Assembly: GCF_000455265.1 (NCBI RefSeq)
Contig: NZ_HG005139.1
Span: 2,697,480-2,761,479 of the forward strand
Reading direction: 5' to 3'
Length of the DNA stretch: 64,000 bases
Source of the DNA: Paenibacillus antibioticophila
GTDB taxonomy: Bacteria; Bacillota; Bacilli; Paenibacillales; Paenibacillaceae
Both the position numbers and the translations under genes were made by a program. The notes below the pieces were generated by a model. The model had not been told where the DNA came from, searched no databases, and was given only the letters and a program-made list of their open reading frames with translations. Positions 1 through 64,000 of the stretch are shown piece after piece. The first letter of the stretch is position 1; each line of letters begins with the position of its first letter.

Positions 1-478
1 TGGCTTCCTTCCATTCATCCTTCCAGGATTCGGGTGCATGGAAACAGAGTGGTGCCAGCTCCTGCTCTCCGGCCAATTTGGCCCGCAGCCGTCCTTGCTT
101 GTCATGCTCCATGATGACATACACCCGGTCGCCTACCTTGGGATGCAGTTCCCTCAGCTCGGGCAGTTCACGGATCGGCAGCAAGAGCTGCCGTCCGAGC
201 CCCATCTCAAGGAAGCAGCCCAGACGGGGATGAACATCCGCCACTTCCAGAAGGGCCAGCTCGCCCAGCGTCAGGAAGGGCTTCTTCATCGTTGCCGCAA
301 GCCGGTCCTCTGTGTCATAGAATAAAAATACCTCTACCGTATCTCCGGGCTTTACTTCGCGAGTCAACTCCGAATAATGCAGCAGCACATCCTGTGTTCC
401 TCCGCTGAGGAAGTAACCGTAAGGAGATACTTCTCTGGATACAGGGAGTGAAAGAACCGTACCGGCAATCAGGCTCAT
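1..478 (-). CDS. CvfB/YitL-like S1-type RNA-binding protein (3' part outside window)
   Basis: The first 159 residues are visible; the gene runs off the left edge. The start ATG overlaps the rsfS stop in an ATGA, so the two are translationally coupled. The visible part reads as OB/S1-like beta-strand repeats, for example GYFLSGGTQDVLLHYSEL near residue 22 and FLEMGLGRQLLLPIREL near residue 90, followed by KVGDRVYVIMEHDKQGRL. That succession of S1-like modules is typical of the CvfB family (B. subtilis YitL), proteins that bind RNA and affect post-transcriptional control. Position at the end of the yqe ribosome-assembly cluster fits an RNA-related role. The C-terminal winged-helix part expected for the family cannot be checked. 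Confidence 0.8.
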   Translation of the reverse strand, partial: MSLIAGTVLSLPVSREVSPYGYFLSGGTQDVLLHYSELTREVKPGDTVEVFLFYDTEDRLAATMKKPFLTLGELALLEVADVHPRLGCFLEMGLGRQLLLPIRELPELRELHPKVGDRVYVIMEHDKQGRLRAKLAGEQELAPLCFHAPESWKDEWKEA

Positions 479-822
479 ACGTTCTCCACGACTTTAGCGT
501 CCGACCACAGACGCTCAATATTGTAATACTCGCGCTCATCGCGATGGAATACATGGACTACGACGTCTCCAAGATCCATCAGAACCCAACGGGCAGAATT
601 CAGCCCTTCGATTCCGCGAATCGTTGCACCGGCCTCCTGCGCCTGTTTACGAATCTCCGTTACAATCGCCTTAACTTGTGTGTCTGAATTCCCGTGGCAG
701 ATTACGAAATAATCCGCAATCAGGGATACCCCCTTCAGATCGAGTGTCACGAGATTCATCGCTTTCTTGTCTTCTGCAGCCGCGACTGCAATACGCAGCA
801 ATTCATTAGGTGCTACTGCCAT
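475..822 (-). CDS. rsfS: Ribosomal silencing factor RsfS
   Basis: A 115-residue protein of normal length for the RsfS (YbeB/YqeL/Iojap) family. Members bind ribosomal protein uL14 on the large subunit, block subunit joining and lower translation in starvation or stationary phase. Seen here are the conserved stretches DYFVICHGNSDTQVKAI (about residue 37) and EGLNSARWVLMDLGDVVVHVF (about residue 71), which form the uL14-binding face. An upstream AGGAGG lies 8 bases before the start. It is preceded by yqeK and coupled to the S1-type gene by a 4-base overlap, the usual Firmicutes order. Confidence 0.95.
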   Translation of the reverse strand: MAVAPNELLRIAVAAAEDKKAMNLVTLDLKGVSLIADYFVICHGNSDTQVKAIVTEIRKQAQEAGATIRGIEGLNSARWVLMDLGDVVVHVFHRDEREYYNIERLWSDAKVVENV

Positions 823-846
823 TCATTCAACCTCCTGAAAATAGTA

Positions 847-1431
847 TTATCGTTCTTTCTGTTCATTCAACTCACGGATCAGGCTATTTCGCGCGATTAC
901 CGTTAGCGGAAATATGATCTTCCCTTGCTGTAAGAGAAAAGAAATCGTGGAATCAAAGCCGCAAATCAACGCCTTCTCCAGATTATGCTCAGCCAGCCCC
1001 CGGATCTGGTCTACGCCAGGGAAGTTTCGGCCAGGCTCGATATAATCCGCCAGACAGACGATTTTATCCAGCAGTGTCATCTGCTCTCTGCCTGACGTAT
1101 GGTAGCGAACAGCATTGAGAACTTCTTCATCCCGAATTCCGTATTCCTGCTCCGCGACATAGGCACCGATCTCCGCATGAAGCAATTGCCGGTCATACTG
1201 AAGCAATTCCGGCTGCAGCCCATGCTCGAGCATAACTGCCTCCTGCCGCTCCATCGGCCAAAATTTGGCCAGGTCATGCAGCAAGGCTGCCAAATCCGCC
1301 TTTTCCGGATCGGCCCCATAACGCTTTGCAAGAGATACGGAGGTTGTCATGACACCCTCGACATGTCTCCAGCGTTTTTCCGGCATTTGGCCGGAAACCA
1401 TAGTGATCAGTTGTTCACGCGAGTACTTCAT
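847..1431 (-). CDS. yqeK: YqeK, symmetrical Ap4A hydrolase (HD domain)
   Basis: A 194-residue HD-domain hydrolase. YqeK proteins cleave diadenosine tetraphosphate into two ADP with a di-iron centre. The metal ligands are visible: His in RWRHVEGV, the HD pair in LLHDLAKFW, His in LLHAEIGAYVA, His in RYHTSGRE and Asp in CLADYIEPGRNFPG. I placed the start at 1431 because GGGGAG lies 7 bases upstream; a start 27 bases further upstream lacks such a site. The first 17 bases overlap the end of nadD. Together with nadD and rsfS it forms the conserved yqe cluster. Confidence 0.93.
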   Translation of the reverse strand: MKYSREQLITMVSGQMPEKRWRHVEGVMTTSVSLAKRYGADPEKADLAALLHDLAKFWPMERQEAVMLEHGLQPELLQYDRQLLHAEIGAYVAEQEYGIRDEEVLNAVRYHTSGREQMTLLDKIVCLADYIEPGRNFPGVDQIRGLAEHNLEKALICGFDSTISFLLQQGKIIFPLTVIARNSLIRELNEQKER

Positions 1432-2008
1432 ACAATCTGCTCCCCATGATATATTCATATACCGGCTCAGGCACCATATAGCGTACGGAGAGTCCGCGGG
1501 AGATTCGGGACCGAATCAGACTCGAGGAAATATCAACCAACGGCATATCCGCAAGCATTACAGCATCCCGGATCAGCGGCGGAAGTGTATCCAGCTCCAG
1601 GAAGCTTCCGGGACGCTGGAGGCCGATGAACCGGAGCATGCCCACCAATTCTTCAATCCCTTCCCACTTGGGCAAGTAATTCACCATATCTGCGCCGATG
1701 ATAAAATAGAGCTCCAGATCAGCATGCTCGGAGCGAAGCGCACGGATGGTATCTACCGTATAGGATACCCCGCCCCGGCGCAGCTCAATATCAAGCGGCT
1801 TGAAAGCGGGATGACTATGCGTTGCAGCCTTAACCATCTCCAGCCGTTGCTCTCCGCTGCCGCCCGCCTGATGCTTGTGCGGCGGAATATGCGAAGGCAT
1901 GAACCAGACTTCCTCCAGTCCATATTTCTCCCGTGCTGCCTCGGCTGCCAACAGGTGTCCGATATGGATCGGGTCAAAGGCTCCGCCCATAATACCGATT
2001 TTCTTCAT
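1415..2008 (-). CDS. nadD: Nicotinate-nucleotide adenylyltransferase NadD
   Basis: A 197-residue nucleotidyltransferase that converts nicotinate mononucleotide and ATP to deamido-NAD in the cytoplasm, an essential step of NAD synthesis. The N-terminus carries the phosphate-binding GGAFDPIHIGH motif (residues 8-18), and the C-terminal part carries ISSSLIRSRI, the (T/S)ISSTxIR-like signature. Length agrees with the bacterial family. It lies between yhbY and yqeK; a small repeat-derived hairpin separates it from yhbY. Confidence 0.96.
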   Translation of the reverse strand: MKKIGIMGGAFDPIHIGHLLAAEAAREKYGLEEVWFMPSHIPPHKHQAGGSGEQRLEMVKAATHSHPAFKPLDIELRRGGVSYTVDTIRALRSEHADLELYFIIGADMVNYLPKWEGIEELVGMLRFIGLQRPGSFLELDTLPPLIRDAVMLADMPLVDISSSLIRSRISRGLSVRYMVPEPVYEYIMGSRLYEVLA

Positions 2009-2037
2009 ATCTCAACTTCCCCTTCCCTGTTAAGCGA

Positions 2038-2077
2038 GTTCAGAAAGTCGGCTCTTCAGCTGACTTTTTGAATGAAC
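2038..2077. repeat. Small hairpin made of two inverted-repeat ends (family I repeat)
   Basis: The left arm GTTCAGAAAGTCGGCT faces the right arm AGCTGACTTTTTGAATGAAC, leaving a 4-base loop. The arms match the two ends of the 170-bp element at 16541-16710 (TGTTCAAAAAGTC ends), so this looks like an internally deleted copy. It lies between yhbY and nadD within the operon and may act as an mRNA stem-loop. No U-run follows the stem on the minus strand, so strong termination is unlikely. Confidence 0.6.
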
Positions 2078-2082
2078 TTCTG

Positions 2083-2373
2083 TTAAGGGAGCTCGATCTG
2101 CTTATAATCCCGGGACTCCTTATACAATACAATCGTTCTGCCGATCAGCTGGACCAGCTCTGCTTCCGCTCCTTCTGCCAATTCTTCCGCAATCCCCTTC
2201 GGATCATCAAGATTGTTATTCAGAATTGAGACTTTGATCAGTTCCCGGCGTTCCAGCGCTTCGGAAATGTGGCGGATGATCTGCTCGTTCGTTCCTCCCT
2301 TGCCGACCTGAAAGATCGGTTGAAGATGATGAGCAAGGCTCCGTAAATACCGTTTTTGTTTTCCGCTAAGCAT
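2083..2373 (-). CDS. yhbY: YhbY/YqeI, CRM-domain RNA-binding protein
   Basis: A 96-residue single CRM (KH-like) domain protein. The family associates with pre-50S particles and is thought to assist ribosome assembly. The GxxG-type RNA-contact loop appears in FQVGKGGTNEQI (about residue 22), and the C-terminal GRTIVLYKES strand is conserved. I favour the start MLSGKQKRYLRSL at 2373, because AAGGGG is 11 bases upstream; an ATG 9 bases earlier is only 2 bases from that site. It follows aroE in the same direction. Confidence 0.93.
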   Translation of the reverse strand: MLSGKQKRYLRSLAHHLQPIFQVGKGGTNEQIIRHISEALERRELIKVSILNNNLDDPKGIAEELAEGAEAELVQLIGRTIVLYKESRDYKQIELP

Positions 2374-2398
2374 GTAGTTCATAACCCCTTAATATTGT

Positions 2399-3241
2399 TT
2401 AATGGTATTCTTTATTTAATTCACCGGCAACTGCAGCTCGCATCTCGGCGACCGGCGCACTGGCTTTTGTCCATAATTCAAAGGCATAAGCACCTTGATA
2501 GATAAACATGCCCAGTCCGTTGTGAATCCGGCAGTTCTTTCGCTTCGCCTCCGTAAGCAATACGGTCTCCAGCGGATTGTAAATCAAGTCGCTGACGATG
2601 ATCCCGGAAGGCAGCCAATCCGGTTCAACAGGGATATCCTCGATATGCGGATACATCCCTACTGTAGTTGTATTAATAATAATGTCTGCTGTTTCCAGGG
2701 CACTGCGGACATTATGATATGCACAGGCTGACAGGCTTCCTAGATGTCCCCATTCTGATACCAGTCCCTGAGCCGTCGCCTCCGTCCGGTTCGCGATGGT
2801 GAGGCATTTAGGCTTCTCCTGCAGCAGCGCATAAATGATGGCGCGGGAAGCGCCGCCCGCTCCAAGCACAACGATGTTTGCTCCGTTCAGCTTGGCTCCC
2901 GTCTCTTCCTTCAACGAGCGCAGATACCCGATTCCATCGGTATTGTAACCGATTAGTCTGCCGTCTTCATGCACTATTGTATTGACAGCGCCAATAGCAG
3001 CCGCTGCCGGATCAATCTCGTCAAGATAATCCATCACCCGGATCTTATGCGGCACCGTTACATTTACCCCATGAAACCCGAGCGCCCGAATTCCCTGAAT
3101 AGCCCTCTCCAATTGATCTGCCTTCACATGTAGCGGGACATAATTTCCAGGGAGACCTGCGGCATGAAGAGCAGCCTGATGCATAACCGGCGATTTGGAC
3201 TGAATCACAGGATCCCCCATCACTCCAAGCAATAGATTCAT
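2399..3241 (-). CDS. aroE: Shikimate dehydrogenase AroE
   Basis: A 280-residue NADP-dependent shikimate dehydrogenase (3-dehydroshikimate to shikimate, aromatic amino-acid pathway). The N-terminal substrate site is visible as QSKSPVMHQAAL (about residue 14) and NVTVPHK (about residue 60, catalytic Lys). The Rossmann part shows VVLGAGGASRAI (about residue 126) and the NADP phosphate-binding ANRTEA. The C-terminal conserved Gln lies in FIYQGAYAFELW. Length is normal. An RBS GGGAG precedes the start. It sits between yqeH and yhbY as in other Firmicutes. Confidence 0.97.
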   Translation of the reverse strand: MNLLLGVMGDPVIQSKSPVMHQAALHAAGLPGNYVPLHVKADQLERAIQGIRALGFHGVNVTVPHKIRVMDYLDEIDPAAAAIGAVNTIVHEDGRLIGYNTDGIGYLRSLKEETGAKLNGANIVVLGAGGASRAIIYALLQEKPKCLTIANRTEATAQGLVSEWGHLGSLSACAYHNVRSALETADIIINTTTVGMYPHIEDIPVEPDWLPSGIIVSDLIYNPLETVLLTEAKRKNCRIHNGLGMFIYQGAYAFELWTKASAPVAEMRAAVAGELNKEYH

Positions 3242-3281
3242 GGTTACTCTCCCCCTTATTCCCTGCTAAAATCCTATTTTC

Positions 3282-4409
3282 CTAGATCAGCGACGGACGC
3301 TCCAGCACCTTGACTCCCTTCGGCACATGAACAGCCAATACCGCTCCGCTATCATTATTCACCTTGATCCAGCCCAGGCCGGAAATAAACAGATCCGAGT
3401 GCCGGCCCTTTGGTATCCGGAAGTCATGTCTAGTCCACTCAGGCAGCTTCTCCAGACTGCTTCGGTTCGGCGGAGACAGAAGCTCTCCGGCATGCTCCGC
3501 ATACAGCTCGTCGGCCCGTTCCAGCTTGGTCCGATGCAGCGGAATACGGCTGCTTGCGAAGAAGGTGAAGGACTGACGCTCGCCCTGGATAAAATCAAAG
3601 CGGCCAAACCCGCCCAAGAATAAGGTCTGTCCTTCATTTAACTGGTATACCGCCGGTTTAAGAGGCTTATCCGGCATGATCACGCTCAGGTCCTGCGGAC
3701 TAACCAGCTCGCTATATCGGGAAGGATACACGATCCCAGGCGTATCGATAATCGACTTGCCGTCATCCAGCGGGATATGAACCATATCCAGCGTGGTTCC
3801 CGGATATCTCGACACGGTAAGCTCCTGATCCAGATCGCTGTAATCCCGGATCAGCCTGTTGATCAGCGTAGACTTCCCTACATTGGTAGCACCAACTACA
3901 TAGACATCACGGTCTCCCCGGTAGAGCGACAGCATCTCCAGCAGGCGGTCAAACCCGCTGTTCTGCTTGGCACTGCACAGCACAACGTCGACCACCTTCA
4001 AGCCCATCTCTTTGGCTTCCTTCTGCACCCAGTTCCTAATCTTGTTCCAGTTCGTAACCTTTGGCAGCAGGTCGGTCTTGTTCACGGCAAGCAATACCGG
4101 GTTGTTGCCGATAAATCGCTGCAAGCCGGAAATAACGCTTCCATGGAAATCAAACAAATCCACGATGTGGATAACAAGCGCATCCTTGCTTCCAATCTGC
4201 CCAAGCAGCCGAAGAAATTCATCCTGCTGCACCGTCACAGATGAAGATTCATTATAGTTCTTAATCCGGAAGCACCGCTGACAGATAACGGGCTCACGTT
4301 CCAAAGCCTGTGCCGGAACATAGCCCGGCTTGTCCTGTGCTTCCGTCTGCAGCTTGATGCCGCAGCCGCTGCAATGGGCTGCGTCCCTTCTATTTTGCAG
4401 ATCCGTCAT
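3282..4409 (-). CDS. yqeH: Ribosome-biogenesis GTPase YqeH
   Basis: A 375-residue circularly permuted GTPase required for 30S subunit assembly. An N-terminal zinc finger (HCSGCG near residue 14, VICQRCFRIKNY near residue 43) precedes the permuted G motifs in the order G4-G5-G1-G3: AVNKTDLLPK (about 110), LCSAKQNSG (about 145), GATNVGKSTLINRL (about 174) and IDTPGIV (about 221). A C-terminal RNA-binding region follows. Its start overlaps the yqeG stop by 4 bases, so the two are probably translationally coupled. Confidence 0.96.
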   Translation of the reverse strand: MTDLQNRRDAAHCSGCGIKLQTEAQDKPGYVPAQALEREPVICQRCFRIKNYNESSSVTVQQDEFLRLLGQIGSKDALVIHIVDLFDFHGSVISGLQRFIGNNPVLLAVNKTDLLPKVTNWNKIRNWVQKEAKEMGLKVVDVVLCSAKQNSGFDRLLEMLSLYRGDRDVYVVGATNVGKSTLINRLIRDYSDLDQELTVSRYPGTTLDMVHIPLDDGKSIIDTPGIVYPSRYSELVSPQDLSVIMPDKPLKPAVYQLNEGQTLFLGGFGRFDFIQGERQSFTFFASSRIPLHRTKLERADELYAEHAGELLSPPNRSSLEKLPEWTRHDFRIPKGRHSDLFISGLGWIKVNNDSGAVLAVHVPKGVKVLERPSLI

Positions 4410-4933
4410 TTATGTTTGTCCTCCTCAAGCCATAATCCAGACTTCCCCAGCCGGGACTTCACGATACGTTCCAGACGCCGATTGATGCGTGTGCCGAATC
4501 CTTCATCCTGAACCGAGATCGGCAGCACAAGCACTGTAAAGAGCCCCTGGCGATTGCCGCCGTATACATCCGTCATCAATTGGTCCCCTACCATGATCGT
4601 CTCCTTCGGACTAAGCCCCATCAGCTTCATTCCTCGAAGGAATGAAGCTCCGGTCGGCTTTTTGGCTTTATGGACGAACTCAATATCTAAAGGGGTAGCA
4701 AATTTGGATACCCTGTCCAGATTATTATTGGATACGATCACAAGTTTAAATCCGATTTTCTTGACCTTCTCGAACCAATCCACCAGCTCTGGCGTGGCAA
4801 GCGGAGCCTTCGCCCCCACCAGCGTATTGTCAAGATCCGTTATAATTCCGCGGTAACCCTGTTCATATAGACCTTCAAGATCAATATCGAACACATGATT
4901 CACCCGCAGCTTAGGCATAAAAATCTCAAACAA
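4406..4933 (-). CDS. yqeG: YqeG family HAD phosphatase
   Basis: A 175-residue HAD-superfamily (IIIA) phosphatase. HAD motifs are in place: TDLDNTLVG (motif I, DxDxT/V type, about residue 36), VSNNN (motif II, about residue 68), the motif III Lys in AKKPTG (about 92) and MVGDQLMTDVYGG (motif IV, about 115). The substrate is not established for this bacterial group; eukaryotic relatives dephosphorylate phosphatidylglycerophosphate. First gene of the yqe operon, with about 70 bp separating it from the gene on its left side of transcription. Confidence 0.92.
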   Translation of the reverse strand: MFEIFMPKLRVNHVFDIDLEGLYEQGYRGIITDLDNTLVGAKAPLATPELVDWFEKVKKIGFKLVIVSNNNLDRVSKFATPLDIEFVHKAKKPTGASFLRGMKLMGLSPKETIMVGDQLMTDVYGGNRQGLFTVLVLPISVQDEGFGTRINRRLERIVKSRLGKSGLWLEEDKHK

Positions 4934-5000
4934 ATTTTGTTCACCTCAGTTTTTTACATACGACAAACTATACCATATTCTACCCTGAACTTCCTTATAT

Positions 5001-7250
5001 TTATCTTCTTTTGCCTGTATTGCGGAATAATTCTTTGCTCAAATCTCTTACATGCCGCCAGCGCTCTTCCCCATATGCATCCCGGCTGTAGCTTGCCAGC
5101 TCGAATTCCTGCAGCAAGTCGTCCAGAATCGAAGACAAATTAGGATTGGCAGCACTCCAATGGGCAAAGGTCTCTCTTAGGGTCTCTTCCTCGCTTCGTT
5201 CAAACCCTCTCCACCTCAGGGCACGAACAACCCGCATCGTCTCCAGAACGGTTTTCTCAGCTGCCGATAGCTTGTGGCCGATTCGCATCCGCATGAAAAC
5301 AAAATACAGAGAGGAACGGAAACGGTACACTGCCCAGACCAGGATAACCGCTGCTGAAATCATCGAGATGATCCGAAGCACTTGGGGTGAGACACGATCC
5401 ATAAAGCCGCCGCTTGCCGCTTTATGATCCGACATGTCAGGCTGTTCTATATCTGCAAATGCTACTACACTGTCGTCCTGCTTGTACAATACCGGGGCGT
5501 TGAATCCAGGCGTAGGCTCAAAAGGAATCCAGCCATAATCGCCAAAGTGCAGCTCCACCCAGGAATGAGCATCGGCGTTGTTGACCTGATAGGCCATCCC
5601 CCGCTCCGGGAATCTATCCAGTGTCTCCGGGCTCGGCTGGCTGCCCGGTGCGTACCCCTTTACCCAGCGCGCCGGAATGCCGAGTGTTCGTGCCATCATG
5701 ACCATAGATGTGGAGAAGTAATCACAATATCCCTGCTGGATTTCAAACAAAAAGCTATCCACAAAATCGTCGCTTTGTTTACGGGATATATCAGGCTTGT
5801 TTGTATATTCGAAATTTTGCCGCAAATAAGCCTGCAGAAGCTCCATCTTCTTGTAAGGGGTATCCCCCTCCGAGGTAATCTGTTCTGCCAATAGGCGAAC
5901 CCGCTCCGGAAAGTCCGAAGGCACCTGCAGATACTGTTCATCCCGTGAACCTTCGGGGTACAGCTCCTGATATGCGGCTTCACGCACCTCTTCCAGCGGA
6001 ATCAGCGGAATATTGGCAGTGATGGCGTATCTTCTTGGATAGAGACGTGTTGGCTCAGCACTGCTGGACAGTACAGCCACATGAGATGGATCCCAGCGCA
6101 GCTCCGCCTCCTCCGGATACCAAGTAGCACTTGAGCTAAAGGACGCGGAAGACTCCTCATCCAGATACTCTACCTTCGCGATCGCATACCCGCCGAACAA
6201 AATCGGATAAATCTGCTCGTTCTGCATCGTAATTGTCTGTACAACCTGCATGGTCTCGGTCTTCGGCGCAGGGTCATTCAGCAGAAACTCTTCACTTCCG
6301 CCTCCGCCCCTATTATTTCTGCCTTCGCTTAAGTAATCCAGCCAGCCTGTGCCTGTGTATAACCGGCGAGTCTCTCCCTGCCAATAGGATCTTACGGAAG
6401 AGTCGACGGACATCACCGGACTATAGCTGAATTCAAAGCCGCCGCCAAGCTCCTGATCATCTCTGCTATAACCGGACACAACCACAGCTTGTTCAAAGTT
6501 GGGAGCAAGGGTCGAAATGGACGATGTAGCCGTCTCTACTGTCCCTTCGCCTCCGCCGCTGCCGCTATTTCGGTTCACCCAGGCCGTATACGGGTCTGTT
6601 AACAGCGGCGATACCGTAGGCATATTGGTTCCGATTAACAGAACACAGGCAAATACGACAATGATATTGCCGGCAATTTGTAATGGATGACTTTTCAATA
6701 CGCCCCAGCCTTGAGGAAATTTCAATTGATACTCTCGGAAATGACAGCCGGCCAGCCAGCTTAAGCCTGCAAATACGATCCATGCTACGTTCATCCATAA
6801 ATGGTAAGGTGTGAAAGAATCCAGAGCAGCAAATACAATAAGATGGCCTGCTAAAAACAGCATAATCCGAGCTTTCCCCTTCACCGCCATCAGGATAAGC
6901 TCAAAAAGAAACCAGGCAGCAAGCGAAAACCATATATAGGGCTGGAACGATAATGACATATCACGCAACTGGTCAGGGTAGAGCGGCCCGCTCGGAGTGT
7001 ATACTCCATACCCCACCAGGACCACTCTCCAGGAGGCCATTACAACAATTAGCTTCATCGTCCAGCGCCAGCCCGCTTGAAGCGGAAGGAGCTCCACTGC
7101 TCCCACGATCAGCAAAGTAACCGTAACAAGTGTCGTTGTTGCCTGAAACCATAGCGGAACCGTAAAATCAATCCACTGAAAAGCAATAATCCAGATGCAA
7201 ATAACGGATAGAATATGATACCAGGAATAGGTGCGCTCAGAAAGCTTCAT
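5001..7250 (-). CDS. Membrane transglutaminase-like protein (TgpA type)
   Basis: A 749-residue membrane protein. The first 210 residues hold about six hydrophobic helices. A large extracytoplasmic part follows, with a transglutaminase core whose triad is visible: Cys in QGYCDYFSTSMVMMARTLG (about residue 508), His in DAHSWVELHFG (about 553) and Asp in GDYGWIPFEPTPG. A last membrane segment (about 640-660) leads to a cytoplasmic tail. The family is commonly encoded with MoxR and DUF58 genes, as here; no substrate is established. The start overlaps the DUF58 stop by 4 bases, so it is the third gene of a three-gene operon. Confidence 0.88.
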   Translation of the reverse strand: MKLSERTYSWYHILSVICIWIIAFQWIDFTVPLWFQATTTLVTVTLLIVGAVELLPLQAGWRWTMKLIVVMASWRVVLVGYGVYTPSGPLYPDQLRDMSLSFQPYIWFSLAAWFLFELILMAVKGKARIMLFLAGHLIVFAALDSFTPYHLWMNVAWIVFAGLSWLAGCHFREYQLKFPQGWGVLKSHPLQIAGNIIVVFACVLLIGTNMPTVSPLLTDPYTAWVNRNSGSGGGEGTVETATSSISTLAPNFEQAVVVSGYSRDDQELGGGFEFSYSPVMSVDSSVRSYWQGETRRLYTGTGWLDYLSEGRNNRGGGGSEEFLLNDPAPKTETMQVVQTITMQNEQIYPILFGGYAIAKVEYLDEESSASFSSSATWYPEEAELRWDPSHVAVLSSSAEPTRLYPRRYAITANIPLIPLEEVREAAYQELYPEGSRDEQYLQVPSDFPERVRLLAEQITSEGDTPYKKMELLQAYLRQNFEYTNKPDISRKQSDDFVDSFLFEIQQGYCDYFSTSMVMMARTLGIPARWVKGYAPGSQPSPETLDRFPERGMAYQVNNADAHSWVELHFGDYGWIPFEPTPGFNAPVLYKQDDSVVAFADIEQPDMSDHKAASGGFMDRVSPQVLRIISMISAAVILVWAVYRFRSSLYFVFMRMRIGHKLSAAEKTVLETMRVVRALRWRGFERSEEETLRETFAHWSAANPNLSSILDDLLQEFELASYSRDAYGEERWRHVRDLSKELFRNTGKRR

Positions 7251-8497
7251 TGAACACCACCTCCAAGCGCCGCAGGCAGTTCGGACAGCGAGGATACGGA
7301 AATCCCCCGAATCCCCCGCTCATGCAGCATGCTCTTAACTAGGCTTTTACGAGTAGAACCCGTCGTGCTGGCAGCAATATGAATGTGATATGGCGTCATG
7401 TGATGACTTTTGGCCCAACGCAGAATGGAGAATAAGTTCTCGTCGCTTAGCGGACTGATCAGAATAAAAAAGGCTCCTGGTGATTGCAGCATCCTTGCCT
7501 TCTCCAGCTTCGGGATATGCGAGCCGTATCCGTCGGCATGAATATCCACCAAATGATGCAGCATCTCAAGGCGCTCCAGGTGCCCCTCGGAAGGCGAAAA
7601 GCCTCTAAAGTCTTTGCCCAGTGTGCACAATCCCATATTAATCCGCTGTCTTGCGCCAAATTCAAGGAGCGAGGCGGCGGTAGATACCGCGAGTTCAAAT
7701 TGTTCAGGCTTCATATAGCCGATGGAATGCCCGTCCAGCACAAGGAATGTCTTCGGGAGCGACTCATGCTCGAACTCCTTGGATTTCCAGGTGCCTGTCT
7801 TGGCGGTTGCGTTCCAATGAATCCTTGAAATCCGGTCACCGTACACATAGTCCCGCACCCCGTTAATCTGGGTCGTCTCTCTCCGCGACATAGATACCGC
7901 CGTTTCTGTCCCGGCAAGCCGAGAGTTCCGGCTCTGCAATTGCCAATGAGGAATGAAGATGGTGCGCGGAAGAATCCGGAATTCGCCTCCAGCCATAAAG
8001 CTGCTCTTATGCTTCATCCATCCGAAGATGTCTTCGGAATAGCATTCCGTATCCTCAAAGCTGTATCTGCCTCGCTCCAGTGGAGGGGTCTGATAGGCCA
8101 ACGTGCTGTTTCTCTGCATTCTTGGAATGATACTCTCCTGAAACACCCACGCATCCCCATTATGCCTGTGCAAATGCTCCTTAAGCACAATATAGGGAAG
8201 CGGAAGGAACCGCGGTGTCTGAATTTCGAGGCGTATCTGAACCGCGTCACCGGCCTTCAGCAAAACAGAGCGTTCTCCGTCTACAGACAAGCTTCTTGTC
8301 CCTCGAATTCTGCGCATGCCTCCCCAGCCTCCTATAATCCAGTAGCACGATAAGACGAGGGTCATGGCCAGCAGCATCAAAGATGTTTTGCCCCCCTGGA
8401 ACAATACATACAGCAAGCAAATGATCCAAAGAGAGGCCATTTTCCAAAAATTAAAGGAAGACAATTCCGCTTTGACAGCTCCCATTACGGTACGCAT
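7247..8497 (-). CDS. DUF58 domain protein
   Basis: A 416-residue protein with two N-terminal hydrophobic segments (about residues 18-60) and a C-terminal DUF58 domain carrying its signature YGDRISRIHWNATAKTG (about residue 222). The domain resembles a von Willebrand A fold, and members are regularly partnered with MoxR ATPases. It is sandwiched between moxR (3-base gap) and the transglutaminase gene (4-base overlap). The most likely role is a membrane-associated partner of the MoxR chaperone; this is inference from context. Confidence 0.88.
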   Translation of the reverse strand: MRTVMGAVKAELSSFNFWKMASLWIICLLYVLFQGGKTSLMLLAMTLVLSCYWIIGGWGGMRRIRGTRSLSVDGERSVLLKAGDAVQIRLEIQTPRFLPLPYIVLKEHLHRHNGDAWVFQESIIPRMQRNSTLAYQTPPLERGRYSFEDTECYSEDIFGWMKHKSSFMAGGEFRILPRTIFIPHWQLQSRNSRLAGTETAVSMSRRETTQINGVRDYVYGDRISRIHWNATAKTGTWKSKEFEHESLPKTFLVLDGHSIGYMKPEQFELAVSTAASLLEFGARQRINMGLCTLGKDFRGFSPSEGHLERLEMLHHLVDIHADGYGSHIPKLEKARMLQSPGAFFILISPLSDENLFSILRWAKSHHMTPYHIHIAASTTGSTRKSLVKSMLHERGIRGISVSSLSELPAALGGGVQ

Positions 8498-8500
8498 AGC

Positions 8501-9457
8501 TTATATTCCCGCGCTAACCGGAACCTGAATCTGCAACAGAATCTGCTGCACGATCTGTCCGGCATTCCGGCTGTCCAGCCGGGCTTCCGGCCGAAGCAAT
8601 ATGCGGTGTCCGAGTACATAAGGAGCAAGCACCTTGATATCATCCGGCAAAGCATAATCACGCCCCCGCAAGAATGCGTAAGCTCTCGCAGCATTCATGA
8701 AAGCGAGCGATGCGCGCGGCGAGGCCCCCAGCAGGACAGACTCATGGCTCCGGGTTCTTCTCACGATTTCCAATAGATAGTCAGTCAGAGCATCGCTGAT
8801 ATGCACCTGGGTAATCTCTTGTTGGATTCTCGCGATATCAACCATATTCGTCACCGGGCGAAGCTGATCAACCGGCTGTCCGGCAGCATGCGAACGAAGC
8901 ATGCTTTTCTCGGTAGCCGCGTCCGGATATCCCATGCTGATCTTCAACATGAAACGATCCAGCTGCGCCTCAGGAAGCAAATATGTACCTTCAAAATCAA
9001 TCGGATTCTGAGTCGCACATAGCATGAAGGGCACCGGCAAGTCATAGGTCACCCCATCCGCCGTCACGCTTCTCTCTTCCATTACTTCAAGCAGTGCCGA
9101 TTGCGTCTTGGTTGTGGCACGGTTGATCTCATCCGCAAGCAAAATATTGGTCATGACCGGCCCCGGACGGAAAACAAAGCGTTCCTCATGCGGGTGAAAC
9201 ACAGATACACCTGTTATATCGCTTGGTAATATATCCGGATTACACTGGATTCGTCTGTATTCTCCGTCCATGGATTTGGCCAGAGCCTTGATTAATTGCG
9301 TCTTTCCCGTACCGGGAACATCCTCGATTAAGACATGTCCTCCGGCAAGAAGGGCGGTAAGCAATAGATTAATCTCAAAGGTTTTCCCTAATATGCATGA
9401 TTCCAGATTGCTCTTGACCGCGTTCAGCGCTGAAATTGACTGCTCGTCGATTGGCAT
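8501..9457 (-). CDS. MoxR family AAA+ ATPase
   Basis: A 318-residue AAA+ protein of the MoxR group, chaperone-like ATPases that help mature or assemble protein complexes. Walker A is EDVPGTGKTQLI (about residue 45), Walker B is ILLADEINRA (about 109), sensor 1 lies in CATQNPIDFEG (about 152), and the C-terminal lid contains GASPRASLAF (about 245). Length is typical. First gene of the moxR-DUF58-transglutaminase operon; an RBS GGAGG lies 7 bases before the start. Confidence 0.93.
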   Translation of the reverse strand: MPIDEQSISALNAVKSNLESCILGKTFEINLLLTALLAGGHVLIEDVPGTGKTQLIKALAKSMDGEYRRIQCNPDILPSDITGVSVFHPHEERFVFRPGPVMTNILLADEINRATTKTQSALLEVMEERSVTADGVTYDLPVPFMLCATQNPIDFEGTYLLPEAQLDRFMLKISMGYPDAATEKSMLRSHAAGQPVDQLRPVTNMVDIARIQQEITQVHISDALTDYLLEIVRRTRSHESVLLGASPRASLAFMNAARAYAFLRGRDYALPDDIKVLAPYVLGHRILLRPEARLDSRNAGQIVQQILLQIQVPVSAGI

Positions 9458-9553
9458 GCTCTATCCCTCCAGGCGTTTAGTCATCTTGTCGCTCTATGCT
9501 GAATTGTACCGATGTGTACTAGTTCTATTGTACATGATGATTCCTATGGAAGT

Positions 9554-9607
9554 AAAAAAAAACAGACCGCATCTTCGGGCAAAATTCCTGCCTCCAGACA
9601 CAGTCTG
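9554..9607 (-). terminator. Terminator of the spoVA operon
   Basis: On the minus strand CAGACTGTGTCT pairs with AGATGCGGTCTG (12 bp with three G-U pairs) and is followed by a run of nine T. It lies 25 bases past the spoVAE stop and before the moxR promoter region. Confidence 0.75.
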
Positions 9608-9631
9608 CTGCTCATTTCGTCTTCATAATGC

Positions 9632-9982
9632 TCATCCCTTCGGCCTTACAACCAAAGCGGCCAGAAAGGAGAAAATAATAGCCGCCGAAATCCCTGCGCT
9701 CGTCACATCGAATATTCCCGTTATGACGCCAATCCAGCCGTCGCGGTGCAATTCGGTCAAGGCACCGTGAACAAGAGAGTTGCCGAAGCTTGTGATCGGC
9801 ACTGAGGCTCCGGCTCCGGCAAACTTCACAAGCGGGTCATACCAACCCAGAGCATCCATGACTGCGCCGATCACGACAAGTGTGCTCATTGTATGAGCCG
9901 GCGTTAACTTGAAAATATCAAACATGATCTGACCCACCACACATATTAATCCCCCAACGACAAAAGCCCAGAAATAGATCAT
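9632..9982 (-). CDS. spoVAE: Stage V sporulation protein AE (SpoVAE)
   Basis: A 116-residue hydrophobic protein with about four membrane segments. SpoVAE is part of the inner-membrane SpoVA channel that moves dipicolinic acid into the forespore and releases it at germination. Conserved residues appear in GGLICVVGQIMFD (about residue 10) and FGNSLVHGA (about 75). Length matches the short SpoVAEb form. It is separated from spoVAD by 2 bases. The operon here contains only spoVAC, AD and AE. Confidence 0.92.
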   Translation of the reverse strand: MIYFWAFVVGGLICVVGQIMFDIFKLTPAHTMSTLVVIGAVMDALGWYDPLVKFAGAGASVPITSFGNSLVHGALTELHRDGWIGVITGIFDVTSAGISAAIIFSFLAALVVRPKG

Positions 9983-9984
9983 AT

Positions 9985-11001
9985 TTAGTTTTCACCCCTT
10001 TCAATAGAGACTGCGTGGGCAATGCACGGGATACTTTCCCCTTGCTGATATGACAGTGGAGACATCAAGGCTCCGGTCGCAGCGATCAGTACCCGATTTA
10101 ATTCCCCCCGCTTCATCCTCTTTAAAATATGACCGTAGGTTACGACCGCCGAGCAACCGCAGCCGCTGCCTCCTGCAAACACAAAGGGCTGCTTCTCCCG
10201 GTCATAGATCATCAACCCGCAGTCATTAAAGGCCGTCTTTTCCATGGTGACTCCATCCTGCTTCAGCAGATCGCTGACGATGGCATGTCCGACAGAAGCC
10301 AGATCGCCTGTCACAATGAGATCATAGTCCTCCGGCGTTCGGCCGGTATCCTTGAAATGCGCGACTAATGTATCCGCTGCCGCCGGAGCCATGGCCTCTC
10401 CCATATTAAAGGGATCCTTGACACCAAGATCCTGGATTTTTCCGATCGTTGCATGGGTTATTCGCGGGCCTGAACCAGATGAAGCCACGACCGCTGCTCC
10501 GGAGCCAGTAATCGTATACTGGGCTGTTGGCGGCTTCTGCGATCCATACTCCGTAGGATATCTGAACTGCTTCTCCGCTGTGCAGTTATGGCTTGCTGTC
10601 GCCGCCAGCGCATACTGTGCGCCGCCTGCATCCACCACCATCGCCGCTACCGCCAGACTTTCCATCGAAGTGGAGCAGGCTCCGAATACGCCAAGATAAG
10701 GCGCTCCGATGGTCCGCGCCGCGAAGGTCGCGCTGATAATCTGATTCATCAGATCACCTCCGACAAACAGCTGCAGTTGGTCCTTGGAGATTCCGGCATG
10801 TACCAGGGCTAATGACGAGGCATGCTCGAGCAGCTTGCGCTCCGCCTTCTCCCAGGTTTTCTCGTCAATTTCAAGATTGTCGTATACGAAGTCAAAATCA
10901 GAAGTAAGGGGACCTTGCCCCTCTTCCGGGCCGACGACGGTCGCCGCGCCGAGAATGACTGGCTTGGATTTGAACTCCCAGGTCTGGGCGCCGATCAGCA
11001 T
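9985..11001 (-). CDS. spoVAD: Stage V sporulation protein AD (SpoVAD)
   Basis: A 338-residue, thiolase-fold protein of the SpoVA complex that binds dipicolinic acid. The start is the ATG at 11001 (MLIGAQTWEF), which shares one base with the spoVAC stop (TGATG); longer readings upstream overlap spoVAC out of frame. Family landmarks are the Cys-containing FGACSTSMESLA (about residue 108), ATASHNCTAEKQFRYP (about 136) and GGSGCGCSAVVTYG (about 275). Length matches the family. Confidence 0.95.
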   Translation of the reverse strand: MLIGAQTWEFKSKPVILGAATVVGPEEGQGPLTSDFDFVYDNLEIDEKTWEKAERKLLEHASSLALVHAGISKDQLQLFVGGDLMNQIISATFAARTIGAPYLGVFGACSTSMESLAVAAMVVDAGGAQYALAATASHNCTAEKQFRYPTEYGSQKPPTAQYTITGSGAAVVASSGSGPRITHATIGKIQDLGVKDPFNMGEAMAPAAADTLVAHFKDTGRTPEDYDLIVTGDLASVGHAIVSDLLKQDGVTMEKTAFNDCGLMIYDREKQPFVFAGGSGCGCSAVVTYGHILKRMKRGELNRVLIAATGALMSPLSYQQGESIPCIAHAVSIERGEN

Positions 11002-11501
11002 CAATGATTCCCCCCAAGTCCGAAGATCACATGAATCACGCCAATGATGAAAGCGGCGACAACCCCGAACACAATGACCGAGCCGGCCAGCTTGAACATG
11101 CTTGCCCCCACGCCCAGAACAAGCCCTTCTGCTTTGGCTTCCAGTGCCGAGGAGCACATGGAATTCGCAAAACCGGTTACCGGAACTGCCGAGCCCGCTC
11201 CAGCCCATTGGGCGATTTTATCGTAAATTCCGAAACAGGTGAGGATAACGGATATAATGATCAGCACCGCGACAGTGGGGCTGCTTGCCTCCTTCGACGA
11301 CATTCCGGCAAAAGTCATAAACAGTTGCTGGATGCACTGGCCAATCAGGCAAATCGTACCGCCAACGAGAAATGCTTTCAGACAATTGGCGAGCACTTTG
11401 GGCTTCGGCTTATGTTTTTTCGCGATCTGCTTATATTCTTGTTCTGTCAGCGACGTAGAACTCAGCTTCATTCTGGCGCCGGGTTTTGATTTTGCTGGCA
11501 C
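11001..11501 (-). CDS. spoVAC: Stage V sporulation protein AC (SpoVAC)
   Basis: A 166-residue membrane protein of the SpoVA channel (mechanosensitive-like subunit). The start is the GTG at 11501, which has AGGAGG 7 bases upstream; an ATG 135 bases further upstream has no such site and would read through the terminator hairpin at 11611. Conserved parts are KAFLVGGTICLIGQ, IAQWAGAGSAVPVTGFANSM and GASMFKLAGSVIVFG. First gene of the spoVAC-AD-AE operon. Confidence 0.93.
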   Translation of the reverse strand: MPAKSKPGARMKLSSTSLTEQEYKQIAKKHKPKPKVLANCLKAFLVGGTICLIGQCIQQLFMTFAGMSSKEASSPTVAVLIIISVILTCFGIYDKIAQWAGAGSAVPVTGFANSMCSSALEAKAEGLVLGVGASMFKLAGSVIVFGVVAAFIIGVIHVIFGLGGNH

Positions 11502-11610
11502 AGGCGCTCCTCCTTTTCGGGCCTCAATTCTTTCCTGAGCTGTATATACATTATTCGCTCCTAATGGCTTTGTTATGTTTCGGAAATGTTTACCACTTGA
11601 TTCCAGCAAA

Positions 11611-11645
11611 AAAACCGGCGTCCCCGAGTGGAGCACGCCGGTTTT
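11611..11645 (-). terminator. Terminator behind the 26-residue peptide gene
   Basis: A perfect 11-bp stem, AAAACCGGCGT and ACGCCGGTTTT, with a 13-base loop. Reading on the minus strand it is followed by a T-run, so it ends transcription coming from the small gene at 11668-11748 and insulates spoVAC. Confidence 0.85.
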
Positions 11646-11667
11646 CGGTTGATGAAAATCGCTTGAA

Positions 11668-11748
11668 TCACAGCAGCTGCAAAATAATGACCAATAAGAT
11701 AAATAGTATGATAATTAGAAGCCAATCCTTGGAATGCCTTTCGAGCAT
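11668..11748 (-). CDS. 26-residue hydrophobic peptide
   Basis: A short frame begins MLERHSKDW and continues into an almost purely Leu/Ile/Val stretch ending in QLL. That is a charged head of nine residues and one membrane helix of about 17. GGGAGG lies 10 bases before the ATG. A strong terminator follows 22 bases after the stop, so it looks like a complete transcription unit. I do not recognise the product. Its shape resembles the tiny single-helix membrane proteins made during sporulation in Bacillales, and it stands directly upstream of spoVAC, but that link is inference. Confidence 0.5.
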   Translation of the reverse strand: MLERHSKDWLLIIILFILLVIILQLL

Positions 11749-11886
11749 GGCTTGAGCGCCTCCCTGAAACGGTGTAATGCGTGGTGAATTGATGTATTAT
11801 ATGTAGAGTGCGTCCTATTGGTGCCCACGCATCGTAGACAATCTAATTAGGGCGGTACATACTGAGTAGCATGGAAGGAGAGAACG

Positions 11887-12963
11887 ATGATGAATACCCA
11901 AACAAGAGAACTTTTTAAGCAATTAACGGAGTTTCCTGCCGCACCCGGCTTTGAACGGGAATTGCGCAGCTGGTTTAAGGAACGGATGTCCGCTTATACG
12001 AGCGAATTTGTCCAAGACCGGCTTGGAAGCCTGTTCGGAGTGCTTCGCGGTGATGATCAGGGGCCGCGTGTTATGGTTGCCGGACATTTTGATGAGGTAG
12101 GCTTTATCACAACTAGTATTACTGACAATGGCATGGTGAAATTTCAGCCGATCGGCGGCTGGTGGAGCCAGGCTGTTCTGGCCCAGCGTCTGCAGATCAT
12201 TACGCCTAAAGGACGCATTATCGGTATAGTAGGCTCCACACCGACACATTTGCTGGATGAAGCCCAGCGCAGCAAGCCTGTAGATCTCAAGACCATGTAT
12301 CTGGATGTTGGAGCTGACAGCCGCCAGGAAGCCGAGGAGGCAGGGATTACTCCAGGTCAACAGATCGTGCCGATCTGCGAATTCACTCCTATGATTAACC
12401 CTAAGAAAATTATGGCTAAAGCCTGGGATAACCGCTATGGCGTCGGCCTAGCTCTGGAAGTAATGGAAGCCCTCCATAAGGAACAGCTTCCGAACACTTT
12501 ATATTGCGGCGCAACTGTTCAGGAAGAGCTGGGACTGCGGGGAGCGCGGACATCTGCCAACCTGATTCAGCCCGATATTTTCCTCGGTATGGATGCAAGT
12601 CCTGCGAACGATACAACAGGTGATAAATCCGCCTTCGGTCAGTTGGGACAAGGGGCATTGCTACGGATTTATGATCCGACGATGCTGACCCATCGCGGAA
12701 TGGTGGAGTATATTCGTGATACGGCGGATACCCACAAGATTAAATATCAATACTTTGTCTCCCAAGGCGGTACGGATGCCGGACAGGTCCATTTGAGCGG
12801 TATCGGGGTGCCTTCCGCGATTATCGGTATTTGTTCCCGCTACATTCATACTTCCTCATCCATCATTCATACCGATGACTATGAGGCTGCCAAGGAACTG
12901 ATGATCAAGCTCATTAAGGGGCTGGACCGCACCACGCTCAACACCATTTTGGAGAACAGCTAA
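11887..12963 (+). CDS. M42 family metallo-aminopeptidase
   Basis: A 358-residue M42 peptidase (YsdC / glutamyl aminopeptidase group), cytosolic dinuclear-metal aminopeptidases forming large hollow dodecamers. The ligands are visible: His in VAGHFDEVGF (about residue 67), bridging Asp in KAWDNRYGVGL (about 181), the Glu pair in TVQEELGLRGA (about 214), Asp in LGMDASPAND (about 236) and His in RYIHTSSSIIH (about 320). RBS AAGGAGA precedes a doubled ATG. The only plus-strand gene in the first 15 kb, with its own terminator. Some relatives were once called cellulase M; peptidase activity is the supported role. Confidence 0.92.
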   Translation: MMNTQTRELFKQLTEFPAAPGFERELRSWFKERMSAYTSEFVQDRLGSLFGVLRGDDQGPRVMVAGHFDEVGFITTSITDNGMVKFQPIGGWWSQAVLAQRLQIITPKGRIIGIVGSTPTHLLDEAQRSKPVDLKTMYLDVGADSRQEAEEAGITPGQQIVPICEFTPMINPKKIMAKAWDNRYGVGLALEVMEALHKEQLPNTLYCGATVQEELGLRGARTSANLIQPDIFLGMDASPANDTTGDKSAFGQLGQGALLRIYDPTMLTHRGMVEYIRDTADTHKIKYQYFVSQGGTDAGQVHLSGIGVPSAIIGICSRYIHTSSSIIHTDDYEAAKELMIKLIKGLDRTTLNTILENS

Positions 12964-12979
12964 TCTGTGCAAAATAGGG

Positions 12980-13010
12980 GCCTTCGGCAAGACATGATCT
13001 TGCTGGAGGC
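12980..13010 (+). terminator. Terminator of the M42 peptidase gene
   Basis: GCCTTCGGCAAGA pairs with TCTTGCTGGAGGC around a 5-base loop and is followed by TTTG. It starts 17 bases after the stop codon. Confidence 0.65.
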
Positions 13011-13029
13011 TTTGTAGCAGCTATCATAA

Positions 13030-13105
13030 GAAGGCGCGTTAGGGGGCAACGTGTGAAGAATCGCTATGATCGCTGTTGTTCGGGGATTTCTTTAATTGAA
13101 TTAAG
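13030..13105 (+). repeat. Half copy of hairpin element (family II repeat)
   Basis: The sequence GGGCAACGTGTGAAG followed by GATCGCTGTTGTTC and GATTTCTTTAATTGAA matches, in order and spacing, the left half of the element at 33526-33694 and of the inverted element at 31509-31739. The right half is missing. Confidence 0.7.
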
Positions 13106-13111
13106 TTCACT

Positions 13112-13292
13112 CTTTTGTACGAATTTTCGTATATACCTGCTCCTTGATGCCATCGACTGGAAGAGTTTGAACGATATTTCGTACAAATTACCCTCGTCCC
13201 CTCGTTCCACGGGCGATTTTATACGATATTTCGTTCAAAATCCTGGATTCGGGCGGTGCGGGAGTGATATTGTGCGATTTTTCGTATAAAAA
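13112..13292. repeat. Array of four ~24-bp palindromes
   Basis: Four imperfect palindromes of consensus TTTGTACGATATTTCGTAYAAA stand at about 13112-13136, 13166-13190, 13217-13241 and 13268-13292, with centres 50-54 bp apart. The intervening 25-30 bases differ. Arms (TACGA / TCGTA) change in a compensating manner in some copies. No cas genes are nearby, and the repeats are too varied for a CRISPR array. Confidence 0.65.
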
Positions 13293-13531
13293 TCCGGCAA
13301 CACTGGGCATTTGATTTGACGACCTTTCGGGACAATACTAGTCAAGGTTTTTGTAAGGTTGGAGGTCGGGTGAATTTCCCTCGCTCCTCATTTGATCTTG
13401 AAAGCCGTAGTGGACGCAAGAAACCAAGGATTCAAGCGAGAGTAGGCCGCTTAGCTCCTTGGTTTCTATATGAATATCGCTCTATTTTGTTATTAAAGCC
13501 TCACTTCTCCTTGTACCTGCATCCTAAGAGA

Positions 13532-15562
13532 TTAGCTCTCCAGAATGACAACACCTCGTCCAGGAACGGTAACTGAACCCGATACGGAGGAATGCGCAAG
13601 CAGGTCCTGCCGCGGACTGTCCCCGATATTTACCTCTGCTGCTTCAGCACTGTGATTCAGCAGGAATAAATATTCTTTGCCATCCTTTACACGACGGGCC
13701 GTCTCTACACCTTCCGGCGCCCGTTCCGGCAGCAGCCCCTTAATCCCCTTTTCTTCACACAGATTTGCGAGGAAGCTCTCCATAAACGCTTCATCCGGGC
13801 TGCTAGCTACATAATAGGCTTTACCCGATCCAAAATGGTTGCGGGTTAATACCGGCATACCTTGATAGAAATCCTGGCCATATTCCGCCAGTACCTCTGC
13901 TCCTTCTGAATGGATGAGATCGCAGAGCACACCGCACTCATAGGTGCCTGACAGGCCGTTCCAGTCCTGCTTCATGACGATTTCATTCTTCTGATCCGGG
14001 AATAACGCATCAATTTCCTCCGCCCAGATACCAAGTAAAGAGCGGAGCTCTCCCGGATATCCTCCTGTCGTCACCAGATCATTCTCATTCACTATGCCGC
14101 TGAAGAAGGTTGTGACAAAGGTGCCGCCAGCCGATACAAATTGCTCCGCACGATTTGCAAAGCCTGGCTTCACCATATACAGCACCGGCGCAATCACAAT
14201 ATCGTATTTGCTTAAATCCTCTTCAACCGAGACCATGTCCGCCTCTACGTTCATCTTGAATAAAGCATCATAATACTTATGCACTTCATTCACATAGTTC
14301 AACGCAATGGTCGGACCGCTTGATAATTCAAGAGCCCAGCGATTCTCCCAATCATATACAATGGCCACTCGAGCCTGAGTCCGCGCATCCAGGAGCTTAT
14401 CGCCGAGAGACTGCAATTCTTGTCCCAGCTCCGCACATTCGCGGAATACCCGGGTATGCTCGTGGCCGACATGCTCAATCACAGCACCGTGATATTTCTC
14501 GCAGGCTCCGATAGAGCGACGAAGCTGGAAGAACATCACTGTATCTGCGCCGCGCGCCACCGCCTGATAGCTCCACAACCTCATCACGCCAGGCCGCTTC
14601 AAGGAATTATAAGGCTGCCAGTTCTGCTGGCTTGGCGTCTGTTCCATCAGCATGAACGGATCTCCGCTCTTCAATCCGCGCATCAGGTCATGCGTCATTG
14701 CCGTGAAGCTGACCGGCGTATTCAAGGACGGATAGTTATCCCAGGATACGATATCCATATGCTTGGCCCACTCGAAGTAGTCCAGCTCCGGATAGAAGCC
14801 CATCAGATTCGTCGTCACCGGAATATCCGGTGTATGCTTCTTCAATTCAGCCTGTTCCAGCTTGTAGCATTCCAACAGACTGTAGGACATGAACCGGCGG
14901 TAATCCAGCGAAATTCCTTGGAAATTCGTACGATTGCCTCCCCATTCCTCACTCAGTTCATTAGGAACGACGATCTCGTCCCAATCATAGAAAGTGTGCC
15001 CCCAGAAGCGGGTATTCCAAGCCTTATTCAGCGCATCTAGAGTACCATAACGTTCCTTGAGCCAGGTGCGGAAGCCTGCTGCACAGTTCTCACAATAGCA
15101 GTAGCCGCCATACTCATTGGACACATGCCAGATCAGGAGACCCGGATGATCTTTATACCGCTCGGCAAGCTTGGCAGCGATCTGAACAGAGAATTTTCTG
15201 TAGGAAGGAGAATTGGGACAGGAATTATGCCGTCCTCCAAACTTGCGCTTCCGGCCTTGAACATCCACACGCAGTACGTCCGGATATTTTCTCGCCATCC
15301 AGGCAGGATGAGCGCCTGTACTGGTTGCAAGACAAATATATACGCCTTCCTTATACAATCGGTCCATCGTTTCATCCAGAACAGAAAAGTCAAATGTATC
15401 TTCATCGGGTTGAGTTAACGCCCAGGAGAAGACATTCACCGTCGCAACATCAATCCCGGCGAGCTTGAACATCCGCTCATCCTCTTTCCAGATTTCGCGG
15501 TCCCATTGCTCTGGATTATAGTCTCCGCCATACCAGATTTTAGGCAGCTTTTGATTGATCAA
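13532..15562 (-). CDS. Beta-galactosidase, GH42
   Basis: A 676-residue GH42 enzyme removing terminal beta-galactose. The acid/base Glu is in LIWHVSNEYGG (about residue 147), and the nucleophile Glu is in FMLMEQTPSQQNW (about 306). A zinc cluster is indicated by RHNSCPNSP and GYCYCENC. Domain order is the TIM barrel (about 1-390), the trimerisation domain (about 395-600) and a small beta domain. No signal peptide, so it acts on imported oligosaccharides. I favour the TTG start MINQKLPKIW at 15562; a GTG three codons earlier is only two bases from AAAGG. Divergent from an AraC gene. In this locus galactose on xyloglucan side chains is the likely target. Confidence 0.92.
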   Translation of the reverse strand: MINQKLPKIWYGGDYNPEQWDREIWKEDERMFKLAGIDVATVNVFSWALTQPDEDTFDFSVLDETMDRLYKEGVYICLATSTGAHPAWMARKYPDVLRVDVQGRKRKFGGRHNSCPNSPSYRKFSVQIAAKLAERYKDHPGLLIWHVSNEYGGYCYCENCAAGFRTWLKERYGTLDALNKAWNTRFWGHTFYDWDEIVVPNELSEEWGGNRTNFQGISLDYRRFMSYSLLECYKLEQAELKKHTPDIPVTTNLMGFYPELDYFEWAKHMDIVSWDNYPSLNTPVSFTAMTHDLMRGLKSGDPFMLMEQTPSQQNWQPYNSLKRPGVMRLWSYQAVARGADTVMFFQLRRSIGACEKYHGAVIEHVGHEHTRVFRECAELGQELQSLGDKLLDARTQARVAIVYDWENRWALELSSGPTIALNYVNEVHKYYDALFKMNVEADMVSVEEDLSKYDIVIAPVLYMVKPGFANRAEQFVSAGGTFVTTFFSGIVNENDLVTTGGYPGELRSLLGIWAEEIDALFPDQKNEIVMKQDWNGLSGTYECGVLCDLIHSEGAEVLAEYGQDFYQGMPVLTRNHFGSGKAYYVASSPDEAFMESFLANLCEEKGIKGLLPERAPEGVETARRVKDGKEYLFLLNHSAEAAEVNIGDSPRQDLLAHSSVSGSVTVPGRGVVILES

Positions 15563-15689
15563 TCCAAGCACATCCTTTATTATGTGATATAATTATAATC
15601 CCATTGTAAATCAGTTAGATATCGCTTTATATATAATAAATTTGAATAGCTATATAATAATATGGAGCATCTTTCAGGAGGTATAATAT
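15563..15689. promoter_or_regulatory. Divergent promoter region GH42 / AraC regulator
   Basis: A 127-bp AT-rich spacer. The minus strand has TATAAT about 30 bases before the GH42 start, and the plus strand has TATAAT in CTATATAATAATATG about 40 bases before the AraC start. No convincing -35 box was placed for either. Confidence 0.4.
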
Positions 15690-16526
15690 ATGTCAATTCC
15701 AGCTTACCGCCGCTTTGTCTTCCCCTCCTCTGCCAATCCGCATCTACCCCTTATCGTTGAGAGCATCGGCTGTAATCCGGATCAGGAGAAGGTGAACAGG
15801 CCGGAAGGTTATCCTTGCTACCACTGGCTTCAAACCGATGACGGAGAGGGCAGAATCACGTATGGCGGCGAGTCGATTATACTGAAGACGAATAGCGGCA
15901 TACTGCTTCCTCCAGGGATGCCCCATGCCTATGAAGCGATTGACCGAAATAAGTGGGGGACGTATTACCTTACTTTTGGCGGAGAAGCGGCCGGAGCCAT
16001 CTTGTCCGCCTATGCTATTCACGAGCCTGCACGTTTTGATTGGGAAAGCGACTCCATCCTGTCTGATATTCTGGCGTCTATTGTAGAGCAGCTTCAACTA
16101 GGCAACGATCCCTTCGGGCTGGAGGTCTCTTCAGCCGCTTACCGCTTTCTGGGATTGCTGAGCAAGTATGGTCAAGCAAGCCGAATTCCTGTTACCCGGG
16201 GGATTGAAAAGCTGCAGCCTCTACTGACCTGGATCAACGAAAATTATGATAATCCTGATATAGGTCTGGATACACTGGCGGAAGTGCTGAATACTTCCGG
16301 ACGTCATCTGAATCAATTATTTCAGTCCATATTCGCGATCTCTCCCTATGCTTATCTAATCCAACACAGGATACACAAAGCAAAGGAGCAGCTTGCCGGA
16401 CAACCCGACCTAACGGTTATCCAGATTGCCGGTAAGAGCGGATTTCGGGATGCCAGTCACTTCGTAGCGACCTTTCGCAGGCATACCGGTATGACCCCCC
16501 AGCAATTTCGCAAGCTGCACATTTAA
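15690..16526 (+). CDS. AraC family regulator with cupin sensor domain
   Basis: A 278-residue AraC-type transcription factor. The N-terminal about 170 residues form a cupin-like ligand-binding domain (GGESIILKTNSGILLPPGMPH region, about residue 55). The C-terminal part has two helix-turn-helix motifs: DTLAEVLNTSGRHLNQLFQ (about residue 195) and QIAGKSGFRDASHFVATFRR (about 245), ending in the family pattern GMTPQQFR. RBS AGGAGG lies 7 bases upstream. Divergent from the GH42 beta-galactosidase, which it probably activates in response to a sugar. Confidence 0.9.
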   Translation: MSIPAYRRFVFPSSANPHLPLIVESIGCNPDQEKVNRPEGYPCYHWLQTDDGEGRITYGGESIILKTNSGILLPPGMPHAYEAIDRNKWGTYYLTFGGEAAGAILSAYAIHEPARFDWESDSILSDILASIVEQLQLGNDPFGLEVSSAAYRFLGLLSKYGQASRIPVTRGIEKLQPLLTWINENYDNPDIGLDTLAEVLNTSGRHLNQLFQSIFAISPYAYLIQHRIHKAKEQLAGQPDLTVIQIAGKSGFRDASHFVATFRRHTGMTPQQFRKLHI

Positions 16527-16540
16527 ATACTATAAGTGCG

Positions 16541-16710
16541 TGTTCAAAAAGTCGGCTTTTCAGCACCGAGAAGGTTGCGAGAACCTGAAGAAGGAGGAAC
16601 GGAGTGTAGGCGAACCCTACATGAGTACCGGACTTCTAGGGTGAACGCAAGATTCGATGTCGAATCAACCTCTTGTACTACTTCGTGATCAAAAGATGAC
16701 TTTTTGAACA
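16541..16710. mobile_element. MITE-like element, 170 bp (family I repeat)
   Basis: The ends TGTTCAAAAAGTCGGCTTTT and AAAAGATGACTTTTTGAACA form 20-bp terminal inverted repeats with two mismatches. The hexamer TATAAG stands just outside on both sides and could be a target duplication, although not flush with the ends. No open frame inside. It lies between convergent AraC and GH95 genes and could fold as a terminator-like stem. A short derivative stands at 2038-2077. Confidence 0.7.
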
Positions 16711-16736
16711 ACCTCTATAAGATATTGTTAATGCAC

Positions 16737-19103
16737 TTAATCATCTAGGGTTACATTCACACAGCATCCTGGCTCCATTTTGAAACGGTCATCCTGCCAT
16801 TCCAGCGTGCCTTTGCCAGCAACGGCTATTCTCAGCTTCTTGCCCGCATACCGGATATGACACCACCCGCTGCGGGAAGACGTTACTCGAGCGAGGGTTA
16901 ATTTCCCTTCCTCCCACGCGATATCGACGGTATATCCTCCCCTTGCCCGAATTCCCTCCACACAACCATTGGGCCAGGCTGCAGGCAAAGCCGGGAGAAG
17001 ATGAATGTCATCCAGATGGCTCTGCATCAGCATCTCGGCGATGCCGGATACTCCACCGAAATTACCGTCAATTTGGAACGGCGGGTGATCATCAAACAGA
17101 TTCGGATAGGTGGATCTGGCGAGCAAGGTGTGCACAAATTTGTACGCCTGCTCACTGTCCGCGAGCCGGGCATACAGATTGATCAACCACGCACAGCTCC
17201 AGCCGGTATGTCCACCACCGCTTGCAATGCGCTGCTCCAGCGATTTGCGGGCCGCTTCCGCAAGTTCCGGCGTATGCTCAGGCGTAATCGCATTTCCCGG
17301 ATAAAGGCCATATAAATGGGATACATGCCGATGCCCCGGCTCTGCTTCAGGGAAGTCCTCCAGCCATTCTCTAAGCCGTCCGTCCGGAGCGACCTCAGGC
17401 TTGGCAAGCTTCTCCAGCACCCTGCGGACTGATTGAGCCCACTCGCTATCCATGTCCAGTAGGTTAGCCGCTTGGATACAGTGCTCAAGCAGTTCCCGGA
17501 TCAGCGATAAATCCATCGTGGAACCGGCGTTAACACTGCATGCTTCTCCTTGAGCGGTCAGGAACTTGTTCTCGGGTGATGTGGAAGGCGCCGTAACGAG
17601 CCGCCCGGCAGGATCCTCGATCAGCCAGTCCAGACAGAACTCCGCCGCCCCCTTCATCAGCGGATAAGCTTCATCCCGCAAAAAATCAAGATCCTTTGAA
17701 TAAGCATATCGCTCCCACAGATGTCCGCACAGCCATACTCCGCTCATCGGCCAGAACGCCCAGCTGGCATCTCCGTCACTCGGTGTCGAGGTTCTCCACA
17801 GATCCACATTATGATGTGCGGTCCAGCCCCTTGCCCCATAATGGACCTTGGCCGTTCTTGCTCCTGAAATGCTCAGATCCTTGATCATATCAAATAGCGG
17901 CTCATGGCATTCGGGCAAGTTGCCTACTTCGGCCGGCCAGTAATTCATTTCTACATTGATATTTGTTGTGTAATTACTGTTCCATGGCGGTTGCATGTGA
18001 GGATTCCAGATGCCTTGAAGGTTGGCAGGCTGAGTGCCCGGCCTTGAGCTGGCCATCAATAAATAGCGTCCATATTGAAAATACAGGGCCTCGAGTGCCG
18101 GGTCTTCTTCTCCCTCCCGATAGCGAACCAATCGTTCATCTGTGGGCAGCTCCGATATAGCCGATGATCCGAGATCCAAATATACGCGGGAAAAGAGGGC
18201 TCGATGATCATCCAGATGCCTGTTCAACAATTCCTCATAGCCTTTGACGACAGCAGCATCCAGCCAATCGAGACATCTCTGGCGGAGCTGTTCTTCCGAA
18301 ATGCCTCCCGGCACAACATCAAATCCGGCGAAATCGGTAGCCGCTGTAAACAGAATCAGAACCGAGCCGGCTTCAGATACGCGAATCTCATTCCCTTCCT
18401 GTGCTACACTTCCACCCTCTGCCAGAACCCTTATATGGGCCTGAAAGGATAGCCCTCTTCCATCCTCATAGAGAATGGATTGCGGATGGTCGCCCCTGTA
18501 ATTGTCGGCGATATGGCTGGGGGCCTTCCCTTTCATGACCAATGTCTCCTGGCTGCCCGCTTCAATCTGATGCTGCAGCAGGGAATCCATGGTAATACGC
18601 AGGCTTAACGAGCCTTCTATGGAGGTGTATCTCAACACCATGACCTGATCCACCGCGCTGATGAATCCCTCGCGCTCGAAGCGCTGTCCCCCGCCGGAAT
18701 ATTGAACAGATGCCAGACCCGTCTGCAAATCCAGCTCACGGCTATACTCCCCGACCGTCTCCATGCCGAACTGCTGTATCCGCAAGTTCCCTAGCGGCTG
18801 ATAGGATTCCGTACGCCGCCCAAGCATACGCAGATTAATTAACTCCTCAGCCTCTTTGTATTTCCCGGAAAATATCAATTCCCGGGCACTCTTTAAATGA
18901 CGTAGAGCATCATAGTTTTGCGTATCTCTTGGAACTCCCGACCATAAGGTATCTTCATTTAAGGCTATAATCTCCTCTTGAAGTCCCCCATAGACCATCG
19001 CTCCAATTCGGCCATTGCCGATCGGCAATGCTTCTTCCCAACGGGCGGCAGGCTGCTTGTACCACAGTCTCCAATTTCCTTGTTTCCGGTGGTTTTCGCT
19101 CAC
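16737..19103 (-). CDS. Alpha-L-fucosidase, GH95
   Basis: A 788-residue GH95 enzyme, an inverting 1,2-alpha-L-fucosidase. Family features are the N-terminal beta domain beginning LWYKQPAARWEEALPIGNG (about residue 14), the (alpha/alpha)6 barrel with the catalytic Asn residues in NYTTNINVEMNYWPAE, the general acid Glu in STSPENKF and the Asp in QIDGNFGGVSG. No signal peptide. I chose the GTG at 19103 because GGAGGAG lies 6 bases upstream; a GTG 15 bases earlier has no room for an RBS. Follows the solute-binding gene in the same operon. Terminal fucose on xyloglucan is the probable target. Confidence 0.93.
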   Translation of the reverse strand: MSENHRKQGNWRLWYKQPAARWEEALPIGNGRIGAMVYGGLQEEIIALNEDTLWSGVPRDTQNYDALRHLKSARELIFSGKYKEAEELINLRMLGRRTESYQPLGNLRIQQFGMETVGEYSRELDLQTGLASVQYSGGGQRFEREGFISAVDQVMVLRYTSIEGSLSLRITMDSLLQHQIEAGSQETLVMKGKAPSHIADNYRGDHPQSILYEDGRGLSFQAHIRVLAEGGSVAQEGNEIRVSEAGSVLILFTAATDFAGFDVVPGGISEEQLRQRCLDWLDAAVVKGYEELLNRHLDDHRALFSRVYLDLGSSAISELPTDERLVRYREGEEDPALEALYFQYGRYLLMASSRPGTQPANLQGIWNPHMQPPWNSNYTTNINVEMNYWPAEVGNLPECHEPLFDMIKDLSISGARTAKVHYGARGWTAHHNVDLWRTSTPSDGDASWAFWPMSGVWLCGHLWERYAYSKDLDFLRDEAYPLMKGAAEFCLDWLIEDPAGRLVTAPSTSPENKFLTAQGEACSVNAGSTMDLSLIRELLEHCIQAANLLDMDSEWAQSVRRVLEKLAKPEVAPDGRLREWLEDFPEAEPGHRHVSHLYGLYPGNAITPEHTPELAEAARKSLEQRIASGGGHTGWSCAWLINLYARLADSEQAYKFVHTLLARSTYPNLFDDHPPFQIDGNFGGVSGIAEMLMQSHLDDIHLLPALPAAWPNGCVEGIRARGGYTVDIAWEEGKLTLARVTSSRSGWCHIRYAGKKLRIAVAGKGTLEWQDDRFKMEPGCCVNVTLDD

Positions 19104-19131
19104 GGTGTACTCCTCCACTCCTATAACTTAA

Positions 19132-19166
19132 GGAAAAGACCCGTTGAACCCGGGCCTTTTCCTTTG
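19132..19166 (-). terminator. Stem-loop between solute-binding and GH95 genes
   Basis: AAGGAAAAGGCCCG pairs with CGGGTCTTTTCCTT on the minus strand (one mismatch, 7-base loop). Its T-rich arm could terminate partially, giving more solute-binding protein than GH95. Confidence 0.65.
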
Positions 19167-19183
19167 TATTTGAACTATTAGAT

Positions 19184-20920
19184 TTATTGTACATCCTTAC
19201 CTGTGAAGAGCGATACTCTCTTCTTCACAAGCGCTGTATATTCCGCTTCCATTTCTTTAGCGCCGGCTTTATCCAGCTCGGCAAGGAAGTCGTCAAAGAC
19301 CTTGTCGAATTGGTCTGGCTTAGCCAATACGGCTTCCGGAATCCGTTTGCGGATAATGTCTTGTGTCTTTTGGTAGATTACTTGATAATCGCCATCGGTT
19401 GGAACCGGCATGTTGTACAGAGCGCCCCATTCCTTCGGCTCAAAATCGCTTTCTTGCGGGAACAGATCCTTCCAGGTCGTGGCGCCGTAAGCAGCCAAGG
19501 TTTCTTTTTCAGCTTCAGTATACCCCGCAACGATTTGTTCAGGGAAGTTCGTCGTGTAGTAATTGCCTGATGGATCCTTCACACCGTCGCCATAATACAC
19601 CGTAAATGCTCGGTACAAGCTGATACCGGATTCTTTATTAAAGTTGTTGGCATCGTTCACTTTTCTATCCTGAATTTCTTGCGGAACTACGCGAACGCCA
19701 TTCTCAACATTGTAGTGCTTGCCTTCAATACCCCAGTTCATCAGCACTTGACCTTCATCAGATGCGAGCCAATCCAGGAATTTGATCAGGCGCACCGGAT
19801 CTTTACAAGCCGTCGTAATCGCGATACCGGAGCCATCGAGACCAGCAGACTGGAAGGAATGGTCTACATAATCTTCATTCAGCGTAACCGGGAAGTGAGC
19901 GTAAGTGTACTCATCCTTGCCTGCTGCCTTCAGAGCGTTCTCACCATCCTGGTATTCCCATTCCTGACTGATCAAGCCAAGCACGCGGCCGCTGGCAATT
20001 TTCGCTTTGTATTGGTCGTCTTTTTGTACGAAGGTTTCCTTGTCAAGCAGTCCTTCATTGTACATATGGTTCAACCAGCGGAAGTATTCTTTTTCCTCAG
20101 GACGCTTGTAGTGCAATTGCGCTTCATAGGTCTCAGGGTTTACATAGTATTCGCCATCATCCGGAGCACCAGTTGTCAGGAAGGCTGGGTTTGTTACAGT
20201 GATCATGATCTTCCAGTCATCGGCATTCAATGTAAGAGGAATCGTAGGTTGTCCATCGGTCTCAGGATATTTTTCCTTATACTTTCTGAGAATATCCTCA
20301 AAATCCTTCACTGTGCGGATTTCAGGGTAGCCGAATTCCTTCAGGACGCGCTGCTGAATTTCAAAACCGCCGGTTGCATCAAAGGATTGCTGATCAACGC
20401 CCATATTCGTAGTAATTTGATAAATCGAAGGGTCCTCATTACTGTATTTCATGCGATTCATATTATCGCCCAATATCTTCTTGATGTTAGGGGCATGTTT
20501 TTCAATCAAATCAGTCATATCCATAATGAGTCCGGCGTCCACAAGCTTCGACAAGCTGCCCTTGGCGAAAATAAAGTCAGGCACATCGCCGCTAGCCGTC
20601 ATAAGCGCGATTTTTTGTTCGCCGCCGCCGCTGCCTACATCGTATTCAGCTTGAATCGTAACGCCGGTTTTTTCAGTGATGACTTTACCTACTTCATCCT
20701 GCATATTGTTCCAGTTCGGACTCGCGTCCGCACCGAAGAAGGTGAAGGTAATCGGGCTGGTATCTTCCGCCGCGTTTTGCGAATTTTCCGCATTATTGCC
20801 AGTGTTGCCTGTGCTGCCTGTGTTGCTTGAAGCGTTGTTGCCGGAGTTGCCGCAACCGCCGATAAGCAACGTAGTGGCCAGCAAGAGAGCTGCAAAGGTT
20901 TTTGGAGTTTTCCACTTCAT
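19184..20920 (-). CDS. Extracellular solute-binding lipoprotein, Lpl type
   Basis: A 578-residue lipoprotein with signal peptide and lipobox LLIGGCGNSG (Cys about residue 23), followed by a Ser/Asn/Thr-rich linker. Length and sequence fit the LplA-like family-1 solute-binding proteins that feed large oligosaccharides to CUT1 ABC importers. RBS GGGGG is 8 bases upstream. Its permeases are encoded just upstream (21111-23007), and GH95 follows, so a fucosylated plant oligosaccharide such as a xyloglucan fragment is a reasonable substrate. The substrate itself cannot be read from sequence. Confidence 0.9.
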   Translation of the reverse strand: MKWKTPKTFAALLLATTLLIGGCGNSGNNASSNTGSTGNTGNNAENSQNAAEDTSPITFTFFGADASPNWNNMQDEVGKVITEKTGVTIQAEYDVGSGGGEQKIALMTASGDVPDFIFAKGSLSKLVDAGLIMDMTDLIEKHAPNIKKILGDNMNRMKYSNEDPSIYQITTNMGVDQQSFDATGGFEIQQRVLKEFGYPEIRTVKDFEDILRKYKEKYPETDGQPTIPLTLNADDWKIMITVTNPAFLTTGAPDDGEYYVNPETYEAQLHYKRPEEKEYFRWLNHMYNEGLLDKETFVQKDDQYKAKIASGRVLGLISQEWEYQDGENALKAAGKDEYTYAHFPVTLNEDYVDHSFQSAGLDGSGIAITTACKDPVRLIKFLDWLASDEGQVLMNWGIEGKHYNVENGVRVVPQEIQDRKVNDANNFNKESGISLYRAFTVYYGDGVKDPSGNYYTTNFPEQIVAGYTEAEKETLAAYGATTWKDLFPQESDFEPKEWGALYNMPVPTDGDYQVIYQKTQDIIRKRIPEAVLAKPDQFDKVFDDFLAELDKAGAKEMEAEYTALVKKRVSLFTGKDVQ

Positions 20921-21066
20921 GTCTACTTTCCCCCTGATTCATTATTTTTGATGCATATCGTATATCAGGCATGGCCTGTTTATACCGTGGTTTATCTGCA
21001 CGCCTTGTCAAGTAAGGGCTTACATAGCAGATTTAAAAAAAGGGTGCACTGATCTCCTTCCGGTTC

Positions 21067-21093
21067 CGCAGAGCTTGCTTGACGCTCTGCGGA
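21067..21093 (-). other. Intercistronic hairpin, permease to solute-binding gene
   Basis: CCGCAGAGC and GCTCTGCGG form a perfect 9-bp stem with a 9-base loop. No U-run follows. It stands 18 bases past the permease stop and about 150 bases before the solute-binding start. Probably an mRNA-stabilising or processing element. Confidence 0.6.
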
Positions 21094-21110
21094 GTAAGGA
21101 AAGCAAGGAC

Positions 21111-22013
21111 TTAGGCCTTAACTGCACCCAAGGTCATACCCGATACAAAGTATCTTTGAAGGAACGGGTACACCAGAAGGATCGGTAACGTGACAACAAT
21201 TGTAATCGCCATCTTGATCGATTCAGGTGATACCTGAGCCATCAGGTTCGCCATATCATTGGCGTTAACCATCCCCGAACCCTGGTTGGTGCTGGCGAGC
21301 ACTTTCATCAATTCGTACTGCAATGTCGTCAGATGAGGTTTGTTTCCGTTATACAGATAGGTGTCAAACCAGGAGTTCCATTGTCCTACCGCCAGGAATA
21401 GCGCGATCGTTGCCAATACCGGTTTGCAGAGCGGCAGGATGACCCTATAGTAAATCGTGAAATCATTTGCACCGTCCAGCTTCGCTGATTCCTGCAAAGC
21501 GTAAGGCAACCCATCGATAAAGGACCGGATAATGAATACGTTAAACGCACTTACGATACCCGGTAATACATAGATCCAGAAGGTGCCAATCAGATCCAGA
21601 TTGCGCATCAGCATGTAGCCTGGAACCAGACCGCCCGAGAAATACATCGTGAGAGCCAGAAAGGTCGATACGAACTTACGGGAACGGAAGTCGGGACGGC
21701 TGAGTGTATAAGCCAGCATCGAGGAGCTGATCAGCCCGAATATTGTACCGACAATTGTTCTTAGCACGGATATTTTGAAGCCCTGGATCAGGCCGGTATA
21801 ATTAAAGATCGTCCTATAGTTCTCCAGAGTGAACTCGCGAGGCCACAGATAAATTCCGCCCCGTACGGTATCCGTCGAATCGTTCAAAGAAATCGCAAGC
21901 ACGTTCAGGAACGGATACAAAGTGACGATTAGGATAACAGTCATTAAAATTACGTTAATGAGATCAAACACTTTTTCTGATCTTGTAGCGTTAAATGCTT
22001 TTGAAGCCGCCAT
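21111..22013 (-). CDS. Carbohydrate ABC permease (LplC type)
   Basis: A 300-residue CUT1 permease with six membrane segments. The EAA loop that contacts the ATPase reads ALQESAKLDGANDFTIYYRV (about residue 178), and the ending MTLGAVKA is typical of LplC-like proteins. RBS GGAGGGG is 5 bases before the start. Thirteen bases separate it from the LplB-type gene. Works with 22027-23007 and the lipoprotein at 19184-20920; no ATPase gene is present. Confidence 0.92.
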   Translation of the reverse strand: MAASKAFNATRSEKVFDLINVILMTVILIVTLYPFLNVLAISLNDSTDTVRGGIYLWPREFTLENYRTIFNYTGLIQGFKISVLRTIVGTIFGLISSSMLAYTLSRPDFRSRKFVSTFLALTMYFSGGLVPGYMLMRNLDLIGTFWIYVLPGIVSAFNVFIIRSFIDGLPYALQESAKLDGANDFTIYYRVILPLCKPVLATIALFLAVGQWNSWFDTYLYNGNKPHLTTLQYELMKVLASTNQGSGMVNANDMANLMAQVSPESIKMAITIVVTLPILLVYPFLQRYFVSGMTLGAVKA

Positions 22014-22026
22014 TTTGTCCCCTCCT

Positions 22027-23007
22027 TTACATGATGCTTTCCTTGGTCGTTTTCTTCATGATGCCGTTTGCCGTGAGCAGCAAGATAACGCTTACGACAG
22101 AGGTGAACATACTGATAGCCGTACCATAGGAGAACCGGCTTATTTTTATCCCATAGTTCAAGGCATAAAGATCCAATACCTCGGAATAATCCAACACGAG
22201 CGAATTTTGAAGCTGGAACTGCTTCTCGAAGCCGATCCCGATCAAATGCCCGATCGACATAATCAGCAATACCGAGATCGTTGTCCGAATGCCCGGAAGT
22301 GTAATATTCCAGATTTGACGCAGCCGTCCGGCACCGTCCACGCGGGCCGCTTCATACAATTCCTTGTCGATCCCGGTGATCGCCGCCAGATAAATGATGG
22401 CATTCCAGCCGGTTTCCTTCCATATATCAGCGCCGGTTACAATCCCCCAGAACCATTTCCCCTGGGCCATGAACTGTATCGGTTCATTGATTACGCCAAT
22501 TGTGAGCAGCAGCTCATTCACAATCCCGCCGTCGACCGACAGCATCTTGGTGATGATCCCGCCTACGACAACCCAGGACACGAAGTGAGGGAGATAGGAT
22601 ACGGTTTGTACCGTTCTTTTAAAGATCGTCCCCTTCAGCTCGTTCAGAAATACAGCGAAGAAGATCGGTACTACAAATCCGAAGACCAGTCCCATAAGAC
22701 TCATCGCCAGGGTATTTCTTAATACAAGATAGAACCGTTCATCCTGGAACAGGTCTATAAATTGCTTGAATCCGACCCATTCTTGTTCGCCAAATGACCT
22801 GGACGGTTTGTAATTTTGGAAGGCCATCGTCCAGCCCCAAATCGGTAAATAGTTAAATACAAAACACCAGATTACAAATGGCAAGGACATGAGGTAAAGA
22901 TACTTTTGTTGGACGAGAATCTGCCAGAAACCTTTCTTCCGCTTTTTTGGCGGAGAAGGGGTTACGCTTAAGAAATTAGATTCGTTCTTGGCTGACAGCG
23001 TTTCCAT
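22027..23007 (-). CDS. Carbohydrate ABC permease (LplB type)
   Basis: A 326-residue CUT1 permease. After a cytoplasmic lead of about 30 residues come six membrane segments; the EAA loop is ELYEAARVDGAGRLRQIWNI (about residue 215). The conserved LSYLPHF-like sequence SYLPHFVSWVVVGGI is present. RBS GGGGGG precedes the ATG. First gene of the permease-permease-SBP-GH95 set, 92 bases after the sensor-kinase stop. Confidence 0.92.
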   Translation of the reverse strand: METLSAKNESNFLSVTPSPPKKRKKGFWQILVQQKYLYLMSLPFVIWCFVFNYLPIWGWTMAFQNYKPSRSFGEQEWVGFKQFIDLFQDERFYLVLRNTLAMSLMGLVFGFVVPIFFAVFLNELKGTIFKRTVQTVSYLPHFVSWVVVGGIITKMLSVDGGIVNELLLTIGVINEPIQFMAQGKWFWGIVTGADIWKETGWNAIIYLAAITGIDKELYEAARVDGAGRLRQIWNITLPGIRTTISVLLIMSIGHLIGIGFEKQFQLQNSLVLDYSEVLDLYALNYGIKISRFSYGTAISMFTSVVSVILLLTANGIMKKTTKESIM

Positions 23008-23049
23008 GTGTCCAATCCCCCCTTCTTTTTATAGTTTAATCTTAGATAA

Positions 23050-23064
23050 AAAAAGCGTTTTCAA
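23050..23064 (-). promoter_or_regulatory. cre-like CcpA site before the Lpl permease operon
   Basis: TTGAAAACGCTTTTT on the minus strand matches the cre consensus WTGNAANCGNWNNCW at all but one position. It lies 43 bases before the LplB-type start; its first six bases TTGAAA could be the -35 box. Confidence 0.5.
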
Positions 23065-23099
23065 ATACCCGATAGATTGATGCAAAAACCATGTAAAAA

Positions 23100-24896
23100 T
23101 TAGAGATTCAATGGTAGCGTGAAAATAATTAGCGTGCCTTCTCCATATCTGCTTTCAATATTCAGCCCATGTTCCTCTCCGTAAGTAAGCACCAACCGCT
23201 GATAGACGTTCCGCAATCCGATGTGGTTTTTCTCCGATTCCTCCGAGGCCATGATTGACTCCTTTACTTCTTCAAGACGTTCAGGCGTCATTCCCATTCC
23301 GTTGTCCTTGATGCTGACTTCGAGCATTTCTTCCAGCCTCCGAATGCTGACCGTTACCTTTACACCGTCCACCTTGTCTTCAACTCCATGAACGACTGCA
23401 TTCTCCACGAGAGGTTGAATAATTAACGGAGGAACCCGAAAATCCATGACCGAGTCATCCACTTCAATTTCATATTGGAGGCGATCCTCATAACGAAATT
23501 TCTGAATATCCAGATAGGAGCGAACCATCTCCAGTTCTTCCTTCAGCGGGGCCTTTTCCCGGCCAATCTCCAAGTTTTTGCGCATAAGGCGTCCAAGCAG
23601 ACGCACAACATTCGCAATCTCCTTTTCCCCTTTCATATGGGCATTCATCCGAATCGATTCAAGCGCATTAAATAGAAAATGCGGATTAATCTGGCTCGCC
23701 ATCATCTTTAGCTTGATCTCACGCTGAGCCAGCTCCAATGCGGTAAATTGCTCGTTCTTCTCCACCACCTGATCCATCAGCAAGCGGATGCTTTCCACCA
23801 TATAATTGAACTGCCGCGACAATTGTCCGATTTCATCATTGCCGTCAATCACGGACGTAACATGCAGATCCCCTAGCGCAAGACGATTGAAATGCCGGCT
23901 AAGCCGCAACAGTCGATTTGTCGTAAGCAGGGATACGATATACACAAAAAGCAGGGCGATCAGCAGAACCAGCAAGATAATAAGCAGCCCGATGTAACTG
24001 ACCTTGTTCGCATCCTCTACAATAGATTCCGTGTTAAATACAGATATGATTTTCAACCCGCTCATACTGAGCTCCGTTAGTAGTTCATCCACGATAATAT
24101 AAGAGGGCTCACCCTTGACCTGAAGCTTGTACGTTCCTTTTTCCTGTTCTTTCAGATCCATACCATAATCTAGATTTTCCAGAGTTTGACCGACATAGCC
24201 TGGATTTTTCGCAGCGACAACATATCCTCTTTCATCAGCAATCAATGTCTCGAAGGGTTCCTGCAGCAACATGCTGTCAAGCTCCTTCTGGTCAAGCGAT
24301 ACGACAATGACGCCGCTTGTCATCCGGTCGGGAAAAGGAAGCTGGCGAACCAAGCTCAATGTATTGAGGGGGAACTCTTCCGGGTCATTAAAATAAAGCC
24401 ACCTTACACTTTTGTTGCGCATAGCTTCCTGATACCATTCCCTTTCCGAGATCGGTTCATCTACAGGAATCAGCTCCATGTTGTTGATCAAGGTTGGATT
24501 CTCATAGTACAAACGCACCCCTGCAATTTCTCGGTGAACTCTTTTATATTGACTGAGCCCCCCATATTGTCTGAAGCCATTGTAGTTAATATATTCCTTC
24601 GTCAACTCAAGCACGCTGTCATAACGCGTCGTTGCCAGCCGCTCCAGTTCCTTATCCAGTATCAGTGAGTCGGAAACGTCCATCGGAATCCGCAGCATAT
24701 TGCCAAGTCTGGTTTTGATCTTCTCTACGTTGTTGGTCGCCTGTTCGATTGCCCTGCTCATCGCCTGCTCCCGGAAATACCCAACTACACTCCCGCCCAC
24801 AATCATCACAGGAATCATGACAACCACAAGATAGGTAACGATCAGTTTGTGTTTTAGCTTAAGATTATTGATAAGTGACGCGGCCTTTCTTAGCAT
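23100..24896 (-). CDS. Sensor histidine kinase, YesM type
   Basis: A 598-residue membrane kinase. Two membrane helices (about residues 18-40 and 300-322) frame a large extracellular sensor domain; a HAMP linker follows (NRLALGDLHVTSVIDGNDEI, about 345). The phosphorylated His is in QINPHFLFNALESIR (about 415), and the ATPase part shows LVENAVVHGVED and KDNGMGMTPERL. RBS AAGGAG is 6 bases upstream. Such kinases sense sugars or a liganded binding protein and pair with an AraC-type regulator. None is adjacent here; the nearest candidate is 31742-33283. Confidence 0.92.
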   Translation of the reverse strand: MLRKAASLINNLKLKHKLIVTYLVVVMIPVMIVGGSVVGYFREQAMSRAIEQATNNVEKIKTRLGNMLRIPMDVSDSLILDKELERLATTRYDSVLELTKEYINYNGFRQYGGLSQYKRVHREIAGVRLYYENPTLINNMELIPVDEPISEREWYQEAMRNKSVRWLYFNDPEEFPLNTLSLVRQLPFPDRMTSGVIVVSLDQKELDSMLLQEPFETLIADERGYVVAAKNPGYVGQTLENLDYGMDLKEQEKGTYKLQVKGEPSYIIVDELLTELSMSGLKIISVFNTESIVEDANKVSYIGLLIILLVLLIALLFVYIVSLLTTNRLLRLSRHFNRLALGDLHVTSVIDGNDEIGQLSRQFNYMVESIRLLMDQVVEKNEQFTALELAQREIKLKMMASQINPHFLFNALESIRMNAHMKGEKEIANVVRLLGRLMRKNLEIGREKAPLKEELEMVRSYLDIQKFRYEDRLQYEIEVDDSVMDFRVPPLIIQPLVENAVVHGVEDKVDGVKVTVSIRRLEEMLEVSIKDNGMGMTPERLEEVKESIMASEESEKNHIGLRNVYQRLVLTYGEEHGLNIESRYGEGTLIIFTLPLNL

Positions 24897-24950
24897 GGCA
24901 TATTCTCCTTTTGGCTTCCCGTCTTGAAACCGGTCTCATTTTTATATCGC

Positions 24951-24999
24951 AAAAAGGCCGAATATCCCCTTCATTTTGAAAGGGGATATTCAGGCCAAA
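24951..24999 (-). terminator. Terminator of the GH31 gene
   Basis: On the minus strand GGCCTGAATATCCCCTTT pairs with AAGGGGATATTCGGCC (one bulge) and is followed by TTTTTG. It lies about 70 bases after the GH31 stop and before the kinase start. Confidence 0.85.
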
Positions 25000-25065
25000 G
25001 AGCAACATAACATGATTCGTTATTTAAACCTTTAATGAATTCTGGAACAAGAAGCAATTTCGAGC

Positions 25066-27387
25066 CTATTTCAACGTAACTTCTACGGTTGTTTTTCCGC
25101 TAAAGCCTGTAACAGCCAACAAGCCGGATTCTGTCAATTCCGCACCTTGAGCAGAAGCAGCTTCACCCATGCCATGGAGCGACAGTGTAAAGGCTTTACC
25201 TGCACCCTCCGCTTGTACAGAGATGCTCTTGCCGTTCCGTACCGCCGTGACGGTCAGTTCTGCTTCACCCTTCATATTGCGTACGGTGCGCGAGACGGAT
25301 ACGCCTTCTTCCAGCTGATAAAATCTTAGGTTAACCCCATCAGCAAAATCGTAATCCGGACGCAGATCATTGGCGCCAATCGGAAGAATGCTGTTTGGAC
25401 GAACGAACAATGGCAAGCTCATGAAATCGTAGGTCTCTTTATGCCATTTGCCGCCTTCAACCACTTTACCGGAGAGCAGGTGAGTCCATGCTCCTTCCGG
25501 CAGGTAGTAAGAAACCTCACCATTTTCACTGAATACCGGAGCAACCAGCAGGGAGTCCCCCAGCATGTATTGACGATCCAGTGTTTCTGCTGCAGGGTCG
25601 TTCGGGAATTCCAGGAACATTGCCCGCATCGTTGGAACTCCTTTTTCCGTTGCATAGACTGCCGTGTCGAACAGATACGGCATCAGGCTGGATTTCAGCT
25701 TCGTGAAGAAGCGGGTTACATCAACAGCTTCCTCATCGTATGCCCAAGGCACCCGATAGGAGCTGCTTCCATGCAGCCGGCTGTGGCTGGAAAGAAGACC
25801 AAAGGCCAGCCAGCGTTTGAATACGTGAACCGGTGCCGTATTCTCAAAGCCGCCGATATCATGACTCCAGAAGCCGAAGCCTGATAATCCGAGCGACAAG
25901 CCTCCGCGCAGGCTTTCAGCCATCGACTCATAATCCGCGTAGCAGTCGCCGCCCCAGTGAACGGGGAATTTCTGTCCACCGACGGTGGCCGAACGAGCGA
26001 ACAATGCCGCTTCATTCTTGCCCAGCTTCTCTTCCAGGACATCGAATACTACCTTATTGTACAGATACGTATAGTAATTGTGCATCTTCACTGGATCAGA
26101 ACCGTCGTAGTACACGACATCGGTAGGAATCCGCTCGCCAAAGTCTGTCTTGAAGCTGTCGACTCCCATGTCCACAAGCTCCCGAAGATATCCGGCAAAC
26201 CATTCGCATGCCTCGGGATTCGTGAAATCAACCAAAGCCATGCCAGGCTGCCAAAGGTTCCATTGCCATACGTCTCCATTTGGCTTCTTCACCAGATATC
26301 CGCGTTCCTTGCCTTCCTTGAACAAGCGCGAACGCTGCCCGATATACGGATTGATCCAGACACAGATCTTCAGCCCTTTATCCTTCAACCGTTTCAGCAT
26401 CCCCACCGGATCCGGGAATACGCGCTCATCCCACTTGAAATCCGTCCAATGGAATTCTTTCATCCAGAAGCAGTCAAAGTGGAATACGTGCAGCGGCAAA
26501 TCGCGTTCCGCCATGCCATCCACAAAGGAATTGACAGTAGCTTCATCATAATTCGTCGTAAACGAAGTGGTCAGCCACAATCCGAATGACCATGCCGGAG
26601 GCAGCGCCGGCTTGCCGGTCAAGGCAGTGTATTTATTCAACACTTCCTTCGGCTCCGGACCATCAATGATGAAGTATTCCAGCACTTCGCCTGTTACGCT
26701 GAACTGAACCTTTTTCACCTTTTCAGAAGCGACTTCAAAGGATACGCCGCCCGGATCATTGACGAATACGCCGTAACCCTTATTCGTGATGTAAAACGGA
26801 ATATTCTTATAAGCTTGCTCAGAGCTGGTCCCGCCATCCTTGTTCCAAATGTCAACGATTTGGCCGTTCTTCACAAAGGAGGTGAAGCGCTCGCCCAAGC
26901 CGTATACCCATTCTCCTACACTAAGATCCAGCTCCTCACGCATGAACGTCGTACCGGTCGCCGTTTCGGTAATATGTGCCATCGATTTGAAGCCGCTGCC
27001 TGTAATGCGCTGCGAGCCACGATAGAAGTTAACTGACCATTGATCTCCCTTGGAAATGCGTACACTAAGATCGCCGCTCTTAAGCTCCGCATACTCCTCG
27101 GTCTCGGTAATCACGGCGTGATCTCCGCTCTTCGTCAGTTCAAAATTAGGTCCATGATCCACGGTTCCATCAAAATGAACAAGCTTGACGCCGATAACCC
27201 CCGGCAGCGGGGAATGAAAAGAAATCGTAAGCAGCGTTGAATTGATCATATCCCCACGACCGCGCAATGGCGCCGTTGACGCAGAGGCCGTCAAGGTGTG
27301 TCCTTCGTTTATAAAATCGTAGGCTTGAACTGCTGTCGACAAAGAATATCCATCTCGAATCAACCAGTTGCCGTCTGTAAATTTCAT
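25066..27387 (-). CDS. yicI: Alpha-xylosidase, GH31 (YicI type)
   Basis: A 773-residue GH31 enzyme of the YicI group, which releases alpha-1,6-linked xylose from xyloglucan oligosaccharides and isoprimeverose. The nucleophile Asp is in FKTDFGERIPTDV (about residue 414), the acid/base Asp in HWGGDCYADYESM (about 480), and the barrel also shows WLTTSFTTNYDEATVN and HFDCFWMKEF, both typical of YicI. Length is the same as E. coli YicI (772). No signal peptide, so cytoplasmic. Divergent from an AraC gene and flanked by its own terminator. A key reason for calling this a xyloglucan locus. Confidence 0.94.
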   Translation of the reverse strand: MKFTDGNWLIRDGYSLSTAVQAYDFINEGHTLTASASTAPLRGRGDMINSTLLTISFHSPLPGVIGVKLVHFDGTVDHGPNFELTKSGDHAVITETEEYAELKSGDLSVRISKGDQWSVNFYRGSQRITGSGFKSMAHITETATGTTFMREELDLSVGEWVYGLGERFTSFVKNGQIVDIWNKDGGTSSEQAYKNIPFYITNKGYGVFVNDPGGVSFEVASEKVKKVQFSVTGEVLEYFIIDGPEPKEVLNKYTALTGKPALPPAWSFGLWLTTSFTTNYDEATVNSFVDGMAERDLPLHVFHFDCFWMKEFHWTDFKWDERVFPDPVGMLKRLKDKGLKICVWINPYIGQRSRLFKEGKERGYLVKKPNGDVWQWNLWQPGMALVDFTNPEACEWFAGYLRELVDMGVDSFKTDFGERIPTDVVYYDGSDPVKMHNYYTYLYNKVVFDVLEEKLGKNEAALFARSATVGGQKFPVHWGGDCYADYESMAESLRGGLSLGLSGFGFWSHDIGGFENTAPVHVFKRWLAFGLLSSHSRLHGSSSYRVPWAYDEEAVDVTRFFTKLKSSLMPYLFDTAVYATEKGVPTMRAMFLEFPNDPAAETLDRQYMLGDSLLVAPVFSENGEVSYYLPEGAWTHLLSGKVVEGGKWHKETYDFMSLPLFVRPNSILPIGANDLRPDYDFADGVNLRFYQLEEGVSVSRTVRNMKGEAELTVTAVRNGKSISVQAEGAGKAFTLSLHGMGEAASAQGAELTESGLLAVTGFSGKTTVEVTLK

Positions 27388-27525
27388 GGTTTATTGCCAC
27401 CCTTCATATCGCTTGTATTAGTACCGCAATTTAGTTTACAATTGCATTATACTGATTAAAAAACAACGAAACTAGCAAAATACAATGATTACTTAACACA
27501 ATTTTGATGAAAGGAATGATTTCTA
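27388..27525. promoter_or_regulatory. Divergent promoter region GH31 / AraC regulator
   Basis: A 138-bp AT-rich spacer. GCAATT and AATTGC form an inverted repeat at about 27426-27444, next to a TATACT. It could be an operator, but no factor can be assigned. Confidence 0.35.
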
Positions 27526-28428
27526 ATGGATCAGGCATTGCGCAGCTCCTTGAAGGAGAGCAAAATGCACGGAAATGAGTATCTGCCCCTTGGCACGTAC
27601 TGGTATCAGTATGGACCCGGTGAGCATGTGATCGATTGCCATTGGCATGAAGAAGCTGAGTTCTTCTACTGCCTGCAAGGCGAGACCATGTTCCAGGTGG
27701 ATACCGATTATTTTCTCGTTCGCGCCGGAGAAGCCGTCTTTATCGACGGGGGTGATATCCATGCGGCCCATGCCCACGGAGAGCAGGGATGCAGCTTCTT
27801 TTCGCTCGTGTTCGATACCCAGCTGCTGGCGAGCGCCCATTATGATGCTGTCCAGGAGAACCTTATTCTCCCTCTTCAGGAGAAAAAGGCGACCTTTCCC
27901 CGTCATATTCAACCGCATCCCCCCGGAATGAATGTGTTGCTGGAGCAGATCCATGCCATCATGCAATGCTGCAACGATAAGGCGCTTGGTTATGAAGGCG
28001 CTGTCAAAGGACATTTGTATCTCATGATTGCAGGAATGACGGCATCTGGCCAAGCTTGCAACCGCCAAGCAGGCAGCCGGAGCGATTCCTTCAAAATTGC
28101 GCGTTTGAAAACAGTGATTCATTATATCCAGGAGAATTTCAGTCATCCGATCAGACTCGCTGAGCTTGCCGCCTTAATTCCTATGAGCGAAGGACAATTT
28201 TGCCGTTTCTTTAAGTCCATGACCCGCCAGACGCCAATGGATTACATTAATGCTTACCGGATCCGTCAGGCAGCCGAGATGCTGCGCAACCCGGATCGGA
28301 AAATATCGGACGTAGCCCTTGAAGCCGGCTACGACAATATCAGTTATTTCATTCGGGTATTCAGAAAAGCAATGAACTGCTCCCCTTCCGAATTCCGCAA
28401 GCGATTGCTGGAGCAGATCGAAGCATGA
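27526..28428 (+). CDS. AraC family regulator with cupin sensor domain
   Basis: A 300-residue AraC-type factor. The cupin pocket is visible as DCHWHEEAEFFYCLQGE (about residue 32) and AGEAVFIDGGDIHAAHAHGE (about 70). The two C-terminal helix-turn-helix motifs are LAALIPMSEGQFCRFFKSM (about 215) and DVALEAGYDNISYFIRVFRK (about 262), closing with NCSPSEFRKR. RBS AAGGAATG is 6 bases from the ATG. Divergent from the GH31 alpha-xylosidase and convergent with GH3-CBM6; probable local activator. Confidence 0.92.
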   Translation: MDQALRSSLKESKMHGNEYLPLGTYWYQYGPGEHVIDCHWHEEAEFFYCLQGETMFQVDTDYFLVRAGEAVFIDGGDIHAAHAHGEQGCSFFSLVFDTQLLASAHYDAVQENLILPLQEKKATFPRHIQPHPPGMNVLLEQIHAIMQCCNDKALGYEGAVKGHLYLMIAGMTASGQACNRQAGSRSDSFKIARLKTVIHYIQENFSHPIRLAELAALIPMSEGQFCRFFKSMTRQTPMDYINAYRIRQAAEMLRNPDRKISDVALEAGYDNISYFIRVFRKAMNCSPSEFRKRLLEQIEA

Positions 28429-28429
28429 G

Positions 28430-28457
28430 CCGCAGGAGCTTATACCTGCTCCTGCGG
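28430..28457 (+). terminator. Stem-loop after the AraC gene
   Basis: CCGCAGGAGC and GCTCCTGCGG form a perfect 10-bp stem with an 8-base loop directly after the stop. No T-run follows. Downstream, to about 28530, is a low-complexity CTGTT/CTGCC stretch. Confidence 0.6.
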
Positions 28458-28533
28458 TGCCTGACTTTCTGCCTGTTTGCTGTTCTGCTGTTTTGCTGTT
28501 CAGCCTATTCTGCCTGTTCTGTTCTGCCCGTAT

Positions 28534-31338
28534 TTAGCTCAGCTTGAACCAGCCTATGCGGATCTCCCCCTGAAGCTTCAAATAAACATCATGTCGTCCG
28601 CTAATAGGATTGAATTCAGCAGTTGCTGTAGTCCAGGCCTGGCTGCCTCCGGTTGGAATGACTTTCAGCTCAGAAGCGGCCTGCCCATCCGGTTGATCCA
28701 GCACGATCTGAATACCGCCGCCTCTGATTCCTCCGGATACTCTTGCCTCAAAGGAGGAAGCACCAGCTCCCAACTCCACATCCCTGAACAGTATCCATCC
28801 CTGTTCTTTGGACAAAGCAACACTTTCCCCGCCCTCACGGCACTCGTCAATATATACCTGCTTGTAATCATCATAGTTAACCGCACGTGTCGGCTGCTGC
28901 AGCGAACGAGGCGGGATCACCTCGCCATCGACTCTGAGCACGGTATCCGCTTGAATGGAGCCTGCCGAGCTTCCGATCATAATCGTGTAGCTGCCTTGCT
29001 CTACAACATATTTATCCCGGGTTACATCCCACATGGCCAGCTCGGATGCCGGAAGCTTAAAGTCCAGCCTCTTCTCTTCTCCTGCCTCAAGATGGATTCG
29101 TCTAAATCCGGCAAGCGTCTTAATCGACCGTGTAACACGAGATTGGTCTGCTCTGACATAGAGCTGAACAACCTCCTCTCCCGCCGTACCGCCGATATTG
29201 CGGACCAGAACAGAGACGGTTGCTGTCTCTTCTGCTCCCATGTTCTCCTTATCAAGACTCAACTCTTCATAGGCAAACCTCGTATAGCTCAACCCGTGTC
29301 CGAAGGGATACAGTACGTCTCCATCAAAATATTGGTAAGTCCGCTTGCCCTTGATAATATCGTAATCCATTAAATCAGCCAGTTGATCTGTTGATTTATA
29401 CCAGGTCATATTGAGCCGTCCCGCCGGATTGTATTGTCCGAAAAGCACGTCACCGACAGCCCGTCCGAGCTCCTGTCCGGAATGAGAGGTATACAGAATC
29501 GCCGGCACATGCTCTTGCTCCCAGTTCACAGCAAACGGATAGCTGCCAACGATAACGACAACGGTGTTCGGGTTAGCCCTATGGACCGCTTTGATTAAGG
29601 CTTGCTGATCAGCAGGCAGCACGATATCCGGCCGGTCGATGGTTTCTTTTCCATTGATAAAAGGACTGTTGCCCACAAAAATCACTGCACGCTCGGAAGC
29701 CTTCGCCGCACGAACAGCTTCGGCAATGCCATCCTCAACGCGCTCGATCAGGAATTTTGCTCCGGCCGCATCAGGCTCAGAGGAGACTGCCAATTGGGTT
29801 CCATCCAGAATAATTGGCTTCCCTTCCCAGGATTTGAGGACGAAGCAGCCATTCTCCGCCGGTTCAAGCCGGAAGGATTCCTTAACAAACCAGCCGCGCG
29901 CCTCCTCGGCCGTGACCTGCAGTCCCTTTTCCCCTTCGGTAATATACTTGCCCGTAGTTACAGCACGAAAAGTAGTATTCCCCCAACCCCAGTCATTACG
30001 CTCAAAGGTCTCGGCGGATTCGGCTGCCTGACCATCGGCAACGAGCATAGCCGCTTCTCCATTCATAATGCGAATATAGGAGCCGCTCTCTGCCTCGCGG
30101 ATTCTCACCTTATCAAGTCCCGTATGGAAGTGGGCCTTGTTCTTCTCGGACAGCTTCTCCTGAATGCCTTGAAGGGGGGTGATCCGGTAAGGCGGAGTGC
30201 CGCTGTACCAATCCGTGTAGGCTTCATTCGCAAGCGGCCCCAACACAGCGATAGACTCCAGATCCTGATGCAGCGGAAGAATTCCGCTGTTCTTGAGGAG
30301 AACCACTGATTTCTGTGCCGCCTTGCGCGACAAATCCGCATGCTCCGGTGCGCACAGCCTGGATTCCGGAACATGGCCGTAAGGATTCCGGTCAATCGGA
30401 TCAAATTCTCCCAGACGGAAGCGCACACGGAAGGTATTGCGCAGGGCATGATCCAGTTCGCTCTCCTCCAGCAATCCCTGCTCCAAGGCATCACGGAGCG
30501 CGCGGAATGAAATATCTTGCTCGTCCGTAATGCTGTCGATTCCTGCTTTGACAGATCCAGCCACGGCCTCGGCGTAGGATTGGACATATCCATGATCCAT
30601 TACAGTCCCCAGCACATCTCCGGCATCTCCGACGACGAATCCATCCATGCCCCATTCTTTTTTCACAATCTCATTTACTTCATGATTCAGGTTGCACGGC
30701 GTACCGTTCACCCCGTTGTAAGCTGTCATCATCGACCCGGCCTTCCCCTCACGAAATGCAGGTTCGAAAGCCTTCAAATAATATTCCCGTTTATTCCGCG
30801 GATCAATACTGACCGAAGCGCTGCCGCGATCTATTTCATTATTATTTCCATAAAAATGCTTCAAGGTCGCGACCGTCTTGTAATAAAAAGTATGATCTCC
30901 CTGCATTCCCTTTACAAGCTCCGTTGAAAGGCGTCCCGTCAAATACGGGTCTTCTCCATAGGCCTCCTCGGTGCGTCCCCAACGCGGATCCCGCTCCATA
31001 TCGACGGTCGGCGCCCAAACGGTCAGTCCGTTCACAGCAGGATCCCGTTGATAATAAACCCGGGCCTCCTCGGAAATGACCGATCCGATTTCACGCATCA
31101 GTTCGGGATCCCAGGTACACGCGAGTCCGATATTTTGAGGAAAGACCGTTGCTTCACCCAGCCAGGCAACGCCGTGGGCCCCCTCTGTGCCGTGCTTGTA
31201 TTTCTTGACTCCTAACCGCGGAATCTCGGATTGGTATTGGCACATTAATTCGATTTTTTCATCCAGAGTAAATCTGGAGATCAGATCATCAACCCGTTCT
31301 TCCAAAGGCAGATCAGCATTCTGAAATGGGAAATTCAT
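28534..31338 (-). CDS. GH3 beta-glucosidase/beta-xylosidase with internal insert and C-terminal CBM6
   Basis: A 934-residue GH3 enzyme. The first GH3 domain (about residues 20-340) has WGRTEEAYGEDPYL and KHFYGNN, and the likely nucleophile Asp in MDGFVVGDAGDV. The second GH3 domain (about 370-760) is split by an extra beta-rich segment of about 140 residues (around 430-570) resembling a trefoil-type insert. A CBM6-like module fills the last 130 residues. I chose the ATG at 31338 (MNFPFQNADL); 31 upstream codons are open but have no RBS. No signal peptide. Probably trims the glucan backbone (or xylose) of imported oligosaccharides. Confidence 0.88.
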   Translation of the reverse strand: MNFPFQNADLPLEERVDDLISRFTLDEKIELMCQYQSEIPRLGVKKYKHGTEGAHGVAWLGEATVFPQNIGLACTWDPELMREIGSVISEEARVYYQRDPAVNGLTVWAPTVDMERDPRWGRTEEAYGEDPYLTGRLSTELVKGMQGDHTFYYKTVATLKHFYGNNNEIDRGSASVSIDPRNKREYYLKAFEPAFREGKAGSMMTAYNGVNGTPCNLNHEVNEIVKKEWGMDGFVVGDAGDVLGTVMDHGYVQSYAEAVAGSVKAGIDSITDEQDISFRALRDALEQGLLEESELDHALRNTFRVRFRLGEFDPIDRNPYGHVPESRLCAPEHADLSRKAAQKSVVLLKNSGILPLHQDLESIAVLGPLANEAYTDWYSGTPPYRITPLQGIQEKLSEKNKAHFHTGLDKVRIREAESGSYIRIMNGEAAMLVADGQAAESAETFERNDWGWGNTTFRAVTTGKYITEGEKGLQVTAEEARGWFVKESFRLEPAENGCFVLKSWEGKPIILDGTQLAVSSEPDAAGAKFLIERVEDGIAEAVRAAKASERAVIFVGNSPFINGKETIDRPDIVLPADQQALIKAVHRANPNTVVVIVGSYPFAVNWEQEHVPAILYTSHSGQELGRAVGDVLFGQYNPAGRLNMTWYKSTDQLADLMDYDIIKGKRTYQYFDGDVLYPFGHGLSYTRFAYEELSLDKENMGAEETATVSVLVRNIGGTAGEEVVQLYVRADQSRVTRSIKTLAGFRRIHLEAGEEKRLDFKLPASELAMWDVTRDKYVVEQGSYTIMIGSSAGSIQADTVLRVDGEVIPPRSLQQPTRAVNYDDYKQVYIDECREGGESVALSKEQGWILFRDVELGAGASSFEARVSGGIRGGGIQIVLDQPDGQAASELKVIPTGGSQAWTTATAEFNPISGRHDVYLKLQGEIRIGWFKLS

Positions 31339-31366
31339 GTCATAAACCCCGTTTCTATCTTGTTTT

Positions 31367-31381
31367 TTGAAAGCGCTATTA
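31367..31381 (-). promoter_or_regulatory. cre-like CcpA site before GH3-CBM6
   Basis: TTGAAAGCGCTATTA (plus-strand reading) carries the TGAAAGCGCT core of a cre site, with one mismatch to the wide consensus. It lies 28 bases before the chosen start, where bound CcpA would block transcription. Confidence 0.45.
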
Positions 31382-31508
31382 TAACTCTTCGCAACTATCA
31401 TAACTTGATTCGCAAGGGCTTTAATACTCATGAAATTTGCACTCTTTTCATATGAAAATCAGTAGAACTAAAAAGAAGAGGGCCGAGTAGCGCGGCCCAT
31501 TTTCTAAT

Positions 31509-31739
31509 CTATATAAGATGAACTATATAAGTTGAACTGGAAAAGTACACAGAAGGGCATAAGTGAGAAGTGTTCTGAAGAAGCGATAGCGTTCGCCTTT
31601 GTGAGCGGATTTCCACCCTTTTATGGCTTAGTACAGTCAAAGAAATCCGTGAACAACAGCGATCGTAAGAACACTTCACACGTTGCCCTAGGTGTACAAT
31701 CTTTAGTTCAGCTTATATAGATTAGTTCGACTTATATAG
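31509..31739. mobile_element. MITE-like hairpin element, 231 bp (family II repeat)
   Basis: Both ends carry a doubled CTATATAAGWTGAA motif in inverted orientation. Inside them GTACAC and GTGTAC, then AGGGCATAAGTGAGAAG and CTTCACACGTTGCCCT, pair across the element. The arms meet again at CGGATTTC and GAAATCCG, so most of the length can fold into one long hairpin. No protein is encoded. The 3' edge touches the response-regulator stop. Inner part is shared with 33526-33694 and 13030-13105. Confidence 0.75.
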
Positions 31740-31741
31740 CG

Positions 31742-33283
31742 CTAACTATTTGATGTTTTCCGGTAAGCAGAAGGGGAGGTCCCCACATATTTCCGGAACT
31801 TGCTATGGAAGTAATCCACATTGGTATAGCCCACTCGTTCGGCAACCTGGTAAACCTTCAAACCTTCCTCCAATAAGCTCTTGGCCTTCTCAATCCGCAC
31901 CTTATCCAGGTACGTGTTAAAGTATTCGCCTGTCTCATTTTTAAACAGCTTGCCCAGGTATGCGCTATTGTAGTTCAAGATGCCCGACAAGGTTTCCAGC
32001 TTGAGGTTCTCATTAAAATTACGATGGATCAGTTCCAGCATCATCTTGACTTCCTGATGCTTACTGCATGCTTTCGAGCCAAGCTCATTCATCATTTGCT
32101 TAAGGAATTGCTGTGCCTTTTCATAGAGCTCTCCCAATGTCCACGCCTTATAAATATCAGACAAGTATTCCGAAAACTCCCTGTTCCGCTGCTGAAGCTC
32201 CGGGGACTGCTTGATCCCTCTTCCCAGCAGTGCCGTCAGCATCTCGGCAAAGTGAAGCTTGATCTGCTCCTCCGTAAGTCCTTGGGAGATGTAACAAGTC
32301 CCTTTTTGTTCAATGAGCTGCTTCACCAGCTCATGGTTTCCAATCTCGACAGCGTAATAGATTTGTTCATCCAACTCATGAACCGAAACGCCTCCATCGT
32401 GCGTCTGCTCTACAAGCAGTTCCTCTGTCAGCAACTTATCATTGCCTAAAAAGAAATGGTTCTTGTTCAGTCTGTTGGCCACGCCATAGGAATAGGCAAC
32501 CTCCTCGATCTTGCACACCTTCGGACCAAGAGCTAGCGAAAAATCGATGCCCAATCCTTCAACGACATGTCGAATATTGAAATATAGTTCAGACCATTCC
32601 ACCGGAAGAATCGGATCATTCAACAAAACACCGATTTGCGAATGATGGGAAAATACATACCCCCGCCCTTTCGCTTCCAGCAACCGGGTCATCGTATTTC
32701 TGACTGCAGCAAGCTTTTCTCCATAATCCTCCTCATCAAGAACCGTTGATAGCAACAGCACCTGATAGGATCTCCAGGCCAGTCCGAGCTCTTCTGCCCG
32801 GCTCCAAAGCAGCTCCGGATCTCCCGGATGCTCCATCATAAGCGAAATGATAAAAGACTCTCTGCCCCATTCTCTTGTTGTAAGTCTCCATTGTTCCGCT
32901 TGACTCGCTTGATCAATCTGGGACTTGATCGTGTCCAAGTAACCAATCAGTTCATCTTCATCAACCGGCTTAAGCAAGTAACCGTCAGCACGCTGCTGTA
33001 TTGCCTTCTTCGCATATTCAAAATCGGCATAGCCGCTCAAAATCAAGATGTGCAGGGAGGGGTCCAATTCCCGAAGACGACCGATCAATTGCAGCCCATC
33101 CATCCCCGGCATGCGAATATCAGCGATAACCAGTCCTGGTCTGAGCTGTTGGTACTTCTCCAATGCTTCGTTGCCGTTAGACGCTGTATCTACCACACAG
33201 TACCCATGCGCTTCCCAATCAATAAACGAGCGAAGACCCTCACGGAGCTTTGGTTCGTCATCGACAATCAGCACTTGAATCAT
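31742..33283 (-). CDS. Response regulator, YesN type (REC + AraC DNA-binding)
   Basis: A 513-residue regulator. The receiver domain (about 1-120) has the acidic pair DDE, phospho-acceptor Asp in VIADIRMPGMDGL (about residue 55) and the LKPVDEDEL Lys. After a long linker, the C-terminal AraC domain has LSGILNYNSAYLGKLFKNE (about 425) and QVAERVGYTNVDYFHSKFRK (about 470), ending GTSPSAYR. RBS AAAGGAG is 9 bases upstream. No kinase is adjacent; the kinase at 23100-24896 in the same locus is the natural partner. Confidence 0.92.
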   Translation of the reverse strand: MIQVLIVDDEPKLREGLRSFIDWEAHGYCVVDTASNGNEALEKYQQLRPGLVIADIRMPGMDGLQLIGRLRELDPSLHILILSGYADFEYAKKAIQQRADGYLLKPVDEDELIGYLDTIKSQIDQASQAEQWRLTTREWGRESFIISLMMEHPGDPELLWSRAEELGLAWRSYQVLLLSTVLDEEDYGEKLAAVRNTMTRLLEAKGRGYVFSHHSQIGVLLNDPILPVEWSELYFNIRHVVEGLGIDFSLALGPKVCKIEEVAYSYGVANRLNKNHFFLGNDKLLTEELLVEQTHDGGVSVHELDEQIYYAVEIGNHELVKQLIEQKGTCYISQGLTEEQIKLHFAEMLTALLGRGIKQSPELQQRNREFSEYLSDIYKAWTLGELYEKAQQFLKQMMNELGSKACSKHQEVKMMLELIHRNFNENLKLETLSGILNYNSAYLGKLFKNETGEYFNTYLDKVRIEKAKSLLEEGLKVYQVAERVGYTNVDYFHSKFRKYVGTSPSAYRKTSNS

Positions 33284-33525
33284 CGCTGTTCTCCTTTCCG
33301 CCGAAGTAGACTCGGCAGCCCAGTTTTATGTAAATTATGCTCTTTTTTTGAGGAATAGAGCCTATGATTAGTATAGCGTTTACATCCTCTGTTACTTTCA
33401 ATTATAACTTTTATCAAAATTACAACAAACATAATTCTGTTAAAATGTTGCACAATATTGCGTTTGGCATTGCGCTCGTCCCCATGCAAACGCCGTATAA
33501 AATCTAAACATAAAGCAGGCACGCT

Positions 33526-33694
33526 AGAGGGGCAACGTGTGAAGGGTGCTTACGATCGCTGTTGCTCGCAGGTTTCTCTGATTGAACTAAATTCTCACAG
33601 GGAAGAAATCCGCTCACAAAGGCGAACGCTCACGCTCTATGCTTCCGAAGTAGCTTTCTTACAGAAAGCTTTTACCTTCACACTTATGCCCTAG
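33526..33694 (+). mobile_element. MITE-like element, 169 bp (family II repeat)
   Basis: The left end CTAGAGGGGCAACGTGTGAAG-like sequence faces the right end CTTCACACTTATGCCCTAG. Internal blocks TACGATCGCTGTTG and GAAATCCGCTCACAAAGG are shared with the inverted copy at 31509-31739. A smaller stem (AAGCTTTC/GAAAGCTT) sits near 33650-33672. No coding content. Confidence 0.75.
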
Positions 33695-33921
33695 CCACTT
33701 AGCCTTTACAGTTTTGCTACAAGGCAGTTGGCACATGGCTGCTCCGATCCTTCGTGCCTGCTTCATACCCGCTGCGTACCTGCTGCGTGCGTTGGAGCGC
33801 CGTTGCCCCTCCTCGTGCCACAGCTTTGCTCCTAGCATCAGATGAAATGGAATCAAAGCATACCAGCCTCAGCGGTTAGCATCCTTCTTGGGTAATATCC
33901 TCCTGGGTTACATCTTCCTTC

Positions 33922-34010
33922 GGCTACTTCCTTCTTCGGTCACTTCCTCTACTTCCTTCTTCGGTTACTTCCTTCTTCGGTTACTTCCTTCTTCGACTAC
34001 ATCTTCCTTT
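33922..34010. repeat. 16-bp tandem repeats
   Basis: About five imperfect copies of ACTTCCTTCTTCGGTT, the central three nearly exact. Confidence 0.7.
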
Positions 34011-34016
34011 GGTTTT

Positions 34017-34200
34017 CTAACGGACATTTTGGATTGTTAGCAGGCCTTTTCAGACTATTTTGATCGCTAACGGACATTTTCGCCACTTAGAACACCCAAT
34101 CATCCCACTTTCCTCTACATCTACTCGCTAAGTGTACAAAATGTCCGTTACACTTCCATCGTCATCAAAAGTTAGCTCTAAGAAGACGTAATGTCCGTAA
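34017..34200. repeat. Four copies of AACGGACATTTT, two per orientation
   Basis: CTAACGGACATTTT occurs at about 34017 and 34067; the inverted AAAATGTCCGTTA is at 34138 and a shorter TAATGTCCGT at 34189. The arrangement can form nested stems. Confidence 0.65.
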
Positions 34201-34283
34201 GAATCAGGTGAAAAGGTGAAAGCGACTCAACTGGAACAGTGTGCATGTCCCTTTGATCCTCGAAGTTGGAGCTTGGGGACTTT

Positions 34284-34403
34284 GGGGTCTTGGGGTCTTG
34301 GGGTCTTGGGGTCTTGGGGTCTTGGGGTCTTGGGGTCTTGGGGTCTTGGGGTCTTGGGGTCTTGGGGTCTTGGGGTCTTGGGGTCTTGGGGTCTTGGGGT
34401 CTT
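34284..34403 (+). repeat. (GGGGTCTT)15 tandem array, G-quadruplex type
   Basis: Exactly 15 consecutive copies of the octamer GGGGTCTT without a mismatch, preceded by two variant units (CTTGGGGA, CTTTGGGG) and followed by about 110 bases of decayed G-rich units. Runs of four G spaced by four bases satisfy the usual G-quadruplex pattern many times over. Confidence 0.95.
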
Positions 34404-34621
34404 GGGCCTCGGGCCCTTGGAACTTCGGAGCTTTGGGGCTTCTGGCTTTGGGGCCTCGGGCCTCGGAGTCCTGGAGCTTTTCGGCCTCAGGGCCTCAGAG
34501 CCCTGAAGCCTTGGGGCTGAAGTTGCCTACCGTGACAAGCATTCACCGCCTCCGCTTGAGTAATTGCCCTGCCAGGTCAGGCGCACACCACCATTGTCCA
34601 TGCCGGGCGCACCACCACCGA

Positions 34622-34657
34622 AAAAGGACCGCCCGGTTCCCCGGACGGTCCTTTTCA
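34622..34657 (-). terminator. Terminator of the first arabinan operon
   Basis: AAAAGGACCG-CCGG and CCGG-CGGTCCTTTT pair around a short loop with one mismatch; the minus strand continues with T residues. It begins 15 bases after the GH43 stop. Confidence 0.85.
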
Positions 34658-34671
34658 AACCCGTTCACTTA

Positions 34672-35637
34672 CTAAATCGCGCTATGATCCTTTACCGGCA
34701 CCCCGAAATCCGGCGTCCCGTCCTCCTTCCACCCGAACAATTGGGCACGAGTGTGCCGGTTCGGATCGTAGAGCGGGTCCCCGACAATCTCCTTGTAATT
34801 CCGGGCATGGTAGACAAGGACATCCCTTCCGTCCTCCGAGACCGTAAAGCTGTTATGCCCCGGGCCATACTGGCCTGTCTCCTCATTGGTCTGAAATACC
34901 GGAACCGGCGACTTTGTCCACGACGCAGGGTCCAGCAAGTCCGCATCTTCATCCGCAGCAAGCAGGCCCATGCAGTAGTTGAAGTCCGTCGCACTCGCTG
35001 AATAAGCGATGAAGATACGTCCATTTCGTTTCAATACGGCAGCGCCCTCATTGACCAGAAAGCCGATCTTCTCCCAATCATACTCCGGCGTAGAGATCAT
35101 GGATTGCTCGCCCGCCAGCGTCCACGGATTGCTCATTTTGGAAATGTATAAGTTGGAATTTCCTTCGATCTCAGGATCCTTTTGCGCCCAGACATAGTAT
35201 AGCTCTCCCCGGTGTTCAAACACAGTCGCATCAAGAGCAAAGGACTCCCAACGGGTATGCACCTGCCCCTTCTTGATCCACGTCCCCTCTAGCGGATTCT
35301 CCGCCTCCGTCTCCAGCACATACATCCGGTGATCGAACAAGCCTTCCTGCGTCTCCGTCGTTCTGGCGGCCGCAAAATAAATGTACCATTTGCCTTGAAG
35401 GTAATGGATCTCCGGTGCCCAAATGTTGGCGCTAAGCGGACCGGAATCATATTTATGCCACACCGCCTTGGGTGCCGCGCCTTGCAGTCCCTGAATCGTA
35501 GCGGACCGGCGCAATTCGATCCTGTCGTATTCCGGAACCGAAGCCGTGAAGTAGTAATATCCGTCTGTATGCTTATAGATCCATGGATCCGCTCGCTGCA
35601 GAACAATGGGGTTTTTGTATTCTCTCTTTGTATTCAT
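34672..35637 (-). CDS. GH43 arabinofuranosidase/arabinanase, intracellular
   Basis: A 321-residue single-domain GH43 five-bladed propeller. The catalytic residues are visible: base Asp in LQRADPWIYK (about residue 17), pKa-modulating Asp in FALDATVFEH (about 132) and acid Glu in LVNEGAAVLK (about 195). No signal peptide. Sequence style (RADPWI, QYGPGHNSF) suggests an exo-acting alpha-1,5-L-arabinofuranosidase rather than an endo-enzyme, but the subfamily needs a search. RBS AAAGGAG is 7 bases upstream. Last gene of the operon GH51-SBP-permease-permease-GH43. Confidence 0.88.
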   Translation of the reverse strand: MNTKREYKNPIVLQRADPWIYKHTDGYYYFTASVPEYDRIELRRSATIQGLQGAAPKAVWHKYDSGPLSANIWAPEIHYLQGKWYIYFAAARTTETQEGLFDHRMYVLETEAENPLEGTWIKKGQVHTRWESFALDATVFEHRGELYYVWAQKDPEIEGNSNLYISKMSNPWTLAGEQSMISTPEYDWEKIGFLVNEGAAVLKRNGRIFIAYSASATDFNYCMGLLAADEDADLLDPASWTKSPVPVFQTNEETGQYGPGHNSFTVSEDGRDVLVYHARNYKEIVGDPLYDPNRHTRAQLFGWKEDGTPDFGVPVKDHSAI

Positions 35638-35674
35638 ATCGGTTTCTCCTTTATCCTTTTATTCCTTTTTTCTA

Positions 35675-36508
35675 CTAACCCTTCACCGCTCCTGCCGTCA
35701 TTCCGTCAATGAAGTACTTCTGGAAGGCCATAAACAGAACAAAGATCGGAATGATTGAGAAAAATGAACCCACGATGAGCAGATCATAATTGTTCCCATA
35801 CGGTGTAAGCAGCGTCTTCAAGCCGATTGGCAGCGTATATTTATTGGAATCGCTAAGCACCATAAACGGCCACAAGAAGTTGTTCCAGCTATTCATGCCG
35901 TTCAAAATAGCCATGGCGGCGAATGAAGGCTTCATGATCGGCAAAATCAGCCGCATGTATATGCCGTACTCCGACGCTCCGTCTACACGCCCGGCAGCAA
36001 TAATCTCCCTTGGAATTCCACTGAGGTATTGCCGGAAGAAAAAGATCGTGGCGGCTCCGGCTATGCCCGGCAGAACAATTGCAGAATACGTATTCATAAG
36101 CCCAAGATCGTTCGTGAGTTTGTACAAGGGCAGCAGCAATATTTCGAAGGGAACCATCATGATGAGCAGCACGCAGATAAACAGAAAGTTCTTTCCTCTA
36201 AATTCATAGGCCGAAAACCCGTATGCCACAGTGGCGCTAACAAATAAGGTAAGCACAACCTGAACGATCGTTAAAAAAACCGAATTGAAGAACCATGTAA
36301 AGTAAGAATGACTGCCGGTAAATAGAAAGACATAATTATTCAGACTCATTCGGCTTAGGTCAAAGCTTAAGTTCAGACCATTTCTTACGAGGTCTCCCCC
36401 GGGCTTGAAGGAAGCCAAGGCAACCGCATAGAACGGAATCAGTACCAGGATGCAAAGGATAGCGAAAAATAGAAAGAGGACCGCTTTGAACGCAACGTCT
36501 TTTCTCAT
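35675..36508 (-). CDS. Carbohydrate ABC permease (MalG/AraQ type)
   Basis: A 277-residue CUT1 permease with six membrane segments; the EAA loop is EIIAAGRVDGASEYGIYMRL (about residue 165), and the end reads DGMTAGAVKG, the usual C-terminus. RBS GGAGGAG is 6 bases upstream. Its ATG overlaps the stop of the partner permease (TGATG), so they are coupled and made in equal amounts. Partner of 36508-37404 and the lipoprotein at 37474-38808. Confidence 0.92.
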   Translation of the reverse strand: MRKDVAFKAVLFLFFAILCILVLIPFYAVALASFKPGGDLVRNGLNLSFDLSRMSLNNYVFLFTGSHSYFTWFFNSVFLTIVQVVLTLFVSATVAYGFSAYEFRGKNFLFICVLLIMMVPFEILLLPLYKLTNDLGLMNTYSAIVLPGIAGAATIFFFRQYLSGIPREIIAAGRVDGASEYGIYMRLILPIMKPSFAAMAILNGMNSWNNFLWPFMVLSDSNKYTLPIGLKTLLTPYGNNYDLLIVGSFFSIIPIFVLFMAFQKYFIDGMTAGAVKG

Positions 36509-37404
36509 CAGTTCTCCTCCTTTTTAAAGAGGCCGCTGAACGCCAATTGCGTCAAATTAATGATCATCGTAACGGCAAGCAGAACAATGCCCACCGCTGC
36601 CGCATAGCCCAGATTGTTCTTCTCAATCCCCTGGCGGTACAAGTATCCGACGATCGTAAGACCAATATTTTTGGGAGAATTGTTTCCGTTCCACAACATC
36701 ATACTCTCAATAAACATCGCTAAACCGGCGTAAATACTGATCGTAAGCACATAAATGGTCGTTGGCTTAAGCAAGGGCATGGTGATTTTTGTGAACTGCT
36801 GAACCTTGGAGGCACCGTCGATGGCCGCCGCTTCATAATAATCATCCGGAATATTCTTCAGCCCGGATAAGAAATACAGCATATTAACTCCTGTCCAGCG
36901 CCAGGTAGCAAGCACCAGAAGCGCAATGTAACCCGTAACCTGGCCTTTTAGGAATTTAACCGGATCCAACCCGAAAAAGCCAAGAACACTGTTAATCAGC
37001 GAGGTATCCATTTCACCAAACATAAGCCGGAAAATCGTACCTGCGACGACAACAGAGGTTAAAGCGGGAAAGAAGAAGGAGGATTTGAAAAACTCTCTTC
37101 CCCACATGAATTTACTGTTAATCAACACCGCAAACAGCATTGGAAAAGGAATTAGAATGAGCAAGGTAAGCACCATATAAATAACGCTATTAGTTACCGC
37201 CTTGAAAAAAACTCCGTCCGTTATCAGCTTGGAATAATTGTCAAAACCAACCCATGCCGCTTCCTGGCCAAGCGTCAGCTTCTGGAAGCTCATGGAGAAT
37301 GAACTCGCCAACGGATATACCCAGAAAATCAAAAAGACAGCGATAAAAGGAAGTACGAACACATAAGGAGCAACCTTTTGCGAGTACAGGAACCTTTTAA
37401 TCAT
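36508..37404 (-). CDS. Carbohydrate ABC permease (MalF/AraP type)
   Basis: A 298-residue CUT1 permease; EAA loop DYYEAAAIDGASKVQQFTKI (about residue 190). I start it at 37404 (MIKRFLYSQKVAPYVF), where GGGAGGAG precedes the ATG by 8 bases; the open frame continues 17 codons upstream into an intercistronic hairpin. Second of the importer genes in the first arabinan operon. Confidence 0.92.
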   Translation of the reverse strand: MIKRFLYSQKVAPYVFVLPFIAVFLIFWVYPLASSFSMSFQKLTLGQEAAWVGFDNYSKLITDGVFFKAVTNSVIYMVLTLLILIPFPMLFAVLINSKFMWGREFFKSSFFFPALTSVVVAGTIFRLMFGEMDTSLINSVLGFFGLDPVKFLKGQVTGYIALLVLATWRWTGVNMLYFLSGLKNIPDDYYEAAAIDGASKVQQFTKITMPLLKPTTIYVLTISIYAGLAMFIESMMLWNGNNSPKNIGLTIVGYLYRQGIEKNNLGYAAAVGIVLLAVTMIINLTQLAFSGLFKKEEN

Positions 37405-37425
37405 CGTCCTCTCCTCCCTTTTAAA

Positions 37426-37453
37426 GAGAGCTGCTCCGGTTAGAGCAGCTCTC
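37426..37453 (-). other. Intercistronic hairpin, solute-binding gene to permease
   Basis: GAGAGCTGCTC and GAGCAGCTCTC form a perfect 11-bp stem with a 6-base loop, 21 bases after the solute-binding stop and followed by TTTAAAA. Likely lowers permease expression or protects the upstream mRNA. Confidence 0.7.
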
Positions 37454-37473
37454 AAGTCTTATTTCCATGAGGC

Positions 37474-38808
37474 CTACTTTAATTCCTGTTCGATTTGAGC
37501 CTGGGCTTCGTCAAGCGCTTGTTTTACGTCCTTGCCGTCTTCAAAGATCTCATTGAGTGTTACCGTACAAAGGACATTGTTAATGGTCGGAGATGATGAT
37601 GTGGATTTAATCAGCATGATTTCGTCTTTTATTTCATTCAAAACATCAAACGGGTTATTGGCAAAATACTTCACAAATTGGTTGTCTGGATTGTGTGTCA
37701 CATCATTCATATTCCACACGTCCATATTTACGGGGTCAAAGCCGAGCGTGTTCCAAATCTCGATATTCGCGTCTTCAGACAGCTTGGCGAAGGCGAGGAA
37801 ATCTTTTGCTAATTGAATGTCTTTTGCCGTCTTGGTCACAACAGTACCTGTACCGCCGCCGCCGACCGATCTAGGCATCCCTTCTTCCAACACCGGAATC
37901 GGGGCAATTGCGATTTTCCCAGATAAATCAGACATATAGTTCGTATATCTGGACATTTGCCAGAGCGGCATGAAGGCCGTAGCATAGTTCCCGGAATTGA
38001 ATTCACCGTAAGCCTCTTCCGTATCCGGCTGTCCGCCTGCAATCGTAGCAATCACGTTATTATCCTGCAGATCTTTAAGCATCATTAACGCCTTGACGGC
38101 CTCTTCAGAATTCACAATCGGATTACCTGAGTCGTCTGTCAGATCCGCGCCTTGCTGAGCAAGCAACTGCGTAACCTGCCAGGTTGCGCTGGTATCAGCC
38201 GTTCCCATGTACTTGCCGGTCTGTTCGTATACTTGCATCCCTGCTTGCTTGAAATCCTCCCAGGTTACGATGCTCTTGTAATCAACTCCGGCAGCCTCAA
38301 GGATTTCTGTATTGTAGAAGGCTACAGAAGCACCGACATGGGTTGGAATCCCGTAATTTTGGCCGTCTTTGCTGTACAAATCAATTCTTGATTGAACGAT
38401 AGTGTCTCTGTAAGGATCAATCACATCATTCAAAGGCTCCAATTGGGGTTCACCCTTCAAAAAATCGGGAAACTTGCCTAGTTCGATATCGGAGATATCA
38501 GGAGCCCCCACTCCCGTCTGAACCGCGATGGATAGCTTATTATGCATGTCATCATAAGGCATCACGGTAACATTAAGCTTGATTTGACGGTCCGGATACT
38601 CTGTATTCCATTTGCCCAGCATCTTCTCAAAATGCTGTCCATGCAATTCTACGAAAGTCCAATAGGACAATTCCGTTGCATCTTCCCCGGCACCGCTGTC
38701 CAGCACTGAAGTTTCACCGTTGCTGGAAGAAGATGAATTTCCGCCGCACGCCCCGAGTACCGTCGCCATTACGAGCACCAAACAGATCGTGAACCATTTT
38801 CTTTTCAT
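37474..38808 (-). CDS. Extracellular solute-binding lipoprotein (CUT1)
   Basis: A 444-residue lipoprotein with lipobox TVLGACGG (Cys about residue 21) and Ser-rich linker; MalE-like fold by length and pattern. I start at 38808 (MKRKWFTICL) with GGGAGG 8 bases upstream. Follows the GH51 gene by 30 bases and precedes its two permeases. Context with GH51 and GH43 points to arabino-oligosaccharides; the ligand is not readable from sequence. Confidence 0.9.
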   Translation of the reverse strand: MKRKWFTICLVLVMATVLGACGGNSSSSSNGETSVLDSGAGEDATELSYWTFVELHGQHFEKMLGKWNTEYPDRQIKLNVTVMPYDDMHNKLSIAVQTGVGAPDISDIELGKFPDFLKGEPQLEPLNDVIDPYRDTIVQSRIDLYSKDGQNYGIPTHVGASVAFYNTEILEAAGVDYKSIVTWEDFKQAGMQVYEQTGKYMGTADTSATWQVTQLLAQQGADLTDDSGNPIVNSEEAVKALMMLKDLQDNNVIATIAGGQPDTEEAYGEFNSGNYATAFMPLWQMSRYTNYMSDLSGKIAIAPIPVLEEGMPRSVGGGGTGTVVTKTAKDIQLAKDFLAFAKLSEDANIEIWNTLGFDPVNMDVWNMNDVTHNPDNQFVKYFANNPFDVLNEIKDEIMLIKSTSSSPTINNVLCTVTLNEIFEDGKDVKQALDEAQAQIEQELK

Positions 38809-38838
38809 ACCTTGACCTCCCACATGATCATTTTCGGC

Positions 38839-40431
<1,593 letters not shown>

Positions 40432-40683
40432 ATATAAAATAACATACAAGAACATAGCTGTAAATATATAAATATAAATCTTTTCATGTTTTTATAAACA
40501 AAATAAATCACATTATCAGAAAAACTCAATGTTTATTAGTATTTAACTAAGATAATTCATAAATAGACTCTATTTAATTTTATAATTATATGAAGTATAC
40601 AGGCGTTTATAACCATATTTTATATAAAATTTTATTTGAATCTATGCTTTTTGATTTAATACTTTTGTAAACGTTTGAGTTGG

Positions 40684-40699
40684 TTTATAATTATATAAA
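40684..40699 (+). promoter_or_regulatory. Palindrome with -10 box before regulator 1
   Basis: TTTATAATTATATAAA: inverted TTTATA/TATAAA arms around four bases, containing a TATAAT -10 hexamer. It ends 45 bases before the ATG, exactly as in the second copy. Possible autoregulatory operator. Confidence 0.5.
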
Positions 40700-40744
40700 A
40701 CAAACCTAAGTTTGATTACTTTTTCTGGAAGAGGGATATGACGC

Positions 40745-41662
40745 ATGATTTATATTAAAGATCTAATGAGCGGCATCGATATTTTTAAAGCGTTAAGCTC
40801 TGAAATCAGAATCCAAATCCTCGAACTGCTCGCAAAGAATCAAGCGCTGAACCTGAATGACCTTGCTAACAAGCTGAATCTTAGTAACGGGGCTATCACG
40901 ATGCATATTAAAAAGCTCGAAGAAAGCGGGCTAATTGAGATCAATACCACCGTCGGCAAGCATGGGATTCAAAAAATCTGCTACTTGAACAAAGATAAGT
41001 TAATGGTTGATCTTCGTAAAAAAGATGTAGAAAATCTCTATGAAGTAGAGATTCAAGTGGGACATTACAGTAATTACCAGGCATTACCAACATGCGGGCT
41101 GGCAACGAAAGACAGCATTATCGGCGACTTTGACGATCCGCGATACTTCGCTGATCCTCAGCGTATCGACTCCGAAATCATTTGGCTTGCCGAAGGCTTT
41201 CTGGAATACCGGATTCCGAATTATCTTAAGCCCAATCAGAGCTTTCGAGAAATCCAGTTCTCCATGGAGCTGGGTTCTGAAGCCCCGGGCTATTGCGATA
41301 ACTATCCTTCCGATATTCATTTCTACATTAATGATATCGAGATCGGCTTCTGGACCAGCCCCGGCGACTTCGGCGATATTCGCGGAACCTTTAATCCGGA
41401 ATGGTGGCCACCTCATCTGAATCAGTACGGGATGCTGAAGCTTATTCGAATTAATCACGAGGGCAGTTTTATTGATGGATGCAGAATATCGGATGTGACT
41501 CTGGATCAAATCCAGCTGGATTACAAGAGCGATTTAACCTTGCGCATCGCCGTAACCGACAGCTCCGTGAACAAGCGGGGATTAACCATCTTCGGCAAAA
41601 ATTTTGGCAACTATGGGCAGGATCTGCTGGCACGTGTTCTTTACGATTTAAATGAAGAATAA
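40745..41662 (+). CDS. Winged-helix regulator 1 with unrecognised C-terminal domain
   Basis: A 305-residue protein. Residues about 10-85 form an ArsR-type winged helix (IFKALSSEIRIQILELLAKN, then the recognition region LSNGAITMHIKKLEESGLI). The remaining 200 residues, beginning near VGHYSNYQA, are rich in beta strands and aromatic residues (PEWWPPHLNQYG, GDFGDIRGTF, FYINDIEIGFW) and resemble a jelly-roll, as in sugar-binding modules; I cannot name the family. RBS GAGGG is 8 bases upstream. Divergent from the GH51 operon, so a sugar-responsive regulator is likely. Nearly the same as 49728-50645. Confidence 0.85.
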   Translation: MIYIKDLMSGIDIFKALSSEIRIQILELLAKNQALNLNDLANKLNLSNGAITMHIKKLEESGLIEINTTVGKHGIQKICYLNKDKLMVDLRKKDVENLYEVEIQVGHYSNYQALPTCGLATKDSIIGDFDDPRYFADPQRIDSEIIWLAEGFLEYRIPNYLKPNQSFREIQFSMELGSEAPGYCDNYPSDIHFYINDIEIGFWTSPGDFGDIRGTFNPEWWPPHLNQYGMLKLIRINHEGSFIDGCRISDVTLDQIQLDYKSDLTLRIAVTDSSVNKRGLTIFGKNFGNYGQDLLARVLYDLNEE

Positions 41663-41666
41663 CAAA

Positions 41667-41709
41667 TAAAGCGTGAAATCCGGGTTTACTTGCTGGATCT
41701 CACGCTTTA
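41667..41709. terminator. Bidirectional terminator between regulator 1 and GH43
   Basis: TAAAGCGTGA and TCACGCTTTA pair, with an inner ATCC/GGAT extension. It lies between the convergent regulator and arabinanase genes and has T/A-rich edges on both sides. Confidence 0.75.
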
Positions 41710-41760
41710 CTTATATGCATAGATCGAGCAGGTTCCTAGAAACCATACTCGCACTAAATA

Positions 41761-44556
41761 TTATGGAGAGGCAAGCTGACTGCCAATGATTTCTCCGGAA
41801 CCAAAATTCCCTGCATGATCTGCAAGATCATGCTCAAACAGAAACTTAGCTGCCAATTCGGCTTTTCCCTCCTCTTCTTCAAAGGAAGCTTCCTGTGAAA
41901 GCCGCTTGACTAATGCATCGGTCAATGAAGTATTATAAATCCGCAATTCATCCATTTTGCCTTCGAAAGGACGATCCCACCAATTCACACCAAGGCTGAA
42001 TATCCCCGACTGATCTTTAAAAATATCCGGGAAGCCTTTACCCGTATATTTCTGCTCACCGTTAACGAACACCTTCACACTGCCCTCATTTACGATAAAG
42101 GCGAGATGATGCCAGTCTTTTGTTCGAATTCTGGAGCCGGTTGAGCCATCATACCAAGCTTCACCAGACCATAGCATTGTATGGTTATCCCAAGAATCCG
42201 GCACAAGGCTGATCCAGCTTGATTTGGATTGCGCCCCAAAGAAGGTGGTCGAGAACTGGTTATGCTCCTTCGGGTATACCCAAAGCGATACAGAGTATTC
42301 ATTTCCGGAGATCAGGCCATCCGGGAGGCGGATGCCGGATTCGCCGTCAAATACGGCTGCATTCCCGGTGACGCCTTTCGAAAAGGCTATATTACCATTA
42401 CCATTCTGCTCATCAATCAATGGCCCAGTAACTTTGCCGTGCTCATAGTTGTCTGTCGAATCGGACAAGTCACCTTCAAAGGCATAATGAGCAGCTAAGC
42501 CCTCATTCAAATCCAACGGAATGACGCGGACCTGAAATTTTTTCGCGGCGCTGAAGGCCCCCTTTGTGATCACTGCCGTAAGCTCTGCGATCAGCGGCTC
42601 TTCCCCTGGATCAGGGGGGCTGATAACACCTGCGTCCGAAATAACAGAAGGATCAGAGCTTACCCATTCGATCTTAGTTCCACGCACACCTTTCACAGGT
42701 AATTGAAGATGATCGGTCACTCGGCTTGTATCTCCAAGCGAAAGGGCCTGTTCAACGGCTATGACCGCCTGTTGATCGGTTATATCCGGCTGCTTGATTC
42801 CCCAAATGGTCTCTCCCTTGGCCGAAACAGCTGTAAAGGTTAATGTGTTTTGCTGCTGAAGCGGATCCCAGCCTTGGACAAACACCCCATGATAAGCTTC
42901 GCCGTTCACCACAATCTCAGCATCATATCCGCCTTCCAGACTCCAGCTGCCTTCCAAGTCACCCGTGATCTTCTTATCCTTTTCAAGCGTAATTGATACA
43001 GACTCCGTAACTGCCCCGGAATAGGACAGGCCGTGATTTACAAACTTATAATCTCCGGAAATGCTGGCCTCCTTAACTGCCGCTGCCGTCTCCCCGGAAT
43101 ATCTTCCAGGCGCCGTCACAAGCCAGCCATCCTTGTTCATGAACATCTGATGGACGCGAAGCTCATGCGCCTCTCCACGCTCAGGGAAGCGGGTATGGAA
43201 CAATAGAAAGTACTTTCCTGCAGCCTCATCGTAGAACACCGAGTTATGACCTGGAGATACATATCCATAACCGTCCTCCGGACCAGTTTCCCCAATCTCT
43301 TGCTTGAAAAGGAAGTTGCCCATCAGCTTGATGCCGATCAGATCATTGGCTGTATTCTGGTCTGTCAGGACGGCATTTTGCCCGGATGCATCGAGATAGG
43401 GGCCGGTCGGGCTGCTCGCGCGGAACTGCCTCATGTTATAGCCGCCGTCCGCTCCAAGCCAGCCATAGGTCACATTTAGATAATAGTAGTCCGTAGACGG
43501 ATCATAGAAAATATAAGGACCCTCGCCCGATTTGGTAAAACCGCCGGCGATTTTCACTCCGAAATACCGATCGATCAGCCTGCCGTCTTCGGTAACTCCA
43601 TCCTGTCCAGGATACTTCGGCAAGCCTGTTTCCGGATCAAGCTCAAGCAGGAAAATCCCGCCGGACCACGAGCCATAGGTCATCCACAACTTTCCTTCTT
43701 TATCAAAAAATAAGGTGGCATCGATTGCGTTCGGGTATATCGTATTGTTGTATTCTCCTGTACTTTTGAACCATTCCAGATTTTCTCCGTTCAGCAGTCC
43801 AGCTTCGATAAGCTCAGACAGATGGGTCTGAGTCCACTTCTTATTGACCGTACTATTGTCATCCCTTGCATCATGAAGTGTGAAGCCGGAAAAGACAACC
43901 GTATCTCCATACAAGTACGGGCCTTCGATATTTTGGGACACAGCAAACCCGATAGCTGACCGGATATAAGTGGAAGAGGCGCTGTAATACTGCATAAAGG
44001 CTCCGGTTGTTCCATCAGGATTCTTGTAATATTTATTCCAAATTACATCCGGCGCCCATACTGCATATCCTCCCTTGCTATCGGCATCATCTTCGCCTGC
44101 CCACTTGAATGAATCCGCCAAATTTTCTGACAGGTCCCCGTAAATCACGTTTCCGGGTGTCGTATATCCATTCGTGAATTTGGTCCAATTTTGTAAATCC
44201 GCAGATTTGGCAGCATCAATATGGGATCCAAAAACATAATAAGTCGAAGCATCCTTAATCACAGAAGGATCATGGACTGAGACATTAGTTTGATATGGAC
44301 GAAGCGTTCCATCCCCGTATCCTTGCATATATCCTGCGGCGACAGCCTTTCTGAGCTCTGACAATGGGGACTCATTCACATCCTGATCCCGGAAGTTCCA
44401 TTCACCTTCATTGATATATTGAAAGACTTGATTAATCCAGGCGGCAAATTCTACTCTCGTAATCCCTGAAGCCGTGTTTTCCTGAGCATAGCCTGTGGCC
44501 GGAATCAGCAGGGCAACTAATAACAGCAGCGTCAATCCTCTCTTTAACGATTTCAT
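41761..44556 (-). CDS. Secreted endo-arabinanase-like GH43 with N-terminal SLH and LamG domains
   Basis: A 931-residue secreted protein. Signal peptide (residues 1-24), one SLH-like repeat (about 32-90; SGITRVEFAAWINQVF and AAGYMQGYGDGTLRP), GH43 propeller (about 95-440), C-terminal beta domain (about 500-610), an atrophied bacterial Ig-like domain (about 615-705) and a LamG/concanavalin-like domain (about 708-895). GH43 residues: base Asp in NVSVHDPSVIK, Asp in NAIDATLFFD, Glu in SGEGPYIFY. A second LamG copy seems to begin at LAAKFLFEHDL but stops after 31 residues. Start chosen at 44556 with GGGGAGGAG upstream. Probably cuts arabinan outside the cell. Confidence 0.88.
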   Translation of the reverse strand: MKSLKRGLTLLLLVALLIPATGYAQENTASGITRVEFAAWINQVFQYINEGEWNFRDQDVNESPLSELRKAVAAGYMQGYGDGTLRPYQTNVSVHDPSVIKDASTYYVFGSHIDAAKSADLQNWTKFTNGYTTPGNVIYGDLSENLADSFKWAGEDDADSKGGYAVWAPDVIWNKYYKNPDGTTGAFMQYYSASSTYIRSAIGFAVSQNIEGPYLYGDTVVFSGFTLHDARDDNSTVNKKWTQTHLSELIEAGLLNGENLEWFKSTGEYNNTIYPNAIDATLFFDKEGKLWMTYGSWSGGIFLLELDPETGLPKYPGQDGVTEDGRLIDRYFGVKIAGGFTKSGEGPYIFYDPSTDYYYLNVTYGWLGADGGYNMRQFRASSPTGPYLDASGQNAVLTDQNTANDLIGIKLMGNFLFKQEIGETGPEDGYGYVSPGHNSVFYDEAAGKYFLLFHTRFPERGEAHELRVHQMFMNKDGWLVTAPGRYSGETAAAVKEASISGDYKFVNHGLSYSGAVTESVSITLEKDKKITGDLEGSWSLEGGYDAEIVVNGEAYHGVFVQGWDPLQQQNTLTFTAVSAKGETIWGIKQPDITDQQAVIAVEQALSLGDTSRVTDHLQLPVKGVRGTKIEWVSSDPSVISDAGVISPPDPGEEPLIAELTAVITKGAFSAAKKFQVRVIPLDLNEGLAAHYAFEGDLSDSTDNYEHGKVTGPLIDEQNGNGNIAFSKGVTGNAAVFDGESGIRLPDGLISGNEYSVSLWVYPKEHNQFSTTFFGAQSKSSWISLVPDSWDNHTMLWSGEAWYDGSTGSRIRTKDWHHLAFIVNEGSVKVFVNGEQKYTGKGFPDIFKDQSGIFSLGVNWWDRPFEGKMDELRIYNTSLTDALVKRLSQEASFEEEEGKAELAAKFLFEHDLADHAGNFGSGEIIGSQLASP

Positions 44557-44570
44557 GGAATTCTCCTCCC

Positions 44571-46058
44571 CTAGTTCAGACACAGCGTGACTGCCGACAT
44601 CGCCGGAAGCCGTAGTTTCAATCCTGCCTTATCCGCAACTACTTGTTCAAAGGGGGCCGGGGCAACGGTATTAGGTTGCTCGAAGGTGTTATGATCGTTC
44701 ATATGCTTGGCAGTTAAAATCCTCCCAACAGGCTGCAATTCTACAGCATCCAATCCGCGCACCTCTACATAAATCTCTGCTTCCTGACCAAGGTCAATAT
44801 TGACCAGGCTAAGATGAATTCTTCCCTCATGATCCTTGGAAGCCGATACCGTCACTTGCGGCAGTTCCTGACCTTGATGCTCGCAGATGCCTAGGGTTGA
44901 TTCGACCGATAACAGTTCAGCCTCCTGATGGACCTTGAACATATCAAAGATATGATACGTCGGCGTCAGAATCATTTTATCCCCTTCCGTTAAAATCATG
45001 GCTTGCAGCACATTAACGGTCTGGGCAATATTCGTCATATGCACCCGATCCGCATGCTTGTGGAAAATATTGAAATGCAGCGCAGCAACGAGAGCGTCCC
45101 GAATCGAATTTTGCTGATAAAGGAAGCCCGGATTTGTTCCCGGTTCTACATCGAACCAAGTCCCCCACTCATCAATGATCAGACCAACACGTTTATCGGG
45201 GTCATATTTATCCATAATTGCTCCATGCCTTGAAATGAGCTCATCCATATGCAGCGCTCTCTTCATCGTGACGAACCATTCATCTGTGTCGAAGTCCAGC
45301 GCCGATCCCTTACCCAGCCAAAAGTCACCAGGTATAGTGTAATAATGCAGGCTTAAACCATCCATCAATCCGCCCGCATGCTTCATCAGCACCTCCGTCC
45401 AGTTATAGTCATCTACGTTGGCTCCGCCGGCAATTTTAAAAATCCGGTTGTTTCCATAATTACGCACATAGGTCTGATATCTCCGATACAGATCAGCATA
45501 GTATTCAGGACGCATATGGCCGCCGCAGCCCCAATTCTCATTGCCAACGCCAAAATACTTTAGTCTCCACGGCTTTTCTCTCCCGTTCTCTTCACGCCAG
45601 TTAGCCATAGGCGATTCACCGTCAAAGGTCATATATTCAACCCATTCGGACATCTCCTGGACCGTACCGCTGCCAACATTTCCGCAGATATAAGGTTCGC
45701 ACTCCAGCAACTCGCACAGCAGCATGAATTCATGGGTCCCAAAGTGATTATTTTCAATTACACCGCCCCAGTGGGTATTGACCATTCGCTTACGGCGCTC
45801 GTACGGTCCTATTCCGTCCTTCCAATGATATTCATCGGCGAAGCATCCCCCCGGCCAACGCAACACCGGAATACTGATCGCTCTTAATGCCTCCAGCACA
45901 TCCTTTCGAATCCCCTTTGTATTCGGGATGGGGGATTCTTCACCTACCCAGATGCCCTCATAGATACATCTCCCGAGATGTTCCGCAAAGTGACCGTAAA
46001 TATGCTTATTAATTCGAGCTTGGGAAATGTCTGCATTGATAAGGATACGATTGCTCAT
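44571..46058 (-). CDS. abfA: Alpha-L-arabinofuranosidase, GH51 (AbfA type)
   Basis: A 495-residue intracellular GH51 enzyme close in layout to Bacillus AbfA. The acid/base Glu lies in [12 protein letters not shown] (about residue 173), and the nucleophile Glu is in [11 protein letters not shown] (about 292). The N-terminal [19 protein letters not shown] and [19 protein letters not shown] are textbook family stretches. RBS GGAGGG is 7 bases upstream. It follows the permeases and precedes the secreted arabinanase by 14 bases, forming the second arabinan operon. Confidence 0.95.
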
Positions 46059-46094
46059 CTATTGTCCCTCCGGCTTATTTAGTAGTCCCGCTGA

Positions 46095-46937
46095 TCACCC
46101 TTTAATGCCTGAATTCAGGTTAATCGATTGAATGAAGTATTTCTGCGCGAATGCAAACAGCAACAAGGTCGGAATAATAGCTATGATGGCTGAGCCCATT
46201 AGCTGGCCAATCATGCGGTAGTTGCCGTAAATATCCTGAAGCAACAACAGCCCGGCGGTAATCGGCATTTTATCAACATCGGTATAAACAATGACCGGCC
46301 ATAAAAAGTCATTCCATGAGCCGACAAAGGAGAACAGTCCGCACACAATCAAAACGGGTTTAATCAAAGGAAGAATAATTGAGGCATATATTCTGAAATC
46401 TCCCGCCCCGTCCACTCTGGCGGATTCATCCAGCTCATGCGGAATTCCCTTCAGGAACTGACGAACCAGGAAGATATTCCCCATCCCCGCCAAGCCTGGA
46501 ATAATCATCGCCAAGGAAGTATTCACCCAACCGAAAATATCAATAATTTTATAGGAAGGAATGATGTTCACTACACCCGGAAAGAACGAGATCCCCAGCA
46601 AAGTGAAAAATAAAGTATCTCTGCCCTTGAATTTCATTCGGGCATAACCGTAGCCGGTCAACGAAATTACGACAATAACCAAAAAGGTATGCAGAGATGC
46701 TATGAACACCGAGTTGAATAACCATCGCATGATCGGCGCAGTCGAGGTATTGCCCAGAATTGTCACATAGTTCTCCAGTCTCCATTCTGCCGGGAACAGG
46801 CGGAAGCCCGATTGCACAATCTCCGACTGTGTTCTTAAAGAGGTAGATATGCCGAAGATGACAGGAATGATCCACGTGATGCATAGAGCCCAAAGAAATA
46901 AATTCGCCAGATACTTGGATATGTTCATTTTACTCAT
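46095..46937 (-). CDS. Carbohydrate ABC permease (AraQ type)
   Basis: A 280-residue CUT1 permease with six membrane segments. EAA loop ELDESARVDGAGDFRIYASI (about residue 160). AAGGTG precedes the ATG. Partner of the gene at 46991-47869; last importer gene before abfA. Confidence 0.92.
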   Translation of the reverse strand: MSKMNISKYLANLFLWALCITWIIPVIFGISTSLRTQSEIVQSGFRLFPAEWRLENYVTILGNTSTAPIMRWLFNSVFIASLHTFLVIVVISLTGYGYARMKFKGRDTLFFTLLGISFFPGVVNIIPSYKIIDIFGWVNTSLAMIIPGLAGMGNIFLVRQFLKGIPHELDESARVDGAGDFRIYASIILPLIKPVLIVCGLFSFVGSWNDFLWPVIVYTDVDKMPITAGLLLLQDIYGNYRMIGQLMGSAIIAIIPTLLLFAFAQKYFIQSINLNSGIKG

Positions 46938-46990
46938 TTGAAGAACACCTTACCTCTCGCTTCCTTAGATTCGACTCCCTGACAGACAGC

Positions 46991-47869
46991 TTACTCATTG
47001 GCATTCCGGTTCATAACATAGTATTGCAATGCCGAAATCACCAGGATGACCATCCCCAGCAGTACAGCCATCGCTGATGCCATTCCTGCAATGGATTCAC
47101 CATGCCCGAAAGCCAACTGTCGAATGTACATCATCAATACATGTGTCGTCTGTCTAGGACCACCGTCGGTCATCATCAAAGGCTGACCGAATACGTTAAA
47201 CGCCCCCGCAGTCGTCATAACGAAGGTGTAGATCAACGGAAACCGAATCGAAGGCAGAGTAATGCTGAAAAATTTACGATTCGCACCTGCTCCATCCATT
47301 TCAGCAGCCTCATACAAATCCTTTGAGACGCCTGCGATGGAAGCACGGTAAATAATCATGTTTCCGCCAACGCCGCCCCATACCGTAATAACGAATATGA
47401 TAATCCACGCGTAAGGCTGGGTAGCAGGCCAAGCAACTTGCGAGTTGAATATATTCCCTGCTATGCCGAGCTGCTTGTTAAATAGCAGTAACCAAATCAG
47501 CGCCGCCGCCGAAATAGAGATCAGACCCGGAATATAAATAATGGCTTGAATAACGCCCTTCAGCTTCACCTTCCGATGCTCTAATGAAACTGCAACGAGG
47601 AGCGGAATTACAATCAAGAGCGGAACGCTTATAGCTACGAAAATAAATGTGTTCGTAAGACCATTAAAAAATTGGGTATGAAAGGTAGATGTTGTGTCAA
47701 GCAGAATCGTCTTATAGTTGGCGACACCAACCCATTGCGGGTCGTTCATGAGATTCCACTTGGTGAAGGAAGCATAAATCCCGTAAATGGTTGGAATAAG
47801 AATAAAGATTAAAAACAAGACCAGATGAGGGCCAACGAAGAAAACCGGTGCGAATGATTTCTTTCTCAT
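46991..47869 (-). CDS. Carbohydrate ABC permease (AraP type)
   Basis: A 292-residue CUT1 permease; EAA loop DLYEAAEMDGAGANRKFFSI (about residue 190). GGAGAT lies 11 bases before the ATG, rather far, suggesting weaker translation. It follows an intercistronic hairpin after the solute-binding gene. Confidence 0.92.
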   Translation of the reverse strand: MRKKSFAPVFFVGPHLVLFLIFILIPTIYGIYASFTKWNLMNDPQWVGVANYKTILLDTTSTFHTQFFNGLTNTFIFVAISVPLLIVIPLLVAVSLEHRKVKLKGVIQAIIYIPGLISISAAALIWLLLFNKQLGIAGNIFNSQVAWPATQPYAWIIIFVITVWGGVGGNMIIYRASIAGVSKDLYEAAEMDGAGANRKFFSITLPSIRFPLIYTFVMTTAGAFNVFGQPLMMTDGGPRQTTHVLMMYIRQLAFGHGESIAGMASAMAVLLGMVILVISALQYYVMNRNANE

Positions 47870-47894
47870 AGCCTATGCATATCTCCTTTTGACG

Positions 47895-47933
47895 AAAGGA
47901 TGTGCCAACCGTCCTTGTCGGCACATCCTTTCA
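47895..47933 (-). other. Intercistronic hairpin, solute-binding gene to permease
   Basis: GAAAGGATGTGCC and GGCACATCCTTTC form a perfect 13-bp stem with a 13-base loop, 17 bases after the solute-binding stop. No U-run beyond the stem's own T residues. Confidence 0.75.
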
Positions 47934-47950
47934 GCTTTCTGTTCCCGACT

Positions 47951-49195
47951 TTAATTTGCTTCCGCCTTGCTGCTTTCGGCAATCTTATCCTCAACGAACT
48001 TCTGCATGGTTTGCAGCGTTTCATCCAGATCCACATTGCCGCGTACAATATCTGCACAGTAAGTATCTACCGCTTCAGCTACATAAGGATAATATTCATA
48101 GGTATAGATATATAGGGATTCGATCTCCTTCTCGTTAGAGGTGAAGAAGGATTGCATGTATTGTGAGTAGTCCGGGCTTTCAATCACTTCTTTACTTGCA
48201 ACAATTTGTCCAGCCTTCGCCCATTCAATTGAATTTTGACGAATAAATTCCAGGAAAGCACCGATACCTGCTTCCTTCTCATCAGATCGTTTATCATTCT
48301 TGAGCATAGCGAACAAATGGGAAGAGGCCCGGTTCGTAAATTTATCCGCAGTTGCAGAGTAAATATTGGTCACCCCGAAATTGAGTCCCTCTACTGCAGC
48401 ATGAGCTGTAGAGCTCCACGTTCCGTCTGTAGAGAAGAGAACATTGCCGGATTGGAACATCAGGTATCCATCTTCACCGAACGGAGTCATCAGACCCGCA
48501 TCGGCAATCTTCTTCACTTCCTCGAAGGCTTGCTTCATCACCGGCGTGTTTACCGCAGGCTGCCCATTTTCTTCAATAGCTCCTCCAAGATTCTGGATTT
48601 GCGCAAGAATGACCCATCCAAGGAGAGCATCATTTACTACATAATCTCCTTCGTCCAGCTTGCCTTGAAGAGAGAGCATCTCATCGATCGTCACAACATC
48701 ATCATCCAGGAAATATTCCACATCGTATTTCTTAAGCAAATCCTTGTTGTAATACATGGTGTTGCTATGAATATCAAGCGGAACTGTATACTGCGTTCCA
48801 TCAATGTTTCCAGTTGTCCAAGCTTGAGGCAAATAGTTTTCTTCTTTAATTTCAGGCTGGCCGGCGATCGCCGAATCAATCTGTTCGAGCACCCCTTGCT
48901 TTACAAAGCCGGGCACCCGGTCAGCGTGGATAATTGCCAGGTCAGGTACACCTTTGCCGGAGTTAAGCACCGTTGATATTTTTGTATACATATCCGCTGT
49001 GATCACATGTTTAACTTGAATTTCCGGGTTGGTCGCATTGTACTCCTTTACCAGTTGGTCCATATAAGCGCCGTCATCTCCGGTCAAGGGAGTCCAAAAT
49101 GTAATTGTCTTGCTGTCCGAACCGCCTCCGCATCCCGATAACACGATACTCAGAACAAAAATAGTAATCATCATGATTATTCCGTGCTTTTTCAA
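47951..49195 (-). CDS. Extracellular solute-binding lipoprotein (AraN-like)
   Basis: A 414-residue lipoprotein; lipobox IVLSGCGGG (Cys about residue 22). It starts with TTG, preceded by GGGGGCGAAGG. First gene of the second arabinan operon (SBP-permease-permease-GH51-GH43), the same content as the B. subtilis araNPQ-abfA arrangement. Arabino-oligosaccharides are the likely ligand from context and from an AraR-like palindrome upstream. Confidence 0.9.
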   Translation of the reverse strand: MKKHGIIMMITIFVLSIVLSGCGGGSDSKTITFWTPLTGDDGAYMDQLVKEYNATNPEIQVKHVITADMYTKISTVLNSGKGVPDLAIIHADRVPGFVKQGVLEQIDSAIAGQPEIKEENYLPQAWTTGNIDGTQYTVPLDIHSNTMYYNKDLLKKYDVEYFLDDDVVTIDEMLSLQGKLDEGDYVVNDALLGWVILAQIQNLGGAIEENGQPAVNTPVMKQAFEEVKKIADAGLMTPFGEDGYLMFQSGNVLFSTDGTWSSTAHAAVEGLNFGVTNIYSATADKFTNRASSHLFAMLKNDKRSDEKEAGIGAFLEFIRQNSIEWAKAGQIVASKEVIESPDYSQYMQSFFTSNEKEIESLYIYTYEYYPYVAEAVDTYCADIVRGNVDLDETLQTMQKFVEDKIAESSKAEAN

Positions 49196-49269
49196 AACCT
49201 TCGCCCCCTAAATTTTAATAAAGCTTGATAATGGCATGCAGATAACTCAGATTCTACTTTCTTTCTCAA

Positions 49270-49283
49270 CTTGTACGTACATC
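49270..49283. promoter_or_regulatory. AraR-like operator
   Basis: CTTGTACGTACATC contains the perfect palindrome TGTACGTACA, the core of the B. subtilis AraR operator ATTTGTACGTACAAAT. It lies 75 bases before the AraN-like start. No araR gene is in the window. Confidence 0.5.
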
Positions 49284-49411
49284 TTTAGATAAATTAATAA
49301 ATTTATAGCTTCAACACCTCCCGGTCCTGCAAATAGGACTCCCTTATACTGGTCAACCATAACGCCATCAATTATTTTATTAATATATGAAATAATTGAC
49401 GAATAATTAAA

Positions 49412-49426
49412 TGAATTCGCTTACAG
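49412..49426 (-). promoter_or_regulatory. cre-like CcpA site before the AraN-like operon
   Basis: CTGTAAGCGAATTCA on the minus strand fits the cre consensus except its first base, and is the counterpart of the site at 40417. Confidence 0.65.
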
Positions 49427-49666
49427 GTATAAATTAACATAGGATTTCAGCGTTGTAAATACGTCATTTTAAATCTTTTCATTGTTTTATAAAAAAAATA
49501 TAATCATTAAGTTAATACAATGTAAAATCAAAGAGATGAGGCCTAAAAACGCCTGATTTATTTTATGTATTTGTAAACCATAGCGTCAAAATAGTTCATT
49601 TTTTTCTTTAATTCGTGCCTTTACCTCTCTTAACTTTGAAATCTCTTCCAATTAAATGTTCATTGA

Positions 49667-49682
49667 TTTATAATAGTATAAA
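49667..49682 (+). promoter_or_regulatory. Palindrome with -10 box before regulator 2
   Basis: TTTATAATAGTATAAA: same arms as at 40684, different centre, same 45-base distance to the ATG. The arms survive although surrounding bases have changed. Confidence 0.5.
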
Positions 49683-49727
49683 ATAAATATATTTTTAACT
49701 TCATTATTGGAAGAGGGTTAGAACCGG

Positions 49728-50645
49728 ATGATTTATATCAAGGATTTAATGAGCGGCATCGATATTTTTAAAGCGCTTAGTTCGGAGATCCGAATTCAAA
49801 TGCTGGAGCTGCTGGCCAAGAATCAGGCCTTGAATCTGAATGAGATTGCAAGCAAGCTGGGACTAAGCAACGGGGCCATTACAATGCACGTAAAAAAGCT
49901 CGAAGAAAGCGGGCTAATTGAGATCAATACCACCGTCGGCAAGCATGGCATTCAAAAAATATGTTATCTGAATAAAGACAAATTGATGGTTGATCTTCGC
50001 AGTAAAGATATGGAGAATTTGTACGAGGTTGAGATTCAGGTGGGTCATTACAGTAATTATCAAGCAGTACCTACATGCGGGCTCGCTACCAAAGACAGCA
50101 TTATCGGCGACTTTGACGATCCGCGATACTTCGCTGATCCTCAGCGTATCGACTCCGAAATCATTTGGCTTGCCGAAGGCTTTCTGGAATACCGGATTCC
50201 GAATTATCTTAAGCCCAATCAGAGCTTTCGAGAAATCCAGTTCTCCATGGAGCTGGGTTCTGAAGCCCCTGGTTACTGCGATAATTATCCTTCCGATATT
50301 TATTTTTATATTAATAATATAGAAATTGGATGTTGGACCAGTCCCGGCGACTTCGGTGATATTCGAGGAACCTTCAATCCGGAATGGTGGCCGCCTCACT
50401 TAAATCAATATGGCATGCTGAAATTAATCCGGATTAACCGGGATGGCAGTTATATCGATGGCTGCAGGATTTCAGACGTCACACTGGATCAAATCCAGCT
50501 GGATTACAAGAGCGACATTACGTTTCGCATCGCCGTTACTGACGGTCCTCTGAACAAGCGAGGATTAACTATCTTTGGCAGAAATTTTGGCAATTATGGA
50601 CAGGATCTGCTTGCGCGTGTGCTTTATGATGTGCGCCAGACTTAA
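49728..50645 (+). CDS. Winged-helix regulator 2 with unrecognised C-terminal domain
   Basis: A 305-residue paralogue of 40745-41662, with the same winged helix (LGLSNGAITMHVKKLEESG) and C-terminal beta-rich domain, differing at only a few dozen residues. Within it 50091-50269 is base-for-base identical with 41108-41286, while flanking parts differ at many third codon positions. RBS GGAAGAGGG. Divergent from the AraN-like operon, which it probably controls. Differences such as GCWTSPG for GFWTSPG in the putative sensor domain could reflect a different ligand. Confidence 0.85.
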   Translation: MIYIKDLMSGIDIFKALSSEIRIQMLELLAKNQALNLNEIASKLGLSNGAITMHVKKLEESGLIEINTTVGKHGIQKICYLNKDKLMVDLRSKDMENLYEVEIQVGHYSNYQAVPTCGLATKDSIIGDFDDPRYFADPQRIDSEIIWLAEGFLEYRIPNYLKPNQSFREIQFSMELGSEAPGYCDNYPSDIYFYINNIEIGCWTSPGDFGDIRGTFNPEWWPPHLNQYGMLKLIRINRDGSYIDGCRISDVTLDQIQLDYKSDITFRIAVTDGPLNKRGLTIFGRNFGNYGQDLLARVLYDVRQT

Positions 50646-50676
50646 CCGCATCATGCATTTTTTACCTGCTAGCACG

Positions 50677-50727
50677 AAGAAGCCCTTCGGCCACTTCTAT
50701 TAAGTGGTTATGAAGGACTTCTTTTTT
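50677..50727 (+). terminator. Terminator of regulator 2
   Basis: AAGAAGCCCTTC pairs with GAAGGACTTCTT (one mismatch) and an inner CCACTT/AAGTGG stem closes the loop; TTTTT follows. Confidence 0.9.
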
Positions 50728-50820
50728 ATCCTCGGAAAAGACCGAAGCCTTTACGAGGATACTCAGGCTGCTAACAACGATTATGGACGGAGCCGCGAAT
50801 GTAAAAGAGTCCTAGCAGCC
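50728..50820. repeat. Two inverted repeats downstream of regulator 2
   Basis: TATCCTCG and CGAGGATA (about 50728-50762), then AGGCTGCTA and TAGCAGCCT (about 50765-50819). They lie between convergent genes; the second may serve the GH3 gene as a weak terminator. Confidence 0.5.
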
Positions 50821-50861
50821 TCGTACTTCTTGTTCAAACCGGGCATCTACCCCGTCCGCTG

Positions 50862-53165
50862 TTAAGCCGTTACGCTTAATTCTACAGCTACCGTATCCCG
50901 GCTGTTCCCGCCGACCTGCACGCTTACCTTGCATGGCTCGGCCGCAAATTTCATTTCCCGGTTCCAGATACCGAGTTCCTCCCGGCCCATCGTAAACTCT
51001 ACAGCCTGCCGTTCTCCAGGCTTAAGCGTCACCTTGGCGAAGCCCTTCAATTCAGCAAAACGCCGGGTAATGCCGGATTCGCTGGCCTGAATATACAACT
51101 GTGCCGTTTCCGTTCCCGCCAGAGCGCCTGTATTCATGACCTCTACACGGACCTTTACCTCTTCCCCGCCTTCCAGCTCTCCCGCAGATATTGCGGTACG
51201 TGATAAGGACAGATTCTCATAGGCAAAATCCGTATAGCTTAAGCCGTAGCCGAACGGATATAATGCCGCCGATGGCATATCAACATATACGCGCGGCCGC
51301 GATGGTGTCTTCTGATTGTAATATACCGGCAATTGCGCCGAGGAACGCGGCAGCGAAACCGGCAGCTTGCCGCTTGGCAGCTCCTGTCCGAACAGGATTT
51401 CAGCCACGGCCTGCCCACCCTCTGTCCCTGGATACCAGGCACAGAGAATGGCTCCGCAGAGCTCCTCAATGTCGGTTAGCGCATGCGGTCGGCCCTGGAT
51501 GATAACGGCAACAACCGGCGTACCGGTAGCAGCTACCGCTGCAGCCAACTCACGCTGAACGCCGCCGAGCGATAGATCCGCCAGATCGACACCTTCGCCG
51601 CAATCCATCTCAGAGGGGCTGCCCTCGGAGAGGATCGCCGCACCGTTGCTGTCGAAGTCGCCGCCAAACTGGCGAGCACTGCTTCCGCCCAATACCAGTA
51701 CGGCAACGTCAGCTCCCTTCGCCGCCTCCACCGCTTCAGCGATGCCCGCTGTAGAGAGATCACGAATGCCGCAGCCCAGCGCATGCACGATTTCCGTGCC
51801 TTCCGGAGCCACGGAACGAATGCCTTGCAGCACCGTCGTTCCGCTTCCCTCCGGCTGTACGCTGGTGTAATCGCCTAATTGATTGTACAGACGATCCGCA
51901 TTCGGACCAATGACCGCAATACGGCGAGGCGAGGAAGAGAGCGGCAGCAGGTTATCTTTATTCTTAAGCAATACCAGCGACTCTCTGGCAATTTGCAGGT
52001 TAACCGCCTGATATTCCGGTCTTCTGGCAGCGGAGCCAGACTCGGAAACATAAGGCTGGTCGAACAAGCCCAGCCGGAACTTAAGGCGCAAGACACGCGC
52101 CACGGCCCGGTCCAGCTCCTCTTCCTTCACCAAGCCCTGCTTCACCGCCTCCTCCAGCGTTGAGAAGGCGGTGTCCCACAGGCTGAGATCAACACCGGAC
52201 TTTAAGGCCAAGGCCGCGGCAGACTCATAGCTGCCGGTCAAGGTCAGCAAACGGTCCACGGCCTGCCCATCCGCCATGACAATGCCATCAAATCCCCATT
52301 CCTCGCGCAGAGTGCCCGTCAAAAGCTCCGGGTTAGCATGACAAGGCACGCCGTCAATCTCGTTGTATGCCGCCATAAAGCCTGCCGCCCCAGCCAATGC
52401 CCCGGCCCGGGCCGCAGGCAGATGAATCTCCCGCAGCTCACGTTGTCCGATGGCAGCCGGTCCGGCATTCCGCCCTCCTTGGGCAGCTCCTTGAGCACAT
52501 AGATGCTTCAGTACCACTGCCAGCTTATCCGTCCCTGCCAATTGCTGCGGATCATCCCCCTGCATGCCGCGCACCGCCGCTTCGGCAAATTGCGAGGCGA
52601 GGTAAGGGTCCTCACTGAAGCATTCCTCCGACCGCCCCCCACGAGGCTCTTGCAGCATATCAAGCGCTGATACCAGGCCGATGTGAGCGCCGCGGCTGCG
52701 AATTTCCGCCGCCATCAGGCTATAAGCTTGCTTCATTAATTCCGGGTTCCAGGTAGCCCCTACACCCAAATTAACCGGAAGCAGGGTACCGTCCAGCGCC
52801 TGGTGGCCATGGGGACATTCCTCGGTCAGCAGCACGGGGATACCCAGACGCGTATGCTCGAGCACGTACCGCTGCACCTGATTGGCCGCCTTGGCGCTCT
52901 CCGTTGCGGTAATGCCGTTGCTATAATTGACTCCCGACCAGGGGTCGCTGCGGAACAGGCCGTACAAAGCCCCCATCCCGCCGCCACGGGCTACCTCATC
53001 CTTGAACGCATCGGTCAGCTCGAAGCGTTCCCCTTGACGTATGTAGGCATCCCAACCGTACATCCGCTGGTTAAGCTGCCCTACCTTCTCAGTGAGCGTC
53101 ATGCGCTCCAGCAAATCCGCGATTCGCTCCTCCAAAGGAACGGATGATTGTTTGTATTTCTCCAT
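50862..53165 (-). CDS. GH3 beta-glucosidase/beta-xylosidase
   Basis: A 767-residue GH3 enzyme of BglX-like layout: TIM-barrel domain (about 10-330; GRSEECFSEDPYL, nucleophile Asp in DGIVMADGQAVDRL), alpha/beta sandwich (about 380-630) and a fibronectin-III-like C-terminal domain (about 670-760). No signal peptide. The start at 53165 (MEKYKQSSVP) has GGGAGG 8 bases upstream; 28 earlier codons are open but overlap the response regulator. Last gene of an operon with a two-component system and importer; substrate beta-gluco- or xylo-oligosaccharides. Confidence 0.9.
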   Translation of the reverse strand: MEKYKQSSVPLEERIADLLERMTLTEKVGQLNQRMYGWDAYIRQGERFELTDAFKDEVARGGGMGALYGLFRSDPWSGVNYSNGITATESAKAANQVQRYVLEHTRLGIPVLLTEECPHGHQALDGTLLPVNLGVGATWNPELMKQAYSLMAAEIRSRGAHIGLVSALDMLQEPRGGRSEECFSEDPYLASQFAEAAVRGMQGDDPQQLAGTDKLAVVLKHLCAQGAAQGGRNAGPAAIGQRELREIHLPAARAGALAGAAGFMAAYNEIDGVPCHANPELLTGTLREEWGFDGIVMADGQAVDRLLTLTGSYESAAALALKSGVDLSLWDTAFSTLEEAVKQGLVKEEELDRAVARVLRLKFRLGLFDQPYVSESGSAARRPEYQAVNLQIARESLVLLKNKDNLLPLSSSPRRIAVIGPNADRLYNQLGDYTSVQPEGSGTTVLQGIRSVAPEGTEIVHALGCGIRDLSTAGIAEAVEAAKGADVAVLVLGGSSARQFGGDFDSNGAAILSEGSPSEMDCGEGVDLADLSLGGVQRELAAAVAATGTPVVAVIIQGRPHALTDIEELCGAILCAWYPGTEGGQAVAEILFGQELPSGKLPVSLPRSSAQLPVYYNQKTPSRPRVYVDMPSAALYPFGYGLSYTDFAYENLSLSRTAISAGELEGGEEVKVRVEVMNTGALAGTETAQLYIQASESGITRRFAELKGFAKVTLKPGERQAVEFTMGREELGIWNREMKFAAEPCKVSVQVGGNSRDTVAVELSVTA

Positions 53166-53205
53166 GTTCTGCTTCCTCCCGCCTGCCGATACTCCGCGCA
53201 GTTGT

Positions 53206-54864
53206 TTATTTGTCCTCTGCCGATGGATTGCGTTCTTGCGTCTCGACACTTTCCGCAGCCGCGTCCTTGCCGACGCGCAGGCCCCGATACTCCTTCGGCG
53301 TCATGCCTGTATGCAGCTTGAAGACCGAAACAAAATATTTGTATTCCTTATAGCCTACCTTATCCGCGATTTCGAACACCTTGTCATGGGTTGTGGCCAA
53401 CAGGTCTTTGGCCTGCTCGATTCTCATCTCGTTCATGTACTCCGTAAATCCTCTGCCCGTGCTTTGCTTGAAAATGTAACTAAAATAACTCGGCGTAATC
53501 TTCAGCCAAGCGGCAACCTCGGAAGCCTTCAGATCAGTACGATAATGATCGATAATAAACTTCTTGGCCTTCTCGACCACCCAATAGGACTTGTCCATCC
53601 CGGTCTTGTCGATCAACTGCTGCAAGGCCTGCATATCTTCCATGACCACAGCCTCCAGACCAGCGTAGGAATTGTAGATATTCGGGTCCGGCTGTCCGGG
53701 ATGGCCATAATCAAGGCCCGTCATGCCGCTTTGACGCAATCGTTGGCGCAGAAGGGCAAAGACCTCCTCATAAATCTTCCAGATTTCCGGCAGCAAGTAA
53801 CCCGAGTCACGGAAGAAACCGAACATCCCGGCAACCAGGGCCCGCACCTCCTGCTGATCCTGCTTGAACAACGCAGCAACCAGCTGCTGCACCGTGTCCG
53901 CAATATCCAATCCGGGAAGCTTACGCTCCCTCATGAGCTTATCATAACAGCCCGCAGTCAGCACCTGTCCTTGGCCCAGCACATGAAGCCCCAACAGCCG
54001 AATCGCCTCCGCACAGCACTCCGCAGTCTCTTCCAGATGGGCGTATATCCGGGATGCGCCTCCATAGATGCGCCCCTCCCCATCAGGAGATAACGCAGTC
54101 ACCGCCCGGTCCAGCAGCTCATCCCATTCGCCAAGCTCCAATTCTTCATCCGCAACCAGCAGGGTAATTAATAGATTCTCGTGGTCAAATACAGAAAACG
54201 CCCGAAGGCTTTGCCGCTCCAGATGCTGCCTCAGGCTCTCCAGCCAAGACCGCTGGACCTGCTCATAAGATTCGCCCTTTACGCTCGCAAAGCGCTGATG
54301 GAACTCGGCAAACTGCGTGGCCAGAATCCGAAATTGAACGCCGCGAAGCGATGCAGGAGGCTCCTGCCCATAAGCCAAACCGTGGCGAGCCGTGCCCGAA
54401 AGCCACAGCTGGATATCCTGCATCGCCCCCTCTTTGTCCCTCTGGCGGATGCGCTGTACAATTTTCCCGACAACGGCGGTCAATTCCTCGATATCAACCG
54501 GCTTAAGCAAATAATCGTTGACTCCCAAACGAATCGCTTGGCGCGCATAGCTAAAATCTTCATAACCGCTAATCATGACGACCTGTACATGAGAATGATG
54601 CGAACGAAGCTGCTCCGCAAGCTCCAGACCGTCCATTCCGTCCATGCGAATATCCGAAAGCACCAGATCCACGCTATGCTGCTCCACCAGCCGCAGCGCT
54701 TCCCTGCCTTCACTGGCCTCTCCAACCACTTCAACGCCTAGCTCGGCCCAATCAATAGTATAGCGCAAGCCTTCGCGAATCACCGTCTCATCATCAACGA
54801 TAAGCATTTTTATACGATTGTTCTCACCCACGAATGTCATGCTTGCTTCAAAATCAGGACTCAT
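53206..54864 (-). CDS. Response regulator, YesN type (REC + AraC)
   Basis: A 552-residue regulator. Receiver domain about residues 20-140 with phospho-acceptor Asp in LVLSDIRMDGMDGL and Lys in LLKPVDIEEL; C-terminal AraC domain with VAAWLKITPSYFSYIFKQ (about 445) and EIADKVGYKEYKYFVSVFKL (about 490), ending TGMTPKEYR. Start at 54864 with AGGAGG 8 bases upstream; 11 bases overlap the kinase. Pairs with 54854-56659. Proposed target is the direct-repeat site at 60058-60091. Confidence 0.93.
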   Translation of the reverse strand: MSPDFEASMTFVGENNRIKMLIVDDETVIREGLRYTIDWAELGVEVVGEASEGREALRLVEQHSVDLVLSDIRMDGMDGLELAEQLRSHHSHVQVVMISGYEDFSYARQAIRLGVNDYLLKPVDIEELTAVVGKIVQRIRQRDKEGAMQDIQLWLSGTARHGLAYGQEPPASLRGVQFRILATQFAEFHQRFASVKGESYEQVQRSWLESLRQHLERQSLRAFSVFDHENLLITLLVADEELELGEWDELLDRAVTALSPDGEGRIYGGASRIYAHLEETAECCAEAIRLLGLHVLGQGQVLTAGCYDKLMRERKLPGLDIADTVQQLVAALFKQDQQEVRALVAGMFGFFRDSGYLLPEIWKIYEEVFALLRQRLRQSGMTGLDYGHPGQPDPNIYNSYAGLEAVVMEDMQALQQLIDKTGMDKSYWVVEKAKKFIIDHYRTDLKASEVAAWLKITPSYFSYIFKQSTGRGFTEYMNEMRIEQAKDLLATTHDKVFEIADKVGYKEYKYFVSVFKLHTGMTPKEYRGLRVGKDAAAESVETQERNPSAEDK

Positions 54865-56659
54865 GCGGTTCACCTCCTGAATGAGTGGTCTCGGTGTAGG
54901 GGATTCGGAGACGAATCCAGGTCCCCTTGTCCGTTGTCTCTACAATCTGCAATCCGTAATCCGGTCCAAAGAAAATCGACAACCGCTCATGAATGTTGTT
55001 CAGAGCCCCTTCCCTGCCCACGCCCGTTGGCCGCTGATCCAGAGCCATGCGAATTTCCTCCGCCCGTTCAAGGGTCATCCCTTTGCCATTGTCGATCACA
55101 TCAATCCAAATCTCGCCTTCTTCGGCATAACACCGGACCGTCACTTTATTGACCGGATGGCTCTGGTGCAACCCGTGCTTGATAAAATTTTCGACCAAAG
55201 GCTGGATCGTCGCTTTCAAAGTAATTGCCTCTTCAATTCCAGCTTGTATGAATAGGGTATACTTTAACCGCTTCTCTCCCAATCTGCGCTGCTGCAAATA
55301 CAGATAAGAGCGGGCAAACTCCAGTTCCTTACGCAGGGTCGTCTCATAGCTGCCCGTGCCTACACTCGAACGAAAGAACTTGGACAACATTTCAATCAAT
55401 TGGCTTGATTGTGTCGCCTTCTCCAATCGGGCGGTCCAGCGAATCATATCCAATGTATTGTAGAGAAAATGCGGGTCCATCTGGTTCTGCATCAGCTTGA
55501 GCTCCGACTCGCGCTCCCGCAGCTCCAGCTTGTACTTATGCTCAATCAACTGCTGAATCGTCTGCACCATCTCGTTGAATTTCCGGTTAAGCTCAGCTAT
55601 CTCGTCCTTGGAGTTAACCGGTACCCGTGCATTGAAATCCCCGAAGGCCACTTTGTTCGTTTCCTTCTTGAGCCGCAGAATAGGTTGAATAATCGTGTAG
55701 TGGAACCCGATCAAGGCCGTTAAGCCAAGCAGCAGGATAGCCCCCAAAATAAACAGCATCATCAGCTTGACTCCACGAAATTCCTCCGATACCTCCGCTT
55801 CAGGGATCATGGCGATCACCTTCCACTCCGTATTCTCCATCCGATCGTAAACGGTCAGATAGCGAATATCGTCCACCTCATAGGTCAGGTCCCCCCTGTC
55901 GGAAGAAAGCTTGTCCAACAAGGAACGATCCGGCTTGAAGCCTTCCGGCATCTGATTCCGGGAGCCCAGAATGATCTGCCCCTTGGGACCTACGATAAAC
56001 ACGCTGCCGGTCCCTGCTTTGAATATTCCTTTTTCTAATGAATTCACAATGCTCGCTTCATCCAAGCGAATAATCAGCCGGCCGAGCGGTCTTGTAATCT
56101 GGCTGTAGGAATTAAGCACCCGAAACATGGACAACACACGGACCTCTCCATTCCAGCCGCTCTGAAGCTGATATCCCTCCGTCCAAACGATCCCGCCCTT
56201 GCGCTCCTTGGCCTCCTGCTGCCATCTCTGTTCATCCCCGCTAAACGGCTCGCCCATCTCGATAAAGCTGCCGTTAAAGCCAGTGATTTCAATTGCCCGG
56301 ATATACCCCTTGGACATCAGTTGAAAGGTAAGAAAATCCTCGATATTACGCTTGAGGTTTGTCTGCTGCTCACTGGTAAGCGGCGGAGCCGACCTAAGAA
56401 AGTTGCGCATGTCCGGACTCAGAATTAAGTAGTTGGCGATGTCCTCGACCATCTTGGTTTGCTCACCAAGCTGGTTAACGACATTGTCCAGATTGCGTTT
56501 AGTCGAATTGATAAACTGGTCTCTTAATACAACATTAAATTGATACTGAACCACGACGCCGACCCCGATGGTCGGCAAAATGACAAACAGCAGGAAAATA
56601 ACAAGCGCTTTGCGTTTCAAGCTAAAGCTGCCAAGGACTCTTCTGTTGCCTGTCATCAT
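54854..56659 (-). CDS. Sensor histidine kinase, YesM type
   Basis: A 601-residue membrane kinase: helix at about 17-37, extracellular sensor domain, helix at about 290-312, HAMP (KVAFGDFNARVPVNSKDEI), His in QMDPHFLYNTLDMIRW (about 405), ATPase with PLVENFIKHGLHQ and VIDNGKGMTLERA. The ATG at 56659 has GGAGG 7 bases upstream. Stands between permease and regulator genes in one operon, the usual arrangement for a sensor that controls its own importer. Confidence 0.93.
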   Translation of the reverse strand: MMTGNRRVLGSFSLKRKALVIFLLFVILPTIGVGVVVQYQFNVVLRDQFINSTKRNLDNVVNQLGEQTKMVEDIANYLILSPDMRNFLRSAPPLTSEQQTNLKRNIEDFLTFQLMSKGYIRAIEITGFNGSFIEMGEPFSGDEQRWQQEAKERKGGIVWTEGYQLQSGWNGEVRVLSMFRVLNSYSQITRPLGRLIIRLDEASIVNSLEKGIFKAGTGSVFIVGPKGQIILGSRNQMPEGFKPDRSLLDKLSSDRGDLTYEVDDIRYLTVYDRMENTEWKVIAMIPEAEVSEEFRGVKLMMLFILGAILLLGLTALIGFHYTIIQPILRLKKETNKVAFGDFNARVPVNSKDEIAELNRKFNEMVQTIQQLIEHKYKLELRERESELKLMQNQMDPHFLYNTLDMIRWTARLEKATQSSQLIEMLSKFFRSSVGTGSYETTLRKELEFARSYLYLQQRRLGEKRLKYTLFIQAGIEEAITLKATIQPLVENFIKHGLHQSHPVNKVTVRCYAEEGEIWIDVIDNGKGMTLERAEEIRMALDQRPTGVGREGALNNIHERLSIFFGPDYGLQIVETTDKGTWIRLRIPYTETTHSGGEPHES

Positions 56660-56753
56660 GCTGTCGCCTCCACCTGGTCTTTGATGCAAATTGACCGCCT
56701 GTCCGCCGCCCCCAACACTTTGCAAGGACGGCTAACAGCCGGTTTATGTTATG

Positions 56754-57584
56754 TTATCCTTTTACCGCTCCCGCCGTCATACCGGTAACCAGTTGTTTTT
56801 GCAGCAGCAGGTAGAAAATAACGATTGGAATCAATGCCATCGTTAACGCCGACATTTGCAAGGTCAGGCTTGCTGTCTCGATGCCGACGAAGTTTGCAAG
56901 CCCCAGCGGCAGCGTCTTCAACTCGGAGGAACTGATCAGCACGAGCGCGAACAAGTATTCATTCCAGTTATATATGAAATTGAGGATGATGACGGTCGCC
57001 ATCGCCGGTCTCGTTATTGGCAAAATAATTGACCAGAATATCCGGAAGATGCCGGCGCCGTCCATCACGCCCGATTCCTCGAGATCCTTCGGGAACCCCC
57101 GCATGAAGCCCTCCAGAATAATGATCGTTAATGACAGGTGAAATGCCGTATACGGCAAAATCAGTGATAAATGCGTATCGAGAAAATGCAGCTTCTGCAT
57201 AATCAGAAAAATCGGAATCAGCGTAGCATGTATCGGTACGAGCATCCCTAGCAGGAACACTCCGTAAGTCAGCCCGCGAAGCTTGAACTCAAAACGCGAA
57301 AGAAAGTACGAGGCCAGCGCCCCGAGAAGCACGGTCACAATCAGGGAAGCAAAGGTCACGAATAAACTGTTCAGAAAATATACGTTCATGTTCGCGATCT
57401 TCCAGGCTTCCGCGTAATTGGAAAATTGCAGCGTTTCCGGCAACGAGAACGGGTTGACTGCATATTCCTGCTCTGTCTTGAAGGAGTTAACCACCATCCA
57501 GAAAAGCGGAACTATATTCATAATAGCGAATAGACTCGAAAATGTGTATGCAAATATGCGAAACCCCAGCGACTTCCTATTCAA
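56754..57584 (-). CDS. Carbohydrate ABC permease (MalG type)
   Basis: A 276-residue CUT1 permease with six membrane segments and EAA loop DLEESGVMDGAGIFRIFWSI (about residue 165); C-terminus GMTAGAVKG. I chose the TTG at 57584, which has GGAGGGG 6 bases upstream; another TTG 21 bases earlier overlaps the previous stop. Intact, unlike its partner permease. Confidence 0.9.
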   Translation of the reverse strand: MNRKSLGFRIFAYTFSSLFAIMNIVPLFWMVVNSFKTEQEYAVNPFSLPETLQFSNYAEAWKIANMNVYFLNSLFVTFASLIVTVLLGALASYFLSRFEFKLRGLTYGVFLLGMLVPIHATLIPIFLIMQKLHFLDTHLSLILPYTAFHLSLTIIILEGFMRGFPKDLEESGVMDGAGIFRIFWSIILPITRPAMATVIILNFIYNWNEYLFALVLISSSELKTLPLGLANFVGIETASLTLQMSALTMALIPIVIFYLLLQKQLVTGMTAGAVKG

Positions 57585-57601
57585 GGCGAACCCCTCCTTC
57601 C

Positions 57602-58476
57602 TCAAGCATCTTTTTCTCTACCCAAGCGATTGACCAGCGTAATGACCACCAGGCTGAACAGCAGAATCAGAATGGACACCGCACTGCCGTAGCCGTAACG
57701 CATGTTCATAAAGGCGCTGTTGTACATATGGATGGTCATGACCTCCGTCTGATGCGCCGGACCTCCGCCCGTCAGAATCTGAATCAGGTCAAACACCCGG
57801 AAGGAATTACTGATGCTATACACGACACCGACCATCAAAGTACTGCGGATCATCGGAATCGTAATGCGGAAGGTGCGTTTGAAGCCGGTCGCTCCATCCA
57901 GCTCGGCAGCCTCGTTCACCTCGTCGGGAATATTTTGCAGGGCCGCCAGGAAAATAACCATATATAAGCCGCAGTTTTGCCAAATATACGCGACACTAAT
58001 CGACAGCATGGACAAGCGGCTGTCACCGAGCCAATTCTGCTGCCAGCTATCCAGTCCGAACATGCCCAGCAGGTTATTCAACATGCCGTATTCCGTGTTG
58101 TAGATCATGCCCCAGATCAAGGACACCATGACCGATGAAATGACGACCGGCATAAAGCCCACGGTACGGAAAAATCCGGAGCCTCTTAGCCCGCGATTGA
58201 GCAAGAGCGCAAGCAGCAGACCCAGCGGGATTTGCCCCACCAGACCGGTAACCATGATAATGACGTTATTCTTGACGGACAGCAGAAGATATCGTCGCTC
58301 AAAATTCTTGTGAAGTTCTTGAGCCCCACAAAATCCATGGCTCCGATGCCGTTCCAATCCATTAATGAATAATACAATGACAAGCCGATGGGAACGATCG
58401 CGATCCCCAGGTAAATGATCAGTGCCGGCAGCAAGCCGATAAATATTGCCAGCTTCGTTCCACGCAGCGTTTGCAT
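57602..58476 (-). pseudogene. Carbohydrate ABC permease (MalF type), frameshifted
   Basis: The N-terminus (MQTLRGTKLAIFIG to KNFTRILSDDIF, 58476-58284) and the C-terminal 230 residues (VKNNVIIMVTGLVGQ to GREKDA, ending 57602) are both well conserved but lie in different frames. Joining them needs one extra base near 58285-58288, where TTCTGCTGTCC would read F-W-L-S-V if it were TTCTGGCTGTCC. RBS AAAGGAGG precedes the ATG. The EAA loop EVNEAAELDGATGFKRTFRI is intact. Either a recent inactivating deletion or a sequencing error; if real, this importer cannot assemble normally. Confidence 0.85.
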
Positions 58477-58526
58477 GTCGGGTCCCTCCTTTATGTCGAA
58501 GCCTTGCTTCACACCCGATGAATGAA

Positions 58527-58549
58527 GAAAACCCGGGGTTCGGGTTTTC
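58527..58549 (-). other. Intercistronic hairpin, solute-binding gene to permease
   Basis: GAAAACCCG and CGGGTTTTC form a perfect 9-bp stem with a 5-base loop, 85 bases after the solute-binding stop. T residues in the arm make partial termination possible. Confidence 0.7.
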
Positions 58550-58633
58550 TAGCAAACATCGATTTTGAAGCTCGTGCCTGTCTTGCCGTTTAAGCGCAAG
58601 TTCGAGTATTCGAACCGCCTCTGCAAGTGTCGG

Positions 58634-59950
58634 CTAGTTCATGTTGTCCAGTGCTTCTTGTACGTCTGCAGCCAATTTCTCCGGTGTGGTATGGTCCATC
58701 ATCAAGGCTTGCAGCCCGTTTTGGAGAACATCGACCACCTGAGTCGGAATCAAGCTGTCGAATACCGGGGAAGTACCGTTTCCGGTCAGAGCAAGCATTT
58801 CCTTCAGATAAGGACTGGCATCCTCCGGAATTTCAACCTTGGCCGGCACAACGACGCCATTACGGATCAGTTCCTTATATAAATCTTCGTTAACGAAAAA
58901 TTTCAGGAATTCTTCGGCAGCCTGCTTCTTCTTCTCATCCAATCCGCTCTTGATCGCAATGCCGTATTGCAGGACGCCGGCACTCTTCTTCGGCTCACCC
59001 CTGCCGCCCTCTACGCTCGGGAACAGGGCAATACCAAACTTGTCGCCTTCTTCGTTATTGATGCGGACACGGCCGTCTACCGTAGCCGAGGAAATATGCA
59101 TGGCTGCTTTCCCTTGAATGAAATAATCCTGGGCTTGCACGGAGTCCATGTTGTTGGCATCCGTATTGAAGGCATCCAGCTTCGACAGCTCCTCGATAAC
59201 TCCCAGCGCCTTGACGAACTCGGGATCGGTAAATTTGGCCTTGCCTTCCAGAACGGCCGGCAAGAAATCGCTTCCCGTAAAGCGGTCGCCGATAATGGAA
59301 ATGTAGGAGGATTGCAGCGGCCATTGCTCTTTATTGCCCAGCGAAATCGGGGTAATTCCCGCCGCTTTCAGCTTGGTTACCGCATCGATGAATTGATCAT
59401 AGGTTTCCGGGAACTGATCGTAGCCTACTTGCGCGAACATCTCTTTGTTGTAATAAATAATGTCGACGAAATTCTGCTTTGTCGGAATCGCATATTGCTG
59501 TCCGTCTACGTTAAATCCGCTCAAAGCCGCTTCCGGTAAAATCGAAGTCCAATTTTCCATCAGATGGTTGATCGGCTCAACAAGGCTGCCGGCTACCAGC
59601 GGAGCCAAATCGGCACCCGGCCAAACGACGTTGATGTCGGACAAATTATTGGCCGCCGCCAGCGTGCGAAGCTTGGTCTTGTACTGTGCGGACGGAACCC
59701 CATCCTGCTTGATCACAATATTCGGATGCTGCTTCTCAAATTCGGCGATTCTAGCCTTATACACTTCGTTATCCACGTTAGGCGAAGTCCAAGGATGCAT
59801 CATGTTCAAGGTGATTGTTTCTTCTTCACCCGAGCCCCCGTTCTTGCTGTTGCTCGCCGCATTATTATTGCCGCAGGCTGCGGTGAACAAGGTCAGTACC
59901 GCGATCAGACCAAGCAATACTGCTTTTTTAGTGCGGTTTCTTTTACTCAT
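58634..59950 (-). CDS. Extracellular solute-binding lipoprotein (CUT1)
   Basis: A 438-residue lipoprotein; lipobox LFTAACGN (Cys about residue 27), Asn/Ser/Gly linker, then a MalE-like domain. Start at 59950 with GAGGG 7 bases upstream; six earlier codons are open. First gene of the operon SBP-permease-permease-kinase-regulator-GH3. Ligand unknown; GH3 at the end of the operon suggests beta-linked gluco- or xylo-oligosaccharides. Confidence 0.9.
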   Translation of the reverse strand: MSKRNRTKKAVLLGLIAVLTLFTAACGNNNAASNSKNGGSGEEETITLNMMHPWTSPNVDNEVYKARIAEFEKQHPNIVIKQDGVPSAQYKTKLRTLAAANNLSDINVVWPGADLAPLVAGSLVEPINHLMENWTSILPEAALSGFNVDGQQYAIPTKQNFVDIIYYNKEMFAQVGYDQFPETYDQFIDAVTKLKAAGITPISLGNKEQWPLQSSYISIIGDRFTGSDFLPAVLEGKAKFTDPEFVKALGVIEELSKLDAFNTDANNMDSVQAQDYFIQGKAAMHISSATVDGRVRINNEEGDKFGIALFPSVEGGRGEPKKSAGVLQYGIAIKSGLDEKKKQAAEEFLKFFVNEDLYKELIRNGVVVPAKVEIPEDASPYLKEMLALTGNGTSPVFDSLIPTQVVDVLQNGLQALMMDHTTPEKLAADVQEALDNMN

Positions 59951-60029
59951 AATCAACCCTCTTCTCATATGATTTGGAATCGCTCCACCACCATAACAGG
60001 TTATGTTCTCTTATATATCTCTACCTGTT

Positions 60030-60091
60030 ATATTATCTATTATAAAAGCGTAGACAATTCGACTATATCCCATAAAATTTCGATTATATCC
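60030..60091 (-). promoter_or_regulatory. Promoter with 21-bp-phased direct repeats
   Basis: On the minus strand GGATATAATCGAA (60091-60079) and GGATATAGTCGAA (60070-60058) are direct repeats exactly 21 bp apart. TTGTCT (60057-60052) directly abuts the second repeat and could be a -35 box, with TAATAT (60035-60030) 16 bases on as -10. Two helical turns between direct repeats next to -35 is the geometry of AraC-type activators, fitting the regulator at 53206-54864. Confidence 0.65.
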
Positions 60092-60209
60092 GAAATATAT
60101 CAATAATTTTGTCTTAATCACTTGTATTTCGAGGTTTAAATGTTAACTATTATTACATGAAAATTGAAATTGTTTCTTACTTACGCCTCCTTTCATTTCA
60201 TTTTCTTTC

Positions 60210-60224
60210 GGTAAGCGTTTGCAA
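60210..60224 (-). promoter_or_regulatory. cre-like CcpA site upstream of the third importer operon
   Basis: TTGCAAACGCTTACC on the minus strand fits the cre consensus except its last base. It lies about 120 bases upstream of the direct-repeat promoter. Confidence 0.5.
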
Positions 60225-60232
60225 GAATATTA

Positions 60233-60557
60233 GGGTGTCCCAAAAGTAAATTTTGGAACATCTTCTTTATGTGTTATGTGGCAAATGCACTAACAGAGCT
60301 CACGCGACTGCTCGTACGGTCGATAGTTGAACTTGAACAAGTTAATAGCGGGCAGGCGAAGTTTCGCACTTAGAATTTTGATACCAGGCAGGAGCATCAT
60401 GACTGCCATTTATTACGTTTGCGCATTTGTTTCCTCGCATGAGGCAGAGCGCAGCTCTAAGCATGCGGCCGGTATGCATATCGTTCGTACGGAAAGGGGG
60501 TTGTCCCTCAGTTCAGTAATCATAAGATGACCGAGCTGGAGACTTACGGGACAGCCC
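60233..60557. mobile_element. Decayed inverted-repeat element or IS remnant
   Basis: The left end GGGTGTCCCAAAAGT and the right end (minus strand) GGGGCTGTCCCGTAAGT form related inverted ends; a third copy GGGGGTTGTCCCTCAGT stands at 60496. A frame at 60269-60373 (34 codons, ending VELEQVNSGQAKFRT) reads like a protein C-terminus and may be left from a transposase; I cannot identify it. Confidence 0.45.
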
Positions 60558-60596
60558 CATACATTGAACTGGCACTCTGCAAGCAAATAAATCTGA

Positions 60597-61616
60597 CTAA
60601 GCTTGCGAATCTTGCAAAATATGATCGACCAATTCCTCAACCGGTACGGTTGCCAGCGCAATTGCCGTATCCGTGACTCCGTAGTAGATGTACAGCAGGC
60701 CGTCCTTCACCACATTCCCTGTCGGGAATACCACGTTCGGAATCTGGTAGCCGAATTTCTCGTAATACGTCTCCGGCTCCATGATGAAGTTATGTGTCCG
60801 CGCGATTACCTTCTCCGGATTCTCCAAATCCAGCAGCAACGCCCCTACCCGGTAGACCACTTCATCATCCACCCCGTGGTACAAGACCAACCAGCCCCGG
60901 TCCGTTTTTACCGGCGGCGTCGAGCCACCGATCTTCCGCGATTCCCAGGCCATATTCTCCGCCTTGGCCAGCAGCTTCGGCTCTTCCCAGTGGATCAGAT
61001 CTTCCGAATACGTGATCCACATAGCGGCCTTCTCCGTTCCGTATTCCTCGCCGATATATTCCTCAGGACGGCGCAGCAGCACGAACTTCCCGTTGATCTT
61101 TTCCGGGAACAGGATGTTGTCCCGGTCGTTGATATCCAGCGGCGTCGTATCCGCAACGAATTCCCAATCGATCAGATTCTTGGAGGACAGGATTGACGAA
61201 CGCGTCAGCCAGTGTCCTTCTTCTTCTCCCCAACCGTCCGGATACTCCGGAATCGAACGCTCCGGAACTCCCCGCCCGGTCGGATAATAGCTCATCGCGC
61301 AAGGCCGCAACGCATAGTTCAGGTAATACGTATCGTCAATCTTGACGATACGCGGGTCCTGTACGCTTCCGTACGGGAAGCCCAGCATGTCCGGCGTTAC
61401 GATCGGCTCATCCTTCACATGCGTGAAGTGCACTCCGTCCTCGCTCTCCAGCAGGCCCAGATAGTTCTTACATGGCGTCAACGATCCCGCCGTTCGCTCA
61501 ATCATATAGAACTTATCGTTATCCAGGATCACCGCCGGGTTAAATACCGTGACCATTCTCCACTCATATCCACCGGGTACCACGATCGGATTCTCCGGAT
61601 GTCTTGTGATTTTCAT
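60597..61616 (-). CDS. GH130 family beta-mannoside phosphorylase/glycosidase
   Basis: A 339-residue five-bladed propeller of GH130. Family marks are FNPAVILD (about residue 25), GSVQDPRIVKIDDTYYLNYA (about 83; the Asp is the likely general acid), LRRPEEY and GGSTPPVKTDRGWLVLYHGVD (about 232). GH130 members phosphorolyse, or less often hydrolyse, beta-mannosides; the subfamily cannot be assigned here. RBS GAGGAGG is 9 bases upstream. Flanked by a terminator on one side and a repeat element on the other, so apparently a single-gene unit. Confidence 0.88.
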   Translation of the reverse strand: MKITRHPENPIVVPGGYEWRMVTVFNPAVILDNDKFYMIERTAGSLTPCKNYLGLLESEDGVHFTHVKDEPIVTPDMLGFPYGSVQDPRIVKIDDTYYLNYALRPCAMSYYPTGRGVPERSIPEYPDGWGEEEGHWLTRSSILSSKNLIDWEFVADTTPLDINDRDNILFPEKINGKFVLLRRPEEYIGEEYGTEKAAMWITYSEDLIHWEEPKLLAKAENMAWESRKIGGSTPPVKTDRGWLVLYHGVDDEVVYRVGALLLDLENPEKVIARTHNFIMEPETYYEKFGYQIPNVVFPTGNVVKDGLLYIYYGVTDTAIALATVPVEELVDHILQDSQA

Positions 61617-61798
61617 CTATTATGCCTCCTCATGTAAGCCCTTTATTTCTTCGTTAATGTTATTATAGCCTTGGTGTCCGGGATGAAATATCCCATGAAG
61701 TTTAGAAAACATCTGAATATTGCCGATGTTTTTGTACCACCACGGCCTGGCACATTCTATTGTGGACTCGGCGCTGTAATTTTAGTAAGCATGAAAAA

Positions 61799-61851
61799 AC
61801 TCCCCATACGGCAACAGGTTTTATTATTTCACCTGTCCGCCGTATGGGGAG
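61799..61851 (-). terminator. Terminator of the kdg gene set
   Basis: CTCCCCATACGGC and GCCGTATGGGGAG form a perfect 13-bp stem with an inner ACAGGT/ACCTGT stem; six T follow on the minus strand. It lies 52 bases after the GntR stop. The remaining sequence to 61617 is the GH130 promoter region, without clear boxes. Confidence 0.9.
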
Positions 61852-61903
61852 CGTACACCTTTTGGGTTAACCCCTTCTGTATTTACTGCTTCACGGCCCG
61901 ATG

Positions 61904-62686
61904 CTAGGCCTCGTAATTCACAATGTAACTCTGCAATTCGGTATGATAAAAACCCACACTATACTCAATCAGTTTTCCAAATTCATCCCGCGAGGTTCTG
62001 GAGCGCCGCAATACAGGCGTATTGATCTCCAGTCCCAGTGCTGAGGCGGCCTCAGCCGGAACCTGAACCGCTCCGAATTCATCCTGGAGCTGATCCAGGG
62101 ACAGCCCCTGCTCCTCCAGCAGCTCGTATAACGATTGCTCGCTTAGATCCATGAGCTCCAATCCCTCCAGGAGCGGAGTCACATAATGAATATAGTAGAT
62201 AAAGGGCTGCCCGTTGAGCAAATACATGCGCACCAGACGAAGGCACCGCGAACCGAACTCTGCCGTCAGCTTCTGCTTCTCCTTCGCACTCAAGAGGTCT
62301 CCCAGCTCCGCATTAGCTCCGTCGGCCTCCAGTGCAATCAGCTCCACGGCAAGCCAGCGCTTCTGAATCCGGTGCCCGGATTCCACGAGAATTTCCGTGA
62401 AATGCTTCCACTTGGACAGCTTGGAGGCAGCCTTGTTGCGGATGACGCGGGTGCCGCGGCCGCTGCCCTTTTCCAGAAAGCCTTCCTGAACCAGCTCCTG
62501 AATGGCTCCGCGAACCGTAATCTTGCTAACACCGAATTCCCGTTCCAGCAGCGGCTCGGAAGGAATGTTACTGCCCAAGGCATACTCTCCATGGAGAATA
62601 CGCTCTCTGATGATCTGTTTGATTTGTAAATATAACGGCCTTTCCTTTCGGGACAAGCTCACGTGTAATTCACTACCTTTCCACAT
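61904..62686 (-). CDS. GntR family regulator (HutC type, UTRA domain)
   Basis: A 260-residue regulator. The GntR winged helix covers about residues 15-80 (LYLQIKQIIRERI, LEREFGVSKITVRGAIQELVQEGFLEKG split over residues 45-72). The UTRA effector domain follows (about 105-255; YLLNGQPFIYYIHYVTP and SVGFYHTELQSYIVNY). The start is uncertain: the ATG at 62686 has AGGA very close, and a GTG eight codons later is far from AAAGG. Follows kdgK by 27 bases, so probably controls keto-deoxygluconate metabolism genes. Confidence 0.88.
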   Translation of the reverse strand: MWKGSELHVSLSRKERPLYLQIKQIIRERILHGEYALGSNIPSEPLLEREFGVSKITVRGAIQELVQEGFLEKGSGRGTRVIRNKAASKLSKWKHFTEILVESGHRIQKRWLAVELIALEADGANAELGDLLSAKEKQKLTAEFGSRCLRLVRMYLLNGQPFIYYIHYVTPLLEGLELMDLSEQSLYELLEEQGLSLDQLQDEFGAVQVPAEAASALGLEINTPVLRRSRTSRDEFGKLIEYSVGFYHTELQSYIVNYEA

Positions 62687-62713
62687 CTTCCTGTTCGGGC
62701 AGCCTTTAATGAC

Positions 62714-63730
62714 CTATCGTTCCACATCTCCGGCAGTGCTGTGCATGGCCTTGAATACGTCCTGTTCCGAGGACATCGGCGTGTCACCGCTCACCGTGTG
62801 AGCCAACAGAGCCGCAGCCGCTGCAAAGTTGACGGTCTTCTCCGGCTCATAATCCGAGAGCTCTCCGTGCAGAATCCCGCTTGCATAAGCGTCGCCAGCT
62901 CCGATCCTGTCATGGACGGAAAAGGTCAGCTTCTCCGAGAACGTAAATGCACCCTTTTTCAGCATAAACCCTTGCAAGGAATGACGATTATCTCCGTGAA
63001 TATGACGATGCGTTCCCGCAAGGACCTTGATCTGATAATCAGCAGCCACCTGCGGAAGCAATTCGTATAATTGATCAATACGCTCCTTGGCCGCTGTTTT
63101 CCTGCCAAGTGTGAGCATAACATCCTTCTCGTTCATGAATACGATGTCAGAAAGTTCAAGCATTTGCTCATACAATGGCTTGGCCTTCGCATACCCCTCG
63201 GCTCCCCACAATGATGGACGATAGTTGCAATCAAACACTACCAGACCGCCATGCTGCTTGACGGCCCGGGCCAAAGCCAGCATATGCTCCCGCACCTGAT
63301 CATTCATAGCAAGCGTAATCCCGCAGAAATGAATCGCATCGATCCCGGAAGCAATCTGCTCCAGATCATAGGTCCCTTTCGGAGCCGTGTTGAAGCTGCT
63401 CTCCTGGCGGTTGCTGTAAGTTACCCGGCTTGGGCGCATACCGAACCCGTTTTCCAGAAAATAAAGACCCAAATAGCTGCCGCCTCTAGTGATATGATCG
63501 CTTCTGATCCCCAGTCGGTGGAGACTGGACAATGCTGCATCGCCAAGCGGATTATCCGGCAACCGTGACACGAGATACCCTGTATGGCCGAAGCGCGACA
63601 GCGCCGAGGCTACATTAACGCCCGTGCCGGAGAAGGAATAATTCAGCGTGTTGCTCTGCGACAGCAGATCAAACCCCGGCACCTGGAGGCGCATCATAAC
63701 TTCCCCAAATGCAGCAATGGTCTTAGGCAT
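62714..63730 (-). CDS. kdgK: 2-keto-3-deoxygluconate kinase (PfkB family)
   Basis: A 338-residue PfkB-type sugar kinase. The substrate site begins GEVMMRLQVPGFDLL (about residue 8); GTGVNVASALSRFG is the first PfkB signature, VVFDCNYRPSLW (about 158) a KDG-kinase-like stretch, and DRIGAGDAYASGIL (about 273) the second signature with the catalytic Asp. It phosphorylates 2-keto-3-deoxygluconate from pectin or uronate breakdown. Its ATG overlaps the aldolase stop by 8 bases. The assignment over other PfkB sugars rests on these stretches and on the aldolase partner. Confidence 0.85.
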   Translation of the reverse strand: MPKTIAAFGEVMMRLQVPGFDLLSQSNTLNYSFSGTGVNVASALSRFGHTGYLVSRLPDNPLGDAALSSLHRLGIRSDHITRGGSYLGLYFLENGFGMRPSRVTYSNRQESSFNTAPKGTYDLEQIASGIDAIHFCGITLAMNDQVREHMLALARAVKQHGGLVVFDCNYRPSLWGAEGYAKAKPLYEQMLELSDIVFMNEKDVMLTLGRKTAAKERIDQLYELLPQVAADYQIKVLAGTHRHIHGDNRHSLQGFMLKKGAFTFSEKLTFSVHDRIGAGDAYASGILHGELSDYEPEKTVNFAAAAALLAHTVSGDTPMSSEQDVFKAMHSTAGDVER

Positions 63731-64000
63731 AGGTTTGTGCCAGCCTTTTCACGATATCAAGCAAGGTACGCACATCTTCCGGTCTGGTATTCCCGGATTC
63801 GGAATCAATAATTGAAGAGTATACGTGAGGGATGATCTTCTCAACCCCTGCTTCAAGCGCGATTTTTACAATCGGTTCAAAGTTATCCAGATCAATCCCG
63901 CCGGTCGGCTCCAGGGCCAGCCCTTCCTCCGCACAAGCCTTGGCGACTTCACGGTATTCGTCTCCACAAGCCAGACCCTTCATCGGAAAATACTTCAATG
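63723..64000 (-). CDS. KDGP aldolase family protein (DgaF type), 5' part outside window
   Basis: The last 92 residues are visible; the gene continues past the right edge. LEPTGGIDLDNFEPIVKIAL, then KIIPHVYSSIIDS and GNTRPEDVRTLL are characteristic of the DgaF-type 2-dehydro-3-deoxy-phosphogluconate aldolases. They cleave KDPG to pyruvate and glyceraldehyde 3-phosphate. Coupled to kdgK, whose product is its substrate. Confidence 0.82.
   Translation of the reverse strand, partial: LKYFPMKGLACGDEYREVAKACAEEGLALEPTGGIDLDNFEPIVKIALEAGVEKIIPHVYSSIIDSESGNTRPEDVRTLLDIVKRLAQTYA

Follow-up and report, generated by a model that had tools for sequence, protein, structure and literature searches.

Two regulator genes, A and B, stand on the same strand of the window (the whole stretch of 64,000 nucleotides analysed here) as direct repeats with a spacing of 8,983 bp, and they share an uninterrupted 179-bp block within sequences that otherwise differ at 138 of 739 positions, raising the question of whether one copy has overwritten part of the other and, if so, in which direction. 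The two ORFs (918 bp each) can be aligned without gaps, retain intact reading frames, and share 85.0% identity at the DNA level (780/918) and 92% at the protein level. Both are located on a single 3.05-Mb contig of the window's genome (5.58 Mb, 9 contigs, completeness 99.8%), which is of the Paenibacillus type. The features discussed below are listed in Table 1.

Table 1. Features of the A/B region, in window coordinates; the genes of operons A and B were grouped on the basis of gene order.
Feature	Position	Strand	Remarks
Predicted arabinosylfuranosidase ArfA	38839..40410	-	Divergent from A; heads operon A
Binding protein, operon A	37474-38823		After ArfA
Permeases, operon A	36508-37455, 35675-36508		After binding protein
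GH43 gene, operon A	34672-35637		After permeases
24-bp element	40423..40446	+	CGCTTACAGATATAAAATAACATA; adjoins start of operon A
AT-rich palindrome-like element upstream of A	40684..40700	+	TTTATAATTATATAAAA; candidate operator overlapping a -10-like box
Regulator A, 305 aa	40745..41662	+	Recipient of the 179-bp tract
Second identical block in A, 56 bp	40910..40965	+	Codons 56-74, end of winged helix
Conversion tract in A, largest extent 179 bp	41108..41286	+	Diagnostic sites 41119 to 41278
GH43 arabinanase-like gene, operon B	41761-44583		AbnB model 451.8 bits, below cut-off of 750
Arabinofuranosidase, operon B	44571-46058		After permeases
Permeases, operon B	46991-47869, 46095-46937		After binding protein
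Solute-binding protein	47951..49195	-	Divergent from B; heads operon B
Matching 24-bp element	49418..49441	+	CGCTTACAGGTATAAATTAACATA; between B and operon B
Same AT-rich element upstream of B	49667..49683	+	TTTATAATAGTATAAAA
Regulator B, 305 aa, paralogue of A	49728..50645	+	Donor of the 179-bp tract
Counterpart of 56-bp block in B	49893..49948	+	Probable recipient
Same 179 bp in B	50091..50269	+	Donor copy; exact identity

Regulator A consists of an ArsR-type winged helix (approximately residues 12-75) followed by a C-terminal part of about 200 aa, and the winged helices of A and B score above the Pfam cut-offs for HTH_5 and HTH_24. In the C-terminal part, no Pfam match was obtained at E-values up to 5, and a phmmer search of residues 90-305 against the PDB yielded none at E-values up to 1; an 11-row profile of this presumed sensor half hit a single PDB chain, a GH167 enzyme, at a non-significant E-value of 0.12. 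A reading of A and B as metal-sensing ArsR proteins was discarded, as their scores with the NCBIfam model HTH_metalloreg (48.3 and 45.9 bits) are below the cut-off of 55 and each protein of 305 aa includes a large extra part. The two genes are best explained as paralogous ArsR-type carbohydrate regulators, whose duplication predates the split from Paenibacillus brevis described below.

The 179-bp block is bounded directly by mismatches on either side, and its ends agree to the base with those given in the first-pass annotation, which also listed shorter identical blocks of about 55 bp and, near the 3' end, about 30 bp; these correspond to runs of 56 bp and 32 bp (41501-41532), and the only other identical run of at least 18 bp is one of 29 bp (40764-40792). 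At polymorphic sites, A and B agree without interruption over at most 45 of 252 sites (40 of 198 when silent sites are considered), a run that was reached in none of 20,000 shuffles. After removal of the 179-bp block, the next longest run, which corresponds to the 56-bp block, comprises 11 of 207 sites and was reached in 16 of 20,000 shuffles. The 29- and 32-bp runs may be no more than chance matches. A search for repeats of at least 30 bp (seed 14) in positions 36000-56000 returned a single family, i.e. the A/B pair itself.

The nearest relative found, as judged by these genes, is P. brevis MSJ-6 (G004/L008), which carries both copies at the same two places: its A lies between the ArfA operon and a GH43 gene, and its B between the binding-protein operon and GH3. 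In a survey of 40 genomes of the genus, including the window's own, 34 matched at the threshold used, and among these a second copy at about 92% identity was present only in the window's genome and P. brevis, the second matches of the others being 45-48% identical. As P. brevis is the only genome besides the window's in which both copies were found, its A is the one sequence that shows the native state of A. P. sanguinis has a single copy, an orthologue of B. Across the phylum, relatives were present in 24 of 398 sampled genomes (the window's own counted); 10 stretches of viral contigs fitted the search pattern, with no relatives among them. The scan of genome contigs took in the best 80 of 272 relatives, and gene order was examined at 21 loci in addition to the window. 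Trees of 96 rows were built from A, B, and 94 distinct relatives, all trimmed to 304 codons. Before trimming, a stop within 915 bases was present in four of the relatives' slices (L019, L031, L096, and L114), these genes being slightly shorter. The 15- and 14-row tests used chosen subsets of the 96 rows.

Within the tract, A and B match at all 179 positions and each matches P. brevis B at 167, whereas A matches P. brevis A at 143. Outside it, the copies pair by locus, with 689 matches of 739 between A and P. brevis A and 680 between B and P. brevis B, versus 601 between A and B. Differences between A and P. brevis A are concentrated in the tract (36/179 vs 50/739 outside; Fisher's test, p = 4.7e-7), those between A and B are absent from it (0/179 vs 138/739; p = 8e-15), and those between B and P. 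brevis B are evenly spread (12/179 vs 59/739; p = 0.64); in these tests B behaves normally and A is shifted, so that A alone is odd in the tract. Sites separating the two loci (A = P. brevis A, B = P. brevis B) number 44 before the tract, none within it, and 44 after it. At 28 tract sites P. brevis A is the sole divergent sequence, and at positions 41143, 41152, 41164, and 41248 the letter common to A and B is absent from both P. brevis B and the P. sanguinis orthologue.

The phylogenies agree with these counts. Outside the blocks, the 96-row tree groups A with P. brevis A (SH-aLRT 99) and B with P. brevis B and P. sanguinis (100); groupings of A with B (p-AU = 2.2e-5, 15 rows) and of A with P. 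brevis B (p-AU = 0.00027, 14 rows) were rejected. In the tract, A joins B, P. brevis B, and P. sanguinis (SH-aLRT 95). In a careful 15-row tree of the tract, the supports were 94/92 and 91/91, and P. brevis A occupied a long branch beside P. dokdonensis. When the tract was analysed alone with B omitted, forcing A together with P. brevis A lowered lnL by 7.4 and was not rejected (p-AU = 0.196), because 179 columns make a short alignment, in which P. brevis A is long-branched; the count-based tests are independent of the tract tree. The conversion between copies proposed in the first-pass annotation is thus borne out by its own suggested comparison with orthologues, which in P. brevis revealed grouping by genome in the block and by locus outside it.

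These results confirm a non-reciprocal, directional conversion, in which A received the block from B after the window's genome had separated from P. brevis. Four hallmarks of interlocus gene conversion were observed, namely a sharp-edged tract beyond chance, tree conflict, non-reciprocity, and absence of constraint. A stretch of 179 bp diverging at the rate seen between the species should contain about 13 differences, and none separates A from B, which makes the conversion far more recent than the split. It probably proceeded by homologous recombination without crossover, copying at least 160 bp (41119 to 41278) and at most 179 bp from B to A; a crossover between the direct repeats would have removed the intervening operon. 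The recombination was presumably of the RecA type, either inside a single genome or with a close sibling's DNA.

Several other explanations of the identity have to be weighed. Constraint on the DNA itself, through an overlapping element or codon constraint, could in principle maintain the block in both copies, and it is true that the protein segment encoded there is highly conserved among family members and that opposite-strand ORFs overlap the block, as mechanical ORFs often do. In the comparison of A with P. brevis A, however, 36 of the 179 block positions differ (29 codons silently and 3 by amino acid), and the tract has an average codon diversity for the gene (0.512 over 95 rows, the mean of all 59-codon windows being 0.518). 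Conservation of the block among orthologues at the DNA level, an objection that had been raised in advance, was therefore not found, codons varying across species as they do elsewhere, and we regard such constraint as having a negligible probability. The block was seen in assembled sequence, and short-read assemblers err at identical stretches, so that an assembler might have copied it from one locus to the other. Against this, both copies have intact, diverged flanks within one 3.05-Mb contig and intact reading frames, and the native copies would have given an assembler no reason to merge them, since 36 of the 179 positions distinguish P. brevis A from B of the window; we consider an artefact of assembly very unlikely. 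Import of the A tract from the B allele of another strain, rather than from the same chromosome, is a minor but real possibility: in the sequence alone, a donor in the same cell looks the same as an identical B allele of a sibling, but the 179/179 identity with the resident B implies that the donor was the resident copy or that of a very close sibling.

The first-pass annotation further suggested that conversion keeps the sensor halves alike while the DNA-binding halves drift. This part was not sustained, as fixed amino acid differences between A and B occur both in the winged helix (residues 25, 39, 40, 42, 45, and 55) and in the remainder of the sensor half (e.g. 192, 197, 202, 238, 242, 264, 274, 275, and 285). 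In favour of selection for such homogenization, the long tract lies wholly in the C-terminal half (approximately codons 122-181), but A and P. brevis A differ within it only at residues 149, 165, and 166, many A/B differences persist in the rest of the sensor half, the shorter block falls in the winged-helix region itself, and a comparable regulator pair in P. cookii and Paenibacillus sp. USDA918EY lacks a significant tract; selection of this kind seems very improbable. In the unconverted P. brevis pair, the amino acid differs at three block codons, which indicates that purifying selection already keeps the block alike. Conversion from B into A probably changed the protein very little, by about three residues, and its effect may have been near-neutral, the protein being almost unchanged.

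The regulator pair just mentioned (L021 in Paenibacillus sp. USDA918EY and L022 in P. cookii; copies at 5233/5274 and 10001) appears to have arisen by an independent duplication, and each of the two ABC operons there has its own copy. Common ancestry of this pair with A/B is unsupported, as the tree separates the pairs; of five sites with fixed differences in both pairs, two fit each pairing and one fits neither. No significant conversion tract was detected in the pairs of either species.

The 56-bp block probably records a second conversion, in the direction from A to B, although the three sites on which it rests are weaker evidence than that for the long tract. At 40930, 40933, and 40945, B departs from P. 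brevis B and P. sanguinis and matches A and P. brevis A, a pattern found elsewhere at 3 of 677 sites; one site in the block, 40936, points the opposite way. Two further stretches are at odds both with a plain locus tree and with one simple event, namely 41359-41417, with five cross-patterned sites (A = P. brevis B, B = P. brevis A), and 41501-41569, with four sites at which the copies agree by genome. P. brevis A is identical to the window's B over 44 bp (41375-41418), and the longest run of this pair, one of four pairs tested, was reached in 442 of 20,000 shuffles. These stretches may reflect older small exchanges or repeated substitutions. The account as a whole, i.e. paralogous regulators, conversion from B into A after the split, and a probable second event from A into B, is in our judgement very likely correct.

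The surroundings of both genes point to arabinan utilization. The neighbour of A scored 797.6 bits with the NCBIfam ArfA model (cut-off 625), and both A and B are divergent from arabinofuranosidase/arabinan operons. At 15 of 19 loci in other species, the next recognized gene on the divergent side is related to ArfA of the window or to the operon A binding protein, the exceptions being L010, L023, L032, and L063. The window's genome encodes five further paralogues (37-48% identity) in four regions, which contain arabinofuranosidase, alpha-galactosidase, GH43, and GH2 genes. Among the five, L003/L152 has an arabinofuranosidase gene on its divergent side, the paralogues in L153 and L154 are convergent with an alpha-galactosidase and a GH43 gene, respectively, and two lie near a GH2 gene. 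A paralogue in L006 (own genome, contig C5), which contains one in-frame TGA and adjoins a GH2-type gene, is possibly a decayed copy.

Two described systems offer comparisons. ArbA (also ArbR), an ArsR-family protein predicted to control abfA in Caldicellulosiruptor, is described as a candidate repressor, with its gene divergent from that for an alpha-L-arabinofuranosidase (PMC8579813). A and B are likewise of the ArsR type and, set beside this description, look like ArbA; unlike the arrangement described there, the window has a pair of such genes, and an ABC transporter operon accompanies each of them. Proteins 49-50% identical to the window's regulators are encoded in a Bacillota genus with genomes of 2.4-2.9 Mb (seven genomes matched), and at the one locus examined (L137) the regulator gene is divergent from an alpha-L-arabinofuranosidase gene; we infer that this genus is Caldicellulosiruptor. 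In Geobacillus sp. 56T3, an ArsR-family gene heads the arabinose/arabinan cluster (PMC4428132, Table 7), and, compared by this listing, copy B shows the same order of regulator, binding protein, two permeases, and arabinan enzymes, except that in operon B the arabinofuranosidase gene precedes the GH43 gene.

Candidate operators were found at both genes. A symmetric motif search of 84 upstream stretches, a set in which P. brevis A is present twice, gave tTTTATAatatTATAAAa, with a score of >8 in 78 of 84; the motif is AT-rich and this score comes without a shuffled control. With up to two mismatches, the 17-bp pattern has five matches in the window against 0.5 expected, all beside A or B, and two of the five are exact, one at each gene. 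A longer pattern searched in the whole genome with up to three mismatches gave five matches versus two for a backwards control, and those with up to two mismatches are located at A and B. As the first motif includes a -10-like box, its conservation may partly be that of a promoter. The 24-bp element, which was written from both upstream regions, has no match elsewhere in the window (0 expected); it is conserved between two divergent promoter regions that are otherwise dissimilar. We predict that both regulators read the same sites, and A and B would regulate their neighbouring arabinan operons via shared AT-rich operators. A more far-reaching reading is speculative and rather unlikely: the regulators would read the same operators and swap segments both ways, conversion would thereby link the two arabinan regulons, and recombination would keep this cross-talking pair partly in register. 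The pair would be built on a carbohydrate-sensing domain that is as yet uncatalogued and is also present in a predicted lipoprotein.

This kind of event is known and its mechanism ordinary, but the example is unusually clean. Concerted evolution in bacterial paralogues has been described as long-lasting in 26 genes (PMC6053082), in a paper whose main text contains no occurrence of the term 'transcriptional regulator'. As in the cases described there, one paralogue has been non-reciprocally homogenized by another and the affected part groups by genome; unlike them, A and B show a single recent short tract, with a probable second, and otherwise diverge by locus. Among the matches listed in our literature search, there was no report of the A/B regulator pair. 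The locus offers a clean, dated, and oriented case in which a short tract was converted between bacterial regulator genes of only about 80% identity, with a direction that can be read via an outgroup, and it warns that an overwritten segment can make gene trees of such regulators mislead.

A and B belong to a lightly studied family of ArsR-type carbohydrate control, with a sensor half that has no Pfam match here. A stretch about 33% identical to this C-terminal half is present in a 710-aa protein of another Bacillota genome (G253; L136:1110-3242, minus strand), which has a lipoprotein-like start as judged by eye and no Pfam match at E-values up to 5, suggesting that the sensor-like domain is also found outside transcription factors.
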